64,000 nt of DNA from Bradyrhizobium sp. CCBAU 51627 (GTDB taxonomy: Bacteria > Pseudomonadota > Alphaproteobacteria > Rhizobiales > Xanthobacteraceae). Below are positions 1-64,000 of this stretch, one piece after another (position 1 is the stretch's first letter; each line of letters starts with the position of its first letter). A program made the translations under genes and the position numbers. The notes beneath the pieces are model-generated. The model saw nothing but the letters and a program-made list of their open reading frames with translations. It made no database searches and was not told where the DNA came from. The DNA is taken from positions 1 to 64,000 of the forward strand of contig NZ_LBJG01000093.1 in assembly GCF_028128765.1 (NCBI RefSeq), in the 5' to 3' direction.

Positions 1-1
1 C

Positions 2-76
2 GCCGTTCTCATCGACGACTTCTCGCCTCAGGAATGCCAAAACTACTTCCGCCACGACGGATACGCTTCAGCTTAA
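2..76 (+). CDS. IS630-family transposase, C-terminal end (partial)
   Basis: An open frame enters from the left edge and stops at 74-76. The 24 visible residues include IDDFSPQECQNYF followed by a glycine-tyrosine near the end, which resembles the C-terminal tail of IS630/Tc1-type transposases. Only the tail is visible, so it cannot be said whether the element is intact upstream. The call rests on family resemblance of a short tail. Confidence 0.55.
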   Translation, partial: AVLIDDFSPQECQNYFRHDGYASA

Positions 77-129
77 GTGACGGATGCTCTAGCGAGCGCT
101 GCCCCAAGCGTAGCGCATATCGACGAACG

Positions 130-327
130 TCAACGCCTGCCCTTGGCCGCCTTGCGCTTTCGAGACTTGCTGCTGGCCCGTTCAAGCCTAGTTAAGGCGC
201 GCTCCACATCCCGGATTGCCTTCTTGAGCTGCTTCTCGCGATCGCCGAGAATGGTCTTGAGCTCTTTCCGTTGCTCAGCAGTCAACGTGGCAAAATCGAT
301 TACCTTCGCAAATGCAATGAAAGCCAT
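130..327 (-). CDS. small basic hypothetical protein
   Basis: The product is 65 residues, with an N-terminal half rich in Ala/Phe/Glu that looks helical (TAEQRKELKTILGDREKQLK) and a strongly basic C-terminus (KSRKRKAAKGRR). A GGGGG Shine-Dalgarno-like run lies just upstream of the ATG at 325-327. The charge pattern suggests a nucleic-acid-binding or coiled-coil protein, but no family is recognised. It lies in the chromosomal flank left of the integrated elements. Confidence 0.5.
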   Translation of the reverse strand: MAFIAFAKVIDFATLTAEQRKELKTILGDREKQLKKAIRDVERALTRLERASSKSRKRKAAKGRR

Positions 328-524
328 TGCTTACCCCCGATGGGTTGATCGTCAGGCGGTGATCACTTGCAAGGCAAGAAATGGGATATTCTCTCGTATG
401 ATCCGCCTATAGTCAAACGGCAATTCTGCAAGAAGTACTCACTCGCCTCGTAGGCCCCGAGAGCCTTGTGGAGCACAAAAACAACCGAAGTGCCGAACAT
501 TTCACGACTACCGCCATTGCAATT

Positions 525-2130
525 TCACCGCTTTTTCTTCTTGGGCCGAGTCGGTCGCCGCCTCGTGCGCACAAGCTGAATCGACTTAACTGGCGCAGAG
601 TCATGCTGAGGCGGCGATCGCTGCAGCGAGCGACTGACCGAGGCAACCTTGTATCGCTCAAGCTGATTGACAAGGCTCTCGAGGTTGAGAGCCTCGCTGC
701 CAAGCTTGCTCAACCAAACAAAGGCGCTATCAAGTGTGCGCAGCTCAGGCGTCTGATATGATAGCAGACTACGATAATAGGTGGCCGCCTCCTCGCAAAA
801 CAGATCCCGCGCGATGCCGTTTACGAGCCGGCGCACCCCATACTTTATACCAGTGATGGCCGCTCCTGAAATACCATGGCTCAGCATCGCTCCAAAGGTG
901 AAGTTGTGCAATCCTAGCAGAAACGGAGCTGCGCCCGGGCGCCGCTCCGTGAATTCAAAGGCTTTACCCAAATAGGGATAACGGGCGAGCGACTCGCTCT
1001 CCTCGCCGGCTGGAGGCGTGAACCGGTCGTGCCAAAGAGCAATTTGCTCGAATAATAGGGCGAGCTCCGGGCGTGCCGAGAGATCCATCGCCACTCCGCT
1101 TGCAAAGATCACGAAATCGAATTGAAAGCTACGACCCTTACTTCGCACCCGCGCGGTGCCGCCTGCTTCATCAATGAAATTCCATCCGCAGTTGGGGTGC
1201 AACGCAAAGTTCTCAAACCTGCGGCATCGCCAATAGGCGTCCTGTGTGGGCGGGACTGGAAGCTCATCAAGAATGTGGCGCATGAATCGCCAGCGATCCA
1301 GGTCTGTCAGGTCACCGAAATGGCCCAAAATACCGGCAAAGTTCATCCAGGTAAGTGGGTTGACCAGGGGCATCTTCGAACGGCGGAAGCAGAGGTCAAC
1401 TCGTGCGGCGCCGGCCTCAAGTGCGAGTGCTGCGTTGTCAAAAGCCGATGCACCACCACCAAGAATGCCGATGCGTTTTCCGGCAAGCTTGCGAAAATCG
1501 ATGTCGTCCGCCGAATGCGCATAAATATCTGCTGAAAGGTGAGCAACAAGCGACTTAGGAGCCCGCCAGCAGCCGCTCCCGTCAAAGCCCGTTGCCAGAA
1601 CGATCTTCCTTGCATGCACCCGCTCAATCCCCTCGGGACGACGGAGATGCGCAAGAAAGATATCGTCGACGGGCTCGATCAGCATCAACTCGACGTCATT
1701 TTCGACCGGGAGAGTCAAAACATCGCGGTACCAATCCAGATACGATCGCCATACTTCCTGAGGGAGCGTATCAATGTGGTCCCATGCTCGCTTCCCAAAT
1801 TTTTCCTCGTACCACGCCCTCACCGTTAGACTTGGAATGCCGAAATCAATGCCAGTCACCTCTTTTGGAGTGCGCAGCTGCTTCATCCGAGCGAAACTGC
1901 GCCAAGGGCCTTCGAAACCGCGCGGGCGCCGATCGATGATCCTGAAGTTTGTTATACGTTCAAGCCTCAAACCAAACGCGATTCCTAGCCCGCTCTGTCC
2001 GCCGCCAACAATCAGCACGTCGAGAATTGGTACGCCGTCCTTAAATCGCGGGACAGTCCACTCCCGAGCCGGATAGTCCAAATAGGTCAGTTCGCGCCGA
2101 ACGCGCTCCGTAAGTTGGGAGACCCCCATG
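525..2130 (-). CDS. FAD/NAD(P)-dependent monooxygenase-like oxidoreductase
   Basis: The protein has 534 residues. An N-terminal dinucleotide-binding motif VGGGQSGLG (about 41-49) should bind FAD, and a second one, GILGGGASA (about 222-230), should bind NAD(P)H. An LATG segment lies near 178. This two-nucleotide layout is typical of flavin-containing monooxygenases and related oxidoreductases; the substrate cannot be read. The ATG at 2128-2130 is chosen over an in-frame ATG eight codons upstream because AGGAG sits six bases before it. The C-terminus ends in a very basic run (RRRPTRPKKKKR). It is single and monocistronic, about 550 bp outside the left att site, so it belongs to the chromosome. 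Confidence 0.75.
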
Positions 2131-2676
2131 GGACGCTCCTGCCTTGCGACCATTTTTGGAAGCGATCTTTGCCGTTCAACTCAGTTCTGTCTCATCACCA
2201 TAGAGCTCGGGTCAGAGAAATTGGCCCCCTCGCGGCCACCTGCAAACGCGCTCCTGGCTCTCTCAAGCGACCAGGATAGATCAGATGGTCACCCTGCGCA
2301 GCTGTTACGACTGGCGATCTAGTCGTCTTCGAACGGATCGCCCTTTCCGTCCGTGCCAAGCTGCGCGGATCCCTCGTAGCTCGTCACCGTGGCTATCAGC
2401 AGCCTTGGGTTTGCCATCTTTCCAATATCTGTATGACCAGCTCTGCGATGTTCGCCCATCGCCATCGGCGTACTTGCCGGGCTTCGTTTCGCGCTCCACG
2501 TCGAGTGGTTTGCGCCTTGTTCCCTCCGGAAAAACGTCCTCCGAACCCACGGTCAAAAACTACGGTCAGTGAGCCGACCAGGAAGAACACCGACGAGCTG
2601 CAAAGCACAGCTTTCCGGCGCAAGTCACTGATTTTGCTGTGGAGTTCGAACGACTGCGAACAGTGGAGAACAATAT

Positions 2677-2692
2677 ACTGGCGGAAGGGGTG
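2677..2692. repeat. distal attachment site of the left element
   Basis: The 16 bases ACTGGCGGAAGGGGTG are identical to 19286-19301, which covers the CCA end, the discriminator base, the acceptor 3' strand and three T-stem bases of tRNA-Ser (plus-strand view). The adjacent bases do not match. Duplication of a tRNA 3' end next to a P4-type integrase is the usual signature of element insertion, so this is read as the far att site. Confidence 0.8.
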
Positions 2693-2755
2693 TCCGTCAT
2701 ATCGATTAATAGAATCAAAGGCTTAATCGGTACAAATTCGCCTTTTTCGAACAAC

Positions 2756-2775
2756 ATACCCACTTATATACCCAC
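2756..2775 (+). repeat. direct repeats ATACCCAC, possible integrase arm sites
   Basis: Two copies of ATACCCAC (2756-2763 and 2768-2775) lie 12 bp apart, about 65 bp inside the left att site. The related ATACCCC occurs twice at the other end of the element near the integrase gene. Short direct repeats at both ends are what arm-type binding sites of a tyrosine integrase look like; the role is inferred. Confidence 0.4.
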
Positions 2776-2906
2776 CGATTGGAACGGTGCTTTGGGGGAC
2801 GTATCGTCCTCCAAACCCCACGGCGAATTTTTTGAACAATCTTCGAGCACGCGACGTTCGGATCGCTATAGCTGAGTCAGCACTCCAGCGAACGAAAGGA
2901 TTGTTC

Positions 2907-3119
2907 ATGTCTCTACCTGTCTCTCGTGATGGAAGCCTCTTTGATCCTCTGACTTGCCGCCGCGCAGCTGGCTATTGGGTCGGACCGAAGGGGTCTGAAG
3001 TCAAGTATTCACGCTACTCGGACGCCCTCGCCGCTCTAAGGCATATGCCAACGCCTCGTTGGCGCCGACCGAACGCCAATGGCAACTGGGGCCTTGTAAC
3101 CGGAGTCGCGTGGCGTTGA
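2907..3119 (+). CDS. small hypothetical protein
   Basis: The product is 70 residues starting MSLPVSRDGSLFD, with aromatic- and glycine-rich text further on (AAGYWVGPKGSEVKYSRYSDA). The ATG at 2907 follows AAAGGA at a good distance and is preferred to an upstream start at 2787. No family is recognised. It is the first gene inside the left element. Confidence 0.45.
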   Translation: MSLPVSRDGSLFDPLTCRRAAGYWVGPKGSEVKYSRYSDALAALRHMPTPRWRRPNANGNWGLVTGVAWR

Positions 3120-3129
3120 AGCGCACCAC

Positions 3130-3525
3130 GTGCCTCAACATTGGCCGGGCATGCGGCAAGCCGAAATAATCAGCTCTTACGAAGTTGCTGTTGTCGTCGA
3201 GCCCGAATACCGCCGCAATCTGCGCCGCTATCTGGCGCCCCTTTCTAATCGCGAAATGGGTCGACAAATGGCAATAGAAGTGCTTCGCGGCGGGAAAACC
3301 GCCAACAACTGGAGCGGACACGGGTGGAATACAAAGCTTGGGAATCTCAAAGCTGGATCGGTTTTTGTCCGCTTCGAGATGGCCTCTAAAGGAGGCGGCG
3401 TATCCGACGTCATGGTCAAACTTGACAAGGACGAGTTCGAGAAAATCGCGAAAGCAATGATGCGGTCAGACCAAAAGGCTGCCATCAAGGCATTCGGCGC
3501 CGCAATGCAAGACGATTTCAATTAG
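3130..3525 (+). CDS. hypothetical protein
   Basis: The product is 131 residues if it starts at the GTG at 3130, or 124 from the ATG at 3151; neither has a clear ribosome-binding site. The C-terminal half (VMVKLDKDEFEKIAKAMM onward) is charged and helical, while the middle contains NNWSGHGWNTKLGNL. No family is recognised. It follows the 70-residue gene by ten bases and is closed by a terminator hairpin. Confidence 0.45.
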   Translation: MPQHWPGMRQAEIISSYEVAVVVEPEYRRNLRRYLAPLSNREMGRQMAIEVLRGGKTANNWSGHGWNTKLGNLKAGSVFVRFEMASKGGGVSDVMVKLDKDEFEKIAKAMMRSDQKAAIKAFGAAMQDDFN

Positions 3526-3544
3526 TTTTCCTACGCAGAAAATA

Positions 3545-3572
3545 AGGCCGCCAACTGAGGCGGCCTCTTTTT
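3545..3572 (+). terminator. rho-independent terminator
   Basis: AGGCCGCC, loop AACTGA and GGCGGCCT form a perfect 8-bp stem followed by CTTTTT. It sits 20 bp after the stop of the 131-residue gene and faces the end of the minus-strand gene at 3609, so it may serve both. Confidence 0.8.
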
Positions 3573-3608
3573 CCACGGGGCTGCGCCTTCCTAAAGCACA
3601 AACCAACG

Positions 3609-3863
3609 CTAAGCCTGAAACTCGATAACCTCTTCGCCCGCCAGATTAGTCTCGGTATCGAACAACACGTCAAACGCACGATCAACGGCGAGCTTATCCC
3701 AACGCACAGCGCCATCAATCTTCTTCGGCTTAGGCATCCGGCCATCGTAAACCATTCGCATGAACGCTTGCGGCGTCACACCGATGTAGCCCGCCGCGCG
3801 CAAGCGCGACAGCCCGCGAGGCCAATGCGGCAACGTACGCTCAGTCACTGAACACGTGCCCAC
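3609..3863 (-). CDS. helix-turn-helix DNA-binding protein (excisionase/AlpA-like)
   Basis: The protein is 84 residues from a GTG at 3861-3863; a second GTG about five codons in is equally possible. The core YIGVTPQAFMRMVYDGRMP, then VRWDKLAVDRAFD, has the layout of short MerR/AlpA-type helix-turn-helix proteins: recognition helix, a turn with a Pro-Lys step, then a tryptophan-bearing strand. Such proteins in integrative elements usually control excision or early genes. It overlaps the 72-residue gene upstream, suggesting translational coupling. Confidence 0.6.
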   Translation of the reverse strand: MGTCSVTERTLPHWPRGLSRLRAAGYIGVTPQAFMRMVYDGRMPKPKKIDGAVRWDKLAVDRAFDVLFDTETNLAGEEVIEFQA

Positions 3864-4059
3864 TGAGTTCGATCCTAAACGATTTGGCGGGCTTGCGAGC
3901 CGCGTGACGACGCATGTTGGTCCGCAACTCCAATGCTACTTCGTGCGACGCCAGAAGCCTTCCGCTCTCTGTGTGCATCTCAGCAGCTCGCGCATCTATG
4001 CGCCCAACTCTGACGAGTTCGGATAGAAGTTTGCTATTCTGTTCGGTGATGCTTTGCAT
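3841..4059 (-). CDS. small hypothetical protein upstream of the HTH gene
   Basis: The product is 72 residues starting MQSITEQNSKLLSELVRVGR. The ATG at 4057-4059 follows GGGGAAGAA. It is mostly helical and charged, with a histidine- and arginine-rich segment (RTNMRRHAARKPAK). Its 3' end overlaps the start of the helix-turn-helix gene, so the two probably form a two-gene operon. No family is recognised. Confidence 0.5.
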   Translation of the reverse strand: MQSITEQNSKLLSELVRVGRIDARAAEMHTESGRLLASHEVALELRTNMRRHAARKPAKSFRIELSGHVFSD

Positions 4060-4237
4060 TTTTGATTCTTCCCCATGCCGGAATCGGCAGGGCAAGATTG
4101 CGACACCAAAACTCACCACACAACCACAAAGGTGTTCCGATTTTAGCTAATTATGCAGGGTTGAACGCGCTTCTGTAGCTGTTCTAGCTACAAATCACGA
4201 CATCCCACGATACGCTCGCTCTTCCGCGCCCCCTTAT

Positions 4238-4843
4238 TTAGTTCGGCGGCCAGCCAGCCACTAGCGGCCCCTTCTCGGTTGCAGGATCGCTCATAACCGC
4301 GTCGTCCTTCAGGGTGCGCGCAATAACTTCGTTCAGCATGCGCTTCTGCTCAGCGCGTGTTCTCCCCTTCAGATTCGGAAAGACCTTCTCATAGAGGTCT
4401 GAAGGATACTGAGCTGCTAATTTATCTGGATGCATTGCGAGGTACCAAGCCTGATGAACTTGCGCTTCAACCGGCATCGCGCTCACAGCAACCGCGTAGT
4501 CATACCAGCCGATAAACAACGCATGGTCGTTCTGCTCATCCGTGAACCCCTTCAGCAATTCGTCGTCATCTCGCTCCGCTCCGCCGTGTTGGTGCGTCGC
4601 GTGCTTGAACGCATTCCAAAACTGGCGCTGCAGCCTTCGAATCTCCTGAATATTCATTTCCGGAAAAGTTTCGAGAACGTGCGAAGTGAACGGCTGCGCC
4701 CCAACCTTCTTGGCGTAAAATTCGATCAATTCGCATCCGCCTCCCGCTAGACAATGCACCGACACCGGATCGCTGTCCTGCAGATATAGCGCTAACGCGG
4801 TTCCTAGTTGCCGCCGCGCGCTTGCAATCTTGAGATTTGACAT
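4238..4843 (-). CDS. hypothetical protein, about 200 residues
   Basis: The protein starts MSNLKIASARRQLGTALALY at the ATG 4841-4843. It is helical with several Trp/His residues (RRLQRQFWNAFKHATHQHGG) and acidic patches. It looks like a conserved protein found in Bradyrhizobium and relatives, but no function is known to me. It starts 4 bp after the stop of the 122-residue gene, so the two are co-transcribed on the minus strand, divergent from the Septu-like pair. Confidence 0.6.
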   Translation of the reverse strand: MSNLKIASARRQLGTALALYLQDSDPVSVHCLAGGGCELIEFYAKKVGAQPFTSHVLETFPEMNIQEIRRLQRQFWNAFKHATHQHGGAERDDDELLKGFTDEQNDHALFIGWYDYAVAVSAMPVEAQVHQAWYLAMHPDKLAAQYPSDLYEKVFPNLKGRTRAEQKRMLNEVIARTLKDDAVMSDPATEKGPLVAGWPPN

Positions 4844-4847
4844 TTGC

Positions 4848-5216
4848 TTACTGTTCCCTTTGCCTTTCGTCCCATCTAACCAGCACTCTCTCACCCCTCG
4901 CCCACGCGGCATACTTCCGTTCCGTCCAGTCGCGCTGATCCCGCCATTCGTCAAAATCAGCTTCCGTCCTCTTCGACAAGAAGACTTCCCACGCCGCGAG
5001 GAACGCTGCACGCGAATTCTCGAATGTCGACGCGGTGCCGGAAGTACATTCGCCGGGATTACTGCCGGGATAGAATCCACAAGACCAACTCCACGGATCG
5101 GAGTCCGTTGGGTTGCCAGATCGCTTCGCGATAGTCCCGACCCGGACGTCACCATAGTAGACGTGCCAGCACTCTTCATTCGCTTGTCGGTCGCGTCGGC
5201 GGGTTAACGTGGGCAT
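4848..5216 (-). CDS. hypothetical protein, 122 residues
   Basis: The protein has a tryptophan- and glycine-rich centre (WSWSCGFYPGSNPGEC) and a charged C-terminus (DEWRDQRDWTERKYAAWARGE). Very similar-looking proteins occur widely in rhizobial genomes without a known role. It is the first gene of a two-gene minus-strand unit. It stands 180 bp from, and divergent to, the ATPase gene of the Septu-like pair. Confidence 0.6.
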   Translation of the reverse strand: MPTLTRRRDRQANEECWHVYYGDVRVGTIAKRSGNPTDSDPWSWSCGFYPGSNPGECTSGTASTFENSRAAFLAAWEVFLSKRTEADFDEWRDQRDWTERKYAAWARGERVLVRWDERQREQ

Positions 5217-5395
5217 GGCCCATGATTCCGCCGATCACGTCGAGGGGAAAGCCGCTAGGCGTTGGGCTGGGGACTACATGCGACGCTTCATAAAGGTCAA
5301 CAGATGATATCCCTGCAAGCTTTTATACTACAGTCGACTTGCGCTCGCGCCCTAGTTGAGCTTTGGTAGCGTGGTTTGAAATAGCTAGGGACGAG

Positions 5396-6679
5396 ATGAC
5401 TCAGAATCAATTTAAGCACCTTGAAGTCGCTCTTTGGCGACAGTTCGACTCAGTCAGCATCGACTTTCATCCACAACTAACTGTCATCACCGGCGCGAAC
5501 GGCTCAGGCAAGAGCACACTCCTAAGCATTCTAGGTCGTCACATCGGATGGACGCGCCCCTACCTGACCGTGCCGACGAGAAAGGATGGCGTTCTAACGT
5601 ACGTCTCGGGGCTCTGGGACGACGTGTTGAAGAGATTTGGATTCCGGACAGAGCAACCCAACGCAATCGGCTATGTTGACTATACCGACAATCACCGCTG
5701 CACCCTGACGCTCAGCGGAGGGGCATGGCAGTCCGAACTAAATCTTTCAAACCCTCGGGCTATTCAAGGACTCTTCATAGATTCGCATCGGCCTAGCCCT
5801 TATTACAGTCAAGTAGGTCAAATCCAATTGCAACCTATGACCGCAGAGCAATCTTTCGCGAACTACAACGGCGAAATGCAGACTAGGTATCAAGGGGGCT
5901 ACACGGGTTCTAGCCCAATCTTTCGGATGAAAGAGTCGCTTATTTCGATGGCAATTTTTGGCGAGGGAAACACAACTCTTGGCGGCTCAAACCAGCAGAT
6001 TCTAGATACTTTTCTCGGGTTCAATGAAATCCTCCGGCGCCTCCTGCCCACAAGTTTAGGATTTCAGAGGATCGCGATCAGATCGCCCGAAGTTGTGTTG
6101 GTGACTGATTCCGGAGAGTTCATGTTGGACGCCTCGTCCGGTGGCATCATGACTTTGATTGATGTTGCATGGCGTATTTACATGTTTTCGAAAGCCAAAG
6201 CTGAATTCGTTGTTCTGATGGACGAGCCGGAGAACCATCTGCACCCATCAATGCAACGTACATTGATGCGTCGACTCCTATCCGCGTTCCCCAAAGGACA
6301 ATTCATTATCGCGACGCATAGTCCGTTCATGGTTTCTTCCGTGCGGGATTCTAACGTTTATGTGCTGCGATATCAGGCCGATTCAAAATCTCCCTCTGTG
6401 ACAGCTGACGTTGCGCTTCCGGCGAAGCGAAGAGTCTTCAGCGAACGGCTACCGCTGATGAACAAGGCGGCGACTGCTAGCGAAATCCTTCGTGAAGTTC
6501 TAGGCGTGCCAGCAACAATGCCGGAATGGGTAGAAGAGGACCTAGAGGGGATTATCGGGCGCTACAGAGGCCAGAAGCTGACATCAGAACTATTGGATGC
6601 ATTGCGCCGAGAATTATCTAGCCTTGGCTTTGACGAATATTACCCCGATGCTCTAGCTGAAATTGCCCGCCCTCAATGA
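5396..6679 (+). CDS. ptuA: Septu-like ATPase (PtuA-like, ABC/SMC-type)
   Basis: The protein has 427 residues. The Walker A motif is GANGSGKST (33-41), a short signature SSGG lies at 247-250, the Walker B is FVVLMDEPE (271-279) and the switch histidine is in ATHSP (about 308), an ABC/SMC-type ATPase head with a short insert instead of a long coiled coil. The ATG at 5396 follows AGGGA. Its stop overlaps the start of an HNH nuclease gene by four bases. A paired ABC-type ATPase and HNH nuclease is the composition of Septu anti-phage systems and of retron PtuAB effectors. No reverse transcriptase is nearby, so a stand-alone Septu is the best reading. Lower GC than the flanking chromosome fits transfer. 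Confidence 0.7.
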   Translation: MTQNQFKHLEVALWRQFDSVSIDFHPQLTVITGANGSGKSTLLSILGRHIGWTRPYLTVPTRKDGVLTYVSGLWDDVLKRFGFRTEQPNAIGYVDYTDNHRCTLTLSGGAWQSELNLSNPRAIQGLFIDSHRPSPYYSQVGQIQLQPMTAEQSFANYNGEMQTRYQGGYTGSSPIFRMKESLISMAIFGEGNTTLGGSNQQILDTFLGFNEILRRLLPTSLGFQRIAIRSPEVVLVTDSGEFMLDASSGGIMTLIDVAWRIYMFSKAKAEFVVLMDEPENHLHPSMQRTLMRRLLSAFPKGQFIIATHSPFMVSSVRDSNVYVLRYQADSKSPSVTADVALPAKRRVFSERLPLMNKAATASEILREVLGVPATMPEWVEEDLEGIIGRYRGQKLTSELLDALRRELSSLGFDEYYPDALAEIARPQ

Positions 6680-7347
6680 TCAAGCTCAATAAACGTCCTG
6701 AACCGCAAATCCTGCGGGACAACCGCGCGTCTTGGGAGCAAGCGCTGCGCGACCATGAAACCAATGGCACCGAGCCTAGTAAAGCGGAGTTAAACCGGTA
6801 CGGCCATAAAGACATCAAATCTGTGTTGCTCGCAGAAACAAACGAAAAGTGCGCTTACTGCGAAAGCATCTTCCGCCATGTCTATCCAGGTGACATCGAG
6901 CACGTAACGCCCAAACGCAATGGAATCCAGTTCCGGTTTGCGTGGGAAAACCTCACAATCGCTTGCTCGACTTGCAACACCTGCAAAGGTGTCAAGCAAG
7001 GCTTGGTCGATCCTTACGATGATGATCCGGAAGCATTGTTTCAACATGCGGGTCCTGCAATATTGCCGGACCCGGCGAGCAACAAGGCAACGGCGACCGA
7101 AGCTGCCTTGTCACTCAATCGCCACGCCTTAGTCGAGAGACGAACCGAGCGCCTGAAGGCTCTACACCGCATTTTGAAGATCGCACTTGACCAGACTGAT
7201 CAAAATTATCGCGAGATACTTCTCGACGAACTTCGCGTAAAGGAAATTCGAGACGATGCTGAGTTTGCGGCTATGTCACGCTGGTACGTTAAAGACCTTA
7301 TCACCAAGGGCGTCATTGCTGCATCGGCGCCGCCAACGAACGCCTAA
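6676..7347 (+). CDS. ptuB: Septu-like HNH endonuclease (PtuB-like)
   Basis: The protein has 223 residues. A zinc-type CAYC (59-62) precedes GDIEHVTPK (72-80) with the HNH histidine at about 76, and a second pair CSTC (97-100) is followed by asparagine and KG, a typical PtuB/TIGR02646-like HNH fold. The start overlaps the ATPase stop (ATGA), so the two are translationally coupled. In Septu the ATPase is thought to sense phage and the nuclease to cut nucleic acid; here that is inferred from composition. The C-terminal half is helical and may contact the ATPase. Confidence 0.7.
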   Translation: MIKLNKRPEPQILRDNRASWEQALRDHETNGTEPSKAELNRYGHKDIKSVLLAETNEKCAYCESIFRHVYPGDIEHVTPKRNGIQFRFAWENLTIACSTCNTCKGVKQGLVDPYDDDPEALFQHAGPAILPDPASNKATATEAALSLNRHALVERRTERLKALHRILKIALDQTDQNYREILLDELRVKEIRDDAEFAAMSRWYVKDLITKGVIAASAPPTNA

Positions 7348-7485
7348 GCGACCGCCCACCCACCAAAGAACGAGGAATGGATTTGCCGTTCGATAGACGC
7401 AAATTCCGCAGCCTATCGACTCGATCCGCCAGTAACTTAATCGAACCCATCTTAAGTTCAGACTCGTCAATCTATACTCCCATCA

Positions 7486-7514
7486 AATAAGAGGAACGGC
7501 CCGAAGGCCGCTCC
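7486..7514 (-). terminator. rho-independent terminator with UUCG tetraloop
   Basis: On the minus strand GGAGCGGCC, loop TTCG and GGCCGTTCC form a 9-bp stem with one G-U pair, then TCTTATTT. It lies 11 bp after the stop of the tape-measure-like gene. Confidence 0.75.
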
Positions 7515-7525
7515 CTGCCCTTTCC

Positions 7526-9649
7526 TTAGAGCGCTCGCATCTTCTTTGCTTGCGTGACTGTTTTAACGATTGTGCCCGGTAGTGACGCCTTCAAATCTGC
7601 GATTTGCTGTTGCACTCTAGCCATCCCAGCTTCGTCGGCGCCGCGTGCGTCAATGGTAACGTTGACAGGTGCGTTCACGGAGCCGCCCGGCATCACGCCA
7701 TTAGGCAGCACCTGCGACCCCTTCGGGAGATTGACCAATTCCGGACCCTTCTCGCCAACGATTGACCAACCGCCCGGTGCGTTGTCCGTGCCGTCTGCAA
7801 ACATAGGGAACGACAGCCCACCTGTTCCGGCGCCGAGTCCGCTAGACCAAGTTGGAGCGGATGAACCGCCGAACAGGTTGAACGACGTTCCGCCAAATGC
7901 CTTTGACCAAAGATTGTCGACAGCCATAGACATAAGCTTATCTGCAATCTTGTTCAGCGCGTTTGACCCGGCCGTAGTAAACGACTGCCAGAAGCTTTCG
8001 CCTTGTCGCTGCGCGTGCATCAGGTCCGTCGCAAAGCCTGTAATGTCGGTACGCGCCTCGTTACTGAAATCCTTGACAGCGTTATTCATCCGCATTTGTG
8101 CGGCTTCGGCGCTGTTAAGCGCCGTCGTAACGTCCGGGTAGATGTTCTTCAGGGACGTAGCAATCTGCACGTCTTGCGGAGACAGCAGAGCCGTTTGTCT
8201 GGAATAGTCAATACTGTTCGCAATCTTCGCTTTTTCCAGCGCTAGCGCTGCATCACCGGCCGATTGCGCTAGCCGCTCGAACCCGTCGCGCCGCCTATCG
8301 GTGGAGCTAATGCCCTCTTTCTCGGCTGCGGCTTCCAATTGTGCCATCGCCTTGAGGCGTTCAATATTATCGGCCGTCGTACCGACAGAATCGGCAGCAG
8401 CGGTTTGCGTTTTCACATATTTCTGCAGCGCCTCCGTTGCGCGGTCGAGCGCATCATCAGACCTATCCCGGCCTGCCACCTTGGAAGGCGTCAGAGACTC
8501 GTAATCGTCTGCAGTCAGGCCGGCTAACGGGTGTTGCCTAGAGCCGGGGTCCGGAGGATTTGCCTTATCGAATGCAGCGTCCATCTGCGACGCAGTCGGA
8601 TATGACGGCTCGACAATGCGGCTAGCCGCGTAGCCGGGAATTGTTGCTGCGGCTTGTTCGCCGTTCTGGAACGAAAACCCGTCCCAAATAGCGCGACCAA
8701 AATTCTTCCAAGTGCCGGTTTCGAATACTGGCGAGTCGTGCCATTCCTTAAAGGCGCCCTCAAGCTTATCGGTATTGATCGTAATAACACCGTCGTCGGC
8801 GGGAATCCCGGTCGCTGCTTCGAACTTCTTAAAGCTTTCGTCGCTGGCTTTCTGAATTTGCGCAGGGTCGACCGACTTGATAAACTTCGCAGCCTTTTCA
8901 ATCAGGCTATCGAGATACGGCAACGCTTCATCAAACGCAGCCTTCATGTACATTGACCACTCAACGCTGGACTTGCGCCAACGTTCGTCAAACTCCACAG
9001 CCTTTTGAATTGTCTCTTCGCTGACAACAACGCCCGCTTCTTCAGCGGCGTTGCGTATGCCGTCGAATCCGTGCGCCGCCTGCTCAAGAAACGGAATCCA
9101 TTCCTTGGTAAAGCCCAGCATCTGCGCAATCGCGATTTGATCTTGCGGGGTCTGAGCCCTACGCACCAAATCACCTGCAGTCGTCAACAACTGAGTCTCA
9201 GTCAGCAACTGTCCGTTTGCGCTCTTGATGCTAAGCCCGTTCGCCTCGAATTCTTTTGAAAGCGTATTGGCGTTACGCTGCGCGTCGTTGAGAAGTTGTG
9301 CAGATTTAGTCAGGCCGGAATTGATCTGTTCCACGTTCAGGCCGTTCACCTGTCCGCCGTATGCCGCAACCTGAAAATCCCGAACCGACAAGCCGGCCTC
9401 ACGGGCCGTTGTGTTCATATCGGCTAGTTCTTTGTTGGCGCGTGCTATGTAATCAACGAAGCCGCTGATTGTCGCCAATGCGCCAGCGGCGCCGGCGCCA
9501 AGCCCGACAAGGGCAGATAGTGAAAGGTCTGAATTCGACCCGACTTTTGAAATTGCATCGCTAAGGGACTCGACAGAACTTGTCGTACTGTCGATACCTT
9601 CGCCGGTCGCAGTGATTGTCACTCTGCGAACGATATCGCCTTCGGCCAT
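7526..9649 (-). CDS. phage tail tape-measure-like protein
   Basis: The product is 707 residues with long helical stretches, a small-residue-rich hydrophobic segment near 45-65 (LSALVGLGAGAAGALATIS), and a C-terminus carrying SIVGEKGPELVNLPKGSQV, a phrase common at the end of tail tape-measure and minor tail proteins. Tape-measure proteins set tail length and sit in the tail lumen. The start codon overlaps the stop of the 217-residue gene upstream (TAATG). At 707 residues it is in the normal range for a siphovirus tail. No other tail gene is clearly recognisable beside it. Confidence 0.65.
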   Translation of the reverse strand: MAEGDIVRRVTITATGEGIDSTTSSVESLSDAISKVGSNSDLSLSALVGLGAGAAGALATISGFVDYIARANKELADMNTTAREAGLSVRDFQVAAYGGQVNGLNVEQINSGLTKSAQLLNDAQRNANTLSKEFEANGLSIKSANGQLLTETQLLTTAGDLVRRAQTPQDQIAIAQMLGFTKEWIPFLEQAAHGFDGIRNAAEEAGVVVSEETIQKAVEFDERWRKSSVEWSMYMKAAFDEALPYLDSLIEKAAKFIKSVDPAQIQKASDESFKKFEAATGIPADDGVITINTDKLEGAFKEWHDSPVFETGTWKNFGRAIWDGFSFQNGEQAAATIPGYAASRIVEPSYPTASQMDAAFDKANPPDPGSRQHPLAGLTADDYESLTPSKVAGRDRSDDALDRATEALQKYVKTQTAAADSVGTTADNIERLKAMAQLEAAAEKEGISSTDRRRDGFERLAQSAGDAALALEKAKIANSIDYSRQTALLSPQDVQIATSLKNIYPDVTTALNSAEAAQMRMNNAVKDFSNEARTDITGFATDLMHAQRQGESFWQSFTTAGSNALNKIADKLMSMAVDNLWSKAFGGTSFNLFGGSSAPTWSSGLGAGTGGLSFPMFADGTDNAPGGWSIVGEKGPELVNLPKGSQVLPNGVMPGGSVNAPVNVTIDARGADEAGMARVQQQIADLKASLPGTIVKTVTQAKKMRAL

Positions 9650-10302
9650 TAGCCCGCCCTCTCCGGCATAATATGCTGCCCGATTTTATCTTCAGGCCAC
9701 GTCTTCAAAACACGCATTTCAATCGAGTCTTTCGTTATGATGGTGTGCTGCGCAAAACCACCGACGCCGTGGAATGTTCGATCTGAAGCACTCCCGCGCT
9801 CGCGGCCACGCAACAGACGCTGTTGCTCCAAGAGCTTCAATCCTGTTTCGGCTGGGTTGTTTGTATTAAGATTGAACGTTCCCTGAATGGGAGGATCGAA
9901 GTACTGCTCCAGTTGCGTTGGCGCTGCCACCGTCGTGCCATCGCTCTCGATGATTGACAGCATCGGACGGTCTTCCGCTGGTGACCATCCAACTAGGCCG
10001 GCTCGAAACGTTCCCCAGTCCCCGACATGCGCCTTAGCGTGATGTATGAAGGCCTGCACCACGTCGGGAAAACCCGAAAGCATGTCATCAAAACTGGCGA
10101 ATTTGATGTCCGCGAGCGCGGTACCAATCAAGTTCGGAATGAACGCCTTGCCGGTGGCGCCCACCGCCGCAGGATATGGCATCAAAGGAACGACTTTGGA
10201 GCCAAAGCCTATGATCGCCATGTCATGAGAACGATCGAAATGGGCGCCGTCACTGAAGATGTGCGCAGCATTGGGAGTGACATAGACGTTGAAAGCGGTC
10301 AC
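9649..10302 (-). CDS. phage-associated hypothetical protein, possibly Ntn-hydrolase-like
   Basis: The product is 217 residues from a GTG at 10300-10302 preceded by GAGGAGGAG. The N-terminal part (AFNVYVTPNAAHIFSDGAHF, then a KVVPLM strand and a G-rich turn) loosely recalls the strand order of proteasome-like Ntn hydrolases, but no catalytic N-terminal Thr/Ser/Cys is evident, so this is weak. Its GTGA start overlaps the stop of the 38-residue gene and its stop overlaps the tape-measure gene, so it belongs to the same operon. Confidence 0.5.
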   Translation of the reverse strand: MTAFNVYVTPNAAHIFSDGAHFDRSHDMAIIGFGSKVVPLMPYPAAVGATGKAFIPNLIGTALADIKFASFDDMLSGFPDVVQAFIHHAKAHVGDWGTFRAGLVGWSPAEDRPMLSIIESDGTTVAAPTQLEQYFDPPIQGTFNLNTNNPAETGLKLLEQQRLLRGRERGSASDRTFHGVGGFAQHTIITKDSIEMRVLKTWPEDKIGQHIMPERAG

Positions 10303-10415
10303 GACTGAATCTCCTCCTCGTCGACAATCTCCATGCAGGGCGTTACCAGCGATCCGATGGTAAACGTGCTTAATGCTGTTGTGATTGCTGCGGCGATGGC
10401 GGTAAAAATTGGCAT
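10299..10415 (-). CDS. 38-residue membrane-like peptide
   Basis: The ATG at 10413-10415 follows AAGGAAG by seven bases. The peptide begins MPIFTAIAAAITTALSTF, continues with a hydrophobic-to-polar stretch that could span or dip into a membrane, and ends in an acidic tail (EIVDEEEIQS). Its TGA overlaps the GTG start of the next gene by four bases, strong evidence of real translation. No function is known; small hydrophobic proteins in phage operons can be tail or lysis accessories. Confidence 0.55.
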   Translation of the reverse strand: MPIFTAIAAAITTALSTFTIGSLVTPCMEIVDEEEIQS

Positions 10416-10477
10416 TCTGAAACTTCCTTTGAGCGCGCAAAATACCCGTGCGCGTGTCGGGTCAATCGCGAAACAGG

Positions 10478-10765
10478 CTACGACGTCGCAGCCAAGACTG
10501 TTCGCTTGTCGCCATTGCAGTTCAGCTTGACGAAGGTATCGACGCCGCGAACCGTCTTGCGGGTTTCATAGTCGCCCTCCCCGCCACCATATGGATAAAA
10601 GAATTCAGTCAATGTGTTCTCCAAATGAAAAAGGTAGCCGACTGGCTGCCCCTTGTGTTGCGTGCAATTGCCCGTGCACGCGTCGAGTTGTTGCGGTCCC
10701 TGTGCAGGGAACCATTGCCTTATTCCCGGCCTTTTCGGCACCGACGATGTGAGCCACTGCACCAC
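10478..10765 (-). CDS. phage-associated hypothetical protein
   Basis: The product is 95 residues, starting at one of two adjacent GTG codons (10763-10765 or the next). It contains CTGNCTQHKGQP and FFYPYGGGEGDYETRKTVRG, with two closely spaced cysteines. No family is recognised. It lies 62 bp upstream of the 38-residue gene and is probably part of the same minus-strand structural unit. Confidence 0.45.
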   Translation of the reverse strand: MVQWLTSSVPKRPGIRQWFPAQGPQQLDACTGNCTQHKGQPVGYLFHLENTLTEFFYPYGGGEGDYETRKTVRGVDTFVKLNCNGDKRTVLAATS

Positions 10766-10795
10766 AATGACTTTGGATCAGCTTCCTAGCCTGCC

Positions 10796-11014
10796 ATGTC
10801 GAAGAACTTGATAATTGAGGGCGACGACCAGCCGCCCTATTCAGTCCACGAACAGCACGCGTCGGAGCGTGACCGCGCCCTGCTCGGCCCCGCTCTCAGC
10901 AGACACGAAACGATTGATGCCGCGATTGAGGATGCAAAGACACGCGGCCGTATGAGGCGCGACAAATCTTTTGCCGTGTGTTCGCTGCGCAATGTCGTGG
11001 TTTGGCCACCGTGA
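10796..11014 (+). CDS. small hypothetical protein on the opposite strand
   Basis: The product is 72 residues starting MSKNLIIEGDDQPPYSVHEQ. It is charged, with an alternating helix (ETIDAAIEDAKTRGRMRRDK) and a beta-like end (FAVCSLRNVVVW). It runs against the surrounding minus-strand genes. The open frame and composition are plausible, but there is no clear ribosome-binding site. Confidence 0.35.
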   Translation: MSKNLIIEGDDQPPYSVHEQHASERDRALLGPALSRHETIDAAIEDAKTRGRMRRDKSFAVCSLRNVVVWPP

Positions 11015-11131
11015 GTAAATCTCCCCATTTTGTGGATATGCAAAATTTGGGGCCCATCGGACAACAGGGCCTTTTCGCTGAGGAATCGACCGCCCCTACC
11101 CCTCAGCGGCTGCCGCGTAGAGCGCGAGCCT

Positions 11132-11431
11132 TCACAGCGCGCGCCGGCCTCGCTGGCCATGCTGCCGGTTATGGCAGCGCATGCACAGGGTACGCAGGTT
11201 GGCCAAGGTATCGGTCGAACCGGGCGTACCGCGTTCAATGATGTGATGCGCTGTTAGACGGTCGGTCGGTGTGGTGCAGAACTGTTCTGTGCACCGGTTA
11301 CCGTCGCGCTGCAGGCACGCGGCTCGTAGCGTTCGCCAGCCGGCAGACTTGTAAAAGGCGTCTGACTTGAAGACGGGTCGGACGTACGGCCTCCATTGAG
11401 GTGGCCGGAATTGCTGTGGTCGTGTTGGCAT
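11132..11431 (-). CDS. phage-type HNH endonuclease
   Basis: The product is 99 residues: a basic N-terminus (RPPQWRP), a GWRTLRAACLQRDGNRC segment, TAHHIIERGTPGSTDTLANL with the HNH histidines, and CMRCHNRQH with the second zinc cysteine pair. It starts at an ATG three bases after AAAGGA. Such small HNH nucleases normally sit beside the terminase genes and assist packaging; no terminase was recognised in this element, so here the gene is separated from its usual partner. Confidence 0.75.
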   Translation of the reverse strand: MPTRPQQFRPPQWRPYVRPVFKSDAFYKSAGWRTLRAACLQRDGNRCTEQFCTTPTDRLTAHHIIERGTPGSTDTLANLRTLCMRCHNRQHGQRGRRAL

Positions 11432-11525
11432 TGTTTCCTTTCGTGGTTGTTTCGATGGCGTTACAGCACGGTCAGCGCTATTTTATTTCATGCCTTGGCG
11501 TCTTACCCTTCGCGGAGGGTTCTCG

Positions 11526-11753
11526 ATGGATCAGCATCGGACAGCCTTGATTTTGTTTGCGCTCGCCCTGGGCGCCGTCATCGTGATCGCGTGTGCAATC
11601 ACGATGGAAAAGGTCAACCTTCGGACGGCGAGCAACGACGCGCCGCCGTATACGACGGGCCTTGCTAGACCACATGAACCGCTTGATCGGGCTCCCGGCG
11701 AGCCGCTACCGACCACAGGCGGCCCGGGTGGAGCGACTAGACAGCGGCCCTGA
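11526..11753 (+). CDS. single-pass membrane protein, 75 residues
   Basis: The ATG at 11526 follows GGAGGG by six bases. Residues about 6-26 are a hydrophobic helix (ALILFALALGAVIVIACAIT) followed by a hydrophilic Pro/Gly/Arg-rich tail. It faces the minus-strand ATPase gene. A holin, Rz-like or phage membrane role is possible, but nothing specific is recognised. Confidence 0.5.
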   Translation: MDQHRTALILFALALGAVIVIACAITMEKVNLRTASNDAPPYTTGLARPHEPLDRAPGEPLPTTGGPGGATRQRP

Positions 11754-11852
11754 CGCAGACACTGGCCAGCGCCTCGAACGCATCACGAGCCACGCCAGCG
11801 CATTTGAAGGGCGACCACCGCCCTGCATCCATCTCTGCCGGTTCGCGGGCCG

Positions 11853-11970
11853 CTGGGGTTCGAACCCCAGTGCGGGCTTCGAACCGCACAGGGGGTATGG
11901 GGGAGTGTGTGGACAGGCAGTTCGAAGGGATTCGAAGTCGTTCGAACCCAATTCGAACCCTCAGTTCGAA
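11853..11970. repeat. TTCGAA array at the 3' end of the RepA-type gene (candidate origin or operator)
   Basis: Seven TTCGAA palindromes start at 11859, 11878, 11921, 11931, 11941, 11952 and 11965; the last five are 10-13 bp apart, close to one helical turn. The first lies in a perfect 18-bp palindrome, CTGGGGTTCGAACCCCAG (11853-11870), followed without a gap by an imperfect 18-bp palindrome (11871-11888). The array runs from the intergenic region into the last codons of the ATPase gene. Iteron-like or operator-like use is inferred from spacing and position. Confidence 0.6.
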
Positions 11971-13091
11971 GTCGCCACCAATTGCGTATACCGACGCGAC
12001 GGCGGGCCAGTCACTTCGATCCGAAGCAAGCCAACATCTAGCAACCGCTGCATTGCACCGGCTAGCCTTTGGGTATCGAACCCCTTTGCGTCGGAATGCT
12101 TCGATATCTTCTTCGGGGCGTAGGACGGGCCGACGTTCGGGCCAAGCGTTTGACCTTGTCCAGTCAGCTTCAAGAACACAGACATGAAGACGTCATCCAC
12201 GCTCTTATTGACGAGCCGTTCAACTGCCGGGTCAGGCCCGTTGTCGAGCGCATACACCCCGTTATCCCACCGCATCGGGATCATCTCGCCAGTGCGCCCA
12301 TAGTTCGCCTTGACGACTTTCAGAACGCGCGCGTCCGGGTCTTTGTCGACTACCTCCATGTAGAGCCGGCTTCGCACGGAGTTATTCCAAGCCGTGCTGC
12401 CTGAAGTACCCGTCCCGCTGTTCAAGCCGGTAAGGCTTGGATGGCTCAACAGCAAAACGGCGCAATCGTTATCTATAGCCAACCCCCGAAGCATTGAGAC
12501 AAACTTGCGGACCTGAGCCCGGTTGATTTCATCGCCGCCGAATACGTCAGCACTAGGATCAATGACAATCAGCTTCGGGCGCAAAGCTCTTGCCTGCGCT
12601 TCCAGTTTGGCGAAGATTGTTGTGGCCTTCAGATTGCCGGTACGATCTGGCTCGGCCAGCACGGCGTCAGAACCAGCCAGAGGGATCAGCCGGACGCCTT
12701 CAAGGTCCGAGAGCTTTCGCCCTGCATACGTGACAATTGTCTCCAACCGCCTATGTAGTTCATCCGCTTCATCTTCAGCGCCGAAGTAGAGACATGGCCC
12801 TTCCGCCACATCCTTCCCGAACCACTGAATGCGAAGCGATGAAGCCACAATCAATTGCAAAACGATTTCGGTCTTACCCGACCCACCCGCGCCACTGAGG
12901 TTCGTTACCGTACGGTGCGGAATCCAGCCCTCGACGAACCATTGGCGCTCCGGGACCGCTTTACCTTGCCAATCGCGCGGGTCGATTACCGGCAACGGCG
13001 CGAGCAGCGGTGCTTGAAGGGTTCTAGGCTTAACCTGGCTATCAACCCAAGCCGCGCCAGCCGGAAATAATTCTGCTAGACTATATGTCAC
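11961..13091 (-). CDS. RepA-type replicative ATPase/helicase (AAA_25-like)
   Basis: The product is 376 residues. The Walker A motif is SGAGGSGKT (66-74), a Walker B (KLIVIDPS) lies near 175, and a LLLSHPS segment follows, the RecA/DnaB-like core of plasmid RepA-family hexameric helicases. The C-terminal 80 residues may form a winged-helix module. The GTG start at 13089-13091 overlaps the stop of the gene upstream (GTGA). Its last codons lie in the TTCGAA array. It probably unwinds DNA for replication of the element. Confidence 0.75.
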   Translation of the reverse strand: MTYSLAELFPAGAAWVDSQVKPRTLQAPLLAPLPVIDPRDWQGKAVPERQWFVEGWIPHRTVTNLSGAGGSGKTEIVLQLIVASSLRIQWFGKDVAEGPCLYFGAEDEADELHRRLETIVTYAGRKLSDLEGVRLIPLAGSDAVLAEPDRTGNLKATTIFAKLEAQARALRPKLIVIDPSADVFGGDEINRAQVRKFVSMLRGLAIDNDCAVLLLSHPSLTGLNSGTGTSGSTAWNNSVRSRLYMEVVDKDPDARVLKVVKANYGRTGEMIPMRWDNGVYALDNGPDPAVERLVNKSVDDVFMSVFLKLTGQGQTLGPNVGPSYAPKKISKHSDAKGFDTQRLAGAMQRLLDVGLLRIEVTGPPSRRYTQLVATSN

Positions 13092-13729
13092 CTAAACGCC
13101 TCCGGGATTGCGGCAATTGTTGCTATCCGCCAACGGGCGTCCGCCTCAAAGTAAGTACGAATGGACCCAACGGTATCGTCTATCCAGAAGCGCGAGAGTC
13201 CTTCATCGTCACCGAAGCCCCAATCCCACGCTTCCATAGCCGTACGGATATCGCTGCATTCGATCCGCTGAACAGCGACGAGTTCCTTCAATGCCGCCCG
13301 GCTAATCGAGGCGATGTGGCAAACCCCCGTGCAGCCGGACTGAAGCCAGTTCAGCGGATGCGCGTGAAGACGAATCGTCGACTGATTGATGTTGTCCCGA
13401 CCAAGCCACGAGGCGCGGCACGATACTGTTTCAAATGACCCGTCATCGCCGATCAGGAGCAAGTCGACGAATTGGCCTCCTTCATAGACCGGCACCGCGA
13501 ATGCGCAATACTTTGGCCCGACGTGTTCCTGCGGATAGATAGTGAAGTCATACCGGCCCGTCACGGAATTCCAGACGAAGCCGTAAGTGATCAATGCGGC
13601 CTTACCAATGCGCGCCGGATTAATATCGCGTTCTTCAAGCCACGTTCTGACACCGAATCCATCACTAACATTTTCAATGAACAGCCGCTCAACGTCCGCA
13701 GGATCTGGCAGCGTGTCGTCAATACTCAT
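13088..13729 (-). CDS. hypothetical protein coupled to the RepA-type ATPase (possible primase-associated)
   Basis: The product is 213 residues (MSIDDTLPDPADVERLF). The central part has beta-strand character (FAVPVYEGGQFVDLLLIGDD) and a conserved-looking WLGRDNINQS segment. Its stop overlaps the ATPase start and its start overlaps the preceding gene, so the three are one translational chain. Position suggests a replication role such as primase or loader, but no catalytic motif can be pointed to. Confidence 0.5.
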   Translation of the reverse strand: MSIDDTLPDPADVERLFIENVSDGFGVRTWLEERDINPARIGKAALITYGFVWNSVTGRYDFTIYPQEHVGPKYCAFAVPVYEGGQFVDLLLIGDDGSFETVSCRASWLGRDNINQSTIRLHAHPLNWLQSGCTGVCHIASISRAALKELVAVQRIECSDIRTAMEAWDWGFGDDEGLSRFWIDDTVGSIRTYFEADARWRIATIAAIPEAFR

Positions 13730-14055
13730 CAGGCAGCGGCTTTCACTTGCTGCAGATAGGACACAAGCGTATTCACAAAGTCATCAAACGTTCGGATTGT
13801 GCGCTGATATCCCACTCGCCTAACGACCGTCCGCAATGTCGCGTGCCAGAACTCGTCGGCCCAAGAGAAATGCGGGTCAAGCAGGCCCAATTGATATTCG
13901 GTCATGCTCTCGGCCTCGTTGGAAAATCTCTTCAGCAAATCGACGGCCAGCGCGTTACGCGGATCTTCAGGAAACTTTGATTGCAATGACGCGCGCCACG
14001 GAATGGCATGGTTCAGCGCGTATTTGACAGACTTCTTAAGTTCATTCTCTCTCAT
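13729..14055 (-). CDS. hypothetical protein, 108 residues
   Basis: The ATG at 14053-14055 (MRENELKKSVKYALNHAIP) follows AAAGAG and is preferred to a start 19 codons upstream. The protein is helical with aromatic residues (YQLGLLDPHFSWADEFWHA). The stop overlaps the next gene (TGATG). First gene of the replication-like trio; no family recognised. Confidence 0.5.
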   Translation of the reverse strand: MRENELKKSVKYALNHAIPWRASLQSKFPEDPRNALAVDLLKRFSNEAESMTEYQLGLLDPHFSWADEFWHATLRTVVRRVGYQRTIRTFDDFVNTLVSYLQQVKAAA

Positions 14056-14119
14056 AGTCTCTTTCTGAAATGAATTGGTGGCGCCCGGCGTACATCCGGC
14101 CAAAGGCGCCAACGTGTTT

Positions 14120-14647
14120 TTACGAGCGCACAGCCGCCGCCAATTCGGCCAGCGCGCGCTTCAGCCGCGCGCCTTCGTCGTCGTGCGATTTGACTCGGGT
14201 GATAAGTGATTCGGGATTCGATGGGCTCGTGACTACCGAGACCTCGTGCAGCTTAACGGAAATCAGCTTCCGCTTAATGTCGCTGTTGCGCGGCATCATT
14301 TGGAATTTGACAGGTGAAAAACCTATCGAAAGCCCGTCGAGACATTTATCCTTGATCAAGGCGTAAATATCGCGCGCGGTCGAGTTGCCCAGCGACAATT
14401 GCCCTTCACACCAAAGCCCGTACGGGTCGTCCACCATTTTCGTCCAGCGGCCTATCGGAAGCATGTCACTAGTAAGAGGCCCCATGTTATGCATTAGCAT
14501 CATGCACGGAAGCTTGCCCTTGCGAGCCCAATCCTTAAGCGTATCGGTGTAAGCGCCGCGTTCGACAACATCAGCATGACTGTCTCGAACGCCGTATACT
14601 GAAGCCCAACCGCAAATCGACCCATCGTCAGCTATGTTGACGCTCAC
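14120..14647 (-). CDS. HK97-family prohead protease
   Basis: The product is 175 residues, the usual size. It starts with the strand pattern IADDGSICGWASVYG and D-x-H-x-D-V-V-E-R-G, then has the catalytic histidine in MLMHN (about 53) and the serine in DGLSIGF (about 107), followed by the SPSNP loop seen in this serine protease family. These enzymes cut scaffold and capsid proteins during head maturation. No capsid or portal gene is adjacent here, which is unusual. It overlaps the 60-residue gene upstream by four bases. Confidence 0.85.
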   Translation of the reverse strand: MSVNIADDGSICGWASVYGVRDSHADVVERGAYTDTLKDWARKGKLPCMMLMHNMGPLTSDMLPIGRWTKMVDDPYGLWCEGQLSLGNSTARDIYALIKDKCLDGLSIGFSPVKFQMMPRNSDIKRKLISVKLHEVSVVTSPSNPESLITRVKSHDDEGARLKRALAELAAAVRS

Positions 14648-14826
14648 GGCTCCTCCGCAAGCCGCTTAAGAGCTTCAACGAACTTGTCGCCTGCGGCGTC
14701 GACTTCAGATGAATGTTCTTCGAGACAGACAATCTTTCCACCCTTCAACTCGAAAACTCCGGGAGGTAAACTTGAGAAGTCAAATCGCTTGATGCTGGCG
14801 CAAGAATATTCTTTGTAGTCCGACAT
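14644..14826 (-). CDS. small acidic hypothetical protein
   Basis: The product is 60 residues (MSDYKEYSCASIKRFDF), acidic in the C-terminal half. It overlaps its upstream neighbour by one base and the protease by four, so it is translated within a tight operon. No family is recognised. Confidence 0.55.
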   Translation of the reverse strand: MSDYKEYSCASIKRFDFSSLPPGVFELKGGKIVCLEEHSSEVDAAGDKFVEALKRLAEEP

Positions 14827-15395
14827 CAGCGAAGCTCCTCTGGCACGCTCGAAAGATGGCCACCCGCAACAAGCGCGCGGAACAGATTGCCGAGAGCGCC
14901 ACCCTTCTCGCGCGCGGGGCCAAATATGGCTTCTGCTTCGTTCGCGAAATCGAGAATGTGCGGATAGTAGCCGATCGATTCTGAAAGAAGTTGGCCCTTC
15001 CAGTCATCCAATTCTACGTATGCAGCGTACGTCTGTGCAAGGCCGTCCGTGAATCTGCTCGCGATCTTGTTAAACTCTGGCCGCTTGGATTTGAGATAGC
15101 GAGCCGTCTCTGACGCGCTCTTCACAGCGGAGTTCTTTGCGTGCAGAGCAATAGCGGCGTCGTAGTCGGCGATTTGACCCTTTAGATTTTCAATCGCCGC
15201 GTTAATGCTCTCGCGTGGCGGTGGGGTCTCGCCGGCTGCTATCATGGCAGCGCGCTTCTCGCGATCTTCGGTAGCGCCTTTCATCTTCCACAGGTCGTCG
15301 GCATTGGCAACAAGCGCGGCCCGTTCGGCCTGAAGTTTAGCTGCACGCTCTTCGTCGGCGCGCACGATGGGTGAATAGTCGGAAAGTGTTTGCAT
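14826..15395 (-). CDS. coiled-coil hypothetical protein
   Basis: The product is 189 residues. Residues about 12-100 are Ala/Glu/Lys-rich with heptad character (DEERAAKLQAERAALVANAD), and the C-terminus is more globular. It precedes the prohead protease gene. A scaffold-like or head-assembly role is possible by position, but nothing specific is recognised. Confidence 0.5.
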   Translation of the reverse strand: MQTLSDYSPIVRADEERAAKLQAERAALVANADDLWKMKGATEDREKRAAMIAAGETPPPRESINAAIENLKGQIADYDAAIALHAKNSAVKSASETARYLKSKRPEFNKIASRFTDGLAQTYAAYVELDDWKGQLLSESIGYYPHILDFANEAEAIFGPAREKGGALGNLFRALVAGGHLSSVPEELR

Positions 15396-15425
15396 ATCGA
15401 AATATCCTGTGTAGTTGAAAATAGG

Positions 15426-16010
15426 TTACGCTGCCTTATGCAGCGCCACGCCCAAGCGTTGAATGATGTTGCCGGGCAACGAGAAAGTCTTTCGAACGTT
15501 GTCGTCCTTCCACGGCCGGTCTTGCGGCCCGTAGATTGATTCGGCCTGCAGCCCGTCCGTAGCGTCGGCTACAATGCGAATTCGCGGACTGGCTCCGCAA
15601 TCAAGTTCGAGACGGCTTCTGCTAGCGTGCAATGCAATTTGGAGGTCAAGCATGTGCGCGCTATCGTCGCTCTGTGCCGTCAGAACTTCCTTCGCACCAC
15701 CGAAGGAGTCGAGCCAACGTGCGAACGTCGTACCAGCCTTGACGCCTACGCTGTTCCGTAGGTTGAAGTATGTTACCGCCGCGTCAGCCGCCGCGCGTGA
15801 CGGGACGTCAGCAAGCAGCGCGAAAGTCCAAAGCGCGATGTGCCGGCTGTCAAGCAGTTCACGCGCCCGGCCCGCTGAGCGGGGAATTACACCGGCCTCG
15901 TTCAGGCGCCGGTAGATCGTTTCGACGTAGGACTCGGACAAGCCGAAGAGGACTGCCAGTAGTGGTATCAAGTCATAGGCGGCCATAGGCCGGCCTGCCT
16001 TTCTGTTCAT
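15426..16010 (-). CDS. hypothetical protein with HTH-like N-terminus
   Basis: The product is 194 residues from the ATG at 16008-16010 (MNRKAGRPMAAYDLI); an ATG nine codons in is an alternative and neither ribosome-binding site is strong. The segment LLAVLFGLSESYVETIYRRLNE looks like a helix-turn-helix. No family is recognised. It begins the operon that runs to the prohead protease. Confidence 0.5.
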   Translation of the reverse strand: MNRKAGRPMAAYDLIPLLAVLFGLSESYVETIYRRLNEAGVIPRSAGRARELLDSRHIALWTFALLADVPSRAAADAAVTYFNLRNSVGVKAGTTFARWLDSFGGAKEVLTAQSDDSAHMLDLQIALHASRSRLELDCGASPRIRIVADATDGLQAESIYGPQDRPWKDDNVRKTFSLPGNIIQRLGVALHKAA

Positions 16011-16144
16011 TGGAGAACGTTCAAAGTTTTTTCGCGAAATGAGCAAGGGACGCAGCACGTCGCGATTACGTGCTGCGCCCTACATCGCAGTTGGCTGCGA
16101 TGGCGCGGCAGGGACAGGCCGCGTGAAAATGTTCTGGAAAGGAA

Positions 16145-16160
16145 CCCGGCCGGAGCCGGG
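16145..16160 (-). other. GC-rich hairpin
   Basis: CCCGGC and GCCGGG pair across CGGA. On the minus strand it is followed by TTCCTTTCC, so it may end transcription of the 304-residue gene at 16270 or act as a processing stem. The T-run is weak. Confidence 0.4.
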
Positions 16161-16269
16161 CTAAGTCTCGAAAGAATCGAAGCCGGGCTGAAAACTCAAC
16201 TTCTATTCTTATAATAGCCCATCGCTATTACGTGGTGTCGACACAGAAAAAGCTCAGACATACCAATGA

Positions 16270-17184
16270 CTAAGCGGCCACCTTGATAACCGGCCCGCGT
16301 GCTTGATTCCAATAAGAGGCGCACCTGCCGCCACTATTTGGCGGGTATACAACGGCTGGCCAGTTCAGCGTACCTACCAACGGCCAACGGTCTTGCGGTC
16401 GCTCGCCCTTCTCTTCCAACCGATCTAGGCCGGCATAGAAGCGAGACAAGTTGCGAAGAGCGGCGCGAAGCATTCCCTTGCCGCACGCGCTAGCGCTGGC
16501 TCGGTCTGTAAATCCTTCAGTCTCGCCCACCATTCGTGCTGTCCAATTGCGCGCGATCACGGCGCGCAGCAATTCGAAGTCATCTCCAAGCACGTCGGCA
16601 GCGAGGTCGGTGACCTCGCGGGCATACAGAATCCGCAGAGCAGTCGGTGTATCATCCACGTTATCGACAACTCCGCATTCTGCGGGTGTGTCCGTATCTT
16701 CGAATTCAAGTTCATCGGACAACGCCAATGCGTCATCGGTGTCGACAGATGAAACATCGCCGGAGAAGCCCTCAAGGAACGACAACCTAACCTCCCGCCA
16801 ATCGTTCGCTTCCACAGGGTCACCATCTGCGATGGCCAGTTCTGTCTTTAAACGTTGTGCAGCGAACCAATGTCGACGGTTCTCCATCTCATTGATACCG
16901 AGTTCGCCGCGCTCGTACATCTCTTTCAAGTGATATCGTTCGAGCTTGGCTGGTACGTTGTCGTTTGCTGACGTCAACGACGGCCCGTTGTCTAGCGTAT
17001 TTAATGCTTTGCCGGCCTTCACGGGCTCGTCCGGTCGCAATGCGTAGTCGCGCCAGACACGCTGACCGCTCAACGCGACGACGTGTCCAAGGGCTTCGCT
17101 GCCAATGTTGGCTGATCGTCGTTGCCCATCTTCAATGGCAATGATCGGAGGCGATGTGCCGACTTCGTCTGTAACTGTTCTCAT
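16270..17184 (-). CDS. hypothetical protein, about 304 residues
   Basis: The ATG at 17182-17184 (MRTVTDEVG) is chosen; a TTG six codons upstream is possible. The middle is acidic (DVSSVDTDDALALSDELEFED) and the C-terminus contains SACGKGMLRAALRNLSRFYAG and a tryptophan-rich end. It is followed by a hairpin and sits between the AlpA-like gene and the structural and replication operon. No family is recognised. Confidence 0.5.
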   Translation of the reverse strand: MRTVTDEVGTSPPIIAIEDGQRRSANIGSEALGHVVALSGQRVWRDYALRPDEPVKAGKALNTLDNGPSLTSANDNVPAKLERYHLKEMYERGELGINEMENRRHWFAAQRLKTELAIADGDPVEANDWREVRLSFLEGFSGDVSSVDTDDALALSDELEFEDTDTPAECGVVDNVDDTPTALRILYAREVTDLAADVLGDDFELLRAVIARNWTARMVGETEGFTDRASASACGKGMLRAALRNLSRFYAGLDRLEEKGERPQDRWPLVGTLNWPAVVYPPNSGGRCASYWNQARGPVIKVAA

Positions 17185-17371
17185 CCATATTCTTTCGATC
17201 AATATGTTTGCGCCGCCTTATCGACGGTCGCCCATTCCGTTGTTACGCTTGGTAGTTTATGTGCTATCTGTGCTGCATCGCCCCCCCACATTCCTGTTCC
17301 AAAATTTGCGAGCGCGAATTCGTCACCGCCCGGTGGAGCGGTGCTGCGATTGCGTATGTGCGGTGTGTGAG

Positions 17372-17590
17372 CTAAGCCGCGTCCGGCAAGTTATCGTTGA
17401 ATGCCTTGATTGCAGACGCGCGCCAAGCAACGCTGTTCGGACCTAAACGAACAGCAGTCGGGAAACGTCCATCCTTCATCATGACGTACAACGACGATCG
17501 CTTAAGGCCCGTCGCAGCAAGTACGGCTGGCAAGCGTAGCAACGGATCGATGCTCGCAGGCAACCAGTTGTCGTTTGCAGCGGTAGTCAT
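17372..17590 (-). CDS. AlpA-family DNA-binding regulator
   Basis: The product is 72 residues (start at 17588-17590, or four codons upstream at 17602). The order LLRLPAVLAATGLKRSSLYVMMKDGRFPTAVRLG, written here only as its pattern L-x-ATGLxRSxxYxxMxxGxFP, is the AlpA/excisionase helix-turn-helix signature, followed by VAWR and a C-terminal helix. These factors activate excision or early genes of P4-like elements. A perfect palindrome lies 16 bp upstream of the start. Confidence 0.8.
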   Translation of the reverse strand: MTTAANDNWLPASIDPLLRLPAVLAATGLKRSSLYVMMKDGRFPTAVRLGPNSVAWRASAIKAFNDNLPDAA

Positions 17591-17605
17591 TCTCCCCCAC
17601 ATACA

Positions 17606-17622
17606 TAGGGCGACTCGCCCTA
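17606..17622. promoter_or_regulatory. perfect palindrome upstream of the AlpA-like gene (candidate operator)
   Basis: TAGGGCGA, one base, TCGCCCTA: an 8+1+8 perfect inverted repeat, 16 bp upstream of the start codon at 17590. Its position suits an operator for autoregulation or for an unknown element repressor. No transcription start has been identified. Confidence 0.5.
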
Positions 17623-17881
17623 TTTCTTCCCCTCTAGAAACACTTACGCCCCCGACGCTTGAGCGAACGGAGGCGATCTATGATGCCGGAAACTTTTCGC
17701 GGCGCTGATTGCAAGTCGAATTCATAGCACGAAACGGCGTATTTTTCCAGTGTATCGATAAATCGTCGCACGGTTCTTATAGCCGATTTCACCGCATATT
17801 TGTAGGTGTATCGCGAAATTCTCTTACGCCTCGACCGCAGTCGTTATAGCCGTTCCCAAGGTGTCCGCAGAAACTCTGTCG

Positions 17882-19129
17882 CTACCTACGTGGCCCCTCC
17901 AGCAATGTCTTCGCTGGCTCTGCTCCCTCCAAAATCAGGTCCGCCCAGATCTGCGCAAGCTCCATGCGTCGCTGCAGATGCAGCGCGCGGTCGTACGCCG
18001 CTTTCACCGCGTTCTCCGGCTTGTGCGCCAACATCAACTCAATGACGGCATGATCGGCGCGGAAGCGCTCGTTCATGACGCTGCTAAACGTTGATCGCCA
18101 GCCGTGCGGGACATGTTTGTGATGATACCCGGCCCGGTTAAGTAGGTAGCCAATTGCGTTCTCGCTCATTGGCTTATGGACGTGACGGGTGTTCGGGAAA
18201 GCTAGCTGTCCGCTTCCAGTAATCGAATGCAGAGCCTTGATCACGTCCTGCGCCTGCGTCGACAGCGGCACAAGGTGATCGTTCGCGTCATCGTATTTGC
18301 GGTCCTTCGTCAACTTCATCCTCACCGCCGAAATACGCCAGACGTTGTCCTTCGCCGCCCGAAGCTCGTCCCATGGTGTCGTAATCAACGTTCCGGGGCG
18401 TAGCGCCGTCAATGCAAGCAAACGCAGCGCCAGCTTCGTTACCGCGTGGGCTGGTTCAGCTTCGGCCTTACGGAGCATCGCGCGAGCTTCGCCAAGGTCA
18501 GTGACGGCTGGCTGCTTGCCACGCTTGATTGGCGCCAATGCCCGCTTGACCGTGGCTGCTGGGTCATTGACGCACTTGCCGCACGCGATGGCGTATTGGA
18601 AAACCTCGCTGATGCGCTGACGCGTCCTGTGCGCCGTCTCGCGGGCCGTGGCTTCGATAGGACGTAGAGCCTCGATGACGTGGGGCGGTTCAATCGCGGT
18701 CACGGGCAACGCGCCTATGGCGGAGAACACGCGGTCCAACGAGCCGATGACGTCCGACGCGTGGCGCGGGCTCCACCTTTCCTTGTTCAGTGCGTGCCAG
18801 TCCCGCGCGATCCGCTCGAAGGTGTCGGTGCTGGCTCGGGCCGCTTTGACCGCGTCCCGTTTCCTACGTTCCGTAGGGTCTTGGCCCTGCCGTTTAGCGT
18901 CTCGTGCCTCGTCTCTTGCGGTTCTCGCGTCTGACAGGCTGACAGTTGGATAGTGCCCGACCGTAAAAAACGTGTCCTTGGCCCCGAGGCGGTACCTATA
19001 TCGCCATATCTTGCTGCCTGCGGGGGTGACGAAGAGATAAAGGCCGCCACCATCTACGAGCCGGTAGGGCTGGCCCTTGGGCTTGGCGTTTTTGCAGGCG
19101 CTGTCGGAAAGCAGTCTTTCCCCGGCCAC
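17882..19129 (-). CDS. P4-type tyrosine integrase of the left element
   Basis: The product is 415 residues with the DUF4102-type N-terminal arm domain (YRLVDGGGLYLFVTPAGSK). Catalytic residues visible are R244 (ALRPGTL), H342-x-x-R345 (HGWR), H369 (LAHK) and Y379 (AAYDRA), with a lysine near 274. It starts at a GTG (19127-19129) 160 bp from the tRNA-Ser 3' end. It should catalyse insertion at, and excision from, the 16-bp tRNA-derived repeat. Confidence 0.9.
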   Translation of the reverse strand: MAGERLLSDSACKNAKPKGQPYRLVDGGGLYLFVTPAGSKIWRYRYRLGAKDTFFTVGHYPTVSLSDARTARDEARDAKRQGQDPTERRKRDAVKAARASTDTFERIARDWHALNKERWSPRHASDVIGSLDRVFSAIGALPVTAIEPPHVIEALRPIEATARETAHRTRQRISEVFQYAIACGKCVNDPAATVKRALAPIKRGKQPAVTDLGEARAMLRKAEAEPAHAVTKLALRLLALTALRPGTLITTPWDELRAAKDNVWRISAVRMKLTKDRKYDDANDHLVPLSTQAQDVIKALHSITGSGQLAFPNTRHVHKPMSENAIGYLLNRAGYHHKHVPHGWRSTFSSVMNERFRADHAVIELMLAHKPENAVKAAYDRALHLQRRMELAQIWADLILEGAEPAKTLLEGPRR

Positions 19130-19130
19130 T

Positions 19131-19162
19131 TCGGATACCCCATTTTCTCAATCGGATACCCC
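19131..19162 (+). repeat. direct repeats TCGGATACCCC, possible integrase arm sites
   Basis: TCGGATACCCC occurs at 19131-19141 and 19152-19162, just upstream of the integrase start and 125 bp from the tRNA. The ATACCC core matches the pair found at the other end of the element. Arm-type binding is inferred. Confidence 0.4.
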
Positions 19163-19285
19163 GGTATTTACCCCGTTCAGCGCTCGGTGGCTAGGCCATC
19201 TACTACCGTTCCGGGCTCGTCTCGTCGGCTTAAGTGACCGTTTTATTTGGTTTTTTGGACTTAGTCGGATCGCGCTGGAACAGTC

Positions 19286-19301
19286 ACTGGCGGAAGGGGT
19301 G
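19286..19301. repeat. tRNA-proximal attachment site of the left element
   Basis: These 16 bases are identical to 2677-2692 and lie over the 3' terminus of tRNA-Ser, leaving the tRNA complete. This is the expected outcome of insertion by a P4-type integrase. Confidence 0.8.
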
Positions 19302-19377
19302 GGATTCGAACCCACGGTACCCTTGCGGGTACGCCGGTTTTCAAGACCGGTGCCTTAAACCACTCGGCCACCCTTCC
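19288..19377 (-). tRNA. tRNA-Ser (anticodon UGA)
   Basis: The gene is 90 bases including an encoded CCA (19288-19290). The acceptor stem GGAAGGG pairs with CCCTTCC, the anticodon loop reads CTTGAAA with anticodon TGA inside the ACCGG/CCGGT-type stem, there is a long variable arm (TACCC-GCAA-GGGTA), and the T-loop is GTTCGAATC. The long variable arm and UGA anticodon identify tRNA-Ser. It is the shared integration target of two elements. Confidence 0.95.
19339..19377. repeat. tRNA-internal attachment site of the right element
   Basis: These 39 bases are identical to 34018-34056. The block begins exactly with the seven-base anticodon loop (TTTCAAG on the plus strand) and ends at the first base of the tRNA. 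The loop is the likely 7-bp crossover region of the tyrosine integrase. Confidence 0.85.
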
Positions 19378-19432
19378 GTAGCAACGATTTCAATGGGTTA
19401 GCAGTGGGGCGGAGTGAACGAACAGAGCACGC

Positions 19433-19450
19433 TACTACCGCTTTACTACC
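19433..19450 (+). repeat. TACTACC direct repeat pair, possible integrase arm sites (left end)
   Basis: TACTACC occurs at 19433-19439 and 19444-19450, 11 bp apart, between the tRNA and the integrase gene; the second copy overlaps the integrase stop codon. The same pair occurs at the right end (33880-33898). Confidence 0.5.
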
Positions 19451-20612
19451 CAACGTCGTCGGCGCGCTTGTTTATGGCGGCGCGCAGGGCCACGTCAACC
19501 GCCGCGGCAGCTTCTCCCTGCATGTTCGGCATCAGGTGGCTGTAAATGTCCATGGTGATGGCAATCGAAGAGTGCCCTAGCCGCTCCTGGACGACCTTTG
19601 GGTGGACCTTGGCAGCCAGCATGTGGCTGGCGTGAGTGTGCCGCATCTTGTGCAGCGTCATGCCCCATTCGCTGAGGAAGGCCGACATGACATGCGTCAG
19701 ACTGCGCGGCTGCAACGGCGAGCCGTCGAATTGCGTAACGACGTGCCAATTGTCGTCTGCGCGGACGCCGAGCCGCAGAAGCTCTTCGGCCTGATCAAGC
19801 CGCCAGCGGCGCAACTCATCAATGGCAAGCGACGGCAGCGCCACGGTTCGCGCCTTCCCGCTCTTCGCTTCCTTCTCGCGGATCGCGCCGGCATCGGTTT
19901 GTTCGGTGCTGGCAACCACTGCAAGCTGACCCGAATCAAGGTCGACCGACCGCCAGCGGAGCGCGGTAATCTCGCCGCGCCTCAAGCCGCACAACGTAGC
20001 CAGAATCAAGGGAACGAACAGGCGCCGTTCACGGGCGGCATCAAACACGACGGCGGTTGTCGGAGCGTCGATCGTCGGCACCGGCTTGCGTTCGATCTTG
20101 GGCCGATCCCGCTTTTCGAGAAGCGCCGCCGGGTTCCGGACGATCAGTTTCCAGCGCTCGGCTTGGTCAAGGGCGGAATACAGCACGCGGTGCATATGAT
20201 GAACCGTCCGGGGTGATAGACCACCCTTCCCGTCGCACCGGCCGCTTTCCAGGGCGGTGGCATATGCTCCGCTAATGTCGATCGGTTGGAGCTTTGACAG
20301 CACCTTGCCGCCAAGCAACGGGTTGATATTCTTCGTGGCGATCTGCTCATAGCGTTCATGGGTGCGTGGCGAGACGTTCGGCCTGATATGCTTGAGCCAC
20401 CGATCAAAGAACTGCGCCAAGGTCGTCTTGGAGGGCTCAACATAATCGCCGCTGCCCATTTCGGTTATGAGCTTGCTGCAAGCGGTCTGCGCCTCCCGCT
20501 TTCCCTTGGCATCCGGTAGCTTATGCCATTTGCGCTTGCGCTTTCCCTCTGCATCGCGGGTATCAATCACCGCGTACCAGACTTTGCCCTGTAGCGTGAC
20601 ATGCCCCTTCAT
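19446..20612 (-). CDS. tyrosine integrase of the right element
   Basis: The product is 388 residues: a short arm-binding N-terminus with a WYAVIDTRDAEGKRK strand pair, a SAM-like core-binding domain (about 65-155) and a catalytic domain with R211 (GLRRGE), K250, H321-x-x-R324 (HKMRH), H347 (GHSS) and Y357 (DIYSH). It reads towards the tRNA, 68 bp away. Its start overlaps the stop of the ribbon-helix-helix gene by four bases, so both are co-translated. It should act on the anticodon-loop att sites. Confidence 0.9.
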   Translation of the reverse strand: MKGHVTLQGKVWYAVIDTRDAEGKRKRKWHKLPDAKGKREAQTACSKLITEMGSGDYVEPSKTTLAQFFDRWLKHIRPNVSPRTHERYEQIATKNINPLLGGKVLSKLQPIDISGAYATALESGRCDGKGGLSPRTVHHMHRVLYSALDQAERWKLIVRNPAALLEKRDRPKIERKPVPTIDAPTTAVVFDAARERRLFVPLILATLCGLRRGEITALRWRSVDLDSGQLAVVASTEQTDAGAIREKEAKSGKARTVALPSLAIDELRRWRLDQAEELLRLGVRADDNWHVVTQFDGSPLQPRSLTHVMSAFLSEWGMTLHKMRHTHASHMLAAKVHPKVVQERLGHSSIAITMDIYSHLMPNMQGEAAAAVDVALRAAINKRADDVG

Positions 20613-20836
20613 TTCTCGCCCCTTTTTAGTGCAGCGATGACTTTCGCAGTGACCTGATTCGAAAACCTCTCAAGGGCTTCGGCTAAATTGTCGCGCTTAA
20701 ACGACTCGTCTAGGCGGTGCGTGATCTCGCCCGTGAGGGTACGCCCGTTCTTCTGAGCCGCGCTTTCCAGCTTGGCCAATTGGATCGGATAAATCCGAAG
20801 GCGCAAATGCGTCGCTTCCACTGGCTTACGTGCCAT
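20609..20836 (-). CDS. ribbon-helix-helix (Arc-like) regulator
   Basis: The product is 75 residues. The pattern THLRLRIYPIQLAKLESAAQKNGRTLTGEI is that of Arc/CopG-type proteins: a beta strand, then helix, turn and helix. The ATG follows AGGAGAG. It is translationally coupled to the integrase gene and transcribed away from an intergenic region with two palindromes, so it may repress its own operon and the divergent AlpA-like operon. Confidence 0.7.
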   Translation of the reverse strand: MARKPVEATHLRLRIYPIQLAKLESAAQKNGRTLTGEITHRLDESFKRDNLAEALERFSNQVTAKVIAALKRGEK

Positions 20837-20885
20837 GTGATCTCTCCTGCTTCGAAACTCACAATAGCACGGGCTAAACGCGATT

Positions 20886-20901
20886 GGTACAAAAATGTAC
20901 C
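20886..20901. promoter_or_regulatory. operator-like palindrome 1
   Basis: GGTACAAAAATGTACC is an inverted repeat of GGTACA around AAAA, 50 bp upstream of the ribbon-helix-helix start. A second near-copy lies 52 bp to the right. Together they frame the divergent promoter region. Confidence 0.6.
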
Positions 20902-20937
20902 TTAACTAACTATTTTAGATTCTGCCGGCAGGCTTTG

Positions 20938-20952
20938 GGTACAAAACGTACC
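20938..20952. promoter_or_regulatory. operator-like palindrome 2
   Basis: GGTACAAAACGTACC repeats the design of palindrome 1 with a spacer shorter by one base. It is 24 bp upstream of the AlpA-like start. A dimeric or tetrameric element repressor probably binds both. Confidence 0.6.
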
Positions 20953-20975
20953 ACTCACCCCGAAAGGCTTCGGTC

Positions 20976-21179
20976 ATGAATGACGAGTTGAAAATGCTGC
21001 TATCACGCCCAACCGCCTCGATCCCTGATGTCGGCCGCGTCTGCTTTGGACTTGCCCGGCAGGCCAGTTACGCGGCTGCAAAGAACGGCGACATTCCGAC
21101 AATAAAGGTCGGCCGAAGTCTCTTTGTACCGACCGCAGCGCTGCGCAAAATTCTCGGTATTGAAGCCGTCGCGTCATGA
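20976..21179 (+). CDS. AlpA/excisionase-like DNA-binding protein
   Basis: The product is 67 residues. SIPDVGRVCFGLARQASYAAAKNGDIP, then IKVGRSLFVPTAALRKILG, is the layout of the HTH_17/excisionase family. It is divergent from the regulator and integrase pair and overlaps the next gene by four bases. Excision or early-gene activation is the usual role. Confidence 0.7.
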   Translation: MNDELKMLLSRPTASIPDVGRVCFGLARQASYAAAKNGDIPTIKVGRSLFVPTAALRKILGIEAVAS

Positions 21180-21337
21180 GCCAAACCGAAGTTCGCCCCG
21201 CGACGGCCAAGGAAATCCGCATGTTCGAACGCTTGAAGGGTCCGGTACCCGAGGGCGAACAACTGCGCATTCACGTCGCTTTTGAAAATGGCGCGCGTAT
21301 TCGCTTCTTCGTTTTGGAGCCAACCGGTGTTCACTAA
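21176..21337 (+). CDS. 53-residue hypothetical protein
   Basis: MSQTEVRPATAKEIRMFERL begins at an ATG overlapping the AlpA-like stop (ATGA), and the protein ends in a beta-rich stretch (IRFFVLEPTGVH). The overlap shows it is translated with the AlpA-like gene. No family is recognised. A hairpin follows five bases after the stop. Confidence 0.6.
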   Translation: MSQTEVRPATAKEIRMFERLKGPVPEGEQLRIHVAFENGARIRFFVLEPTGVH

Positions 21338-21341
21338 CGAA

Positions 21342-21380
21342 AACCCGCCGCGGCTTGCTCAAGGCCGGGCGGGTTTCAAT
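21342..21380 (+). terminator. hairpin after the AlpA-like operon
   Basis: AACCCGCC pairs with GGCGGGTT, extended by CGGC/GCCG around one bulged G, then TTTCAATTT. It closes the two-gene AlpA-like unit. Because it covers the TTG at 21355, that codon is an unlikely start for the primase gene. Confidence 0.65.
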
Positions 21381-21411
21381 TTCAATCTTCGGCAGCCTTG
21401 CGAGAACTGCA

Positions 21412-23451
21412 TTGCCAAACTCCTACCACGAAAAGGTTGCAGATGCAACTAAATTCTTCGACTTCGCCGAACCGCTCGGCCTTGCCTTGGTCAAAGTTCA
21501 TCCTGGTGCCAAAAATCCGGTGGGTGAAGGATGGCAGAATCTTTGGAGCCGTGATCGAGTCGATTGGGAACAATGGGTATCGGAAGGCTTCAATATCGGC
21601 GTTCACGCTGGGGCCTCCGGACTTGTCATCATTGATCTGGACGTGAAGCATGGCGGCCTAGACGCCGTCCGGCTACGCGTCGATACCTGGTGCCGCAACA
21701 ACGGCATCGACGCCCTGTCGCATCACGTGACGACGCCGAGCGGTGGACAACACATCTATCTGCGCGTCCCTCCCGGTGTCGACGCAATGACGCTTGCCGG
21801 TAACACGGCCGGCGCTCTCGGTAAGGGCGTCGACATACTCGCAGGCAACAAGCAAGCACTGGCGCCGGGGAGCGCTGTCGGCAACGGAAAATACGTTTTC
21901 CAGGATGCCACGGTCTACGCTGTGCCGGAGTTCGTGCTCGATTTCTGCAAGCGCGCTCCGGTGGAAGCGCCCGTGGCAAAGGTGGGCACGTTCGATCGCG
22001 GCGACGTTGCCACCCTGGTCAACTGGCTCAATGAGCGGGACGGGTTCGACTCGTATGACGATTGGTGCCAACTCGGCATGGCGCTACGCGCCGAGTTCGG
22101 CGATGACGGCAAGCTCCTATGGGCCTTGTCACATAACGACACCGTTACGCCGGACGTCATCGAAACCAAATGGCGCAGCTTCGCGACCGACGCCAAGCCA
22201 GGCGCCGTGACCCTGGCCACGTTCATGCGGCGCGCACATGATCTCGGTTGGACCGGTAAAGTTCGCCAATCGGTCGCTTCAATGTTCGGCGGTGTGGCGC
22301 AGCTTGCCACCCTGCCCGCCATCGCGTCGCCGCCTTTGGCGCCTGGCGTGCCGCTACCCTCGATTGACCAAGATGACGACCTGCCGACGCCGGAACTGTG
22401 TTTCCCCGAAAACTTTGGCGACGATTTTCGACCGCCTAGTTATCTGATCGACGGCATCTTGCAACGTCGTTTTTGCTATTCGATGACCGCTCAGACCGGC
22501 ACAGGAAAGACCGCAATCGGGTTGCTCTTTGCTGCGCACGTTGCGACCGGAGAAGCGCTCGGCGCTCGGCGCGTCAAGCGCGGTTGGGTGTTGTATTTCG
22601 CGGGCGAGAACCCCGACGACGTCAAGGCCAGATGGTTCGGTCTCTGCGGAGAGATGAGAATCGACCCTAAAAAGACTAACGTCATCTTCGTTTACGGCGT
22701 AACGCCTCTTTCGAAAACAGCGGAGCGCATTGCCCGCAAGCTTGCCGAACGCGGTGTTAGCTTGTCGTTTGTCGTCGTCGACACCGCCGCGGCCTATTTC
22801 GAGGGTGATAACGATAACGACAACGTGCAGGCCGGCAACCACGCGCGCACGCTGCGTTCACTGGTCAACCTGCCTGGTGAACCCTGCGTCATGGTGCTCT
22901 GCCATCCGACCAAGAATGCAAAAGAGATCGGCGACATGGTTCCGCGCGGCGGCGGTGCGTTCTTGAATGAGGTTGACGGCAATCTAGGGGCGGCCCGCGT
23001 CAGCACGACGATCGCAATGCAGACCGTGGGCAAGTTTCGCGGCCCCGAGCTTTCGCCCATACATTTCGGGCTGCATGTAGTGCGCGATCACCCGCGGTTG
23101 GTCGACGAAGACGGGCGCCCGATGCCAACCGTTGTTGCTCACATCGTTAGCGAAGCCGGCGCGGCGGCGCAGGCGGCGGAAAGCGAGACCGCCGAAATTC
23201 AAATGCTCCGGGATATCGGCGACCATCCCGGCGACGCAACACGAAAGCGCGCCGCTCGTCTCGGATGCCATCACGACACCGTCGCAAGCCGCATCAAACG
23301 ATTGGTTTCGCGGAAGATGGTCGACGACAGCGGGTTCAAATTGAAGTTGACGAGCAAGGGCGAGAAGGAATTGAACGCCTTGGACCGGGATAAATCGCTG
23401 TCGGAGGGGTCCGACAACGCGTTTCCTTTTCCAGTGCCCGGAAGGAAGTGA
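21412..23451 (+). CDS. bifunctional primase-polymerase/RepA-type helicase
   Basis: The product is 679 residues from a TTG at 21412, chosen because a longer frame from 21355 would begin inside a terminator hairpin. The N-terminal prim-pol domain shows IDLDVKHGG (acidic pair about 75-77) and SGGQHIYL (histidine about 114). A PriCT-like segment (SYDDWCQLGMALR) follows near 215. The helicase domain has Walker A QTGTGKT (about 361-367) and a LCHPTKN motif. A C-terminal winged helix (RLGCHHDTVASRIKRL) may bind the origin. It should prime and unwind the element DNA. Confidence 0.8.
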   Translation: MPNSYHEKVADATKFFDFAEPLGLALVKVHPGAKNPVGEGWQNLWSRDRVDWEQWVSEGFNIGVHAGASGLVIIDLDVKHGGLDAVRLRVDTWCRNNGIDALSHHVTTPSGGQHIYLRVPPGVDAMTLAGNTAGALGKGVDILAGNKQALAPGSAVGNGKYVFQDATVYAVPEFVLDFCKRAPVEAPVAKVGTFDRGDVATLVNWLNERDGFDSYDDWCQLGMALRAEFGDDGKLLWALSHNDTVTPDVIETKWRSFATDAKPGAVTLATFMRRAHDLGWTGKVRQSVASMFGGVAQLATLPAIASPPLAPGVPLPSIDQDDDLPTPELCFPENFGDDFRPPSYLIDGILQRRFCYSMTAQTGTGKTAIGLLFAAHVATGEALGARRVKRGWVLYFAGENPDDVKARWFGLCGEMRIDPKKTNVIFVYGVTPLSKTAERIARKLAERGVSLSFVVVDTAAAYFEGDNDNDNVQAGNHARTLRSLVNLPGEPCVMVLCHPTKNAKEIGDMVPRGGGAFLNEVDGNLGAARVSTTIAMQTVGKFRGPELSPIHFGLHVVRDHPRLVDEDGRPMPTVVAHIVSEAGAAAQAAESETAEIQMLRDIGDHPGDATRKRAARLGCHHDTVASRIKRLVSRKMVDDSGFKLKLTSKGEKELNALDRDKSLSEGSDNAFPFPVPGRK

Positions 23452-23627
23452 AATGCATCCGACAAAAGTCCGACAAGACTCCGACAGAACGCGCGAAAAA
23501 CCCTGCAAAACAAGGCTGTCGGACTCCGACAAACGATTCCGACAGCACCACACTTGCTGCGCTGCGTTTACGCAGCAGCAGTGGTTGTCGGAGGGGGTCT
23601 TTCACTAGGGAATCCGACAGTCCGACA
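23399..23627. repeat. TCCGACA iteron-like array (candidate replication origin)
   Basis: Eleven exact copies lie in 229 bp: eight TCCGACA (23410, 23458, 23469, 23480, 23525, 23538, 23613, 23621) and three reversed TGTCGGA (23399, 23517, 23586). Several are spaced exactly 11 bp. The array starts in the last codons of the primase-helicase and fills the gap after it, together with a small hairpin (GCTGCG-TTTA-CGCAGC at 23561-23576). This is the expected picture of an iteron origin next to its replication gene. Confidence 0.75.
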
Positions 23628-23699
23628 AACGACCCTGGAAACAGCACAACGAGGCGAAACTGCCGCGTTTAGTGCAAATAACTGTTGAGAGTGCGACAC

Positions 23700-24119
23700 G
23701 TGAATAAACAGACGAACAGACATCTGCCGAGCACGGCGTGGAAACCTGGCCAGAGCGGCAACGCCGCCGGCAGGCCGCCCGGCGCGCGCCAGAAGATCGC
23801 GGAAAAGCTGATCGCCGACATTGCCGACGTGTGGGAAGCGTGCGGCAAAGACGTGTTGAAGCGCTTGGCGATCGAAGAGCCGGCGAAGCTCGCCACGATC
23901 GCGTATGGCCTGGTGCCGAAGGATATCTTCCTCAACGTCGCGCAGACGGCGCCTGGCGGCTTAGAGCCGGACGAATGGGCAACGTTGCGTCGCGTTCTCG
24001 ATATCATCCAAGCAACCGCGCCCGATGGCGTAGCGCCGTCACTGGTGTTCGAAACTATTGAGCACGCGTTGCGCGCCGAGTTTGCGCGACCGATCGCGCT
24101 GCCCGCGCCGCCCTACTGA
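23700..24119 (+). CDS. DUF5681-type protein, possible small terminase-like
   Basis: The product is 139 residues from a GTG at 23700 preceded by GAGAG; a TTG at 23685 would add five residues. The N-terminal WKPGQSGNAAGRPPGARQKI matches the KPGQSGNPxGRP signature of DUF5681, often seen in phage genes next to packaging modules. The rest is helical. The packaging role is inferred from family context. Confidence 0.6.
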   Translation: MNKQTNRHLPSTAWKPGQSGNAAGRPPGARQKIAEKLIADIADVWEACGKDVLKRLAIEEPAKLATIAYGLVPKDIFLNVAQTAPGGLEPDEWATLRRVLDIIQATAPDGVAPSLVFETIEHALRAEFARPIALPAPPY

Positions 24120-24126
24120 TGCCGTT

Positions 24127-24145
24127 GGTAGTAAATCCGGTAGTA
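24127..24145 (-). repeat. internal inverted copy of the TACTACC pair
   Basis: GGTAGTA occurs at 24127-24133 and 24139-24145, spaced 12 bp; on the minus strand this is the same tandem TACTACC arrangement found at both ends of the element. It lies just after the DUF5681 gene. Confidence 0.5.
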
Positions 24146-24313
24146 AGTGCCCTGCTCTTCTGCGCATCTCATTGAGATTCCTCGCGCTGCGCGACGACAA
24201 GCACCGGTTCTGTAGTTCGGTCACGCCACAACGGCTTACGCCGTTGTCGTTTCGCTAAGTTTTGTGTGGGACATTAGGGCTACAAACGGTTCTTACCGCA
24301 ACCACCACAGCAA

Positions 24314-24348
24314 CCCGTCTTGGCCCTGAAAAGCCAGGCGGGATTTTT
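24314..24348 (+). terminator. rho-independent terminator in front of the structural operon
   Basis: CCCGTCTTGGC and GCCAGGCGGG pair imperfectly around CCTGAAAA, followed by five T. It separates the replication region from the rightward structural operon, so it may act as an attenuator or antitermination site. Confidence 0.6.
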
Positions 24349-24370
24349 CAGTTTCGAAGGGACGCAGATC

Positions 24371-24655
24371 ATGACGGCAGAAGCCGCCCACGATCACCAG
24401 AAACGACCGCTGGTGCATTCCCGCACTTTGCGGGTCAGATTGCAGCCGGAGCTGGTTGACGCGATTGTCGATGCTGCTTCCCGCCGCGGCATGAAGGCAA
24501 GCGCCTGGTTAAGGCACGCCGCGATCACCGTCGCCATGCTCGAAGGCGTTCTGTTTCCTGATGCACTTGCTGGCGGCAAGCGCCGTTACGCACGGATCGA
24601 AGGCGGGGCCATTGTCGACGTCCAGTATCTCGCCGACCAGGTGGAGGAAGCCTGA
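24371..24655 (+). CDS. small DNA-binding-like protein (ribbon-helix-helix pattern)
   Basis: The product is 94 residues from the ATG at 24371, downstream of GAAGGGA. RTLRVRLQPELVDAIVDAA, then GMKASAWLRHAAI, matches the strand-helix-helix pattern of Arc/MetJ-like proteins. Its stop overlaps the collar gene start (TGATG). First gene of the structural operon; it may regulate it. Confidence 0.55.
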   Translation: MTAEAAHDHQKRPLVHSRTLRVRLQPELVDAIVDAASRRGMKASAWLRHAAITVAMLEGVLFPDALAGGKRRYARIEGGAIVDVQYLADQVEEA

Positions 24656-25641
24656 TGCCCGGTGTTATTCATTTTTCCAAGACGGCTAATTTGAACGCAT
24701 CGGCCTGCCCCACGGTCGGATGGGCCGAGGGAATGCCGCCGAGCCAGATTAACGACTCGAGTCGCGCCGAGATGGCCGCGGTTGCGTGCTACAGGGACGA
24801 CATTTCCGGATCGATTTTGACCACTGGAACTTCGGCCGCTTATCAGGTCGCGAGCAACCAGGGGTTCGACACGCTCGCGAACTTCCACAACCAGATCATT
24901 GGATTCACGCCGCACGTCACCAATGCGATCGGACCGGTGACGATGACGGTCGACGGATTCGCCAACCTGCCGTTGCGCTCGGCACCCGGCGTGGAGTTGC
25001 CGGCCGGCGTCCTGGTGCAGGGCACACCTTACGTAGCGCTCTACAACAACACCGACCACGCGCTCTATTTGCGAAGCTTCTACGGCGCGAGTCCGTACTT
25101 GATCCCGGTCGGGGCAATGCTCGACTTTACCGGCTCGACTGCGCCGAACAGTTCGTTCGTTTTCCCGTTCGGCCAGGCGATCAGCCGCACGACCTATGCG
25201 TCATACTTCGCAATGGTCGGCATCACTTATGGCTCCGGCGATGGTTCGACCACGTTCAATATTCCCGACCTCCGCGGACGCATCGGTGTCGCGGCCGACA
25301 ACATGGGTGGTATCCAAGCTGGTCGCATCAACGGCGTGTTGGCGAATGGTCTCGGCTCGGTCGGAGGTGCACAGAATCAGGCGCTCGTAACCGCGAACCT
25401 GCCGCCCTATACGCCTGCCGGCACCGTAACCAATGGTGCAATCTCCATTTCGCACAATGCCATCAGTGGCAGCACCACCACGGGCGGCGGCGGTTTTCCG
25501 GCTGGTAGCAACGGAGGCGCCTCGATTAGCGCTTCTCAGGCCGCATCAACATTCACCGGCTCGCCGCAAGGCGGCACGAGTACACCCGTCACGATCGTGC
25601 AGCCGTCTATCGTCGTGAACAAGATTCTGAGGATCATCTAA
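24655..25641 (+). CDS. phage tail-collar domain protein
   Basis: The product is 328 residues. The collar domain begins near 145 with IPVGAMLDFTGSTAPNSS and continues with YGSGDGSTTFNIPDLRGR, a hallmark of tail-collar proteins. The C-terminus is rich in Gly/Ser/Thr (about 260-310), as in receptor-binding fibres, and ends VTIVQPSIVVNKIL. It probably forms part of the tail fibre or spike. Confidence 0.85.
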   Translation: MPGVIHFSKTANLNASACPTVGWAEGMPPSQINDSSRAEMAAVACYRDDISGSILTTGTSAAYQVASNQGFDTLANFHNQIIGFTPHVTNAIGPVTMTVDGFANLPLRSAPGVELPAGVLVQGTPYVALYNNTDHALYLRSFYGASPYLIPVGAMLDFTGSTAPNSSFVFPFGQAISRTTYASYFAMVGITYGSGDGSTTFNIPDLRGRIGVAADNMGGIQAGRINGVLANGLGSVGGAQNQALVTANLPPYTPAGTVTNGAISISHNAISGSTTTGGGGFPAGSNGGASISASQAASTFTGSPQGGTSTPVTIVQPSIVVNKILRII

Positions 25642-25642
25642 C

Positions 25643-26131
25643 ATGGGCTCGCAAACCTATTCCGACATCGGTCAATGCATTCCCGAGAGGGCCGCGACGC
25701 TCGCGCTTCAACAGGCGCAGCTTCTCGCCGGAAAACGCGACGTGCAGATGTTTCCAGTCGGCACGACCGAATTGCCGACGCCGATCGGATTCGCGCGTCA
25801 TGAGAACGCGCGCGGGGTATTCCATTATCGATCAAACGCCATTTCGGCCGAAGTGATCGAAGCGCTTAGCGAGCAGGGCCGCGAGAACGAGTTCCTGATG
25901 CTTGGTCCGATCAGCAAGGCCGAAGTCGCTAAGCGCATCCTTGCTGGCGAAACGCTGCTTTCCCTGACCGAATACACGCCGGATGGAATTGAAGTGCGGA
26001 GCGCCGCCGGCACGAACAAAACGATCAACGAACAGCACAATTATTTTGAGCGCACCAAAGAACCCGGCAACGCGATCGTGGTCGACGCGATGGAACATGT
26101 GATTGCCGCTCGCCTTGCGGAGTTGAACTAA
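25643..26131 (+). CDS. phage-associated hypothetical protein
   Basis: The product is 162 residues starting MGSQTYSDIGQCIPERAATL. It contains GVFHYRSNAISAEVIEALS and LAGETLLSLTEYTPDGIEV. Its stop overlaps the next start (TAATG). Position between collar and putative internal virion proteins suggests a structural or accessory role; no family is recognised. Confidence 0.55.
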   Translation: MGSQTYSDIGQCIPERAATLALQQAQLLAGKRDVQMFPVGTTELPTPIGFARHENARGVFHYRSNAISAEVIEALSEQGRENEFLMLGPISKAEVAKRILAGETLLSLTEYTPDGIEVRSAAGTNKTINEQHNYFERTKEPGNAIVVDAMEHVIAARLAELN

Positions 26132-27561
26132 TGGGCCTTTTCGACGCTTACGATCGAACGACGTATCAACCGGTACAATCTGGCTTGCTCGACCGTCTGC
26201 TAGCCTCGGTCGCCGCCCCAACGGCCGCGGGGGCAGGATTCCCGTCATCGCCAATGGACGCCAACGCCGCAGCACCGGCGCCGCAAGCCACGCCGACTCC
26301 GGATAATGCCCCGATCGCGGTCGGCAATTACCAGATGCCGCGCATTGGCTCCGGCTTCCTGGATGTCTATCCGCAGCACGATCCTGCGACCGGCGCGACA
26401 GTCGCGCCCGCTCTCCAGCCAATCCCCGCAGCGACGCCGGACGATCTCGGTAGTCATCTGATGACCGGTTTCCAGAACTGGCAAAGCGGCGGAAATATCG
26501 TCGGCAGCATCGTCGCGGCAATCACAGGCAAGCGCAATGATCCGCAGGCCGAATTGCAAGCCCAACAGCAAGCCCAGTTGCGGCAGCAGTTCACCGCCCT
26601 GGTCAACGCGGGCTTCACGCCGCAGGAAGCCACGGTAGCGGTTCTGAATCCCGAGGCTGGAAAGGCCATCATCGCGCAAAAATTCACTAAGCCACAAAAC
26701 GACAGCTTCAGCGTCGTCCAGACCGGCGAGGATGGGCTTGGCAAAAAGACGTTCGCCAAGATGAACAAAGCGACCGGCGAAATGACGCCGATTGCGACCG
26801 CTGTGGGCGGCGATACGACCGCCACCGGACTCGGTGATATGTCCAAGACTGGCGCCGCCTATCTCGCCACGTTGGCGCCAGACGTGGCCGGTAGGGTCAG
26901 AGCGATGGCCGAAGGTCGCCAGCCGCTGCCGTCCTCAATGGCGCTGGCAAGGCCCTATTGGCAGAACCTTATCGCCGCGACACAGCAATACGATCCGACC
27001 TTCGATGCGGCGAATTGGAGTGGTCGCGTCGCCAGCGTGAAGGATTTCAGCGCGGGCAAGAGCGCCGAAATGGTGCGCAGTGCGAACCAGACGCTGGCAC
27101 ATGTCAACGCGCTCTTGGATAGCGCCGACGCTCTGCACAATGGCAACTATCCCGCCCTCAATTGGGTGGGCAACAAGTTCAACGAAGCGACCGGCGGCGG
27201 CGAGCCTACCGCATTTAAGATCAATGCTCATGCGGTCGCGGACGAAATGTCGAAAGTCTTCAAGGGCGGAAATTTGTCCGATACGGAAATTCGGGCTTGG
27301 GAGGAAGGGCTCTCGCCAAATATGTCGCCAACGCAGCAGCGCGCCGCGATCGGCAAGCTTTCCGAGCTGCTGCACGGCTCGTTGCAGGCGCTTGAGGAAA
27401 AGCGCGTAGCAGGTATGGGCCAGTTGGCTGCCGACAAAGCCGGCCCGATCATCAAGGAAGAGGGTCAGAGGGTCCTAAAGCGCATTGATGAATGGTTGAA
27501 AGCCAATGGTGGCGAGACTCCGGGTGCGCTTCCGGCCGGCTGGTCGGTACAGGTGCGCTGA
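26131..27561 (+). CDS. putative virion protein, 476 residues
   Basis: The product starts MGLFDAYDRTTYQPVQSGLL, followed by a long Ala/Pro-rich N-terminal region (about 30-110) and then a helical body with Gln-rich runs (AELQAQQQAQLRQQF). The sequence is low in complexity, as seen in internal head or injection proteins of podoviruses. It overlaps the next gene (TGATG). Function is inferred from position. Confidence 0.5.
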   Translation: MGLFDAYDRTTYQPVQSGLLDRLLASVAAPTAAGAGFPSSPMDANAAAPAPQATPTPDNAPIAVGNYQMPRIGSGFLDVYPQHDPATGATVAPALQPIPAATPDDLGSHLMTGFQNWQSGGNIVGSIVAAITGKRNDPQAELQAQQQAQLRQQFTALVNAGFTPQEATVAVLNPEAGKAIIAQKFTKPQNDSFSVVQTGEDGLGKKTFAKMNKATGEMTPIATAVGGDTTATGLGDMSKTGAAYLATLAPDVAGRVRAMAEGRQPLPSSMALARPYWQNLIAATQQYDPTFDAANWSGRVASVKDFSAGKSAEMVRSANQTLAHVNALLDSADALHNGNYPALNWVGNKFNEATGGGEPTAFKINAHAVADEMSKVFKGGNLSDTEIRAWEEGLSPNMSPTQQRAAIGKLSELLHGSLQALEEKRVAGMGQLAADKAGPIIKEEGQRVLKRIDEWLKANGGETPGALPAGWSVQVR

Positions 27562-29510
27562 TGCCGAAGTTTGATTTCAAATCGCCGGACGGCAAAACCT
27601 ACACGATAGAGGGGCCAGATGGATCGACGCCAGAACAGGCTTTCCAGATCTTGCAGCAGCACCTTGCAAGCGGTCCGGTCGACCCTGTTTCGGTCAACAG
27701 TGTCGGTCGTTCGTTCGCAACGGGCGTGCCGATCATCGGCGGCCTGCTCAACAAGGCAGATGCTGCCACGAACGCCGCACTTGCTCCGGTCCTCAATCCG
27801 CTTTTCGACGAAAAAGACCAACTGAACGAACCGACTTGGTCGGAGCGTTACGCGCATTCGTTGCGCGACCAGGAAGGCGCCGACGCGAAGTTCTCGGCGC
27901 AGCACCCCGTCATCGATACCGGCGCAAAGCTTGCCGGTGGCGTCGCTTCGATGGGTCCGGTTGTGGCCGCTGCACCTGGTTTGATGGGAGCGACCGGCAC
28001 CTTTGCGGCGCGCACGGGTGCGGGTGCAGTCTCCAATGCTGCGATCGGCGCTGCAGATTCGGCGATCCGAAACGGTGACCCGGTTTCCGGAGCGCTCATC
28101 GGCGGTGTGATCGGAGGCGCGGCGCCCGCTGTTGAAGCTGCGGCCAGCCCGTTCGTGTCCAGCATCATGGCTCGGATCAACCCGCAGGGCTCCGCCAATC
28201 GGCAAGTAGCTCGCGCGATCTCGGAGAGCGGCCGGCCGACGGCTGATATTGCCGGCGACGTGACGCAGGCTGCAGCAGAGGGACAGCCTCAATTCACGCT
28301 CGCCGACGCACTCGGCAATCCTGGCCAGCGCATGTTGTCGACGGTGGCCCGCGCACCAGGCGAAGGCCGGACCGACGTCGTGAACGCCCTGGAACAGCGC
28401 CAGGCTGGCCAAGGACGCCGGATCGCAAACGCGCTCGCCGAAGGGTTCAACGCGCCGGAGACAGCCGCCGCGACCGAAGCGCGCATGACTGCCGCCCGGA
28501 ACACCGCGGCGGACGCGGAATACGGTACGGTCAGGAACGACGCTGGTCGCGTCGATCTCGTCCCGACACTTGATCACATTGATAGGGTCATTGGCACTCG
28601 ACCGGGTCAGCAACTCACTGAGGCAAATGACAGCATTGAAAGTGCGTTGACGGGTTTCCGCCAACGCATTGCGCGGGTGAACCCGGACGATTTCGAGGCC
28701 GTTCAGCGCATCCGCTCAGACATGGCCGACGCCGCTCAAAGTGCAGTTCAGGGCGGTTATGGCAACCGGGCGCGGGAAATCCGGCGGGCCGTGCGCAGCC
28801 TTGACGCTGCCATGGAGAATGCTTCGAACGGCTACCGAGCCGCCAACGCGAACTTTGCCAACGCCTCGCGCGATATCGAGGCAGTGCAAACCGGTCGCGA
28901 CGCTGCGATGCGTGGTCGCACGGAAGACACCATTCCGGCCTTCAATGCTCTGCGACCGGAAGCGCAAACCGCTTTCCGATCGGGCTATGTCGATCCGGCG
29001 ATTGCTCAGACGCAAGGCGCCGCCTTCGGCGTGAACAAGGCTCGCCCGTTCACGTCGCAGGCGTTCCAAGACGAAAGCCAGGCGATTGCGCCGGGCGCCG
29101 ATCTGATGAATCGGCGCATCGGACGAGAGATGCGGATGTTTGAAACCCGTAACCAGGCACTTGGCGGGTCGCGCACCGCGGACAATCTCGCGGACCACGA
29201 GGCCCTTGGCGTCAATCCGACAACAGTCATGCACGCCGCGGCGGGCAACTGGAGCGCTGCGATTGGCTCAATGCTGCATGCTGGCGTCAGGGGCATCACC
29301 GGCAACACGCCGGCCGTACGAAAGGCTGTTGCCGACATTCTCTTGCAGAATGGCGCCACGATCAACGCCGCGGCGCTCAACGCGATGGTGACCCGCACCA
29401 TCGGCCAGTTGCAGTTCCTTCAACAACTGGCGCGAAGCGATGCCGGCGCTGCGGCCGTGACCACGAACGCCAATCAACCGAAACGCCAACCGCCGATCTT
29501 CAAGAGGTAA
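27561..29510 (+). CDS. putative internal virion/DNA-injection protein
   Basis: The product is 649 residues from the ATG at 27561, overlapping the previous stop. The N-terminus MPKFDFKSPDGKTYTIEGPD, then GSTPEQAFQILQQHL, is a small beta-helix module seen at the start of many phage structural proteins. A Gly/Ala-rich hydrophobic zone (about 130-210) could enter a membrane, and the remainder is helical. This composition suits an ejection protein; the assignment is inferred. Confidence 0.5.
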   Translation: MPKFDFKSPDGKTYTIEGPDGSTPEQAFQILQQHLASGPVDPVSVNSVGRSFATGVPIIGGLLNKADAATNAALAPVLNPLFDEKDQLNEPTWSERYAHSLRDQEGADAKFSAQHPVIDTGAKLAGGVASMGPVVAAAPGLMGATGTFAARTGAGAVSNAAIGAADSAIRNGDPVSGALIGGVIGGAAPAVEAAASPFVSSIMARINPQGSANRQVARAISESGRPTADIAGDVTQAAAEGQPQFTLADALGNPGQRMLSTVARAPGEGRTDVVNALEQRQAGQGRRIANALAEGFNAPETAAATEARMTAARNTAADAEYGTVRNDAGRVDLVPTLDHIDRVIGTRPGQQLTEANDSIESALTGFRQRIARVNPDDFEAVQRIRSDMADAAQSAVQGGYGNRAREIRRAVRSLDAAMENASNGYRAANANFANASRDIEAVQTGRDAAMRGRTEDTIPAFNALRPEAQTAFRSGYVDPAIAQTQGAAFGVNKARPFTSQAFQDESQAIAPGADLMNRRIGREMRMFETRNQALGGSRTADNLADHEALGVNPTTVMHAAAGNWSAAIGSMLHAGVRGITGNTPAVRKAVADILLQNGATINAAALNAMVTRTIGQLQFLQQLARSDAGAAAVTTNANQPKRQPPIFKR

Positions 29511-29512
29511 CC

Positions 29513-30631
29513 ATGACCGACACCACCACCGAGACGCCGCGCAACGAGGCTGGTCAGTTTGCATCCGCCGAACCGGCCTATGGTCGGGAGGGTTTGGAGC
29601 GTGATGCCGGCTATGTGCCGTTGCCGGATGAAACCAAAACGGAAGCGCAAGACGATCTCACCGTGAAGGAAGCGGCGCAGCGTCTCAAGGAATTGAGCGG
29701 CCCAGAATCGAAGATCGTCACGCATAACGCCGGTCTTCCGGCGAACGTCACCATGACCACCGAGCAGGCCGGGAAGATGCTTGCAGAGGCGCGCGAAGCC
29801 GACGCAGCGCAAGCCGATCTGGACGACACCAAGGCGCAGCAAAAAGAAATTGACAAGCTGCGTGGGGAGAAGCCCGCCGAGCCGGCCCCCGTCGACAGTG
29901 AGCCGGACATTGAGAAAGTTCTGGCCAATCCGAAGGTGCAAGCCGCAATCACGGAGCGGGTGACCGCGGCCGAAGCGCAGCGCGCACAGTACGAAGCGGC
30001 GGTGGCGGACGCCGGCAAATTCGCCGCTGCCAGTCTGTTTTCGGAGATCCCCGAGTTGGTTGATTTACCCCTCGATCAGTGGGCAAACGCAATCAATTCG
30101 ATGCACGAGCGTGATCCGGCTCGGGCACGTCTCGCTTACAACAAGTTGCTGGCGCTTGGCCGCGTCGAAGCCGCGAGTCACCAAATCAAGGCGCAGAAGG
30201 CCGCGCGCGAGCAGGCGGAATTCAAGGCCTATGCGGCTCGCGAAAATCAACGTTTCGCCGAACTGACCAAGGGCATTCCGGCGAAGGAAATGGCGGCAAT
30301 CGAGGCTCATGTTCCGAAAATGCTGGCCGAGCATGGCGCGGATGTCGCGCAGTTCCTAAAAGCGGTGAGCAATCAATCGACCTTTCCACGTGCGACGGCG
30401 GAAGCACTTTTAGTCAAGGCTGCGCGATACGATCTGATGCAGGCGCAGGCGAAGAATCTGACGCGGGGAGTCCCGCCTGTCCCGTCTGTGCAGCGTCCTG
30501 GTAACGGCGCCCCGCGAGGTGCAGAGCGCGGCGACGCAAGCTTGGCGGCACTCAACGCCAAATTTGGAAAATCGCACAGTTTGAAAGACGCGGCTGCCTT
30601 GCTGTCGGCGCGTCGTAGCAAAGGAAGGTAA
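29513..30631 (+). CDS. scaffold-like phage protein
   Basis: The product is 372 residues, acidic and helical, starting MTDTTTETPRNEAGQFASAE. It has coiled-coil-like segments (about 55-125 and 150-170) and a disordered Pro/Gly/Arg-rich C-terminal region before a final helix (SLKDAAALLSARR). This matches head scaffolding proteins in composition, though no capsid gene follows. AGAGG-type spacing before the ATG is good. Confidence 0.5.
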   Translation: MTDTTTETPRNEAGQFASAEPAYGREGLERDAGYVPLPDETKTEAQDDLTVKEAAQRLKELSGPESKIVTHNAGLPANVTMTTEQAGKMLAEAREADAAQADLDDTKAQQKEIDKLRGEKPAEPAPVDSEPDIEKVLANPKVQAAITERVTAAEAQRAQYEAAVADAGKFAAASLFSEIPELVDLPLDQWANAINSMHERDPARARLAYNKLLALGRVEAASHQIKAQKAAREQAEFKAYAARENQRFAELTKGIPAKEMAAIEAHVPKMLAEHGADVAQFLKAVSNQSTFPRATAEALLVKAARYDLMQAQAKNLTRGVPPVPSVQRPGNGAPRGAERGDASLAALNAKFGKSHSLKDAAALLSARRSKGR

Positions 30632-30637
30632 AACGAC

Positions 30638-30874
30638 ATGACAGACTTTATTGAAGAGATGCAGACAGAGGCCAAACTTCGCTTTGGCAAGACGCTGTCA
30701 CCGAGCGAAGTCGCCACGGAATTCCAAAAGCACGATTTCGAGGCGCGGATTCATCATCTCAAGAATCTCAAAACAGCCGACAGCTTCACCTCACCGCGGG
30801 ATGCTGCTGCGCGTCACGTCTATGAGCGGGCGCTGCGCGCCACTCACTATCGCCTGATAAAATCAAACCGATAA
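30638..30874 (+). CDS. small hypothetical protein
   Basis: The product is 78 residues (MTDFIEEMQTEAKLRFGKTL), charged and helical. It starts seven bases after the scaffold-like gene. No family is recognised. Confidence 0.5.
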   Translation: MTDFIEEMQTEAKLRFGKTLSPSEVATEFQKHDFEARIHHLKNLKTADSFTSPRDAAARHVYERALRATHYRLIKSNR

Positions 30875-30883
30875 AGGACCCAA

Positions 30884-31096
30884 ATGCCCGCACCAATGAA
30901 GCCGCCACCCGCGCTCCCCTTGGCCGATCGCATCGCCGCACTGCGCGCCGAGATCGACGCCGTCATTGACCAGATGGCCGCCGACGAAGCCAAGAAAACG
31001 CCTGGCGTTCCGCAAGTCGTCATTCGCCAGATGCTCACGCGCGGCGGCGATTGCCAATGCCGGAGCTATCTCATTCAGACGGGAGCAGTGAAATGA
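30884..31096 (+). CDS. small hypothetical protein with C-x-C motif
   Basis: The product is 70 residues with a proline-rich start (MPAPMKPPPALPLADRI), a helix and a CQC motif near the end (GGDCQCRSYLIQTG). Its stop overlaps the next start (ATGA). No family is recognised. Confidence 0.5.
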   Translation: MPAPMKPPPALPLADRIAALRAEIDAVIDQMAADEAKKTPGVPQVVIRQMLTRGGDCQCRSYLIQTGAVK

Positions 31097-31284
31097 CAGA
31101 GCCTGTCCGGGGACTTTTGGACCATCTTGAGCAAGCATCCCACATCAGCGCGGGGATGGGGTGCACCTTCCGCGCGGCGCTGGAAATCGTGAAGGCCGCC
31201 GAAGCGCATCAGGCCAAACCCGAGCAGAGCACGGAATGGGCAAACGTGATATGGGGCACGGTGTTCGGCGGGCGCCGATCGTGA
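31093..31284 (+). CDS. small hypothetical protein preceding the terminase
   Basis: The product is 63 residues (MTEPVRGLLDHLEQASHIS). The ATG overlaps the stop upstream and its own TGA overlaps the GTG start of the terminase. By position it could be a small terminase, but it shows no clear DNA-binding motif. Confidence 0.5.
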   Translation: MTEPVRGLLDHLEQASHISAGMGCTFRAALEIVKAAEAHQAKPEQSTEWANVIWGTVFGGRRS

Positions 31285-32846
31285 CTGATTGGCTGGAAAA
31301 TTTGTATGCGGACGGCGAGCGCGTCACAAGACTAGCCAATGACCTGGAGTATTTCGCCGCCGAGCGTTTGAAAATCAGGCCGAAGGCCGGCGGCCTGATT
31401 CCATTCGTGTTCAATCCTGTCCAGCGAAAGCTTCACGCAATCATCGAGAAGCAGCGAGCAGAGACCGGCCGCGTTCGCGTTGTTGTCTTGAAGGCTCGGC
31501 AGGAAGGCGTCAGCACCTACACGGCGGCTCGCTACTATCACAAAACAATCAGGCGCCCAGGTTTCCTGACCGCGATCGTGGCGCACGAGAAGCCGGCATC
31601 ACGTAACCTTTTCAACCTGGTCAAGCGCTTCCACGACCATATGCCGGAAGCCGATCGCCCTGCCACCGGAGCGTCCAACGCCGAAGAATTGAAGTTTTCC
31701 GACATCGATTCGGGCTATCTGGTTTCGGTGGCGACCGAAGATGGCGCCGGCCGATCGTCGACAGCGCAGGCGCTGCACGCCTCCGAGGCGGCCTTTTGGG
31801 TAAACCTGAAAGAGCAGCTTGCGGCGCTGATGGAAACGGTGCCGGACCTGCCCGAGACCGAGATTATCGTAGAGACGACAGGTAATCAGTACGGCGATGA
31901 ATTTCACCAGTTCTGGTGCAAGGCGTTGGCTGGCGAAAATAGCTTCCTGGCGGTGTTCTTGCCGTGGTTTGACGATCCGACCTATCGTAAGCCTATTCCC
32001 GACGACTTCGCCATGACGACGGAAGAGCGAGCGCTGGCAGACCTGCACGGCCTGGACTCCGAGCAAATCTATTGGCGTCGATGCAAGATCGCGGACAAGG
32101 GTGACGTCAAGTTTTTCCAGCGTGAGTATCCCGCGACGCCCGATGAAGCTTTTATGGTCTCCGATTTCGACAGCTTCATTCCTGCCGACATCGTGTTGGC
32201 GGCGCGCAAGACGACCGACATTGAGCCATACGGTCCACTGATTGTTGGCGTTGATCCGGCCGGAAAGGGCAAGGACTCAACTGCGATTGCGTGGCGCCGT
32301 GGCCACTGCATCGAAAAGATTGAGAAACGGAAGCATCTCGACACGATGCAGGTTGCAGGATGGGTCGCGAAGATCATCCGTGACGACAAGCCGATCAAGG
32401 TGAATATTGACGTCGGAGGCCTTGGTATCGGCGTCTACGATCGCTTGGTTGAGCAAGGCTATGGTGAGACGGTCAACAACGTAAATTTCGGCGGCAAGCC
32501 CATTGAGCCAGCGCCACTGGACGAGTCGGGCAAGCCTTCTGGCGGCCCGCTCAACCGTCGCGCGGAACTGCACTCCAACGTCAAGAACGCGTTGCAGGGT
32601 CGGTTTTCGCTTCCGGACTCGGAATCGTTGCAGACCGCGCTAACGAGCTTCACTTTCAAATACGACTCCGCCGGCAGACTGGTGCTTGAGAGCAAGGAAG
32701 ATATGCGCAAGCGGGGCATGCCTTCACCGGACGAAGCGGACGCCGTGGCGCTGTGCTTCTCCGAACCGGCCGGCTCGCCAATCCCGCGTTCTGTGGTGAC
32801 GAACTTCAATCGCAAGCTGGTCTATGGGAACAATGGGTACGCGTGA
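31281..32846 (+). CDS. phage terminase large subunit
   Basis: The product is 521 residues from a GTG at 31281 overlapping the previous stop. The ATPase half has an adenine-type FNPVQRKLHAII segment and a Walker-A-like VVLKARQEGVST (about 68-79), then EIIVETT near 190 as the Walker B region. The nuclease half begins with LIVGVDPAGKGKDSTAIAW (about 325-343) and ends with the acidic DEADAVAL motif. It should package DNA into proheads, yet no portal or capsid gene is present, so it may act on heads of a helper or be a relic. Confidence 0.85.
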   Translation: MTDWLENLYADGERVTRLANDLEYFAAERLKIRPKAGGLIPFVFNPVQRKLHAIIEKQRAETGRVRVVVLKARQEGVSTYTAARYYHKTIRRPGFLTAIVAHEKPASRNLFNLVKRFHDHMPEADRPATGASNAEELKFSDIDSGYLVSVATEDGAGRSSTAQALHASEAAFWVNLKEQLAALMETVPDLPETEIIVETTGNQYGDEFHQFWCKALAGENSFLAVFLPWFDDPTYRKPIPDDFAMTTEERALADLHGLDSEQIYWRRCKIADKGDVKFFQREYPATPDEAFMVSDFDSFIPADIVLAARKTTDIEPYGPLIVGVDPAGKGKDSTAIAWRRGHCIEKIEKRKHLDTMQVAGWVAKIIRDDKPIKVNIDVGGLGIGVYDRLVEQGYGETVNNVNFGGKPIEPAPLDESGKPSGGPLNRRAELHSNVKNALQGRFSLPDSESLQTALTSFTFKYDSAGRLVLESKEDMRKRGMPSPDEADAVALCFSEPAGSPIPRSVVTNFNRKLVYGNNGYA

Positions 32847-33148
32847 TGGCTCGTAACAAAATTCAAGAAATCACCGTGGCGACGCGCAATCCGTCCGGCA
32901 CACCGGGTGACATGGGAAGCTGCGAAGTCGGTTTCTTTACGGTCGATGGCGACTTGCTAACCCTGGTCGAGGGTGACGGAATGCCGGTCCGCCGAGCAAA
33001 CGGTGAGCGCGTCACGGCGCGCCTGCAAGCCGGCGACAGTGCTCATAGGATTGCAAGTCGGCTCATTCTGGGCGCGCGCTGGCGTGGGTCCGATGCAGCG
33101 TCGGACTTCAATCGGCCGCTGCACTATAGACCGACGGGTTGGGTGTGA
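32846..33148 (+). CDS. hypothetical protein following the terminase
   Basis: The product is 100 residues (MARNKIQEITVATRNPSGTP). The beta-rich FFTVDGDLLTLVEGDGMPV segment is followed by an arginine-rich end. The start overlaps the terminase stop (TGATG). No family is recognised. Confidence 0.5.
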   Translation: MARNKIQEITVATRNPSGTPGDMGSCEVGFFTVDGDLLTLVEGDGMPVRRANGERVTARLQAGDSAHRIASRLILGARWRGSDAASDFNRPLHYRPTGWV

Positions 33149-33286
33149 AACGTTGTCGTACAACGATAAACGTTGCATGTTTCCGTAATTATTTCAATGA
33201 CTTAGCTCTTGTATTCCGGCTGCAAGATGGCATAGTGAAGGCCACGCCACCGATTCACGGATGGCCATCCGGCAGGAATGGGGAAA

Positions 33287-33460
33287 ATGACGACAGCATC
33301 ATCACAGAACGACACGGCTGAATTCACGACGCGGACCTTGATGAGCTTGCTCACGGCGCTAGCCGATAAGGCCGAACTCGACCGACAGATTGAGGCGCTC
33401 ACGCTCGCTCTGGCGGGGACGTATGGCTTGCCGCGCGTCCTGCCGGACCCGGCCGGATAA
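33287..33460 (+). CDS. small hypothetical protein
   Basis: The product is 57 residues (MTTASSQNDTAEFTTRTLMS), or 60 from the ATG at 33278. AGGAA lies eight bases before the first-named ATG. It is helical with a possible leucine zipper-like end. A strong terminator follows. Confidence 0.45.
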   Translation: MTTASSQNDTAEFTTRTLMSLLTALADKAELDRQIEALTLALAGTYGLPRVLPDPAG

Positions 33461-33475
33461 CGTCATCGCTCGGAG

Positions 33476-33514
33476 AGCCCGTCTGTGCGCCGAGCGCGTG
33501 CAGGCGGGCTTTTT
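33476..33514 (+). terminator. rho-independent terminator of the structural operon
   Basis: AGCCCGTCTG pairs with CAGGCGGGCT (one G-U), with the loop itself partly self-pairing, followed by TTTT. It ends the rightward operon of the right element. Confidence 0.8.
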
Positions 33515-33516
33515 GC

Positions 33517-33708
33517 TCAGCCGCCGCGGTAGGCGGCAGCTTCCTTCCAGCGCTTAAGTGCGGTGCCTTCGCTGCTGTCGTCTGTTTCGATCCGCTCGCC
33601 CTTATAGGTGCCCACGGCAATCCAGACCGTCTTGTGTTTATGGTAGGTGGTCACCCGACAGGTCTCGTTCCAGACGGTGACCTTGTGTTCTCGCTCAGCG
33701 CCGATCAT
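33517..33708 (-). CDS. small hypothetical protein
   Basis: The product is 63 residues (MIGAEREHKVTVWNETCRVT), beta-rich with tryptophans (VWIAVGTYKGERIE). It is convergent with the structural operon across the terminator, and overlaps the 54-residue membrane gene upstream. Similar small proteins occur in rhizobial prophages; no function is known to me. Confidence 0.6.
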   Translation of the reverse strand: MIGAEREHKVTVWNETCRVTTYHKHKTVWIAVGTYKGERIETDDSSEGTALKRWKEAAAYRGG

Positions 33709-33859
33709 GCGGTTTGCTCACTGGTCTAAACATGCGGCGGCCCGCCACAATCAGGTTGCCGATCAACGCGCCAAGGCCGGCGCTCGCGAGCATAAAGACC
33801 AGGACGGCCAGCCCGATAATTACCAACCACGCCACGCCATTCATGAGCATCATGAACAT
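33695..33859 (-). CDS. 54-residue membrane protein
   Basis: The ATG at 33857-33859 begins MFMMLMNGVAWLVIIGLAVL, a hydrophobic helix continuing through VFMLASAGLGALIGNLIVAG, then a basic tail. Two short membrane passes are possible. It overlaps the 63-residue gene by 14 bases. A holin-like role is possible but unsupported. Confidence 0.5.
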   Translation of the reverse strand: MFMMLMNGVAWLVIIGLAVLVFMLASAGLGALIGNLIVAGRRMFRPVSKPHDRR

Positions 33860-33879
33860 CGGCGCCCTCCCCGTGTGGT

Positions 33880-33898
33880 TACTACCCCGTTTACTACC
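33880..33898 (+). repeat. TACTACC direct repeat pair, possible integrase arm sites (right end)
   Basis: TACTACC occurs at 33880-33886 and 33892-33898, 12 bp apart, matching the pair beside the integrase. It is followed by CGATAC at 33907, 33927 and 33999 and the related CGATAG at 33942, perhaps a second class of protein-binding site. Confidence 0.5.
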
Positions 33899-34017
33899 GA
33901 ACTATACGATACGGGACGGAACTAAGCGATACAGGGAGGAACGATAGCGCGCGAAAACTCCCACAAAACAAGTGCAATCGAGCAATTTCAATACTAGCCG
34001 ATACGGCGATTCCAGAA

Positions 34018-34056
34018 TTTCAAGACCGGTGCCTTAAACCACTCGGCCACCCTTCC
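34018..34056. repeat. distal attachment site: 5' half of tRNA-Ser
   Basis: These 39 bases are identical to the tRNA segment 19339-19377 (anticodon loop to first base). The matching 3' half is absent, so this is a half-tRNA relic that marks where the chromosome resumes. Confidence 0.85.
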
Positions 34057-34213
34057 AAGTCCAGAATGGCTGTCGCTTAACGCAGTCGGCGGCGCAAGGC
34101 AACGCGAAGTTGGCTGAGCCGCGTTTGGCTTGCCGCAAAAGCAAACGCGGCGCCACCCCTTGGCGACGCCGCGCGAAGTCTTGTTTGTTGCGCTGGTCTT
34201 CTGTTGCCTTGGC

Positions 34214-34588
34214 TCAGTAGCCGCAGGACGCACAGCCCATCTGCACCGGCACGTAATACGAATAACCAGGCGAGACCATCTCGACGCGCTGGCGCGTGGC
34301 GTATTGCGGCGGGATGCGCTCGTACTGGACGCTGGGCGGCGCCACCATCACGGTCTGCGGCACCATCACGGTGCGGTACTGCGCCGGCGTGCGGTGCGCG
34401 ACGACCGAGCCCGGCGACACCATCACGGTCTCTTCGACGGCACGATATTGCGGGGCGACGTATTGCTGCTGATAGCAGGTCTGGCAGGGCGGCGGTGCGT
34501 AGCAATTGTAGCAGCCGGCCGAGGCCGCGCCCGTCATCGAAATCGCGGCGACGGCTGTTGAGAAAACGACAGCGAGAGTACGAGACAT
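34214..34588 (-). CDS. secreted cysteine- and tyrosine-rich protein
   Basis: The product is 124 residues from the ATG at 34586-34588, giving a classical signal peptide (MSRTLAVVFSTAVAAISMTG then ASA). The mature part has GCYNCY, CQTCY and a final GCASCGY, three paired-cysteine motifs, with tyrosine/valine/proline repeats (YRTVMVPQTVMVAPP) between. It is probably periplasmic or envelope-associated; no function is known. First gene of the chromosome right of the elements. Confidence 0.7.
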   Translation of the reverse strand: MSRTLAVVFSTAVAAISMTGAASAGCYNCYAPPPCQTCYQQQYVAPQYRAVEETVMVSPGSVVAHRTPAQYRTVMVPQTVMVAPPSVQYERIPPQYATRQRVEMVSPGYSYYVPVQMGCASCGY

Positions 34589-34751
34589 TGCGGTGGTGCC
34601 CCAGTTGCCCAAAAATGGATTTGCGAAAGTCGCGCGCAATATACGCCGCAAAACCCTGCTATGCCGAACTTCGTCGGGGCATCCTTAATGCGAACGGCCG
34701 GCTCTTGCCGGCCGCTAACAGCTTGTCGACCATGCGTTGCGCCGCGCACGC

Positions 34752-36602
34752 TCAGTTCGAGCGACGCTTCACCTCGCGCACGGCGCCACGCGCCGCGCTG
34801 GTGGTGAGCGCAGCATAGGCCTGCAACGCGGTCGAGACGTTGCGCTTGCGCGCGGCGGGCTGCCAGGCAGCTTCACCCTTCGCCTCCTCCGCGGCGCGAC
34901 GGCTCGCCAGCTCCTCGTCGGAGACCTCGAGGTTGATGCTGCGGTTCGGAATGTCGATGGCGATGCGGTCGCCGGTGCGCACCAGAGCGATGTTGCCGCC
35001 TTCGGCCGCTTCCGGCGAGAGATGGCCGATCGACAGGCCGGACGACCCGCCGGAGAAACGGCCATCGGTGACAAGCGCGCAGGCTTTGCCGAGGCCCATC
35101 GATTTCAAATAGCTCGTCGGATACAGCATCTCCTGCATGCCGGGGCCGCCGCGCGGGCCTTCATAGATGATGACCACGATCTCGCCGGCCACGACCTTCC
35201 CTCCCAGAATGCCTTCGACGGCCGCGTCCTGGCTCTCGAACACGCGCGCGGGGCCGGAGAATTTCAGGATCGACGAGTCGACGCCGGCGGTCTTCACGAT
35301 GCAGCCGTCCTGCGCGAGATTGCCGTAGAGCACCGCGAGGCCGCCGTCCTTGCTGAAGGCGTGCGCGAGATCGCGCACGGCGCCCTTCTCGCGGTCGGTA
35401 TCGAGCTCGTCGTAGCGGCGCTCCTGGCTGAAGGCGACCTGGGTCGGGATGCCGCCGGGCGAGGCGCGATAGAAGGTGCGCACCGTCTCGCTCTTGCTGC
35501 GCTTGATGTCCCAGCGCTCCAGCGCCTCTTTCATGGTCGGCGCGTGCACGGTGGAGACCGAGGTGTCGATCAGGCCGGCGCGGTCGAGCTCGCCGAGAAT
35601 GCCCAGGATGCCGCCGGCGCGATGCACGTCCTCGACATGGACATCGGCGACTGACGGGGCGACCTTGCAGAGCACGGGCACGCGGCGTGACAGGCGGTCG
35701 ATGTCCTGCATGGTGAAGGCGACCTGCCCTTCATGCGCAGCCGCCAACAGATGCAGCACCGTGTTGGTCGAGCCGCCCATGGCGATATCGAGCGTCATCG
35801 CGTTCTCGAACGCCTTGAAATTCGCGATGTTGCGCGGCAGCACGGAGGCGTCGTCCTGCTCGTAATAGCGGCGGACGAGATCGACAATGGTGTGGCCGGC
35901 CTCGACGAACAGGCGCTTGCGGTCGGCGTGGGTGGCGACGACAGTGCCGTTGCCGGGCAGTGCGAGGCCGAGCGCCTCGGTCAGGCAATTCATCGAGTTG
36001 GCGGTGAACATGCCCGAGCAGGAGCCGCAGGTCGGGCACGCCGAGCGCTCGATCACCTTGACGTCCTCGTCGCTGACCTTGGAGTCGGCCGCCGCCACCA
36101 TGGCGTCGATGAGGTCGACGGCCTTGGTCTTGCCCTGCAGCTTGACCTTGCCGGCCTCCATCGGGCCGCCCGAGACGAACACGGCGGGGATGTTGAGCCT
36201 GAGCGCAGCCATCAGCATGCCGGGCGTGATCTTGTCGCAATTGGAGATGCAGACGAGGCCGTCGGCGCAGTGCGCATTGGCCATGTACTCGACGCTGTCG
36301 GCGATCAGTTCGCGGGACGGCAGGCTGTAGAGCATGCCGTCATGGCCCATGGCGATGCCGTCATCGACCGCGATGGTGTTGAACTCCTTGGCGACGCCGC
36401 CGGCCTGCTCGATCTCGCGGGCGACGAGCTGGCCGAGGTCCTTGAGGTGGACGTGGCCAGGCACGAATTGGGTGAAGGAATTGACGACCGCAATGATCGG
36501 CTTGCCGAAATCGCCGTCCTTCATGCCCGTCGCGCGCCAGAGGCCGCGCGCGCCCGCCATGTTGCGGCCGTGGGTGGTGGTGCGGGAGCGATAGGCTGGC
36601 AT
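34752..36602 (-). CDS. ilvD: dihydroxy-acid dehydratase
   Basis: The product is 616 residues, the standard length, from the ATG at 36600-36602. It has the IlvD/Edd signature [12 protein letters not shown] near 125, [13 protein letters not shown] near 195 for the Fe-S cluster, and the C-terminal [15 protein letters not shown] motif. It makes the 2-oxo acids for valine and isoleucine and, from pantothenate's precursor, coenzyme A. It is monocistronic here; the region upstream holds a BIME palindrome. Confidence 0.95.
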
Positions 36603-36750
36603 GGCGGTTTCCGTCCTCGGGTTGCGTGGGCCGGGCGCCGCGATTTCGCAAGCCGCCTCAGGCCTTTCCGGCCGGATAGCGCACAGGGTGATCGGGCGCA
36701 ACGGGAACTTGGGCCGGACAGGGCTCCCCTGCTCCCGGCGCGGGCTTTTC

Positions 36751-36837
36751 GTAGCCCGGATGGAGCGCAGCGCAATCCGGGACCGGCCTCGCCCCGATGC
36801 ACCTGCCCTGGATTTCGCTGCACTCCATCCGGGCTAC
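36751..36837. repeat. BIME/REP-type palindrome
   Basis: GTAGCCCGGATGGAGCGCAG at 36751 is inverted in the CTCCATCCGGGCTAC block ending at 36837, giving a long imperfect hairpin. This is the common Bradyrhizobium-type palindrome family. It sits between ilvD and the end of the peptide ABC operon. Confidence 0.8.
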
Positions 36838-36844
36838 AGGCGCC

Positions 36845-37705
36845 CTACTGCAAGGTCGGATCCAATCGATCCCGCAGCCAGTCGCCGATCACCGAGACCG
36901 CCAGCGTGGTCACGACGATGGTGGTCGCCGGCGCCAGCATGATCCAGGGCGCCCGGGTCAGGTACTCGCGACCATAGCTGACCATGTTGCCGAGGCTGGT
37001 CATCGGCGGCTGCACGCCGAGGCCGAGGAAGGACAGGCCCGATTCCATCAGGATCACCTCGGGGAAGACCAGCGTGGTCGAGACGATCAGGGTCGAGGCG
37101 ATGTTGGGCAGGATGTGCCCGATGTAAATCCGCGCCGGCGTGGCGCCGAGTTGGCGGACCGCGGCCGCATAGCCCTGCGCATTGGCGGCGATGGCGAGCC
37201 CGCGGGCGATGCGGGCGTAGCGCTCCCAGCCGAACAGGCCCATCAGGCCGATCAAGAGCGGCAGCGAATTACCGAAGAAGGCCAGCACGGCGAGTGCCAT
37301 GATCAGGAAGGGCATGCTGGCCTGGAAGTCGGTCAGCATCAGCACGAGCTGCTCGACGGCCCCGCGGAAATGCGCGGCAAGGAAGCCGAGCGTGGTGCCG
37401 ACCACGGCCGAGATCGCGGTCGCCCCGAACGCGATCAGCAGCGAGATGCGGATCGAGACCAGCAGCCGCGACAGCACGTCGCGGCCGAGCTCGTCGGTGC
37501 CGAGCCAATGTGCGACATTGCCGGGCGCCGCGAGCCGGTTGCGCAGGTCGAGCTGGGTGTAGCCATAGGGCGCGATCTTCTGCGCGAGTGCCGCGATGAC
37601 GAGCATGGCGACGATCCAGCCGATCGCGAGCGCGACCGCCCCTGGAATGGCCGGCAGGCCGATGCGGCGGCGTACTGCGCCGTCCTTTAGCGTCGCGTCG
37701 GTCAT
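36845..37705 (-). CDS. peptide-type ABC transporter permease (DppC-like)
   Basis: The product is 286 residues with six predicted membrane helices, the periplasmic signature WLGTDELGRDVLSRLL near 70, and the EAA-type loop about 190. The start overlaps the other permease stop by four bases. With the partner permease it forms the channel of a dipeptide/oligopeptide/nickel-family importer; the substrate cannot be read. Last gene of a six-gene operon. Confidence 0.85.
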   Translation of the reverse strand: MTDATLKDGAVRRRIGLPAIPGAVALAIGWIVAMLVIAALAQKIAPYGYTQLDLRNRLAAPGNVAHWLGTDELGRDVLSRLLVSIRISLLIAFGATAISAVVGTTLGFLAAHFRGAVEQLVLMLTDFQASMPFLIMALAVLAFFGNSLPLLIGLMGLFGWERYARIARGLAIAANAQGYAAAVRQLGATPARIYIGHILPNIASTLIVSTTLVFPEVILMESGLSFLGLGVQPPMTSLGNMVSYGREYLTRAPWIMLAPATTIVVTTLAVSVIGDWLRDRLDPTLQ

Positions 37706-38631
37706 GCATGCGCTCCCTTGGCGCGCAGCCGCGGATCGAGGAAGCCGTAAAGGACGTCGACGATCAGGTTGGACGTCACCATGGCCAGCGCGACCAGCAG
37801 CAGGATGCATTGCACGACGGCAAGGTCGCGGTTGGCGACGGCAACCACCAGCAGCCGCCCTACTCCGGGCCACGCAAACACGCTCTCGACCACGACCGCG
37901 CCGGCGATCAGCGTACCCACCATGAAGCCGAGGATGGTCACGGTCGGGATCGCGGCGTTCGGCAGGGCATGCGACGTCACCACCTTGCGCCACGGCACGC
38001 CCTTGGAGGATGCTGTGCGGATATAGGGCTGGCCCAGCACCTCCAGCATGGCGCTGCGGGTGAAGCGGGCCAGCACGGCGGCGCCGCCGAGGCTGAGCGT
38101 CGCGATGGGCAGGATGGCGTGACGCCAGCTGTCCTGTCCGCCCGACGGCAGCCAGCCGAGCTGCACGGCGAAGATGAGGACGAGCAGCAGCGCAAGCACG
38201 AAACTCGGCACGGTGAAGCCGGCAACCGCCGTCATCATCACGGCACGGTCGATGGCCGAGCCCCGATGCAGCGCGGCGTAGATGCCGGCGGGGATGCCGA
38301 GCGCGACCTTGAACACGAAGGCCGGCAGCGTCAGCGCCAGTGTTGCGGGAACGCGCTCCAGCACGAGATCCATCGCGGGCCGCCCATCGCGCATGGAGCG
38401 GCCAAGCTCGCCCTTGGCGATGGCGCTGAAGTAATCGAGATACTGGAACCAGATGGGATCATCGAGGCCCCAGGCCTTGCGGAAGGCGGCAAGCACTTCC
38501 GGTGGCGCCTCGGGTCCCAAGATCATCAGCGCGGGATCGCCCGATAGCCGCAGCACGACGAAGGCGAAGGTGACGACGAGGACGATCGTCAGCGCGGCGC
38601 GTCCGATGCGCATGGCGAAATAGCGTCCCAT
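37702..38631 (-). CDS. peptide-type ABC transporter permease (DppB-like)
   Basis: The product is 309 residues: an N-terminal helix, then DPALMILGPEAPPEVLAAFR, the typical DppB external segment, and a membrane core ending in the EAA loop region (ASSKGVPWRKVV). The start overlaps the upstream ATPase stop. It pairs with the DppC-like permease. Confidence 0.85.
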   Translation of the reverse strand: MGRYFAMRIGRAALTIVLVVTFAFVVLRLSGDPALMILGPEAPPEVLAAFRKAWGLDDPIWFQYLDYFSAIAKGELGRSMRDGRPAMDLVLERVPATLALTLPAFVFKVALGIPAGIYAALHRGSAIDRAVMMTAVAGFTVPSFVLALLLVLIFAVQLGWLPSGGQDSWRHAILPIATLSLGGAAVLARFTRSAMLEVLGQPYIRTASSKGVPWRKVVTSHALPNAAIPTVTILGFMVGTLIAGAVVVESVFAWPGVGRLLVVAVANRDLAVVQCILLLVALAMVTSNLIVDVLYGFLDPRLRAKGAHA

Positions 38632-39617
38632 CAGGCCGCATCCCGCGTCTCGGCGCCCGTCACGAGATGGCAGGCGACCTGCCGGTCACCGCCTACGCTG
38701 GACAACGTCGGCACCTCGCTTGCACAGCGCGCGATGGCGCGCGGGCAGCGCGGATGGAAGGCACAGCCTTGTGGCCGCGCCGCCGGGTTCGGAGGATCGC
38801 CAGTCAGCACGATGCGGCCGGCACTGCGTCGGCCGGGCGCGGGCGAAGCCGAGACAAGCGCCCGAGTGTACGGATGTTCGGGGTGCGCAAAGAGATCGTC
38901 GGCGCTGCCGATCTCGACGATACGGCCGAGATACATGACCGCAACGACGTTGCTGATCTGCCTGACAACGCGCAGATCGTGGCTGATGAACAGTAGCGTG
39001 AGCCCAAGCTGCGCCTGGAGATCGGCGAGCAAGTTCACGACCTGCGCCTGGATCGAGACGTCGAGCGCGCTGACGGGTTCATCACAGACGAGGAAGTCCG
39101 GTTTCGTCGCCAGCGCCCGCGCCAGCACGATGCGCTGACGCTGTCCGCCCGAGAGCGCGCCCGGATAGCGGGCGCCATGCGCCGGCGTCAGCTCGACGGC
39201 GCGGAGCAATTCGCCGACGCGGTCTTCGCGCTCGGCCGGCGTGCCGAGACCGTGAATGTCGAGCGGCTCGCGGATCTGGGTCGCCACCGGCAAGCGCCGG
39301 TCCAATGCACCCAGAGGGTCCTGAAAAATCATCTGCATGCGGGCGCGCTGAGCGCGCCACGCCTTTGTCCCCACGGCTGCCATCGGCTGGCCATCGAACC
39401 TGACATCACCGAGATCGGGCGGCTCGAGGCCGAGCACGATACGTCCCGTCGTGGACTTGCCCGAGCCGGACTCGCCGACGAGACCGAGCGTTTCGCCCTT
39501 GCGGATGCCGAGCGACACGCCATCGACCGCATGGACGGCCGCAGCTCGGCCGAACATTCCGGAGCGCATGGAGTAGCTGCGCGAGATCGAAGACACCTCG
39601 ACGAGCGGGGCGCTCAT
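38631..39617 (-). CDS. peptide-type ABC transporter ATPase (OppF/DppF-like)
   Basis: The product is 328 residues. Walker A is GESGSGKST (about 49-57), the signature is LSGGQRQR and Walker B is LVCDEPVSALD. The C-terminal oligopeptide-transporter extension has three cysteines (CAFHPRC and ARC), as usual for this family. It is coupled at both ends by overlapping starts and stops. Confidence 0.9.
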   Translation of the reverse strand: MSAPLVEVSSISRSYSMRSGMFGRAAAVHAVDGVSLGIRKGETLGLVGESGSGKSTTGRIVLGLEPPDLGDVRFDGQPMAAVGTKAWRAQRARMQMIFQDPLGALDRRLPVATQIREPLDIHGLGTPAEREDRVGELLRAVELTPAHGARYPGALSGGQRQRIVLARALATKPDFLVCDEPVSALDVSIQAQVVNLLADLQAQLGLTLLFISHDLRVVRQISNVVAVMYLGRIVEIGSADDLFAHPEHPYTRALVSASPAPGRRSAGRIVLTGDPPNPAARPQGCAFHPRCPRAIARCASEVPTLSSVGGDRQVACHLVTGAETRDAA

Positions 39618-40597
39618 TCGGCGGCGGTCCCGAGCAGCGCGCGGCGCGAGGCCTCAGCCCGAATGCAGGCGACGGTGCGATCGCTCGCAATCGGCGCAAG
39701 CGTTGGAGCGGCAAGTCCGCACGGCTCCGCGGCCAGCGCGCAACGCGGCGCGTAGGCGCATCCATCGGACATGCGCGCGGGATCCGGCACAGTCCCGGGG
39801 ATGGCGGTGAGACGGCGGCGTGGTCCGTCGAGCGGCGGCAGGGCGCCGATCAGGCCTTGCGCATAGGGATGCACGGGGTCGGCAAAGAGCTGGTTGCTGG
39901 GGGCCTGTTCCACGATACGGCCGGCGTACATCACGGCGACACGATCGCAATTCTCGGCGACCACGCCGAGATCGTGGCTGATCAGCACCATGGCCATGCC
40001 CATCTCGCGGCGAACGGAGGAAAGCAGCTCCAGAATTTGGGCCTGGATGGTGGCATCGAGTGCCGTGGTCGGCTCGTCCGCGATCAGCACGTCAGGATTT
40101 CCGGCGAGCGCCATCGCGATCATGATGCGCTGGACCTGCCCGCCGGAGAACTCGTGCGGATAGGCGGACAGCCGCCGCGCCGCATCGGGAGTGCCGACGA
40201 GGTTCAGCAGCCGCATCGCCTCGGCCTTTACGGCCTCACCTTGGAGATCGCGATGCAGCGCCAGCGCCTCGGAGAGCTGCTTGCGGATAGTCAGCACCGG
40301 ATTGAGCGCGCTCGCCGGGTCCTGGAAGATCATGGCGATCCGCCCGCCCCTGATCTGGTCGAGTTCGTGAGCTGGCGCGCCAAGAAGTTCGCGCCCATGG
40401 AGCCGGACGGAGCCCGTGACCTTCGCATGCCGCGGCAACAGGCCGAGCGCGGCGAGCCATGTCACCGATTTGCCCGAGCCGGACTCGCCGACGAGGCCGA
40501 GGGCCTCGCCTTTGCCAAGAGCGAGATCGACGCCGCGCAGAACCGCAACGCCATTGAAGGCGACGCTGAGGCCCTGGATGCTGACCAGCGGCACCAC
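39614..40597 (-). CDS. peptide-type ABC transporter ATPase (OppD/DppD-like)
   Basis: The product is 327 residues. Walker A is GESGSGKSV (about 37-45), the signature is FSGGQVQR, Walker B is [11 protein letters not shown] and the C-terminal cysteine motif is [10 protein letters not shown]. With the F-type ATPase it energises import. It starts three bases after the binding-protein gene stop. Confidence 0.9.
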
Positions 40598-40600
40598 GCC

Positions 40601-42238
40601 TTACACCTCGAAATTGCCGGCGCGGAAATCCATCGCGAACGCCGGCGAGGCCTTCCACTTGATCGATTTCGGCTTGGCCGTGAAGGTCGCGTTCTGGTGC
40701 AGCACCGTATAGGCGGGATCCTCGCGCTCGGCGATCTCCAGCATGCGGCGGAACGCCTTCTTGCGGGCGGGGCGATCGGTCGAGGTCTCCAGGAATTCGG
40801 AGAGCTTGTTCAGCTCGGCATTGGTCCATTCGCCGATCTGCTGCTGCTGGCCGTTCGGGCCATGCTGGGCGACCAGCGAGGACACGGGATCATTGAAGGC
40901 GGCCGAGTTCGACCAGTCGCGCATGGCACGGCTCGGCGCACGTTCCATGATCTGGGACCAGTTTTCCTTGGTCTCGATCTCAACGTTGAGGCCGACCGAC
41001 TTCCACATCTCGACCAGAACCTGCGCGGTCGCGACCTGATTGGTGTAGTAGTTGTTGAGCAGGCGATACGGGATCGGGTCGCCCTTGTAGTTGGCTTGCT
41101 TGAGCAGATCCTGCGCGAGCTTGGGGTCGTAAGCCGGCACGTCCCAATCGGCGTTGAACATGTCGCCATAGAATTCCCACTGCAGCCCCTTCGGCACCCG
41201 GGTGCGGCCGGCCCACAGGCTGTCGACGATGGCCTGGCGGTCGATCGCGTGGGTGAAGGCGCGCCGCACCAGGGGATTGGCCAGCGCGGCGTGGTTCTTG
41301 TCGAACACGGTCAGGCGGTGATTGAGGATGGTGCCGCCCTGCACTTCGAACGCTGTGTTCTTCTCGATGCCGGCGATCTGGTCCGGCGGAATGTCACAGG
41401 CGAACTGATATTCGCCCGAGAGCAGCCCGTTGATGCGGCTGGCGACTTCAGGCACTTCGAGGAAGCGGATGCGCTTGAGCGGCGGGCGGCCGCCCCAATA
41501 TTCGTCGTGAGCTTCCAGCGTCAGCGACACGTCGGGCTTGAGCTCGACGACCTTGTAGGGACCGGTGGTGACAGGCCTGCGCGCCCAATCGAGATAGCTT
41601 GCGGATTCATCCCAGGCGCGGCGGTTCATGATGTCGGAGCCATAGCGCGACAGGCGACCCTCGATGGTTACGTCGGGCGTCGCGTTGTAGAATCGCACCG
41701 TGTACTTGTCGACGGCATCGACACGCACGAGGTCCGGCCAGATGCGGCGCGCGACCGCGGGCACATCAGGCGGCAATTCCTTGCCCGGGCGCGGCGTTGG
41801 GATCTTCTCGAACGCCTGGATGGTCGAGCGGCTCTTGGCCTCGGTCTCACCGAACATGCGCTCACGGCTGAAGGTGAAGACGACGTCTTCGGCCGTCAGC
41901 TCGTCGCCATTGTGGAATTTCACGCCCTTGCGCAGCTTGACCTCGACGGTCTGGTCGTCGATGCGGCGCCATTCGGTGGCAAGGCCCGGCACGGCCTCGA
42001 GGTTGCCACGCCAGTTCTTGGAGATCAGGCCCTCCCAGATCGACGAGAAGAACACGCGCTCGCCGACATTGGACTGCTCGCGCAACACGTCGAGCACGTT
42101 GGCGTTGGTGACTTTCTGCACGGCAATCGTCACCGAGGGACGGCTGTCGCCTTGCCCGATGGCAAAGCGCGGCAGCAACAGCGTGCCCGCGGCAGCGCCG
42201 CCGGACTTGAGGATGGCGCGACGGGTGAGCTTGCTCAT
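40601..42238 (-). CDS. peptide-type ABC transporter substrate-binding protein
   Basis: The product is 545 residues with a Tat-type leader (LTRRAILKSGGAAAGTLLL) and the SBP_bac_5 fold, including the signature region VKLRKGVKFHNGDELTAEDV. It binds substrate in the periplasm for the permeases downstream. Ligand is unknown; the neighbouring isomerase-like gene hints at a sugar conjugate, but peptide is the family default. Confidence 0.9.
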   Translation of the reverse strand: MSKLTRRAILKSGGAAAGTLLLPRFAIGQGDSRPSVTIAVQKVTNANVLDVLREQSNVGERVFFSSIWEGLISKNWRGNLEAVPGLATEWRRIDDQTVEVKLRKGVKFHNGDELTAEDVVFTFSRERMFGETEAKSRSTIQAFEKIPTPRPGKELPPDVPAVARRIWPDLVRVDAVDKYTVRFYNATPDVTIEGRLSRYGSDIMNRRAWDESASYLDWARRPVTTGPYKVVELKPDVSLTLEAHDEYWGGRPPLKRIRFLEVPEVASRINGLLSGEYQFACDIPPDQIAGIEKNTAFEVQGGTILNHRLTVFDKNHAALANPLVRRAFTHAIDRQAIVDSLWAGRTRVPKGLQWEFYGDMFNADWDVPAYDPKLAQDLLKQANYKGDPIPYRLLNNYYTNQVATAQVLVEMWKSVGLNVEIETKENWSQIMERAPSRAMRDWSNSAAFNDPVSSLVAQHGPNGQQQQIGEWTNAELNKLSEFLETSTDRPARKKAFRRMLEIAEREDPAYTVLHQNATFTAKPKSIKWKASPAFAMDFRAGNFEV

Positions 42239-42268
42239 GGCGGTGGACCCCTGCCCTCTGTGATCTGG

Positions 42269-43084
42269 CTATTCCGCGAGACCGAGCGCGGCGAGATGCG
42301 CTGCGCCCTTGCGGACGTCGTCGTGATTGCGCAGCTCGAGGATCAGCCGCGGGTTGGACGTCAGTCGGCCAAGTGCACGGAACACGGCGACCCAGGGAAT
42401 GTTGCCTTCGCCGGGCGCCCAGTGCCGGTCGGCGAAGCCATCGGTGTCCTGCAAATGCACGTGCGTCAGCATGTCGCCGGCGGTCTCGACATAATAATCG
42501 ACCGGCGGCGCGCCCGTGGAGACGTGGGCGTAGTTGGCGTGGCCGGTATCGAGCGAGACGCGGACCTTGCTGCTTTCGAGTGCCTTGGCGAGACGCACGC
42601 GGTCGCGCGGATCCTTGTCCTCGATGTTCTCGATGACGATCTCGCAGCCGACGGTTTCCGCGCGCGCGATCACCTCGGCCAGCGTGGTCTTGACGCGCTC
42701 CACGAGGTTGGCGCGGTTGTCGGGATAGAGATCGAGATTGTTGTGGTCCCAGGTCGTGAACGGCGAATGCACCACCATCTGCGTCGCGCCGAGAAATTCG
42801 GCGGCCTCGAGCCCCTGAAGCAGGCGCTTGGTCACAGCCTGGCGTATCATCGAATCATGGCTGTCGATCTTGAAGCCCCAGAACGGGCCATGAATGCCAA
42901 GCCGCCCGGTATGGCCCGAGAGCATCTGCTTGATGTCGGTTGCAGCACTTCGCCAGTCGCCATCGAGCAGATCAGCGCGGAAAAAATCCTGGATTTCGAG
43001 ATCGCGCTGCCGATCGAGAAGCCAGTCGCGGTGGGCTGGGATTGATTTGATGGACAATGCGGCGCCCAACACCGGCTTCGACAT
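42269..43084 (-). CDS. sugar phosphate isomerase/epimerase (xylose-isomerase-like TIM barrel)
   Basis: The product is 271 residues. VVHSPFTTW, EIVIENIED and SLDTGHANY carry the His, Glu and Asp/His metal ligands of the AP-endonuclease-2/xylose-isomerase-like barrel, and HVHLQDTDG is the next metal strand. It starts the ABC operon, 30 bp ahead of the binding-protein gene, suggesting it acts on the imported compound. Confidence 0.8.
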   Translation of the reverse strand: MSKPVLGAALSIKSIPAHRDWLLDRQRDLEIQDFFRADLLDGDWRSAATDIKQMLSGHTGRLGIHGPFWGFKIDSHDSMIRQAVTKRLLQGLEAAEFLGATQMVVHSPFTTWDHNNLDLYPDNRANLVERVKTTLAEVIARAETVGCEIVIENIEDKDPRDRVRLAKALESSKVRVSLDTGHANYAHVSTGAPPVDYYVETAGDMLTHVHLQDTDGFADRHWAPGEGNIPWVAVFRALGRLTSNPRLILELRNHDDVRKGAAHLAALGLAE

Positions 43085-43542
43085 GACTTGCTCCGTGATC
43101 GTCAGCGATGACGGGAGCAGCGCTAGACCAGTTCAATGACAGGCCGGTGAAATGTCGGCTCCACGAGCCGCAGGAGATGTGGACATCATGTCGCGCGCGG
43201 ATCGATCTCGGACTGTGACGAGCGGAGCGAGCGCAGACGCACGCATCCGCCCGCCGATCAAGCACGATTCCGTCCGTAGTGATCCGGAATGGAATCCTAA
43301 CCATCCTTCGCGTACATCGCCCGACATCGATCGGCGGCCACTTCCACGGGCATCACCCTCTGATCGCGCAACATGGGGGTGGGGGACCACATGGGGCGGG
43401 GGATTGAAGGCTGGGGCAAGGTGACGAGGTCCGGACTCCTAGGCACTCCGGACCTCGGAACTTTTCAGATTGAACGCAATTTCGCGCCACCGGCTCCATG
43501 AGCCGCGCGGCGCGAAGTCGTTTCAACACCTCGTTTGGGCGA
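43085..43542. other. intergenic region without a gene
   Basis: About 460 bases between the isomerase-like gene start and the DUF1236 gene end. No supported gene was found. It must hold the promoter of the minus-strand ABC operon; no clear promoter boxes were recognised. Confidence 0.5.
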
Positions 43543-44832
43543 CTAGCGCGTTTGCGGCTCGAGCGTCACGGTGCAGTCGTCCTGCCCTTGCGTCGCGACC
43601 ACGATATCGCCGGCGGCTGCACCGAGCGGGATCGGAGCGGATGCGCCGCCGCCGGGCATCTGAACCGTCACGCTCAGCGAATCCGTGCGTGCGCTCGAGC
43701 CCACCGTTGACGGTTCGGCTTCGGCCACGTTGCCGGAGGCGTCGCGCCGCATGATCCGGCAATTCACATTGCTGCCGCCGGCGGCGGCCATGCTCGACGA
43801 GGCGCTGCCGCTCAGTTGCGCGCGGGCTCGCGACGGATCGCGCGGCACCTCGCTGACGATGCGATGCGTCCGCGGCTCCACGATGACGACGTCATCGTCC
43901 GTCGCGAAATACTCGTAGTCGCGGTATTCAGGCTCGATCGAGACGATCTCGGGCGGCAGCCGATAGAGATGCACGCGCGGGGGAATCGTCTCGCCGACCC
44001 GGATCGAGATGTTCAGGTTGCGCTCCGGCTCCGCCAGGTGCTCGCGGCTCAGCGTTTCCGAGAGTTGCACCTGCTTCTGCGAGGTCACGCGGGCCTGCTG
44101 ATTGACCTGCGTGTTGGTCTGGGTGGCCTGATTGGCTTGATTGGTTTGCGTGCCAGTGGCGGGCGGTGCGCTCTGCGCGGCGTTGTTGGTCGGAGGCGTC
44201 CGGCTGGTGTCGGTTGCCGTGGCAGGCCGGTTGCCCTGCTGCGCGGGCTGCTGCTCCGCCGCGTTGCGCGCAGGCTGACTCTGGTTGCGCTCGTTCTGGT
44301 TGGTCGCCGCCCCGGTGCGCTCGTTGTGCTGGCCAGCGGGACCGCTCTTGGATTTCTCGGACTCGGCCGTTGATTTCTGCGGCGCAGACTTTTCGTGCTT
44401 CTCCTGCTTCGTCTCGGCGCGGTTCTTGTCGGCGTCGCGGCCCGTTTTCGCGCTCTCGGCCTCCCGGTTGCGATCTTTCGACGGCTCGCGGGATTCCTGT
44501 GCGTGTTCCCTCGCATTCGGCGCGTTGCGCTCGGCGGCATTGGCCGGCTGGCGCTTCTCGTCATTCGCCTCGTGCTTGGCAGCGCTACCCTTTTCCTCGC
44601 GGCCGGCGCCCTGCAATTTCTCCTGAGCGCCCTGCGCATGCTCTTGAACACGTTCTTGGCCACGCTGCTGGACACTTTCATGGGCTGCACCACCACGCTG
44701 CGGCGCAGCGCCTCTTGCCGGTTCCTCGGTCCGTCTCGGCTCGTCCTTCCGCTCGGGCGCCTGGGCATAGGCGAGCCCGGACGCGAGCATCAGGCCAATG
44801 GCCGCGGTCGATAACATCAAATGCTTACGCAT
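43543..44832 (-). CDS. secreted DUF1236-domain protein with long charged linker
   Basis: The product is 429 residues from the ATG at 44830-44832, preceded by GAGGAGAGG. It has a signal peptide (to about residue 24) and a very polar Glu/Lys/Gln/Asn-rich linker (about 25-220). The DUF1236 domain (IRVGETIPPRVHLYRLPPEI, ending VVIVEPRTHRIV) lies near 250-305 and a C-terminal extension contains Cys pairs. It is probably periplasmic; the domain's role is unknown. The linker is likely disordered. Confidence 0.75.
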   Translation of the reverse strand: MRKHLMLSTAAIGLMLASGLAYAQAPERKDEPRRTEEPARGAAPQRGGAAHESVQQRGQERVQEHAQGAQEKLQGAGREEKGSAAKHEANDEKRQPANAAERNAPNAREHAQESREPSKDRNREAESAKTGRDADKNRAETKQEKHEKSAPQKSTAESEKSKSGPAGQHNERTGAATNQNERNQSQPARNAAEQQPAQQGNRPATATDTSRTPPTNNAAQSAPPATGTQTNQANQATQTNTQVNQQARVTSQKQVQLSETLSREHLAEPERNLNISIRVGETIPPRVHLYRLPPEIVSIEPEYRDYEYFATDDDVVIVEPRTHRIVSEVPRDPSRARAQLSGSASSSMAAAGGSNVNCRIMRRDASGNVAEAEPSTVGSSARTDSLSVTVQMPGGGASAPIPLGAAAGDIVVATQGQDDCTVTLEPQTR

Positions 44833-44936
44833 GGTCCCTCTCCTCGACAATTCGCAACAACAGCGCGAACGCTCTGTCGCAGCGAATGTTCCTGAGCGGG
44901 AACGTCGCTCCTCACCCATGAGAGGATCAGGCGCGC

Positions 44937-45317
44937 TTACATCGCGTCCTTCAGCGTCAGCCGCGCCGTGAAGGTCACACTGGTCTTGCCGACCAGCGCC
45001 ATGCCGTCGATCTCGGCACCGCCTGCCGAATAGTCACCTGAGAAACCGCAGGTGACCTCTCTGCCGCCAAAGGCGAGCGTCTTGCCGACGGCTTCGGTAT
45101 GCTGATTGACGATCATGTCGCCGCGCCACTTGCCGTTTCGGAACGTGTAGCTGCCGGTGTAGTAGAAATAGCTGTCGCCGCCCATGATGCGCCCGTCGCA
45201 GAGCACGACCACGCCCCGCGCCTGCCCGCGCTTGCCATCACGCATTTCGATGTCGAAGACGTAGAGGCCGTTGACGACCCCGGTCTCTTCGCCCGCTTCC
45301 GACCCGCCGCCGGACAT
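44937..45317 (-). CDS. GrlR-like negative-regulator family protein
   Basis: The product is 126 residues from the ATG at 45315-45317 after GGGAGA. NGLYVFDIEMRDG, then GGDSYFYYTGSYTFRNGKW, matches the GrlR fold first described as a type III secretion regulator in enterobacteria. Many alphaproteobacteria carry it without such a system, so function here is unknown. It follows nadE by 37 bp. Confidence 0.7.
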   Translation of the reverse strand: MSGGGSEAGEETGVVNGLYVFDIEMRDGKRGQARGVVVLCDGRIMGGDSYFYYTGSYTFRNGKWRGDMIVNQHTEAVGKTLAFGGREVTCGFSGDYSAGGAEIDGMALVGKTSVTFTARLTLKDAM

Positions 45318-45354
45318 CAGATCATCTCCCGATAATCGCGATCGCCCGCATCGA

Positions 45355-47388
45355 TCAGCCTGGCACGTTTCGCTCGAGATCCTCGAGCCAGGCCGCCGCG
45401 ATCGAATCCGACGGCGCGCGCCAGTCGCCGCGCGGCGAGAGCGAGCCTCCGGCGGAGACTTTCGGTCCGTTCGGCATCGCCGAGCGCTTGAACTGGCTGA
45501 ACGCGAAGAAGCGACGCAGGAACACCTCCAACCAGCGGCGGATCTCCGCAAGATCGTACGCCTTGCGTTTGTCGGCCGGAAACGCCGGAGGCCATTCGCC
45601 CGTGGCGACGTCCTTCCAGGCATGCAGCGCCATGAAAGCGATCTTGGACGGCCGCAGGCCGAAGCGCAGCGTGTAGAACAGGTTGAAATCCTGCAGCTCG
45701 TAGGGCCCGACCGAAGCTTCGGTGCTCTGCGGCTTCTCGCCCGGCTTGGCCGGGACCAGCTCCGGCGAAATCTCGGCCGACAGAATCGAGGCCAGCGTTC
45801 CGTTGACATCGCCGCTGAACTGCTTTGAGGCGATCACCCAGCGGATCAGATGCTGGATCAGCGTCTTCGGCACACCCGCGTTGACATTGTAGTGCGCCAT
45901 CTGGTCGCCGACACCATAAGTGCACCAGCCGAGCGCGAGCTCCGAGAGGTCGCCGGTGCCGATGACGATGCCGCCATGATGATTGGCCAGCCGAAACAGA
46001 TAGTCGGTGCGCAGGCCCGCCTGAACGTTTTCGAAGGTGACGTCGTAGACCTTCTCGCCCGTGCCGAAGGGATGGCCGATGTCCTTCAGCATCTGCGTCG
46101 CGGTGGTGCGGATGTCGAGCTCCTGCCCGGTCGTCTTGAGCGCCTTCATCAGCGCCAGCGCGTTGGTCTTGCTCTCGCTGCCGGTGGCAAAGCCCGGCAT
46201 GGTGTAGGCGAGGATGTTCTCGCGCGGCAGGCCGAGCAAATCGACGGCCTTGGCGGCGACGATCAGCGCGTGGGTGGAATCGAGGCCGCCGGAGACGCCG
46301 ATCACGACGCGCTTGGTGCCGGTCGCACGCATACGCTGCACCAGGCCCGCAACCTGGATGTTGTAGGCTTCGTAGCAATCCTGCTCCAGCAGGCTTTCAT
46401 CGCTCGGCACGAACGGAAAGCGCTCGACCTTGCGCAGGAAGCCGATGTCGGCGGAGGGCGGCTTCAGCGCGAAGCTGATCTTGCGGAAGCTGCCTTCGCG
46501 TTGCCGGCGGTTGTCGTCGAACGTGCCCATCAAGGCGCGCTCCTGCCGGAGCAGGTCGAGATCGACGTCGGCATAGGTGACCTGACCGCCCTGACGGAAC
46601 CGCTCGCCCTCGGCCAGCAGCACGCCGTTCTCGTAGATCGAGGTCTGGCCATCCCAGGCGAGATCGGTGGTGGATTCGCCTGCCCCCGCGGCCGAATAGA
46701 CATAGGCCGCGAGGCATCGCGCCGAAGTCGACTGGCACAGCAACGCGCGCGAGCGCGCCCGGCCGATCGTGATCGGGCTGCCCGAAAGATTGATCAGCAC
46801 GGTGGCGCCGGCCAGCGCGAGCTCCGAGGCCGGCGTCACCGGGATCCACATGTCCTCGCAGATCTCGACGCCAATGGTGAGGCCTGGGACGTCCTCGGCC
46901 GCAAACAGCAGGTCGGTCCCGAATGGCGCCTCGAGCTTGCCGATGCGGATGGCCTCACCCGCGATGCCTGCGCCGGAGGCGAAATGGCGTCCTTCGTAGA
47001 ATTCGCGATAGGTCGGCAGATAGCTCTTGGGCACGACGCCGAGCACGTTGCCGCGATGAATGACGACGGCGCAATTATAGATGCGATGGCCGAAGCGCAG
47101 CGGCGCACCGACGATCAGGACGGTCATGAGCGCTGCGGAGGCGTCGGCAATCGCGGCAAGACCGCGCTCGACCGCGTCGAGCAGCGGGTCCTGCTTGACC
47201 AGATCCTCAATCGCGTAGCCGGACAGGCACAACTCGGGAAACACGGCAACCGCCACCGCCTGGTCATGGCAGGCGGCGGCCGCCGCCAGGATGGCCTTCG
47301 CATTGGACGTGGGATCCGCCACATGAGACGTGGTGACGCAGGCCGCGACGCGCGCAAATCCGTGGGCGTAGACCGAGTGGAAGCTCAT
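45355..47388 (-). CDS. nadE: glutamine-dependent NAD+ synthetase
   Basis: The product is 677 residues with an N-terminal nitrilase domain (Glu in FPELCLSGY, Cys in VEICEDMW) that releases ammonia from glutamine. The C-terminal synthetase domain has the pyrophosphatase loop GVSGGLDST near 350. It amidates nicotinate adenine dinucleotide to NAD+. A tandem 12-bp repeat lies just upstream of its start. Confidence 0.95.
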   Translation of the reverse strand: MSFHSVYAHGFARVAACVTTSHVADPTSNAKAILAAAAACHDQAVAVAVFPELCLSGYAIEDLVKQDPLLDAVERGLAAIADASAALMTVLIVGAPLRFGHRIYNCAVVIHRGNVLGVVPKSYLPTYREFYEGRHFASGAGIAGEAIRIGKLEAPFGTDLLFAAEDVPGLTIGVEICEDMWIPVTPASELALAGATVLINLSGSPITIGRARSRALLCQSTSARCLAAYVYSAAGAGESTTDLAWDGQTSIYENGVLLAEGERFRQGGQVTYADVDLDLLRQERALMGTFDDNRRQREGSFRKISFALKPPSADIGFLRKVERFPFVPSDESLLEQDCYEAYNIQVAGLVQRMRATGTKRVVIGVSGGLDSTHALIVAAKAVDLLGLPRENILAYTMPGFATGSESKTNALALMKALKTTGQELDIRTTATQMLKDIGHPFGTGEKVYDVTFENVQAGLRTDYLFRLANHHGGIVIGTGDLSELALGWCTYGVGDQMAHYNVNAGVPKTLIQHLIRWVIASKQFSGDVNGTLASILSAEISPELVPAKPGEKPQSTEASVGPYELQDFNLFYTLRFGLRPSKIAFMALHAWKDVATGEWPPAFPADKRKAYDLAEIRRWLEVFLRRFFAFSQFKRSAMPNGPKVSAGGSLSPRGDWRAPSDSIAAAWLEDLERNVPG

Positions 47389-47404
47389 CGAGCAGAGGAC
47401 CCTT

Positions 47405-47428
47405 AAATCTTATCGGAAATCTTATCGG
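47405..47428. promoter_or_regulatory. tandem 12-bp repeat upstream of nadE
   Basis: AAATCTTATCGG occurs twice without a gap, 17-40 bp upstream of the nadE start. On the minus strand it reads CCGATAAGATTT twice. It may be an operator; it could also be a chance duplication. Confidence 0.45.
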
Positions 47429-47538
47429 AGCGGCCGCCGCCGGCTCTGGACTCTATTTAGCCCATCGACCCGGCCCCGTGCAGGCCATCCACGATCATGC
47501 ATAACGGATTTGCAGCTTCGCCGGTCCCTGCGTGAGCA

Positions 47539-48657
47539 TCAGGCGCTCCGCGCCAGGACATTGGACAGGTCATCGCGCAGCCATTCGGCGATCCGGGGCC
47601 ATGCGTGCGCATGGGTCCTCGCGCCCATGAACAGGCCGAGATGGTTGCTCGGCTCGGATGCCGCGGCAATGAGAGCCGGCGCTGTGCCGACGAGACTGGC
47701 GGTCGCGAGCGCTTGCGTGGCCGGCACGACATCGTCGTCGAGCCCGGCCAGCAGAAAGATCGGCGCCTTGACGTCTTTCAGATCGATGGCGCGGCCGAGC
47801 GCCGTGAATTGGCCAGAGGCGATGCGGTTCTCCCGGAAGATCCAGTTGACGATCTGGAGATAATAGGTGCCCGGCAAATTGAGCGTCTCGGCGTTCCAGC
47901 GATCGAAGCGCGCGAGCAGGGCCGCGCCCTCCTCGTCCGACAGGTCTCTCTGCAGTGCCAGGGCGATGTCGTCAGGGCCTGGTGCTTTCGACCAGACATG
48001 CAGCATCTCGTCGCCGCTGACATTGCCGCCGCCGCGCGCGACGAGCTGGTCGTAGACCATCTCGGGCGCGCTGCGGGCGAGTTGCGACAGCCGGGACTCG
48101 ACCGAGAGATCGACGGGCGCCCCGACCAGAACCAGCCGCCGCACCTTGGCCGGAAAACGCGCCGCATAGAGCAGTGACAGCCAGCCGCCCTGGCACAGGC
48201 CGACCAGATCGACCGGCGCGCCGATCTCGTCGACGGCGACGTTGAGATCGCCGAGATAGCTGTCGATCGAAAAATGGCGCATCTCGGGTGAGGCCGAGCG
48301 CCAGTCGGTCAGATAGACCCGATCGTTGCCGCCCCGTTGCAGGGACTGCACCACGCTGTGGCCAGGGGCGAAATCGGCGATCAGGGCCCGATGCAGCGCA
48401 TAGGGCGCGCAGACGAGCGTCGGCTGGCCGGATCGCGTCCGCGAGCAGTCGCGCAGACGCATGGTAGCCAGCTCAAGCGCAACTGTGGCGGGCGTGGTCC
48501 AGGGGAGTTCGCTCTCGCCCTGCTCCACCGGGCCGCGTTCCAGCCACCAGAAGCAGGCCTCCATCGCAAGCCGTGCCGCTGTAAACGGCCACAGCAAGGG
48601 AGCCTCGGGGACATTCCCCGTTTCACCCGGCGGCTTTCCGGCCCTCTCTTGCGCCAT
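47539..48657 (-). CDS. alpha/beta hydrolase of the PHA-synthase type
   Basis: The product is 372 residues. The nucleophile elbow reads GLCQGG (cysteine instead of serine, as in PhaC-type synthases), with an acid in LLAGLDDDVVP and the histidine in SNHLG. Length is like class III PhaC subunits. Whether it makes or processes polyhydroxyalkanoate is not decided by the sequence. It starts 13 bp after pncA. Confidence 0.75.
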   Translation of the reverse strand: MAQERAGKPPGETGNVPEAPLLWPFTAARLAMEACFWWLERGPVEQGESELPWTTPATVALELATMRLRDCSRTRSGQPTLVCAPYALHRALIADFAPGHSVVQSLQRGGNDRVYLTDWRSASPEMRHFSIDSYLGDLNVAVDEIGAPVDLVGLCQGGWLSLLYAARFPAKVRRLVLVGAPVDLSVESRLSQLARSAPEMVYDQLVARGGGNVSGDEMLHVWSKAPGPDDIALALQRDLSDEEGAALLARFDRWNAETLNLPGTYYLQIVNWIFRENRIASGQFTALGRAIDLKDVKAPIFLLAGLDDDVVPATQALATASLVGTAPALIAAASEPSNHLGLFMGARTHAHAWPRIAEWLRDDLSNVLARSA

Positions 48658-48670
48658 TACCGCATCGTCC

Positions 48671-49297
48671 TCACAGGAATGCCTCCAGACTCACGACAGA
48701 AATGCCGAGCTCCCTGAAGCTGCGATGAGTCGCCGCGACGGAGCCCTCGAGGTCGATGCCACGGCAGGCGTCCTCGATGACGGCAACGTCGAAGCCCGCC
48801 TTGCGCGCGTCCTCCGCGGAAAAGCGGACGCAAAAATCGAGCGCGAGACCGGCGACGAAGACGGTCTTCAGCTCGCGTTCGCGCAAATAGCCAAGCAGGC
48901 CGGTCGGCGTCCTCTTGTCGTTCTCGAACAGTGCCGAGTAAGAATCGATGCGGCGCCGAAAGCCTTTACGCACCACCAAGCTCGCCCGCCTGACGTCGAG
49001 ATTGCCGTGGAATTCGGCACCAGCCGTGCCCTGGACGCAATGCGTCGGCCAGAGCACCTGGGTGCCGTAGTCGAGCGCGATGGTCTGGAACGGCTGCTTG
49101 CCCGCGTGGTTCGCCGCGAACGAGACGTGGTCGGCCGGATGCCAGTCCTGCGTCAGCACCACATTGGCGAATTTTTGGGCGATCCGGTTGACCGCCGGGA
49201 CGACCTTCTCGCCGCCGGGAACGGCAAGCGCCCCGCCCGTGCAAAAATCGTTCTGCACGTCGATCACCAGCAGCACGTCGCGGTCGGATATTTTCAT
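48671..49297 (-). CDS. pncA: nicotinamidase
   Basis: The product is 208 residues from the ATG at 49295-49297 (an ATG four codons upstream is possible). The triad is visible: Asp in VIDVQNDF, Lys in VVRKGF and Cys in LDFCV. Metal ligands are DWH and H in the NHA loop. It converts nicotinamide to nicotinate, feeding NAD synthesis, which fits nadE nearby on the same strand. Confidence 0.9.
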   Translation of the reverse strand: MKISDRDVLLVIDVQNDFCTGGALAVPGGEKVVPAVNRIAQKFANVVLTQDWHPADHVSFAANHAGKQPFQTIALDYGTQVLWPTHCVQGTAGAEFHGNLDVRRASLVVRKGFRRRIDSYSALFENDKRTPTGLLGYLRERELKTVFVAGLALDFCVRFSAEDARKAGFDVAVIEDACRGIDLEGSVAATHRSFRELGISVVSLEAFL

Positions 49298-49548
49298 CGT
49301 AGGACCCATCTCATCCGCCCGGCGCAACGGACGCCAGCCGTTTTCGCCAGTGTCGATCTTCCCGCGGCGCTTCGCAACTGCCGGCATCCTGGCTGGCCAA
49401 TGCCTCTGGATGCAACGCTTTGGGCTGGTCCGTGTTGACTAGCCGCGCCCAAGGACGGATTCTCCCGTGCCCGCGTCATGCGGAGCGGGATGAAGGAGTG
49501 GAGGAAAAAGGTTCCCGCGGCCCGCGTGGCCCCGGTGGCCAATTGATC

Positions 49549-50517
49549 ATGAGTATCGGCAAGACAGGAAATATTCTTCTCGCCGATATCGGCGGCACCA
49601 ATGCGCGGTTCGCCCTGAGCAATGGCGAGCAGATCGGGCGCATCGACTATGTGAAGGTCGCCGACCATCCGACGGTCCGGGAGGCGATCTCCGATGTGCT
49701 GCGGCGGGCCGACAGCGAGAAGCCGGTACGGGCCGTTCTGGCTGTGGCTGGTCCCGTCACCAACAACCGCTGCGTCATGACCAACAGCCCATGGGTGATC
49801 GACGGTAACGAGCTCGAGCCGGCGCTCGGCTTCGACAGCGTTCACGTGCTCAACGATTTCGAGGTGGTGGCCTGGTCCCTGCCCGCCTTGCAGCCGGCCG
49901 ATCTGATCCCGCTCGGCGGCCAGGACGGCATGCCCGGAGAGCCGCTGCTTGTGGTCGGGCCCGGAACCGGCTTTGGCGTCTCCTGTCTGGTCGAGCGTCA
50001 TGGCTCCCGGCTTGCGGTCGTCACGGAGGCCGGTCACGCCACCCTTCCGGCCGAGAACGAACGCGAGGAGCGCGTCATCGCCTCGATGCGCCGGCGCTTC
50101 GGCCATGTCTCCATCGAGCGCGGCGCCCTCTCCGGCTCCGGGCTGCAATCGCTCTACGAAGCGCTCGCCGAGGTCGATGAAGCCCAGGTGCCGCAACGCG
50201 ATGCCGCCGGCATCACCAAGGCGGCGCTGGATGGGACCTGCGAGCTCAGCCGCGCGACGCTGGAGATGTTTTGTGCCATCCTCGGCTCCGTCGCCGGCAA
50301 TCTCGCGGTGACCTTCGGTGCCAGGGGCGGCGTCTACATCGCCGGCGGGATCGTGCCGCGCTTTCCGAAATTCCTCGCCGCGTCCGCGTTCCGCGCGCGG
50401 TTCGAGGCCAAGGGACGCTTTCAGGATTATCTGCGTAACATTCCGACGCGTCTCGTCACCAAGCCGGACGCGAGCTTTGTCGGCCTGAAGATGTTCGCTG
50501 ATCATACTGCGGGTTGA
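49549..50517 (+). CDS. glk: glucokinase
   Basis: The product is 322 residues from the ATG at 49549. The ATP-binding motif LADIGGTNARFAL is near 11-23; LNDFEV, VVGPGTGFG and TEAGHATLP follow, the order of bacterial Glk (ROK-less family). It phosphorylates glucose to glucose 6-phosphate. Divergent from pncA. No strong ribosome-binding site is visible. Confidence 0.9.
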   Translation: MSIGKTGNILLADIGGTNARFALSNGEQIGRIDYVKVADHPTVREAISDVLRRADSEKPVRAVLAVAGPVTNNRCVMTNSPWVIDGNELEPALGFDSVHVLNDFEVVAWSLPALQPADLIPLGGQDGMPGEPLLVVGPGTGFGVSCLVERHGSRLAVVTEAGHATLPAENEREERVIASMRRRFGHVSIERGALSGSGLQSLYEALAEVDEAQVPQRDAAGITKAALDGTCELSRATLEMFCAILGSVAGNLAVTFGARGGVYIAGGIVPRFPKFLAASAFRARFEAKGRFQDYLRNIPTRLVTKPDASFVGLKMFADHTAG

Positions 50518-50653
50518 AGCGCTCCAGACCTAAAACGTCCGCTCATTCACAGCGGATCGCGCCAATGCGCAGCTCCACTCAGAATCGTGCTTGCCTGTCC
50601 GCTTCCAATAGGAAACAATTCGCGCGTGTGTGGCGTAAGTCCGGGGGCGTGAC

Positions 50654-50857
50654 ATGCGTAAACAGGATGTGGGTTTCGATTATCACCGCTATCACCGGCT
50701 ATTGACCGAGGCGGACGATGACGACAAGCGCATGGCGCTGATCGAACTGTTGATCGAGGAAAAAGCCCGGGATCGGTTGGCTGCCCAGCGCGCCTCGGAC
50801 CGCGCCGCCATGACCGCACACACCATCGCGACGGTGCTGCGAGCCGGCCGCAACTAA
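50654..50857 (+). CDS. small charged hypothetical protein
   Basis: The product is 67 residues (MRKQDVGFDYHRYHRLLTEA), helical and highly charged. A GGGGG run precedes the ATG. It resembles small conserved Bradyrhizobium proteins of unknown function. Confidence 0.6.
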   Translation: MRKQDVGFDYHRYHRLLTEADDDDKRMALIELLIEEKARDRLAAQRASDRAAMTAHTIATVLRAGRN

Positions 50858-51004
50858 GACTTGCGGACTCTCGCGCCCGGCGGGGCCAGTCGGCCATCGA
50901 TTGCGTTTCCGTTAAGGATCCCTGGCAATCCTGTGTCAAACTTTTTGCACTAAGAGTTCCCCTCACCTGATGCAATTCAGGATCAACACAAGGGGGGAAT
51001 GAAC

Positions 51005-51160
51005 ATGAGCGTGATTTCGGTCGCCGACATGCCGGCTGACGTCCAGACCAAGTCGGGCGACTATTCTTTCAAGGCCATTGTCATCTTCTGCAGCATGGGA
51101 CTTCTCGCCTCCGTCAGCCTGATGGCGCAGGGCGTCGATCTCAGCGCCGGCCTGATGTAA
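51005..51160 (+). CDS. 51-residue single-pass membrane protein
   Basis: MSVISVADMPADVQTKSGDY is followed by a hydrophobic helix (about 23-42, FKAIVIFCSMGLLASVSLMA). AAGGGGGGAA lies just before the ATG, a strong ribosome-binding site. A terminator hairpin follows. No function is known. Confidence 0.65.
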   Translation: MSVISVADMPADVQTKSGDYSFKAIVIFCSMGLLASVSLMAQGVDLSAGLM

Positions 51161-51185
51161 GAGACGGACTGATCTTTCGTCCCAA

Positions 51186-51212
51186 ATGGCCGCCCCCTTT
51201 TCGGGCGGCCAT
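51186..51212. terminator. convergent terminator hairpin
   Basis: ATGGCCGCCC and GGGCGGCCAT form a perfect 10-bp stem around CCTTTTC between the membrane-protein gene and the response-regulator gene. T-runs are weak on both sides. Confidence 0.65.
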
Positions 51213-51226
51213 ATTCGTTGACGATG

Positions 51227-51604
51227 TCAGTGCGGCACCTTGGCGGCCGCATCGGGAAACAACGAGTCGATCATGGTCTTGAGTTGGTCGAGCGCGATCG
51301 GCTTGCGCAGGATCGGCCGGCGCCTGAGCAAGGACGGCAGCAATTCCGGCCCGTAGCCGGTCGCGAACAGGAATGGCTTGCCGCGGCGCTCGATCAAATC
51401 GGCGACGGGATCCACGTAAACACCCATCAGATTGATGTCGAGGATCGCGAAATCGTATTGCGCGGTCATCGCGAAGGCACTCGCATCGCGCACATTGTCC
51501 GCTTCCGCGACGACATGGTGGCCCAGCTCCTCCACCATGTCGGCGATCATCATCCGGATCAACGCCTCGTCTTCGACCAGGAAAACGGAGAGTCCGTCCG
51601 CCAT
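51227..51604 (-). CDS. single-domain response regulator
   Basis: The product is 125 residues from the ATG at 51602-51604 after GAGGTTGAA. The receiver domain has the acidic pair in LVEDEALI, the phospho-acceptor Asp in AILDINLMG (about 52) and the lysine in LRKPI (about 104). There is no output domain. It probably relays phosphate to a partner; no kinase is adjacent. Confidence 0.85.
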   Translation of the reverse strand: MADGLSVFLVEDEALIRMMIADMVEELGHHVVAEADNVRDASAFAMTAQYDFAILDINLMGVYVDPVADLIERRGKPFLFATGYGPELLPSLLRRRPILRKPIALDQLKTMIDSLFPDAAAKVPH

Positions 51605-51713
51605 TTCAACCTCGCAGCCACCTTGCGAAGCTAAGCATACCCGATTGCAGAAAGCATTCACGAATTCGTGGCAGGCGCCGTTAATTTCAGCGCGCCTATC
51701 CGATCCAACTTGA

Positions 51714-52523
51714 TCAATCCATGCCGCGCTCATGGCTGAGGCGAACCATCTCCTGGATGAACACCTCCTTCTGCTTGTCGTCGAGGCTCGAATACAACGG
51801 TTCGGCGGCATCGGCGACGTTGCGCTGGTCTGCGGCGCGGTCGATCAGGAACTGCGCCTCGTTGCGCATCTGCTCGATGATGTCATCAGGCGGATCGCGC
51901 TTGGCCCGCGCAATGCGCAGGTTCAGCCGCTCCGCGCCATTATGCCCGAGATAGTGCATGGCGCTGGAGAAGCCGAACCAGTGCTTCTCCTGCTCGGGCG
52001 TGAGGTTCAGCTCGGTCTTGATCCGCTCGATATAGGAATCGCTATTGGCGACGATCTGCTCGGCGGTGAGCTGTGGCGCGCCGTTCTGGGTCAGGACCGC
52101 GACGTCCGTGCCATCCTTGTTGTCCTGGGGGGCGTTCTTGGCTTCCTTGGTCGCCTTGGTCCCCTTGCCCGCCTTGACGTTTTCCTTGACGTTCTTGGCA
52201 TCCTTGTCCTTGGCGCCGGACTGTTTGGATGCGTCCTTGCTCGCATCCTTGGCAGCCGGAGCCTGATTGCCGCTGTTATTGTTGACGCCGAGCACACCGG
52301 TGAAGACGCCGACCACGCCCCCAATGGCGCCCCCGAGGACGCCACCGACAGGACCCGCCGCCTTGTTGCCGGCCGCGGCCCCGTCCTGGACGCCCCTGAC
52401 CAAGCCTTGTGCGTTCGCAACGGCGGCCGCGCCGACCAGCAAGGTCAGCACGGAACCGAGCGCGAGCCATCGCCGCAGGCCAAGCCGCGCAGGCGGCGCC
52501 GGGTTGATCATCTGGGTCTCCAT
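51714..52523 (-). CDS. LTxxQ-motif (Spy/CpxP-like) secreted protein
   Basis: The product is 269 residues (or 265 from the ATG at 52511, which has GGAG six bases before it). It has an N-terminal signal or anchor helix (LALGSVLTLLVGAAAVANAQ), a Gly-rich segment and a Lys/Ala/Asp linker, then LNLTPEQEKHWFGF and YSSLDDKQKEVF, two LTxxQ-like helices. It is probably a periplasmic envelope-stress chaperone-like protein. Confidence 0.75.
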   Translation of the reverse strand: METQMINPAPPARLGLRRWLALGSVLTLLVGAAAVANAQGLVRGVQDGAAAGNKAAGPVGGVLGGAIGGVVGVFTGVLGVNNNSGNQAPAAKDASKDASKQSGAKDKDAKNVKENVKAGKGTKATKEAKNAPQDNKDGTDVAVLTQNGAPQLTAEQIVANSDSYIERIKTELNLTPEQEKHWFGFSSAMHYLGHNGAERLNLRIARAKRDPPDDIIEQMRNEAQFLIDRAADQRNVADAAEPLYSSLDDKQKEVFIQEMVRLSHERGMD

Positions 52524-52995
52524 CTCGATGCCTACTTCTCACGAAACGGCAGGCGTCCTGCCGGCTGCAACTCTACTGTTTTCGCCACGCCAAGGTCCAG
52601 GCGCGGACCATCGCTGTCCCCGCTTCAAAGACCATGGCTTGAAAGGAGTTGGGCGCAAGGCGATTATGGAGGCTCATTCGGGACTGCGGCGTAATTGCGC
52701 ACGAATCCTCCAGCGCCGCTTCACCTCGATGTGTGCGTCGCAAAATGAACCGCCCTGGCAGACGGTCGACGCATGCCGCGGCCTTCCCGAACACAACGTT
52801 AGTACTAGAGCGCGGAGCGTCCGGCTTTCTCGACAGACGCAATCAATCATGATCTGATCGCGCTACCAATTTGCCGCGTCTCTCCGTGACTTGCGGATGG
52901 CGCCAATAAGAAACTCCAAAAACCATGAGAAGAGAGACTCGGAAGAGTCAGAGGAAACGACAGAACAATAAGACACATCAAGGCGAGGAAACGAG
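52524..52995. other. intergenic region without a gene
   Basis: About 470 bases between divergent genes. It must carry promoters for the LTxxQ gene and the sugar ABC operon. No supported gene or recognisable motif was found apart from AGGA ahead of the start at 52996. Confidence 0.5.
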
Positions 52996-54336
52996 ATGTC
53001 ACGCAAGAGACTGACGCGACGTCAATTTGTGGCTGCCACTGCAATGTCCTCTGCGGCGCTGATCACGGCGCCCTATGTCCGGGGCGCCTACGCCGCCGGC
53101 AAACTCTCGATCGGCTTCTGGGACCATTGGGTGCCCGGCGCCAACCAGGCCTCCACCGATCTCGTCAACGAATGGGCGGCGAAGGAGAAGGTCGAGGTTT
53201 CCATCGACTACATCACCAGCAACAACAAGAAGATCGAATTGACCGCCGCGGCCGAAGCACAGGCCAAGTCCGGTCATGACATTCTTCAGATGCCGAGCTG
53301 GTGGCCGCACGCCTATTCGGAGAATCTCGAGCCGCTCAACGACGTCATGGAGCCGCTCATCAAGCAGAATGGCGAGGTGAACGGCACCGTCAAATATCTC
53401 GCGCAGTCGGGCGGCAAATGGCTCGCGGTGCCTGCGACGCCGGGCAGCCAGATCAAGGGTCCCTGCTCGCGCATCGACCTCATGAAGAAATACGCCAATA
53501 TCGACGTGCAGGAAATGTATCCGGCCGGCAGTCCGCCCAAGGCTGACAACTGGACCATGGATACGTTCCTCAAAGCTGCGGAAGCCTGCCAGAAGGGCGG
53601 CTTCCCGTTCGGCATCGGCCTCGGCGAGACCACCGACAGCGTCGATACCGCCGGCGCGATCTTCCAGTCGTTCGGGGCCGAGCTCGTCAACGCCAAAGGC
53701 GACATCACGGTGAAGACCGACCAGGTCCGCCAGGCCATGGAGTACTACAAGAAGCTGATCGCGTTCCTGCCCCCCGACGCGCCGTCCTGGGACGACGCTT
53801 CGAACAACAAATGGCTGATCTCCGGGCGCGGCGCGCTGATCATGAATCCGCCGAGCGCCTGGGCCGTCGCCAAGCGCGATGCACCCCAGGTGGCCGAGCA
53901 GTGCTGGACTCACGGCTTCCCGGCCGGCCCGAAAGGACGTTTTGCGCCCTTCCTGCCCTACTTCTGGGGGGTCTGGAGCTTCGGCAAGAACAAGGAAGCG
54001 GCCAAGAGCCTGCTGGTTCATTTGTCCTCGCCGTCAGCGATCGAGAAGTTCGTCTCGGTGAGCGGCGGCTATGACCTGCCGGCCTATGCGAACCTGACGA
54101 AGCTGAAGACGTGGGCCGAGGAAGGCCCTCCCAAGGGCACGCTGTTCCACTATCCGGATCCCTACCATCAGCAGACGCTGTCGATTGCCGCGTCACCCGC
54201 GCCGCCGAAGATCGCCCAGCAGATCTACTTCCAGGCGACGCTGACCAAGATGGGGTTGCGATTTGCCCGTGGCGAAACCTTGGAGCAGGCGCTCGCCTGG
54301 GCCGAGGGCGAGTGCGAAGGCTTCATGCGCAGTTAG
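52996..54336 (+). CDS. CUT1-type sugar ABC transporter substrate-binding protein
   Basis: The product is 446 residues with a Tat leader (SRKRLTRRQFVAATAMSSAA). It has the family 1 solute-binding fold, with GIGLGETTDSVDTAG and the C-terminal EGECEGFMRS. It binds a sugar or polyol in the periplasm. First gene of a five-gene plus-strand operon. Confidence 0.9.
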   Translation: MSRKRLTRRQFVAATAMSSAALITAPYVRGAYAAGKLSIGFWDHWVPGANQASTDLVNEWAAKEKVEVSIDYITSNNKKIELTAAAEAQAKSGHDILQMPSWWPHAYSENLEPLNDVMEPLIKQNGEVNGTVKYLAQSGGKWLAVPATPGSQIKGPCSRIDLMKKYANIDVQEMYPAGSPPKADNWTMDTFLKAAEACQKGGFPFGIGLGETTDSVDTAGAIFQSFGAELVNAKGDITVKTDQVRQAMEYYKKLIAFLPPDAPSWDDASNNKWLISGRGALIMNPPSAWAVAKRDAPQVAEQCWTHGFPAGPKGRFAPFLPYFWGVWSFGKNKEAAKSLLVHLSSPSAIEKFVSVSGGYDLPAYANLTKLKTWAEEGPPKGTLFHYPDPYHQQTLSIAASPAPPKIAQQIYFQATLTKMGLRFARGETLEQALAWAEGECEGFMRS

Positions 54337-54474
54337 ACGGCGAGCGAGGGCGGCTTGCGCGACGCGCAGGCCGCCCAAGCCGCCACATTCGCATCCGTAT
54401 GACAGCGAAGCCGATCCTCATGACCGGCTTCGCCGTTCGACCGTTTACAAGGAAGCTGATCCAGGGAAGCTGAT

Positions 54475-55413
54475 ATGGCCGATGTCGTCGTTGAGCAAGG
54501 TCGCGTCGCCCGTGCGGCGGGCGCGCGGAAAGGATCGAGCCTGCGCAACACGCTCGGGCGCAAATCGACCGTTGCGTTCTTCCTGACGCTACCGCTGATC
54601 CTCCTCATCCTGCTGCTCGTGCTCTATCCCGCCTTCTATTCGCTCTATCTGGCGACGCTGAACAAGGCGATGACGAAATTCGTCGGTCTCGGCAATTTCA
54701 CCTTCCTGTTCAAACGCGAGACGTTCTGGATGGTGGTGAAGCAGTCCTGCATCTTTGCCATCACCGCCGTGGTGTTCAAGGCGCTGATCGGCTTCATCGT
54801 CGCGCATTTCGTCCACAACATTCCCGGCAAGAAGCAGCGCAAATGGCGCGGCATGCTGCTGGTGCCCTGGGTGATTCCGCCGGCGATGAGCACATTGGCC
54901 TGGCTCTGGCTGTTTGACCCCTCCTACAGCGCCTTCAACTACACCCTCTCTTTCTTCGGTGTTGGCCCGATCCCCTGGCTCGGCGAAACTTTCTGGGCGC
55001 GCTTCTCCGTCATTCTCGTCAACGTCTGGTACGGCGCGCCGTTCTTCCTGATCATGTATCTCGCCGCGCTGAAATCCGTGCCCGACCAGCTCTATGAGGC
55101 CGCGGCGATCGACGGCGCCAATTGGTGGCAGAAGATCTGGTACGTCACGTTGCCGATGATGCGGAACATCATCGCCATCACGACGCTGTTCTCACTGATC
55201 GTGACCTTCGCCAATTTCGACATCGTGCGCATCCTGACATCGGGCGGCCCGCTGGATACGACCCATCTGTTCGCGACCTGGGCATTCCAGGTCGGCATCC
55301 AGAGCAGCGACATCCCGCTCGGCGCCTGCGTCTCGCTGTTCATGGTGCCGATCCTCGCCGTCGCAGCGGTCTTCATCCTCCGCGACGTCTCAAAACGCGG
55401 GAACGAAGCCTGA
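54475..55413 (+). CDS. sugar ABC transporter permease (MalF/UgpA-like)
   Basis: The product is 312 residues with six membrane helices and the EAA loop [20 protein letters not shown] near 205. Its stop overlaps the next start (TGATG). It forms the channel with the second permease. Confidence 0.9.
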
Positions 55414-56318
55414 TGAGCACGATGGCAATCGACAAGGCCGGGCCTACCCGCAAGCTCGGCAGCATGAGCCGGGACCGCGCCTGGGCGCTGCGCTGGTCCT
55501 ATTTCTTCCTGGTTCTGTTTGCGATCTTCTTCCTGACGCCGCCGGTCTACATGCTGATCACCTCGCTCAAGAGCAGCGCGGAGATTTCGGCGGCGACCAA
55601 TCCGTGGTGGGTGTTTCATCCCACCCTCTCCAACTATATCGAGCTCCTGACCTCGAACCAGTTCCTGCGCTTCTTCTGGAATTCGTCGATCATCTCCATC
55701 GTGGTGGTGATCGTCACGATGATGATCAGTATCCCGGCAGCGTTCGCGCTGGCGCGGATGAAGTTCTGGGGCTCCGCGACGCTCGCCACCGGTGTGTTCC
55801 TCACCTACTTGATCCCGGACAGCCTTCTGTTCATTCCCCTGTTCAAGATGCTCGGGGTCGTCCAGGACCTCACCGGCATCACGCTGCTGAACCGCTGGTA
55901 TGTGCTGGTGTTCATCTATCCGACGCTGACGGTGCCGTTCTGCACCTGGATCATGATCGGCTATTTCGCCTCGATTCCGAAGGAGCTCGACGAGGCTGCG
56001 ATCATCGATGGTGCGTCCTGGCTCCAGACCCTGCTGCGGATCTTCATCCCGGTCGCGCTGCCCGGGCTGATCGCGGCGACGATCTTCGCCTTCACCGTCT
56101 CATGGGCCCAGTTCCTCTATCCCCTGGTGTTCACGACGTCGATAGACCAGCTCGTGCTGCCGGTCGGCATCACCACGACGCTGATCAAGGGCGACGTCTT
56201 CAACTGGGGGCAGATCATGACCGGCGCGCTGCTCGGCGCGGCGCCCCCGCTGATCATCTATGCCTTCCTGATGGACTACTACATTGCCGGCCTCACCGCC
56301 GGCGCGACCAAGGGTTGA
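55413..56318 (+). CDS. sugar ABC transporter permease (MalG/UgpE-like)
   Basis: The product is 301 residues with six membrane helices and the EAA loop [20 protein letters not shown] near 195. It is translationally coupled to the first permease and followed 20 bp later by the ATPase gene. Confidence 0.9.
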
Positions 56319-56338
56319 AATCGAGAGGTTCAAGTTCA

Positions 56339-57439
56339 ATGGCGGACGTTTCCCTGCGCAAGGTGATCAAGCGTTATGACGATGTCGAAGCGGTGCGCGG
56401 CATCGATCTTGATATCGCCGACCATGAGTTCATCGTCCTGGTCGGCCCTTCCGGCTGCGGCAAGTCGACCACGCTGCGCATGATCGCAGGGCTCGAGGAC
56501 ATCAGCGACGGCGACATCATGATCGGCGGCGACGTCGTCAACGACGTGCCGCCCAAGGACCGCGACATCGCGATGGTGTTCCAGAACTATGCGCTCTATC
56601 CGCATATGACGGTCGCCGAGAACATGTCGTTCGGGCTGCGGCTGAAGCACTACCCGAAGGCCGAGATCAAGGCACGCGTGACGGAAGCTGCACGCCTGCT
56701 CGACATCACCGATCTGATCGACCGCAAGCCAAAGCAGCTCTCCGGCGGCCAGCGCCAGCGTGTCGCGATGGGACGCGCCATCGTGCGCAATCCAAAGGTC
56801 TTCCTGTTCGACGAGCCGCTGTCCAATCTCGATGCCAAGCTGCGCGTGCAGATGCGGATCGAGATCAAGAAGGTGCACCAGAAGGTGCGCACCACGACCG
56901 TCTACGTCACGCATGACCAGGTCGAGGCGATGACGCTGGCCGATCGCGTCGTGGTGATGAACAAGGGCCGCATCGAGCAGATCGGCACGCCGAACGAGCT
57001 CTACCACAAGCCGGCGACCCGCTTCGTCGCAGGCTTCATCGGCTCGCCCGCGATGAACTTCATTCCGTGCCGGCTCGAGGATGCCGCCGGCACGCTCCAG
57101 ATACGCCTGACCGACCGCATCGCCTTTGCGCTGCCGCCGGCGCGCGCCGCCCGCTACAACGCGCTGCCGCGCACTGACGGACTGCTGCTCGGCATCCGCC
57201 CCGAGCATCTCACCGAGTCGCACGCGCATCTGGATCCTGGCGTCGAGACCTTCGACACCGTGCTCGACGTCACCGAGCCGATGGGAATGGAGACGCTGGT
57301 CTATTTCGGACTCGACGGAACGCCGGTCTGCGGCCGCGTCAATCCGAATGCCGGCGCCAAGGACGGGGCACCCATGCGTTTGGCGATGGACCTCAACAAC
57401 ATGCACCTGCTAAACGAGCAGACCGGCGTCGTGCTGTGA
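56339..57439 (+). CDS. sugar ABC transporter ATPase (MalK/UgpC-like)
   Basis: The product is 366 residues from the ATG at 56339. Walker A is GPSGCGKST (about 36-44), the signature is LSGGQRQRV, Walker B is [10 protein letters not shown], and a C-terminal regulatory TOBE domain contains [10 protein letters not shown]. The sugar cannot be read from the ATPase. Confidence 0.9.
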
Positions 57440-57472
57440 CGCCGGCCCAAGAAACGTAGCAAGCGGGGAGCG

Positions 57473-58462
57473 ATGGCGACCAACAAGAAGAAGATTTTCG
57501 TTACACAGACCTTGTCGCAAGGGGCACGCGCCCTCCTCACCCAGCGGGACGATATCGAACTCGTCGAGTTTGCGAACCTGATCTCCGCCAAGGACTTTGA
57601 AGCTCTGCTGAAGAGCCATGCGCCGGTCCATGGCGTCGCGCTTGGCGCCACCGCCTTCGGCGAGACCGAGCTCGAAGCTGCCAGGGACATGAAGGTGGTG
57701 ACCCGGATCGGCGTCGGCTACGACGCCGTCGATGTGCCCGCCCTCTCCCGCCGCAAGGTGCCGCTGATGGTCGCGGGCAGCGCCAACTCGCCCTCGGTGG
57801 CCGAGCAGGCGCTGTTCATGATGCTGACGCTGGCCAAGCGCGCCAACGAGATGCATTCCTGCGTCAAGGACGGCAAATGGGCCGAGCGCCTCGGCATGCT
57901 TCCCTTCGATCTCTACGGCAAGACCGTGCTGATCATCGGCTTCGGCCGCATCGGCACGCGCACCGCCAAGCGCTGCCTCGCGATGGAAATGAACGTCCAG
58001 GTCTATGATCCCTACAAGCCTGCCGCCGAGATCAAGGCTGCTGGCTGCGTGCCGGTTCCTGATCTCGACGCCGCGCTGCCCAACGCCGATTTCGTCACCA
58101 TCCACTGTCCGAAGACGCCGGAGACCGTCGGCCTGTTCGACGCTGACAGGATCGGCCGGATGAAACCGAAATCCTACCTCATCAACACCGCGCGCGGCGG
58201 CATCGTGAAGGAAGCCGCGCTGTACGAGGCGCTGGTCTCCGGGAAGCTCGCTGGCGCCGGCATCGACGTGTTCGAGGTCGAGCCGCCCCCGGTCAGCAAC
58301 GCTCTGTTCGCGCTGCCCAACGTCACCATGGCCCCGCATGTCGCCGGCGTCACGGTCGAAGCCGTGAGCCGCATGAGCGAGCAGACCGCGCGCAATATTC
58401 TGAGCGTGCTGGACGGCGATCCGATCAGGCAGAACGTCATCAATCAGGATGTTCTGGGCTGA
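57473..58462 (+). CDS. D-isomer-specific 2-hydroxyacid dehydrogenase
   Basis: The product is 329 residues. The NAD motif IIGFGRIGTRTAK is near 150, with the catalytic Arg in NTARGGIV, the Glu near 260 and the His in MAPHVAG. The ATG follows GGGGAG. Position 33 bp after the sugar ATPase suggests it oxidises or reduces a hydroxy acid derived from the imported sugar. Confidence 0.85.
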   Translation: MATNKKKIFVTQTLSQGARALLTQRDDIELVEFANLISAKDFEALLKSHAPVHGVALGATAFGETELEAARDMKVVTRIGVGYDAVDVPALSRRKVPLMVAGSANSPSVAEQALFMMLTLAKRANEMHSCVKDGKWAERLGMLPFDLYGKTVLIIGFGRIGTRTAKRCLAMEMNVQVYDPYKPAAEIKAAGCVPVPDLDAALPNADFVTIHCPKTPETVGLFDADRIGRMKPKSYLINTARGGIVKEAALYEALVSGKLAGAGIDVFEVEPPPVSNALFALPNVTMAPHVAGVTVEAVSRMSEQTARNILSVLDGDPIRQNVINQDVLG

Positions 58463-58468
58463 GGCAAA

Positions 58469-58498
58469 TCCGAAGACGGCTCACGAGCCGCCTTCGGA
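58469..58498 (+). terminator. hairpin after the dehydrogenase gene
   Basis: TCCGAAG and CTTCGGA pair outside CGGCTC/GAGCCG, with a single A-C mismatch and loop AC. The stem is strong but no T-run follows, so termination may be partial. Confidence 0.55.
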
Positions 58499-58627
58499 AG
58501 GCCAGAATGCGTCCCATTTTGGTGCAGATCGGGCCCCAACTCAGCCTTAATCAAGCTCGCGTAATGTATCCGGCCGCGGCGGCAGTGGGACAGACTTTGC
58601 CGGCCGCGTCGAGCTGGAGGATGGACC

Positions 58628-59113
58628 TTGTCAGAGATCGACCCGACCGACCACGCGCTGGCGACCATCGCCAGCATTCTGGAGCACCCCGAGCCCGTTC
58701 TTGTCGTCCGCGACACCGAGACGGAAACGGCGGCAGGCGATGACCATGCGGTCGTAGACGAGCATCAAGTCTCCCACGAGCATCAAGTCTCCGATGAGCA
58801 TCCGGTGGTCGAAGTGCAGCCGCTGGTGCCTGAACACACTGACGCCGACGGCTACAGCAAGGTCGGCCCCGGGCCGATGGTGGCGATCCGCCTGAAATGG
58901 ACTGTCCATCTCGGCGAGGACGGCCAGTACTACGTGCATGAAACCATCGGCGAGCAGTCTGCCCCCGTGGTCAGCGGCCCGATGACGAGCGAGGCAGCGG
59001 TACGCTTCGTTGACGAACACGAGAATGAAGCACATCGGCGCTTCGAGCTGCTGCGCAGCGAGATCGCCGGCCGCAGCTCGCTCGCCGATTACGAGCGCAA
59101 GGGCGAAGCGTAG
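58628..59113 (+). CDS. acidic hypothetical protein with tandem hexapeptide
   Basis: The product is 161 residues from a TTG at 58628; the TTG is chosen because GGAGG lies eight bases before it. The N-terminal region holds DEHQVS, HEHQVS and DEHPVV in tandem, and the C-terminal 70 residues are more globular (VAIRLKWTVHLGEDGQYYV). No family is recognised. Confidence 0.65.
   Translation: MSEIDPTDHALATIASILEHPEPVLVVRDTETETAAGDDHAVVDEHQVSHEHQVSDEHPVVEVQPLVPEHTDADGYSKVGPGPMVAIRLKWTVHLGEDGQYYVHETIGEQSAPVVSGPMTSEAAVRFVDEHENEAHRRFELLRSEIAGRSSLADYERKGEA
58757..58810 (+). repeat. 18-bp tandem coding repeat
   Basis: Units at 58757-58774 and 58775-58792 differ at one base; a third, 58793-58810, is degenerate. 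The repeat encodes six residues per unit and could vary in number by slippage. Confidence 0.7.
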
Positions 59114-59623
59114 TTACTTTCGTCCCAGAAAATCCTTCTTCACGAGCTCGACGCCTGCGTGCCGCAACAGGTCGTAGGCCGTCGTGACGTGAAAGAAGAA
59201 TTGCGGGATGCTGTTGGTGAGCAGCAGCGTCCGCCCGGTGAAGGGCAGCTCGGTCCCGTTCTTCAGCCTGAAGAAGACCTTCAGCTCCGCAGCCGCATCG
59301 ATCTCGGCGCGCGGCAGGCTTTCAATGAACTCGACTGAGGTGGCGATCCGCGCCTGAAGCCCGGCCATGTCGTGCTCCGGCGGCGGCAGCGCGACCGGAT
59401 CGCATTGCGCCAGCAAGGCCGGTGCCACGGTGGCGTGGCGACAGGCCTCGCCGACCTGCTGCGCCAGATCGTACATGTTCGGCGCCAGCCGCATACCAAG
59501 CAGAACCGTCGGATTGAACTTGCGCGTCTCGGCATACGCAACGCCCTTGTCGAGAAGGACCGACAGGTTGCGCAGGTACGGCACGAACAGGCCCACCGAG
59601 GCATCGTACATCGAAAACGTCAC
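59114..59623 (-). CDS. DUF1993-family protein
   Basis: The product is 169 residues from a GTG at 59621-59623 preceded by AGGAA. MYDASVGLFVPYLRNLSVLLD and NPTVLLGMRLAPNMYDLAQQV are typical of DUF1993, a DinB-like helical-bundle family. The enzyme function is unknown. It is convergent with the 161-residue gene and divergent from the periplasmic protein. Confidence 0.8.
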   Translation of the reverse strand: MTFSMYDASVGLFVPYLRNLSVLLDKGVAYAETRKFNPTVLLGMRLAPNMYDLAQQVGEACRHATVAPALLAQCDPVALPPPEHDMAGLQARIATSVEFIESLPRAEIDAAAELKVFFRLKNGTELPFTGRTLLLTNSIPQFFFHVTTAYDLLRHAGVELVKKDFLGRK

Positions 59624-59725
59624 GCCAATATTCCTTTCAATTCCGCCTCGCCAGAAACCGGTATCTGGTCTAAATCGGCGTCTCACGGGTTGCACAATGA
59701 CAGCTTGGGCATGGGTGGAAAAGAG

Positions 59726-60517
59726 ATGACCGTTCGAATATCCGTTCAATTGGCGGCTTTGGCCGTGATGGTGCTGGCAAACCTGTCGGCTTATGCACAA
59801 CAGCCGGCCCCTTCGCGCCTCGACGAGATCATCAAGCGCGGCACATTGCGCGTCGGCATGACCGGCGACTACAAGCCCTTCACCTATCTGGACAAGACCA
59901 CGCAGCAGTTCTCCGGCTTCGATGTCGACATGGCGGAGGCGCTGGGCAAGGCGCTCGGCGTCAAGGTCGAATTCGTTCCGACCGCCTGGCCGAAGCTGAT
60001 GAAGGATTTCGAGGCCGACCAGTTCGACATCGCGATGGGCGGCGTCTCTGTGACGCTCGACCGCCAGAAGAAGGGTTTCTTCTCGATCCCGATCATGCGC
60101 GAGGGCAAGACGCCGATCGCACGCTGCACCGACACGGCCAAGTACCAGACGCTCGCCGACATCGACAAGAAAGGCACCCGCGTGATCGTCAATCCCGGCG
60201 GCACCAATGAGCGGTTTGCGCGCACCAACGTCAAGGATGCCGACATCACGGTGTTTCCCGACAATACCACGATTTTCGACCAGATCGCCAAGGGCAACGC
60301 CGATCTGATGATGACGGACGCCTCCGAGACCCGCTATCAGCAGAAGCAGCATGCCGGCGTGCTCTGCGCGGTCCATCCGGACAAGCCGTTCGACTTCTCA
60401 GAGAAAGCCTATTGGCTCCAGCGCGACATCGCGCTGAAGGCCTTCGTCGACCAGTGGCTGCACATCTCGATGGAGGACGGCAGCTACAAGAAGATCTACG
60501 CTGCCTGGTTCGACTAA
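59726..60517 (+). CDS. periplasmic cyclohexadienyl dehydratase-like protein (SBP_bac_3 fold)
   Basis: The product is 263 residues with a signal peptide (to about residue 23). The body resembles PheC: GTLRVGMTGDYKPFTYLD, GFDVDMAEALG, IMREGKTPIARC, NPGGTNERFART, DLMMTDASETR and AVHPDKPFDFSEKAYWL follow the order known from that enzyme. PheC converts prephenate or arogenate to phenylalanine precursors in the periplasm. The same fold binds amino acids for transport, so a binding protein is the alternative; no permease genes are adjacent. Confidence 0.75.
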   Translation: MTVRISVQLAALAVMVLANLSAYAQQPAPSRLDEIIKRGTLRVGMTGDYKPFTYLDKTTQQFSGFDVDMAEALGKALGVKVEFVPTAWPKLMKDFEADQFDIAMGGVSVTLDRQKKGFFSIPIMREGKTPIARCTDTAKYQTLADIDKKGTRVIVNPGGTNERFARTNVKDADITVFPDNTTIFDQIAKGNADLMMTDASETRYQQKQHAGVLCAVHPDKPFDFSEKAYWLQRDIALKAFVDQWLHISMEDGSYKKIYAAWFD

Positions 60518-60686
60518 CCCGCGGCCTCCTGTCGCTGGCCCCAGCCAAACTTTGGACCGCCTCCCGGGTTATTGAACCCGAAACCGCCGGAGGGCGACTC
60601 ATACCGTGACAGTGATCTGGATCACTTTTCGCGATCGGGCCGGCGCGTAAGCGTCGGTAGCGGGACCACCTGTTCGGGAGATGGAC

Positions 60687-61577
60687 ATGAGGAAGCTGTT
60701 GGCCACGGCTGCATTCCTTTTGGCGAGCACCGCCGCGCAAGCGCAGTACACGTTCGAGTATGGCGGCCGCACGATCCGGATCGATCCCGATCGTGGCACG
60801 GTGTCGATCCCTGGCGTCTACGACAACACCGGCCAGGGCAAGGTCAAGAAAGCCAAGAAGAACGACACCAAACCGGACCAGCAGGCCCCGCCGCAAGCCA
60901 AGGTCGATCCGCAAACGCCGGATACACCGGCGCCGGCCCCTGCTCATGGCGCCGCGCCTCCTGCAGCAGAACAAGCGCCTGCGGCACCCGCCCCGACTGC
61001 CGCAGCGCCCCCTCCGCCCCCTCCGTCAGCTGCTCCGCCTCCGGCGGCAACTGCCAGCACGGCGCCGGCTGAGGATGCGATGGTGCCGCCGCCTCAACCG
61101 GCGCCGAGCGCTGCGCCGGCGGTGGCCGCGGTGCCGCCCGCACCACCTCCGCCGCCGGCTCCGCCCGTGGCGACCGCACCTCCAGCCTCGCCTCCGCCGC
61201 CAGCGCCTGCACCCGCGCCCGTTCAGTCCGCTGCCGTTGCGCCGCCGGCGCCTGCCGCCGCGCCCACGCGCGATCTCAATTCGCCGCTCGGCGTCTGGCT
61301 CACCGAGGAGAAGGAAGGCAAGGTCCGCATCGAGCAGTGCGGCACAAATCTCTGCGGCTATTCGGTCGACAGCAAATCGAACCAGAATGGCGAGCAGGTC
61401 CTGATCAACATGAAGCCCGGCAAAGACCAGAGATGGTCCGGCCGCATCCTCGATCCCAACAGCGGCTCGACCTACGATTCGACGATCTCACTGAAGGGCA
61501 CGGACCGCCTGCGCGTGCAGGGCTGTGCCTTCGGCGGCATGTTCTGCGGCGGCCAGACCTGGACGCGTGTGAACTAG
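60687..61577 (+). CDS. secreted DUF2147-domain protein with Pro/Ala linker
   Basis: The product is 296 residues from the ATG at 60687, six bases after GGGAG; an ATG six bases upstream is possible. A signal peptide (MRKLLATAAFLLASTAAQA) precedes a short domain, a Pro/Ala-rich linker (about 55-195) and the DUF2147 domain (SPLGVWLTEEKEGKVRIEQC to the end). It is probably periplasmic; the domain is of unknown function. Confidence 0.8.
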   Translation: MRKLLATAAFLLASTAAQAQYTFEYGGRTIRIDPDRGTVSIPGVYDNTGQGKVKKAKKNDTKPDQQAPPQAKVDPQTPDTPAPAPAHGAAPPAAEQAPAAPAPTAAAPPPPPPSAAPPPAATASTAPAEDAMVPPPQPAPSAAPAVAAVPPAPPPPPAPPVATAPPASPPPPAPAPAPVQSAAVAPPAPAAAPTRDLNSPLGVWLTEEKEGKVRIEQCGTNLCGYSVDSKSNQNGEQVLINMKPGKDQRWSGRILDPNSGSTYDSTISLKGTDRLRVQGCAFGGMFCGGQTWTRVN

Positions 61578-61603
61578 GTTCGAGCGCCGCAACGAGACAT
61601 ACG

Positions 61604-61627
61604 GGGCCCGTGATCCGGGCCCTTTTC
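61604..61627 (+). terminator. rho-independent terminator
   Basis: GGGCCCG, loop TGATC and CGGGCCC form a 7-bp stem followed by TTTTCTT, 27 bp after the DUF2147 gene. Confidence 0.8.
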
Positions 61628-61751
61628 TTGTCCCACGATGTTGGTCCGATGTGCGTCATCTCACGCGGGAATTGCGCGCGTGACAGTCCTCACATCGCGG
61701 GTTCCGCGCCCGTGACACGATCCCCGCATGGTCAACCCATAGGAGCGTGTC

Positions 61752-62108
61752 ATGAACGGGTTTCGCAAGAGTCTCCTCGCCACCACTATTGCTATCGCGT
61801 TCCCGCTCGCGCAGGCGGATGCGGCGGGCTCCGCCTTCGATGGCACATGGAACGTGCGCATCTCCTCATCGAGCGAGACCTGCGGCAACGGTGCGACCGT
61901 CGCGATCGGTATCAGCAACGGTCAGATCGCTTCGAGCAGCGCGGCGGTGACGGCGTCAGGCAAGGTCGCCGACGCCGGCAGCGTCAACGTCACCCTGGGC
62001 GCCGGCATCAAACACGCCGTCGGCTCCGGCCGGCTCAGTGGCACATCAGGCTCCGGCACATGGCGCGGCGCCATGTGCTCGGGCACGTGGACGGCGGAGC
62101 GGATCTGA
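61752..62108 (+). CDS. small secreted Ser/Gly-rich protein
   Basis: The product is 118 residues after AGGAG, with a signal peptide (to about residue 25, ADA) and a beta-rich Ser/Gly/Thr body with two cysteines, ending GTWRGAMCSGTWTAERI. Small proteins of this kind occur in Bradyrhizobium; the function is unknown. Confidence 0.7.
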   Translation: MNGFRKSLLATTIAIAFPLAQADAAGSAFDGTWNVRISSSSETCGNGATVAIGISNGQIASSSAAVTASGKVADAGSVNVTLGAGIKHAVGSGRLSGTSGSGTWRGAMCSGTWTAERI

Positions 62109-62118
62109 ACGGCCCCTG

Positions 62119-62523
62119 CTAGCCGAGCGGCGCCGAATATTCGGCGTCCGTGACGGGCTCGAGCCAGGTCGAGAACACGCCATCGAGCGCTTCCTGCATG
62201 GCGATGTGGCACATGCTGTTGTTTGGCGAGGCGCCGTGCCAGTGCACTTCCCCCGGCGGGATCCAGACGGTGTCACCGGGACGGATTTCCTTGACGGGGC
62301 CGCCCTTGGTCTGGACGCGACCGACGCCCGAAATGACGTAGAGCGTCTGCCCGAGCGGATGGTGGTGCCAGTTGGTGCGGGCGCCGGGCTCGAATGAGAC
62401 GCGGGAGACGTTCAGCCGCGCCGGCGCGGGCGCCATGTTGATGGGATCCTGCAACACGGTGCCGGTGAAGTGTTCCTTGGGCGCGCGGCGGGTCGGCCGC
62501 GTGCCTGCGAGCGTGACATCCAT
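62119..62523 (-). CDS. cupin-domain protein
   Basis: The product is 134 residues. Motif 1 is TNWHHHPLGQTLYV and motif 2 is PPGEVHWHG, giving the metal histidines of a single cupin barrel. AGGA precedes the ATG. It sits with an RraA-like gene on the same strand, 17 bp apart, suggesting a small metabolic unit. Confidence 0.85.
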   Translation of the reverse strand: MDVTLAGTRPTRRAPKEHFTGTVLQDPINMAPAPARLNVSRVSFEPGARTNWHHHPLGQTLYVISGVGRVQTKGGPVKEIRPGDTVWIPPGEVHWHGASPNNSMCHIAMQEALDGVFSTWLEPVTDAEYSAPLG

Positions 62524-62540
62524 GGGGTCCTCGTTTCCTG

Positions 62541-63239
62541 TTACTTCTTGCTGGCGGCGTAGCGCGCCTTGGTTTCGGCGTTCATGGGATAGAGGCCCGG
62601 CAGCACCGCGCCGTTGTTCACCTCGTTGACGATCCAGGCTTCCATCCGCTCCTGCTCGACGCCCTCATTGAGGACATGATCGAGCATGGCCTGCGGGATC
62701 AGCACGCAGCCGTCCTGGTCGGCGACCACGATGTCGTTGGGAAACACCGCAACGCCGCCGCAGCCGATCGGCTCGCCCCAGCCGACGAAGGTGAGACCTG
62801 CAACCGACGGCGGCGCGGCATAGCCGTCGCACCAGACCGGAAGGTTGGTGCCGAGCACGCCCTCGACGTCACGCACTACGCCGTCGGTGACGAGCGCGGT
62901 GACGCCGCGCTTGACCATGCGGGCGCAGAGGATGTCGCCGAAGATGCCGGCGTCGGTAATGCCCATGGCATCGACCACGGCGATGCAGCCCTCGGGCATC
63001 GCCTCGATCGCGGTGCGGGTCGAGATCGGCGACGACCAGGATTCCGGCGTTGCCAGGTCCTCGCGCGCCGGCACGAAGCGCAGCGTGAAAGCCGGTCCCA
63101 CCAGGCGCGGCAGGCCCGGGCGCAATGGACGCGCGCCGCGCATCCACACGTTGCGCAGGCCCTTCTTCAGCAGGACCGTGGTGATGGTTGCGGTGGTGAT
63201 GCCGGCGAGGGTTTTGCGGGCTTCGGGGGACAGCGACAT
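62541..63239 (-). CDS. RraA-like protein (RraA/HMG-aldolase family)
   Basis: The product is 232 residues from the ATG at 63237-63239; a start 40 codons upstream is less likely. GCIAVVDAMGITDAGIFGDIL and GVTALVTDGVVRDVEGV are the core of the family, which contains both RNase E inhibitors and aldolases; which one cannot be read. The GDIL and DG-x-x-RD residues expected for the aldolase metal site are present. Confidence 0.8.
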   Translation of the reverse strand: MSLSPEARKTLAGITTATITTVLLKKGLRNVWMRGARPLRPGLPRLVGPAFTLRFVPAREDLATPESWSSPISTRTAIEAMPEGCIAVVDAMGITDAGIFGDILCARMVKRGVTALVTDGVVRDVEGVLGTNLPVWCDGYAAPPSVAGLTFVGWGEPIGCGGVAVFPNDIVVADQDGCVLIPQAMLDHVLNEGVEQERMEAWIVNEVNNGAVLPGLYPMNAETKARYAASKK

Positions 63240-63488
63240 GGAAACAGACGAGCTCCGGATGGGCAGGAAATAACGCGCGCATCTTGCGAGCCGGGCGCTT
63301 GCCGTCAAGGGCCAAAGCCCTGATAAGAACGCGACCCTGCCGGGGCTGTTATGCGACACGATAACAAGGCTTTATCAGATGCCCTTGCATTAATTTATTG
63401 GACTTGCGGGCGCATTTACGCGAAGCAGGGGTACCGCGGACCTCAAGGCCGCGCCCGCGCTTTTCCATAGGCCCGATTACGACAACTC

Positions 63489-64000
63489 ATGGCCGAGACG
63501 CTCCCCCCGCCCCGCCTTCTGCCCAGTGGCGACAGCGCCGTCACGGTCGAGTTCAGCCGCACGATCGACGATGCCGCCAACGAGCGCGTGCTGGCGCTCG
63601 ACAAGGCGCTTGCAGCTGCATCCATCGAGGGCATCTCCGAGACGATTCCGACCTATCGCTCGCTGCTGGTGCATTACGATCCCGGCAAGATCGGCTTTGA
63701 CGCGCTCGGCGAAAAGCTGCTTGCGATCGCTGGCCAGAAGCTGCCGCCGACCACGAAAGCGCGGCGCTGGCGCATCCCCGTCGCCTATGGCGGCGAGCAC
63801 GGCATCGACCTCGAGGATGTCGCGAAAGCGCTCAACACCACGCCCGACGACATCGTCTCCCGTCACGTCGGCGGCGACTATCGCGTCGCCATGATCGGGT
63901 TCACGCCGGGTTGGTCCTATCTCAGCGGCCTCGACAAATCCCTGCATATGTCGCGGCGGCAGAGCCCCCGGCTGTTCACGCCCGCGGGCACGATCTCGAT
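63489..64000 (+). CDS. pxpB: 5-oxoprolinase subunit B (KipI-like), 5' part
   Basis: The frame opens at the ATG 63489 (MAETLPPPRLLPSGDSAVTV) and runs off the window; 170 codons are visible. SLLVHYDP, RRWRIPVAYGGEHGIDLEDV and MIGFTPGWSYLSGLD are typical of PxpB/allophanate-hydrolase subunit 1. It should form a complex with PxpC and PxpA to hydrolyse 5-oxoproline; the partners would lie downstream. Confidence 0.85.
   Translation, partial: MAETLPPPRLLPSGDSAVTVEFSRTIDDAANERVLALDKALAAASIEGISETIPTYRSLLVHYDPGKIGFDALGEKLLAIAGQKLPPTTKARRWRIPVAYGGEHGIDLEDVAKALNTTPDDIVSRHVGGDYRVAMIGFTPGWSYLSGLDKSLHMSRRQSPRLFTPAGTIS

Follow-up and report, generated by a model that had tools for sequence, protein, structure and literature searches.

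Short-repeat arrays at the ends of AAA_25 ATPase genes as probable replication origins of two virus-like elements in Bradyrhizobium

The 64,000-nucleotide stretch of Bradyrhizobium sp. CCBAU 51627 analysed here (contig NZ_LBJG01000093.1; the window) carries two small, virus-like elements, and in each of them a row of short repeats stands right after the element's own replicative ATPase gene. In the left family one residue in the tail of the ATPase predicts one letter of the repeat, thus the repeats are most likely the place where the ATPase starts copying the element. We put the probability at about 0.8 that the array of each element forms the iteron portion of its replication origin and is bound by the ATPase, a RepA-type initiator-helicase with a C-terminal winged helix. 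To our knowledge, only few prophages and satellites have a known origin.

Table 1. Features of the two elements in the window
Feature	Position	Strand	Basis
Left element (inferred)	2677..19301		bounded by 16-bp repeat ACTGGCGGAAGGGGTG at 2677-2692 and 19286-19301
Second distal left copy, perfect inverted repeat CTGGGG-TTCGAA-CCCCAG	11853..11870	-	family pattern
First distal left copy, in hairpin with stem GTGCGG/CCGCAC and loop TTCGAAGC	11870..11889	-	family pattern
Left tandem block, five TTCGAA (11921, 11931, 11941, 11952, 11965)	11921..11970		repeat positions and family layout
Left RepA-type ATPase gene, 376 aa, AAA_25	11961..13091	-	Pfam 6.2e-33; fold match RSF1010 RepA; profile match 1g8y 1.6e-16
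Left predicted C-terminal winged helix, codons 288-373	11973..12230	-	AF2 topology H-H-H-E-E
Tyr368 codon, wing residue covarying with iteron base 4	11988..11990	-	covariation
tRNA-Ser, apparent attachment site common to both elements	19288..19377	-	
Right element (inferred)	19339..34055		bounded by repeat of at least 38 bp at 19339-19376 and 34018-34055
Right ATPase gene, 698 aa, Prim-Pol, PriCT_2, AAA_25	21355..23451	+	Pfam
Right predicted C-terminal winged helix, codons 600-684	23152..23406	+	AF2 topology
Helix 640-652 of the right winged helix, with best covarying residues 641, 643 and 644	23272..23310	+	covariation, suggestive
Right iteron array, eleven TCCGACA/TGTCGGA (229 bp)	23399..23627		copy positions (see text)
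Hairpin with TTTA loop between groups of the right array	23556..23579	+	compensatory stem changes in related arrays

The copies of the right array start at 23399(-), 23410(+), 23458(+), 23469(+), 23480(+), 23517(-), 23525(+), 23538(+), 23586(-), 23613(+) and 23621(+), with spacings of 11, 48, 11, 11, 37, 8, 13, 48, 27 and 8 bp. Of all 7-mers in the window TCCGACA is the most strongly clustered, with 11 copies in 250 bp, while no 7-mer exceeded 4 copies per 250 bp in 60 dinucleotide shuffles of 2677-34055. The left array has a different motif, TTCGAA, seven times in 112 bp; its distal copies start at 11859 and 11878, and the spacings including the tandem block are 19, 43, 10, 10, 11 and 13 bp. 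GTTCGAA is the second most clustered 7-mer of the window (8 in 250 bp). The 6-mer maximum in the same number of shuffles of the same region was 6 per 120 bp versus 7 observed, so that the left array, judged from this 6-mer alone, barely exceeds chance. Chance repeats were ruled out for both arrays by the 7-mer clustering, the shuffles and the 3' ends of other ORFs (see below). The motifs and copy numbers of the original prediction were thus confirmed by position. Its placement of the arrays inside the 3' end of the gene stood in part: both straddle the stop codon of the ATPase gene, but lie mostly downstream of it, with one of seven copies on the left and two of eleven on the right before the stop.

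The same layout occurs in about two hundred related loci, with repeat motifs that differ between elements. Within the DNA around the ATPase gene, the short repeat of highest density was located at the 3' end of that gene in 37 of 53 genes of a first set and in 56 of 74 loci of a second set (1.9 expected). The second set came from the best 80 of 154 relatives, six of them dropped for a short 3' flank, and contains two genes of the first; combined, 91 of 125 distinct loci were top-ranked at the 3' end. Viral relatives were found by alignment searches of viral_contigs, while single-protein scans yielded none. The 3' end carried the densest repeat in 58 of 63 left-type viral loci (1.8 expected; best 80 of 317 relatives less 3 short and 14 identical ones). 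With right-type viral loci it did so in 36 of 71 (1.8 expected; best 80 of 102 relatives less 9 identical ones), and 35 of the 71 were not top-ranked. Of the 30 best-scoring AAA_25 loci in a phylum sample, which are the strongest matches listed and include one gene of the 53-gene set (L379, identical to G122), 23 showed the same (3.1 expected). An array score of 8 was reached at 40 of 74 ATPase-gene 3' ends versus 2 of 552 other ORF 3' ends. Thus the search of related ATPase loci that the original prediction had called for did reveal enriched short repeats at this position, and the suggestion of a possibly general placement held.

Among the nearest relatives in the sets examined the array is present in the closest, from B. 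erythrophlei (69% identity), and absent from the other two of the three, G122 (59%) and B. japonicum SZCCT0148 (58%). The named phages Escherichia BUCT618, Caulobacter GB2A and Proteus ZX7 had no array in the same 3'-end scan; MT837765 had no 3' flank there. Some loci that were scored as lacking an array, among them L143, show imperfect repeats by eye, thus counts of exact 7-mers can miss arrays.

The elements had been thought to use different proteins. Pfam identified AAA_25 in both ATPases, on the left with nothing else than the KaiC ATPase and on the right (8e-19) with nothing else than Prim-Pol and PriCT_2, and both have a predicted C-terminal winged helix. The notion of two unrelated proteins was therefore dropped. 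The best fold match of the left model was the RSF1010 helicase RepA (1nlf; by profile 1g8y), and the best fold matches of the right model were other RecA-type ATPases; the AF2 prediction for the right protein is poor before approximately residue 350. By sequence, the predicted left winged helix matched none of the known winged helices. Outside the family, the right-type ATPase was found in 0 of 384 other genomes of the class at E<=1e-25. The layout appears to be characteristic of the AAA_25 ATPase family, and the proposed convergence between the two elements was not sustained.

The link between ATPase and repeat was most pronounced in the left family. Residue 368, located in the wing of the predicted winged helix, and base 4 of the iteron form the strongest covarying pair with z = 18.7 (next pair 10.7). 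Arginine goes with C, tyrosine with G, and threonine, valine or isoleucine with A; the rule fits 56 of 57 sequences. These were 57 of 83 left motifs, as 26 could not be aligned to TTCCAACC, seven of them GTGCAAC-type. Phe368 pairs once with C and once with G, in two proteins that are 78% identical there and differ in base 4. In held-out viral loci the rule was right in 39 of 40 cases, including 4 of 4 with bases other than C and 28 of 28 in which the nearest training protein was less than 80% identical; the common R-C pair made up 35 of the 40 predictions. The 40 remained from the 63 left-type viral loci after removal of 2 weak and 16 not alignable ones and of 5 of the resulting 45 without a predicted residue.

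Parsimony on the ATPase tree gave 9 base changes, 10 residue-class changes and 10 joint changes. A tree from the winged helix, omitting residues 366-369, gave 13, 17 and 17, the last compared with a mean of 32.3 and a minimum of 28 joint changes after shuffling. We considered whether the covariation reflects linkage only, i.e. whether gene end and array are exchanged as one block without contact. The wing codons are indeed only some tens of bases away from the array, and recombination can give ATPase and array different histories. However, in winged-helix pairs at least 45% identical with a different base 4, residue 368 differed in 208 of 209, while in pairs 45-75% identical with the same base 4 it differed in 17 of 732. 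The next-best column differed far less sharply, in 59% versus 23%. Furthermore, the changes recur on the tree of the winged helix itself. Linkage alone is the least probable of the alternatives that we weighed.

In the right family the best three columns for base 4 of the motif, 643, 644 and 641, fall into the predicted recognition helix, and residue 644 pairs as Q-A (8), E-C (5) and R-G (5). The top scores of 7.8, 6.6 and 6.6 are little above the background of 6.5, and the right-family covariation is suggestive only. Taken together, the covariation indicates that the ATPase probably recognises the adjacent repeats, with a weaker case in the right family. Among the titles listed in searches of the open-licence literature, none describes origins of AAA_25/RepA-type prophage elements or this residue code.

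The near-helical spacing of the original prediction applied to the five left tandem copies and to the left family, in which 146 of 289 same-orientation gaps are 10-12 bp (117 of 211 in viral loci). The left window array and its family thus have an iteron layout of direct repeats about one helical turn apart beside the ATPase gene. The right array adjoins its gene, but follows such a spacing only in part, and with 8 of 30 same-orientation gaps at 10-12 bp (20 of 84 in a further count) the spacing of the right family is not helical. Stretches of 30 bp with 70% AT or more were found at 15 of 124 left-family and 29 of 47 right-family arrays. At the two window arrays no 30-bp stretch was AT-rich (maximum 53% AT left, 60% right).

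Both distal left copies are within short inverted repeats, thus the left array consists of five tandem and two hairpin copies. Distal copies often are inside hairpins in the left family, according to a survey of arrays with motifs other than the palindromic TTCGAA. CTGGGGTTCGAACCCCAG had been considered as a tRNA T-arm attachment site; it matches the distal hairpin copy of the family layout, and the left attachment repeat was found elsewhere. The stems of the TTTA hairpin show compensatory changes across four related arrays (two in G050, one each in G061 and G237); TTTA loops are not general across the right family. The right window array shares its geometry with this group at 11 of 11 sites in G050, 10 of 11 in G061 and 8 of 11 in G237, a group chosen after the maps had been seen; the comparisons with G212 and L272 were not significant. 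A fixed array geometry across motifs was not supported family-wide, as 26 of 414 right-family pairs had p<=0.05 with 21 expected, and 26 of 996 left-family pairs with 50 expected.

Covariation by itself indicates only that the ATPase probably reads the array. The array could thus be a control site bound by the ATPase, serving incompatibility, copy control, autoregulation or as a required accessory site, with replication starting elsewhere. Satellite P4 has, besides the required crr repeats 3' of its alpha gene, an origin that is annotated apart from them at a distance of about 4.5 kb; this origin carries the same repeats and scored higher in the same scan. The absence of AT-rich DNA from the left arrays points in the same direction. 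On the other hand, in most left-type 20-kb loci no second dense 7-mer array outranks the one at the gene end, and for PICI a functional origin has been described directly 3' of rep (PMC6092414). We regard the control-site explanation as unlikely. A partition (parS-like) or packaging site for another protein is very improbable: in some mycobacterial phages a parS site has been described that consists of five direct repeats just behind repA, and an Arc-like protein is encoded in the right element, but the repeat letter tracks a residue of the ATPase itself and the array accompanies AAA_25 genes throughout the phylum sample. Repeat placement and covariation fit an origin, as far as sequence can tell.

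As an origin, the array would function as follows. The gene ending in the array would encode a RepA-type helicase (AAA_25) fused to a sequence-specific C-terminal winged helix, and in the right protein also to an N-terminal primase-polymerase. The winged helix would bind the repeats, and with left-family copies about one helical turn apart several subunits may line up along the same side of the duplex. Next, the helicase would open the origin and load itself, and synthesis would be started by the fused or a separate primase, perhaps with a role of the hairpins in priming. Because the binding domain adjoins its target, initiator and origin would remain linked, and specificity could drift by paired changes of contact residue and repeat.

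Origins 3' of rep have been published for SaPI/PICI (PMC6092414, PMC7581432) and SCCmec (PMC7581432). In SaPI/PICI (pri-rep-ori) an iteron origin immediately 3' of rep is recognised by the Rep C-terminal domain (PMC6092414, PMC7581432), and iterons at this position are present in the window arrays and their relatives. In contrast, the window ATPases are AAA_25 proteins, the left of RSF1010 RepA type, while SaPI Rep is DUF927 or D5_N/Primase_Cterm (PMC7581432), neither of which Pfam detected in the window ATPases. The two iteron sets around an AT-rich region of PICI are absent from the window arrays; in the left family a single tandem block is joined by hairpin copies, and an AT-rich centre is lacking. 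SCCmec Cch2 likewise binds direct repeats downstream of its own gene by the helicase C-terminal domain, but is a D5-type helicase with three 5-nt iterons and a separate CCPol-MP primase (PMC7581432). P4 fits this scheme in part. Its crr contains type 1 repeats, is annotated as required for replication and begins some 46 bp beyond the stop codon of alpha, and the repeats are described as bound by a winged helix; yet in P4 the origin lies at a distance with a second set of repeats, and the primase is of bacterial type (TOPRIM). Sulfolobus pRN1 orf904 is a prim-pol-helicase with a C-terminal winged helix and an essential region directly downstream of the gene, but is described with an SF3 helicase and one large stem-loop without iteron structure. 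RSF1010 (IncQ) oriV, with RepA, RepB' and RepC, combines iterons with the primase sites ssiA/ssiB. Hairpins that might act as such sites are present at both window arrays. In RSF1010, however, helicase, initiator and primase are three proteins, while the window ATPases combine a presumed initiator domain and the helicase in one protein, and the left-family hairpins enclose the iteron itself. Region 13088-13729 had no match in Pfam or PHROGs and no credible PDB match, and matches no known primase. The layout looks convergent only in relation to SaPI/PICI, P4 and SCCmec, the initiators of which are described as other helicase types.

If this reading holds, the comparisons suggest that fused helicase-initiators whose genes end at their binding sites exist in several helicase families, thus placement beside the codons of the DNA-binding domain may be under selection. 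A wider proposal, which we hold with less than even confidence, is that AAA_25 initiator-helicases make up a large class of self-contained replicons, with the origin located where the initiator gene ends and specificity set by a short residue-base code (368 on the left; 644 on the right, Q-A, E-C and R-G), in which left distal iterons in hairpins would merge sites of double-stranded loading and single-stranded priming. Origin, initiator and compatibility group would then be readable from sequence alone. If the arrays are origins, a simple rule would locate the likely origin of many AAA_25 elements, one residue that helps to set origin specificity would be named, and natural motif changes would be available to study how an initiator and its iteron copies change jointly.

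No 7-mers in the 64-kb window cluster more strongly than TCCGACA and GTTCGAA. In 250 bp the 7-mer maximum was 11, compared to at most 4 in 60 dinucleotide shuffles of 2677-34055; the 6-mer maximum in 120 bp was 7, compared to at most 6 in the shuffles. The original prediction of two arrays held for motifs and copy numbers. Their placement inside the 3' end of the ATPase gene had to be revised, as both arrays straddle the stop codon with their greater part downstream of it. Taken as a single strand, the two copies of the distal left-array pair folded together no less well than either copy did alone.

Positions of arrays, bounding repeats and the PtuA-like/PtuB-like pair in the window
Feature	Motif or strand	Position
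Left array	TTCGAA x7	11859-11970
Right array	TCCGACA/TGTCGGA x11	23399-23627
Distal left-array pair		11870-11889 and 11853-11870
Left element, bounding repeat		2677-2692, 19286-19301
Right element, bounding repeat		19339-19376, 34018-34055
PtuA-like and PtuB-like genes	+	5363-7347

Both ATPases contain an AAA_25 domain, the right one additionally Prim-Pol and PriCT_2. In fold, the left AF2 model (20 sequences, pLDDT 86) came closest to RSF1010 RepA, which was also a profile match (1.6e-16). Residues 288-373 were modelled as helix-helix-helix-strand-strand, i.e. the topology of a predicted winged helix, and the C-terminal end of the right model (residues 600-684) resembled it. The label rests on topology because searches with the C-terminal part alone yielded no clear known winged helix.

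The generality of the placement was assessed in a scan, in which each 300-bp tile was scored by its most over-represented 7-mer and the rank of the gene-3'-end block within its locus was determined. Among ATPase genes taken from genomes of the family and the class, this block ranked first in 37 of 53. The same held for 56 of 74 named genome loci (expected 1.9). In viral loci it ranked first in 58 of 63 of the left type and 36 of 71 of the right type (expected 1.8 each), and in phylum genomes in 23 of the 30 loci listed as the strongest matches to AAA_25 (expected 3.1). A score of 8 was attained by 40 of the 74 ATPase 3' ends of the named genome loci versus 2 of 552 other ORF 3' ends. Thus the predicted enrichment of short repeats at this position extends to other elements. 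Named records with such an array were Wolbachia phage WO, Enterococcus phage EFC-1 and an Azospirillum plasmid locus; three named phages scanned had none at the 3' end. In the P4 genome the alpha 3' end ranked second, behind P4's own origin.

Among the best 80 of 154 named genome loci the relatives of the left ATPase were alphaproteobacterial by title, the closest being a Bradyrhizobium (69%). In the comparison sets the nearest relative (B. erythrophlei, 69%) carried the array, and the next two (genome G122, 59%; B. japonicum SZCCT0148, 58%) lacked it. In G122 a helix-turn-helix-like frame of 79 aa starts 19 bases past the ATPase stop, and a comparable frame was read by eye after the B. japonicum gene. 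Loci L065 (G122) and L110, array-less left-ATPase relatives (58-59% identical) with a small HTH-like frame directly 3', possibly contain a repurposed replication gene. In locus L187 (a Pleomorphomonas MAG) a GTTGGAA x6 array is displaced from the 3' end of the ATPase gene to a site some 3.2 kb further downstream; it may represent an origin that has moved, or else a second element. In loci L030 and L025 (genes of G155 and G061) the array is located upstream of the stop (about -145 to -41), so that the iterons are translated, in L030 into repeated LPTAFQ-like C-terminal peptides.

Covariation between protein and iteron was most pronounced in the left family. Among the columns and motif positions tested, wing residue 368 and base 4 of the TTCnnnC-type motif ranked first with z 18.7, the runner-up reaching 10.7 (52 non-redundant sequences). 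With 57 of the 83 left motifs used, the pairings were R-C 43, V/T/I-A 10, Y-G 3 and one Phe-C. Because R-C dominates, the switches are the informative cases. With a tree built from the ATPase part, parsimony required 9 base, 10 residue-class and 10 joint changes; on a winged-helix tree without residues 366-369 the numbers were 13, 17 and 17, with shuffled labels giving a joint mean of 32.3 (minimum 28). Of 209 pairs of winged helices that are at least 45% identical and differ in base 4, residue 368 differed in 208; of the 732 pairs (45-75% identical) sharing that base, it differed in 17. The next-best column reached 59% and 23%. The lone exception was two Phe368 proteins, 78% identical, one with C and the other with G. 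In held-out viral loci base 4 was predicted correctly in 39 of 40 cases, including 4 of 4 non-C bases; the single miss had an ambiguous motif. With the nearest training protein below 80% identity, 28 of 28 were correct, three of them non-C. Weaker associations were seen for residue 322 with base 6 (34/40 held out; constantly guessing A gave 26/43) and residue 367 with base 2. The covariation supports the view that the iterons would be bound by the adjacent ATPase.

For base 4 of the right-family motif, columns 643, 644 and 641 scored highest (z 7.8, 6.6 and 6.6), all within the predicted recognition helix. The commonest pairs of residue 644 were Q-A (8), E-C (5) and R-G (5) in 39 sequences, reminiscent of familiar protein-DNA contacts. 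As the z values are little above that of the next column (6.5), this covariation is suggestive only.

The motif varies by element, e.g. TTCCAAC, TTCCACC, TTCGAAC, TTCAGAC and TACCAAC in the left type and TGTCGGA, TGTTCCG, CGTTCCA and CGTATCG in the right type. Same-orientation neighbours were spaced by 10-12 bp in 146 of 289 gaps of the left family (viral loci 117/211), in merely 8/30 and 20/84 of the right family, and in 154/319 of both pooled. Many left-type arrays begin with a tandem block a few bases from the stop codon, followed by inverted copies, nearly all at +56 to +144. Of the 113 inverted copies, 63 were enclosed in a perfect stem of at least 6 bp; this was so for 24 of 536 tandem copies and for 3.6% of inverted copies whose flanks had been shuffled. 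A small right-type group kept the site map while changing the motif (window versus genome G050, 11/11 sites) and shared a TTTA-loop hairpin with compensatory stems, which was not general among right-type arrays. Fixed array geometry was tested as a general rule and failed. AT-rich DNA was present in 15 of 124 left-type versus 29 of 47 right-type arrays. At +40 to +120 from the stop, right-type arrays exceed their own locus in AT content (+0.11 to +0.13); those of the left type do not.

The two elements appear to lie side by side at tRNA-Ser 19288-19377, the left one bounded by a 16-bp repeat and the right one by a repeat 38 bp or more in length. This single gene is the apparent att site of both (region 19286-19377), with differing repeat cores. 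Both elements encode an integrase along with some structural proteins of phage type (left, head protease and tape measure; right, large terminase and tail protein). In the left element a gene for a PtuA-like ATPase (PADLOC 4.7e-162) is directly followed by one for a PtuB-like HNH protein (2.5e-65), by sequence a Septu-type anti-phage defence pair.

The placement principle has precedents in SaPI/PICI and SCCmec, and a partial one in P4. In the open-licence literature searched we did not find 3'-end placement as a trait of AAA_25 elements, a residue-base code or hairpin-carried iterons. SaPI/PICI replication is driven by a pri-rep-ori segment (PMC6092414). The repeats of SaPI/PICI and SCCmec are placed 3' of the gene like the window arrays, and in mycobacterial phages a partition site is described at the corresponding position. 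P4 also advises caution, as repeats past the 3' end of its gene may be needed and still not be the annotated origin. From the helicase family and the like placement in SaPI/PICI and SCCmec we infer that the arrays may function as origins. In the simplest account, the initiator-helicase would bind iterons located where its own gene ends.
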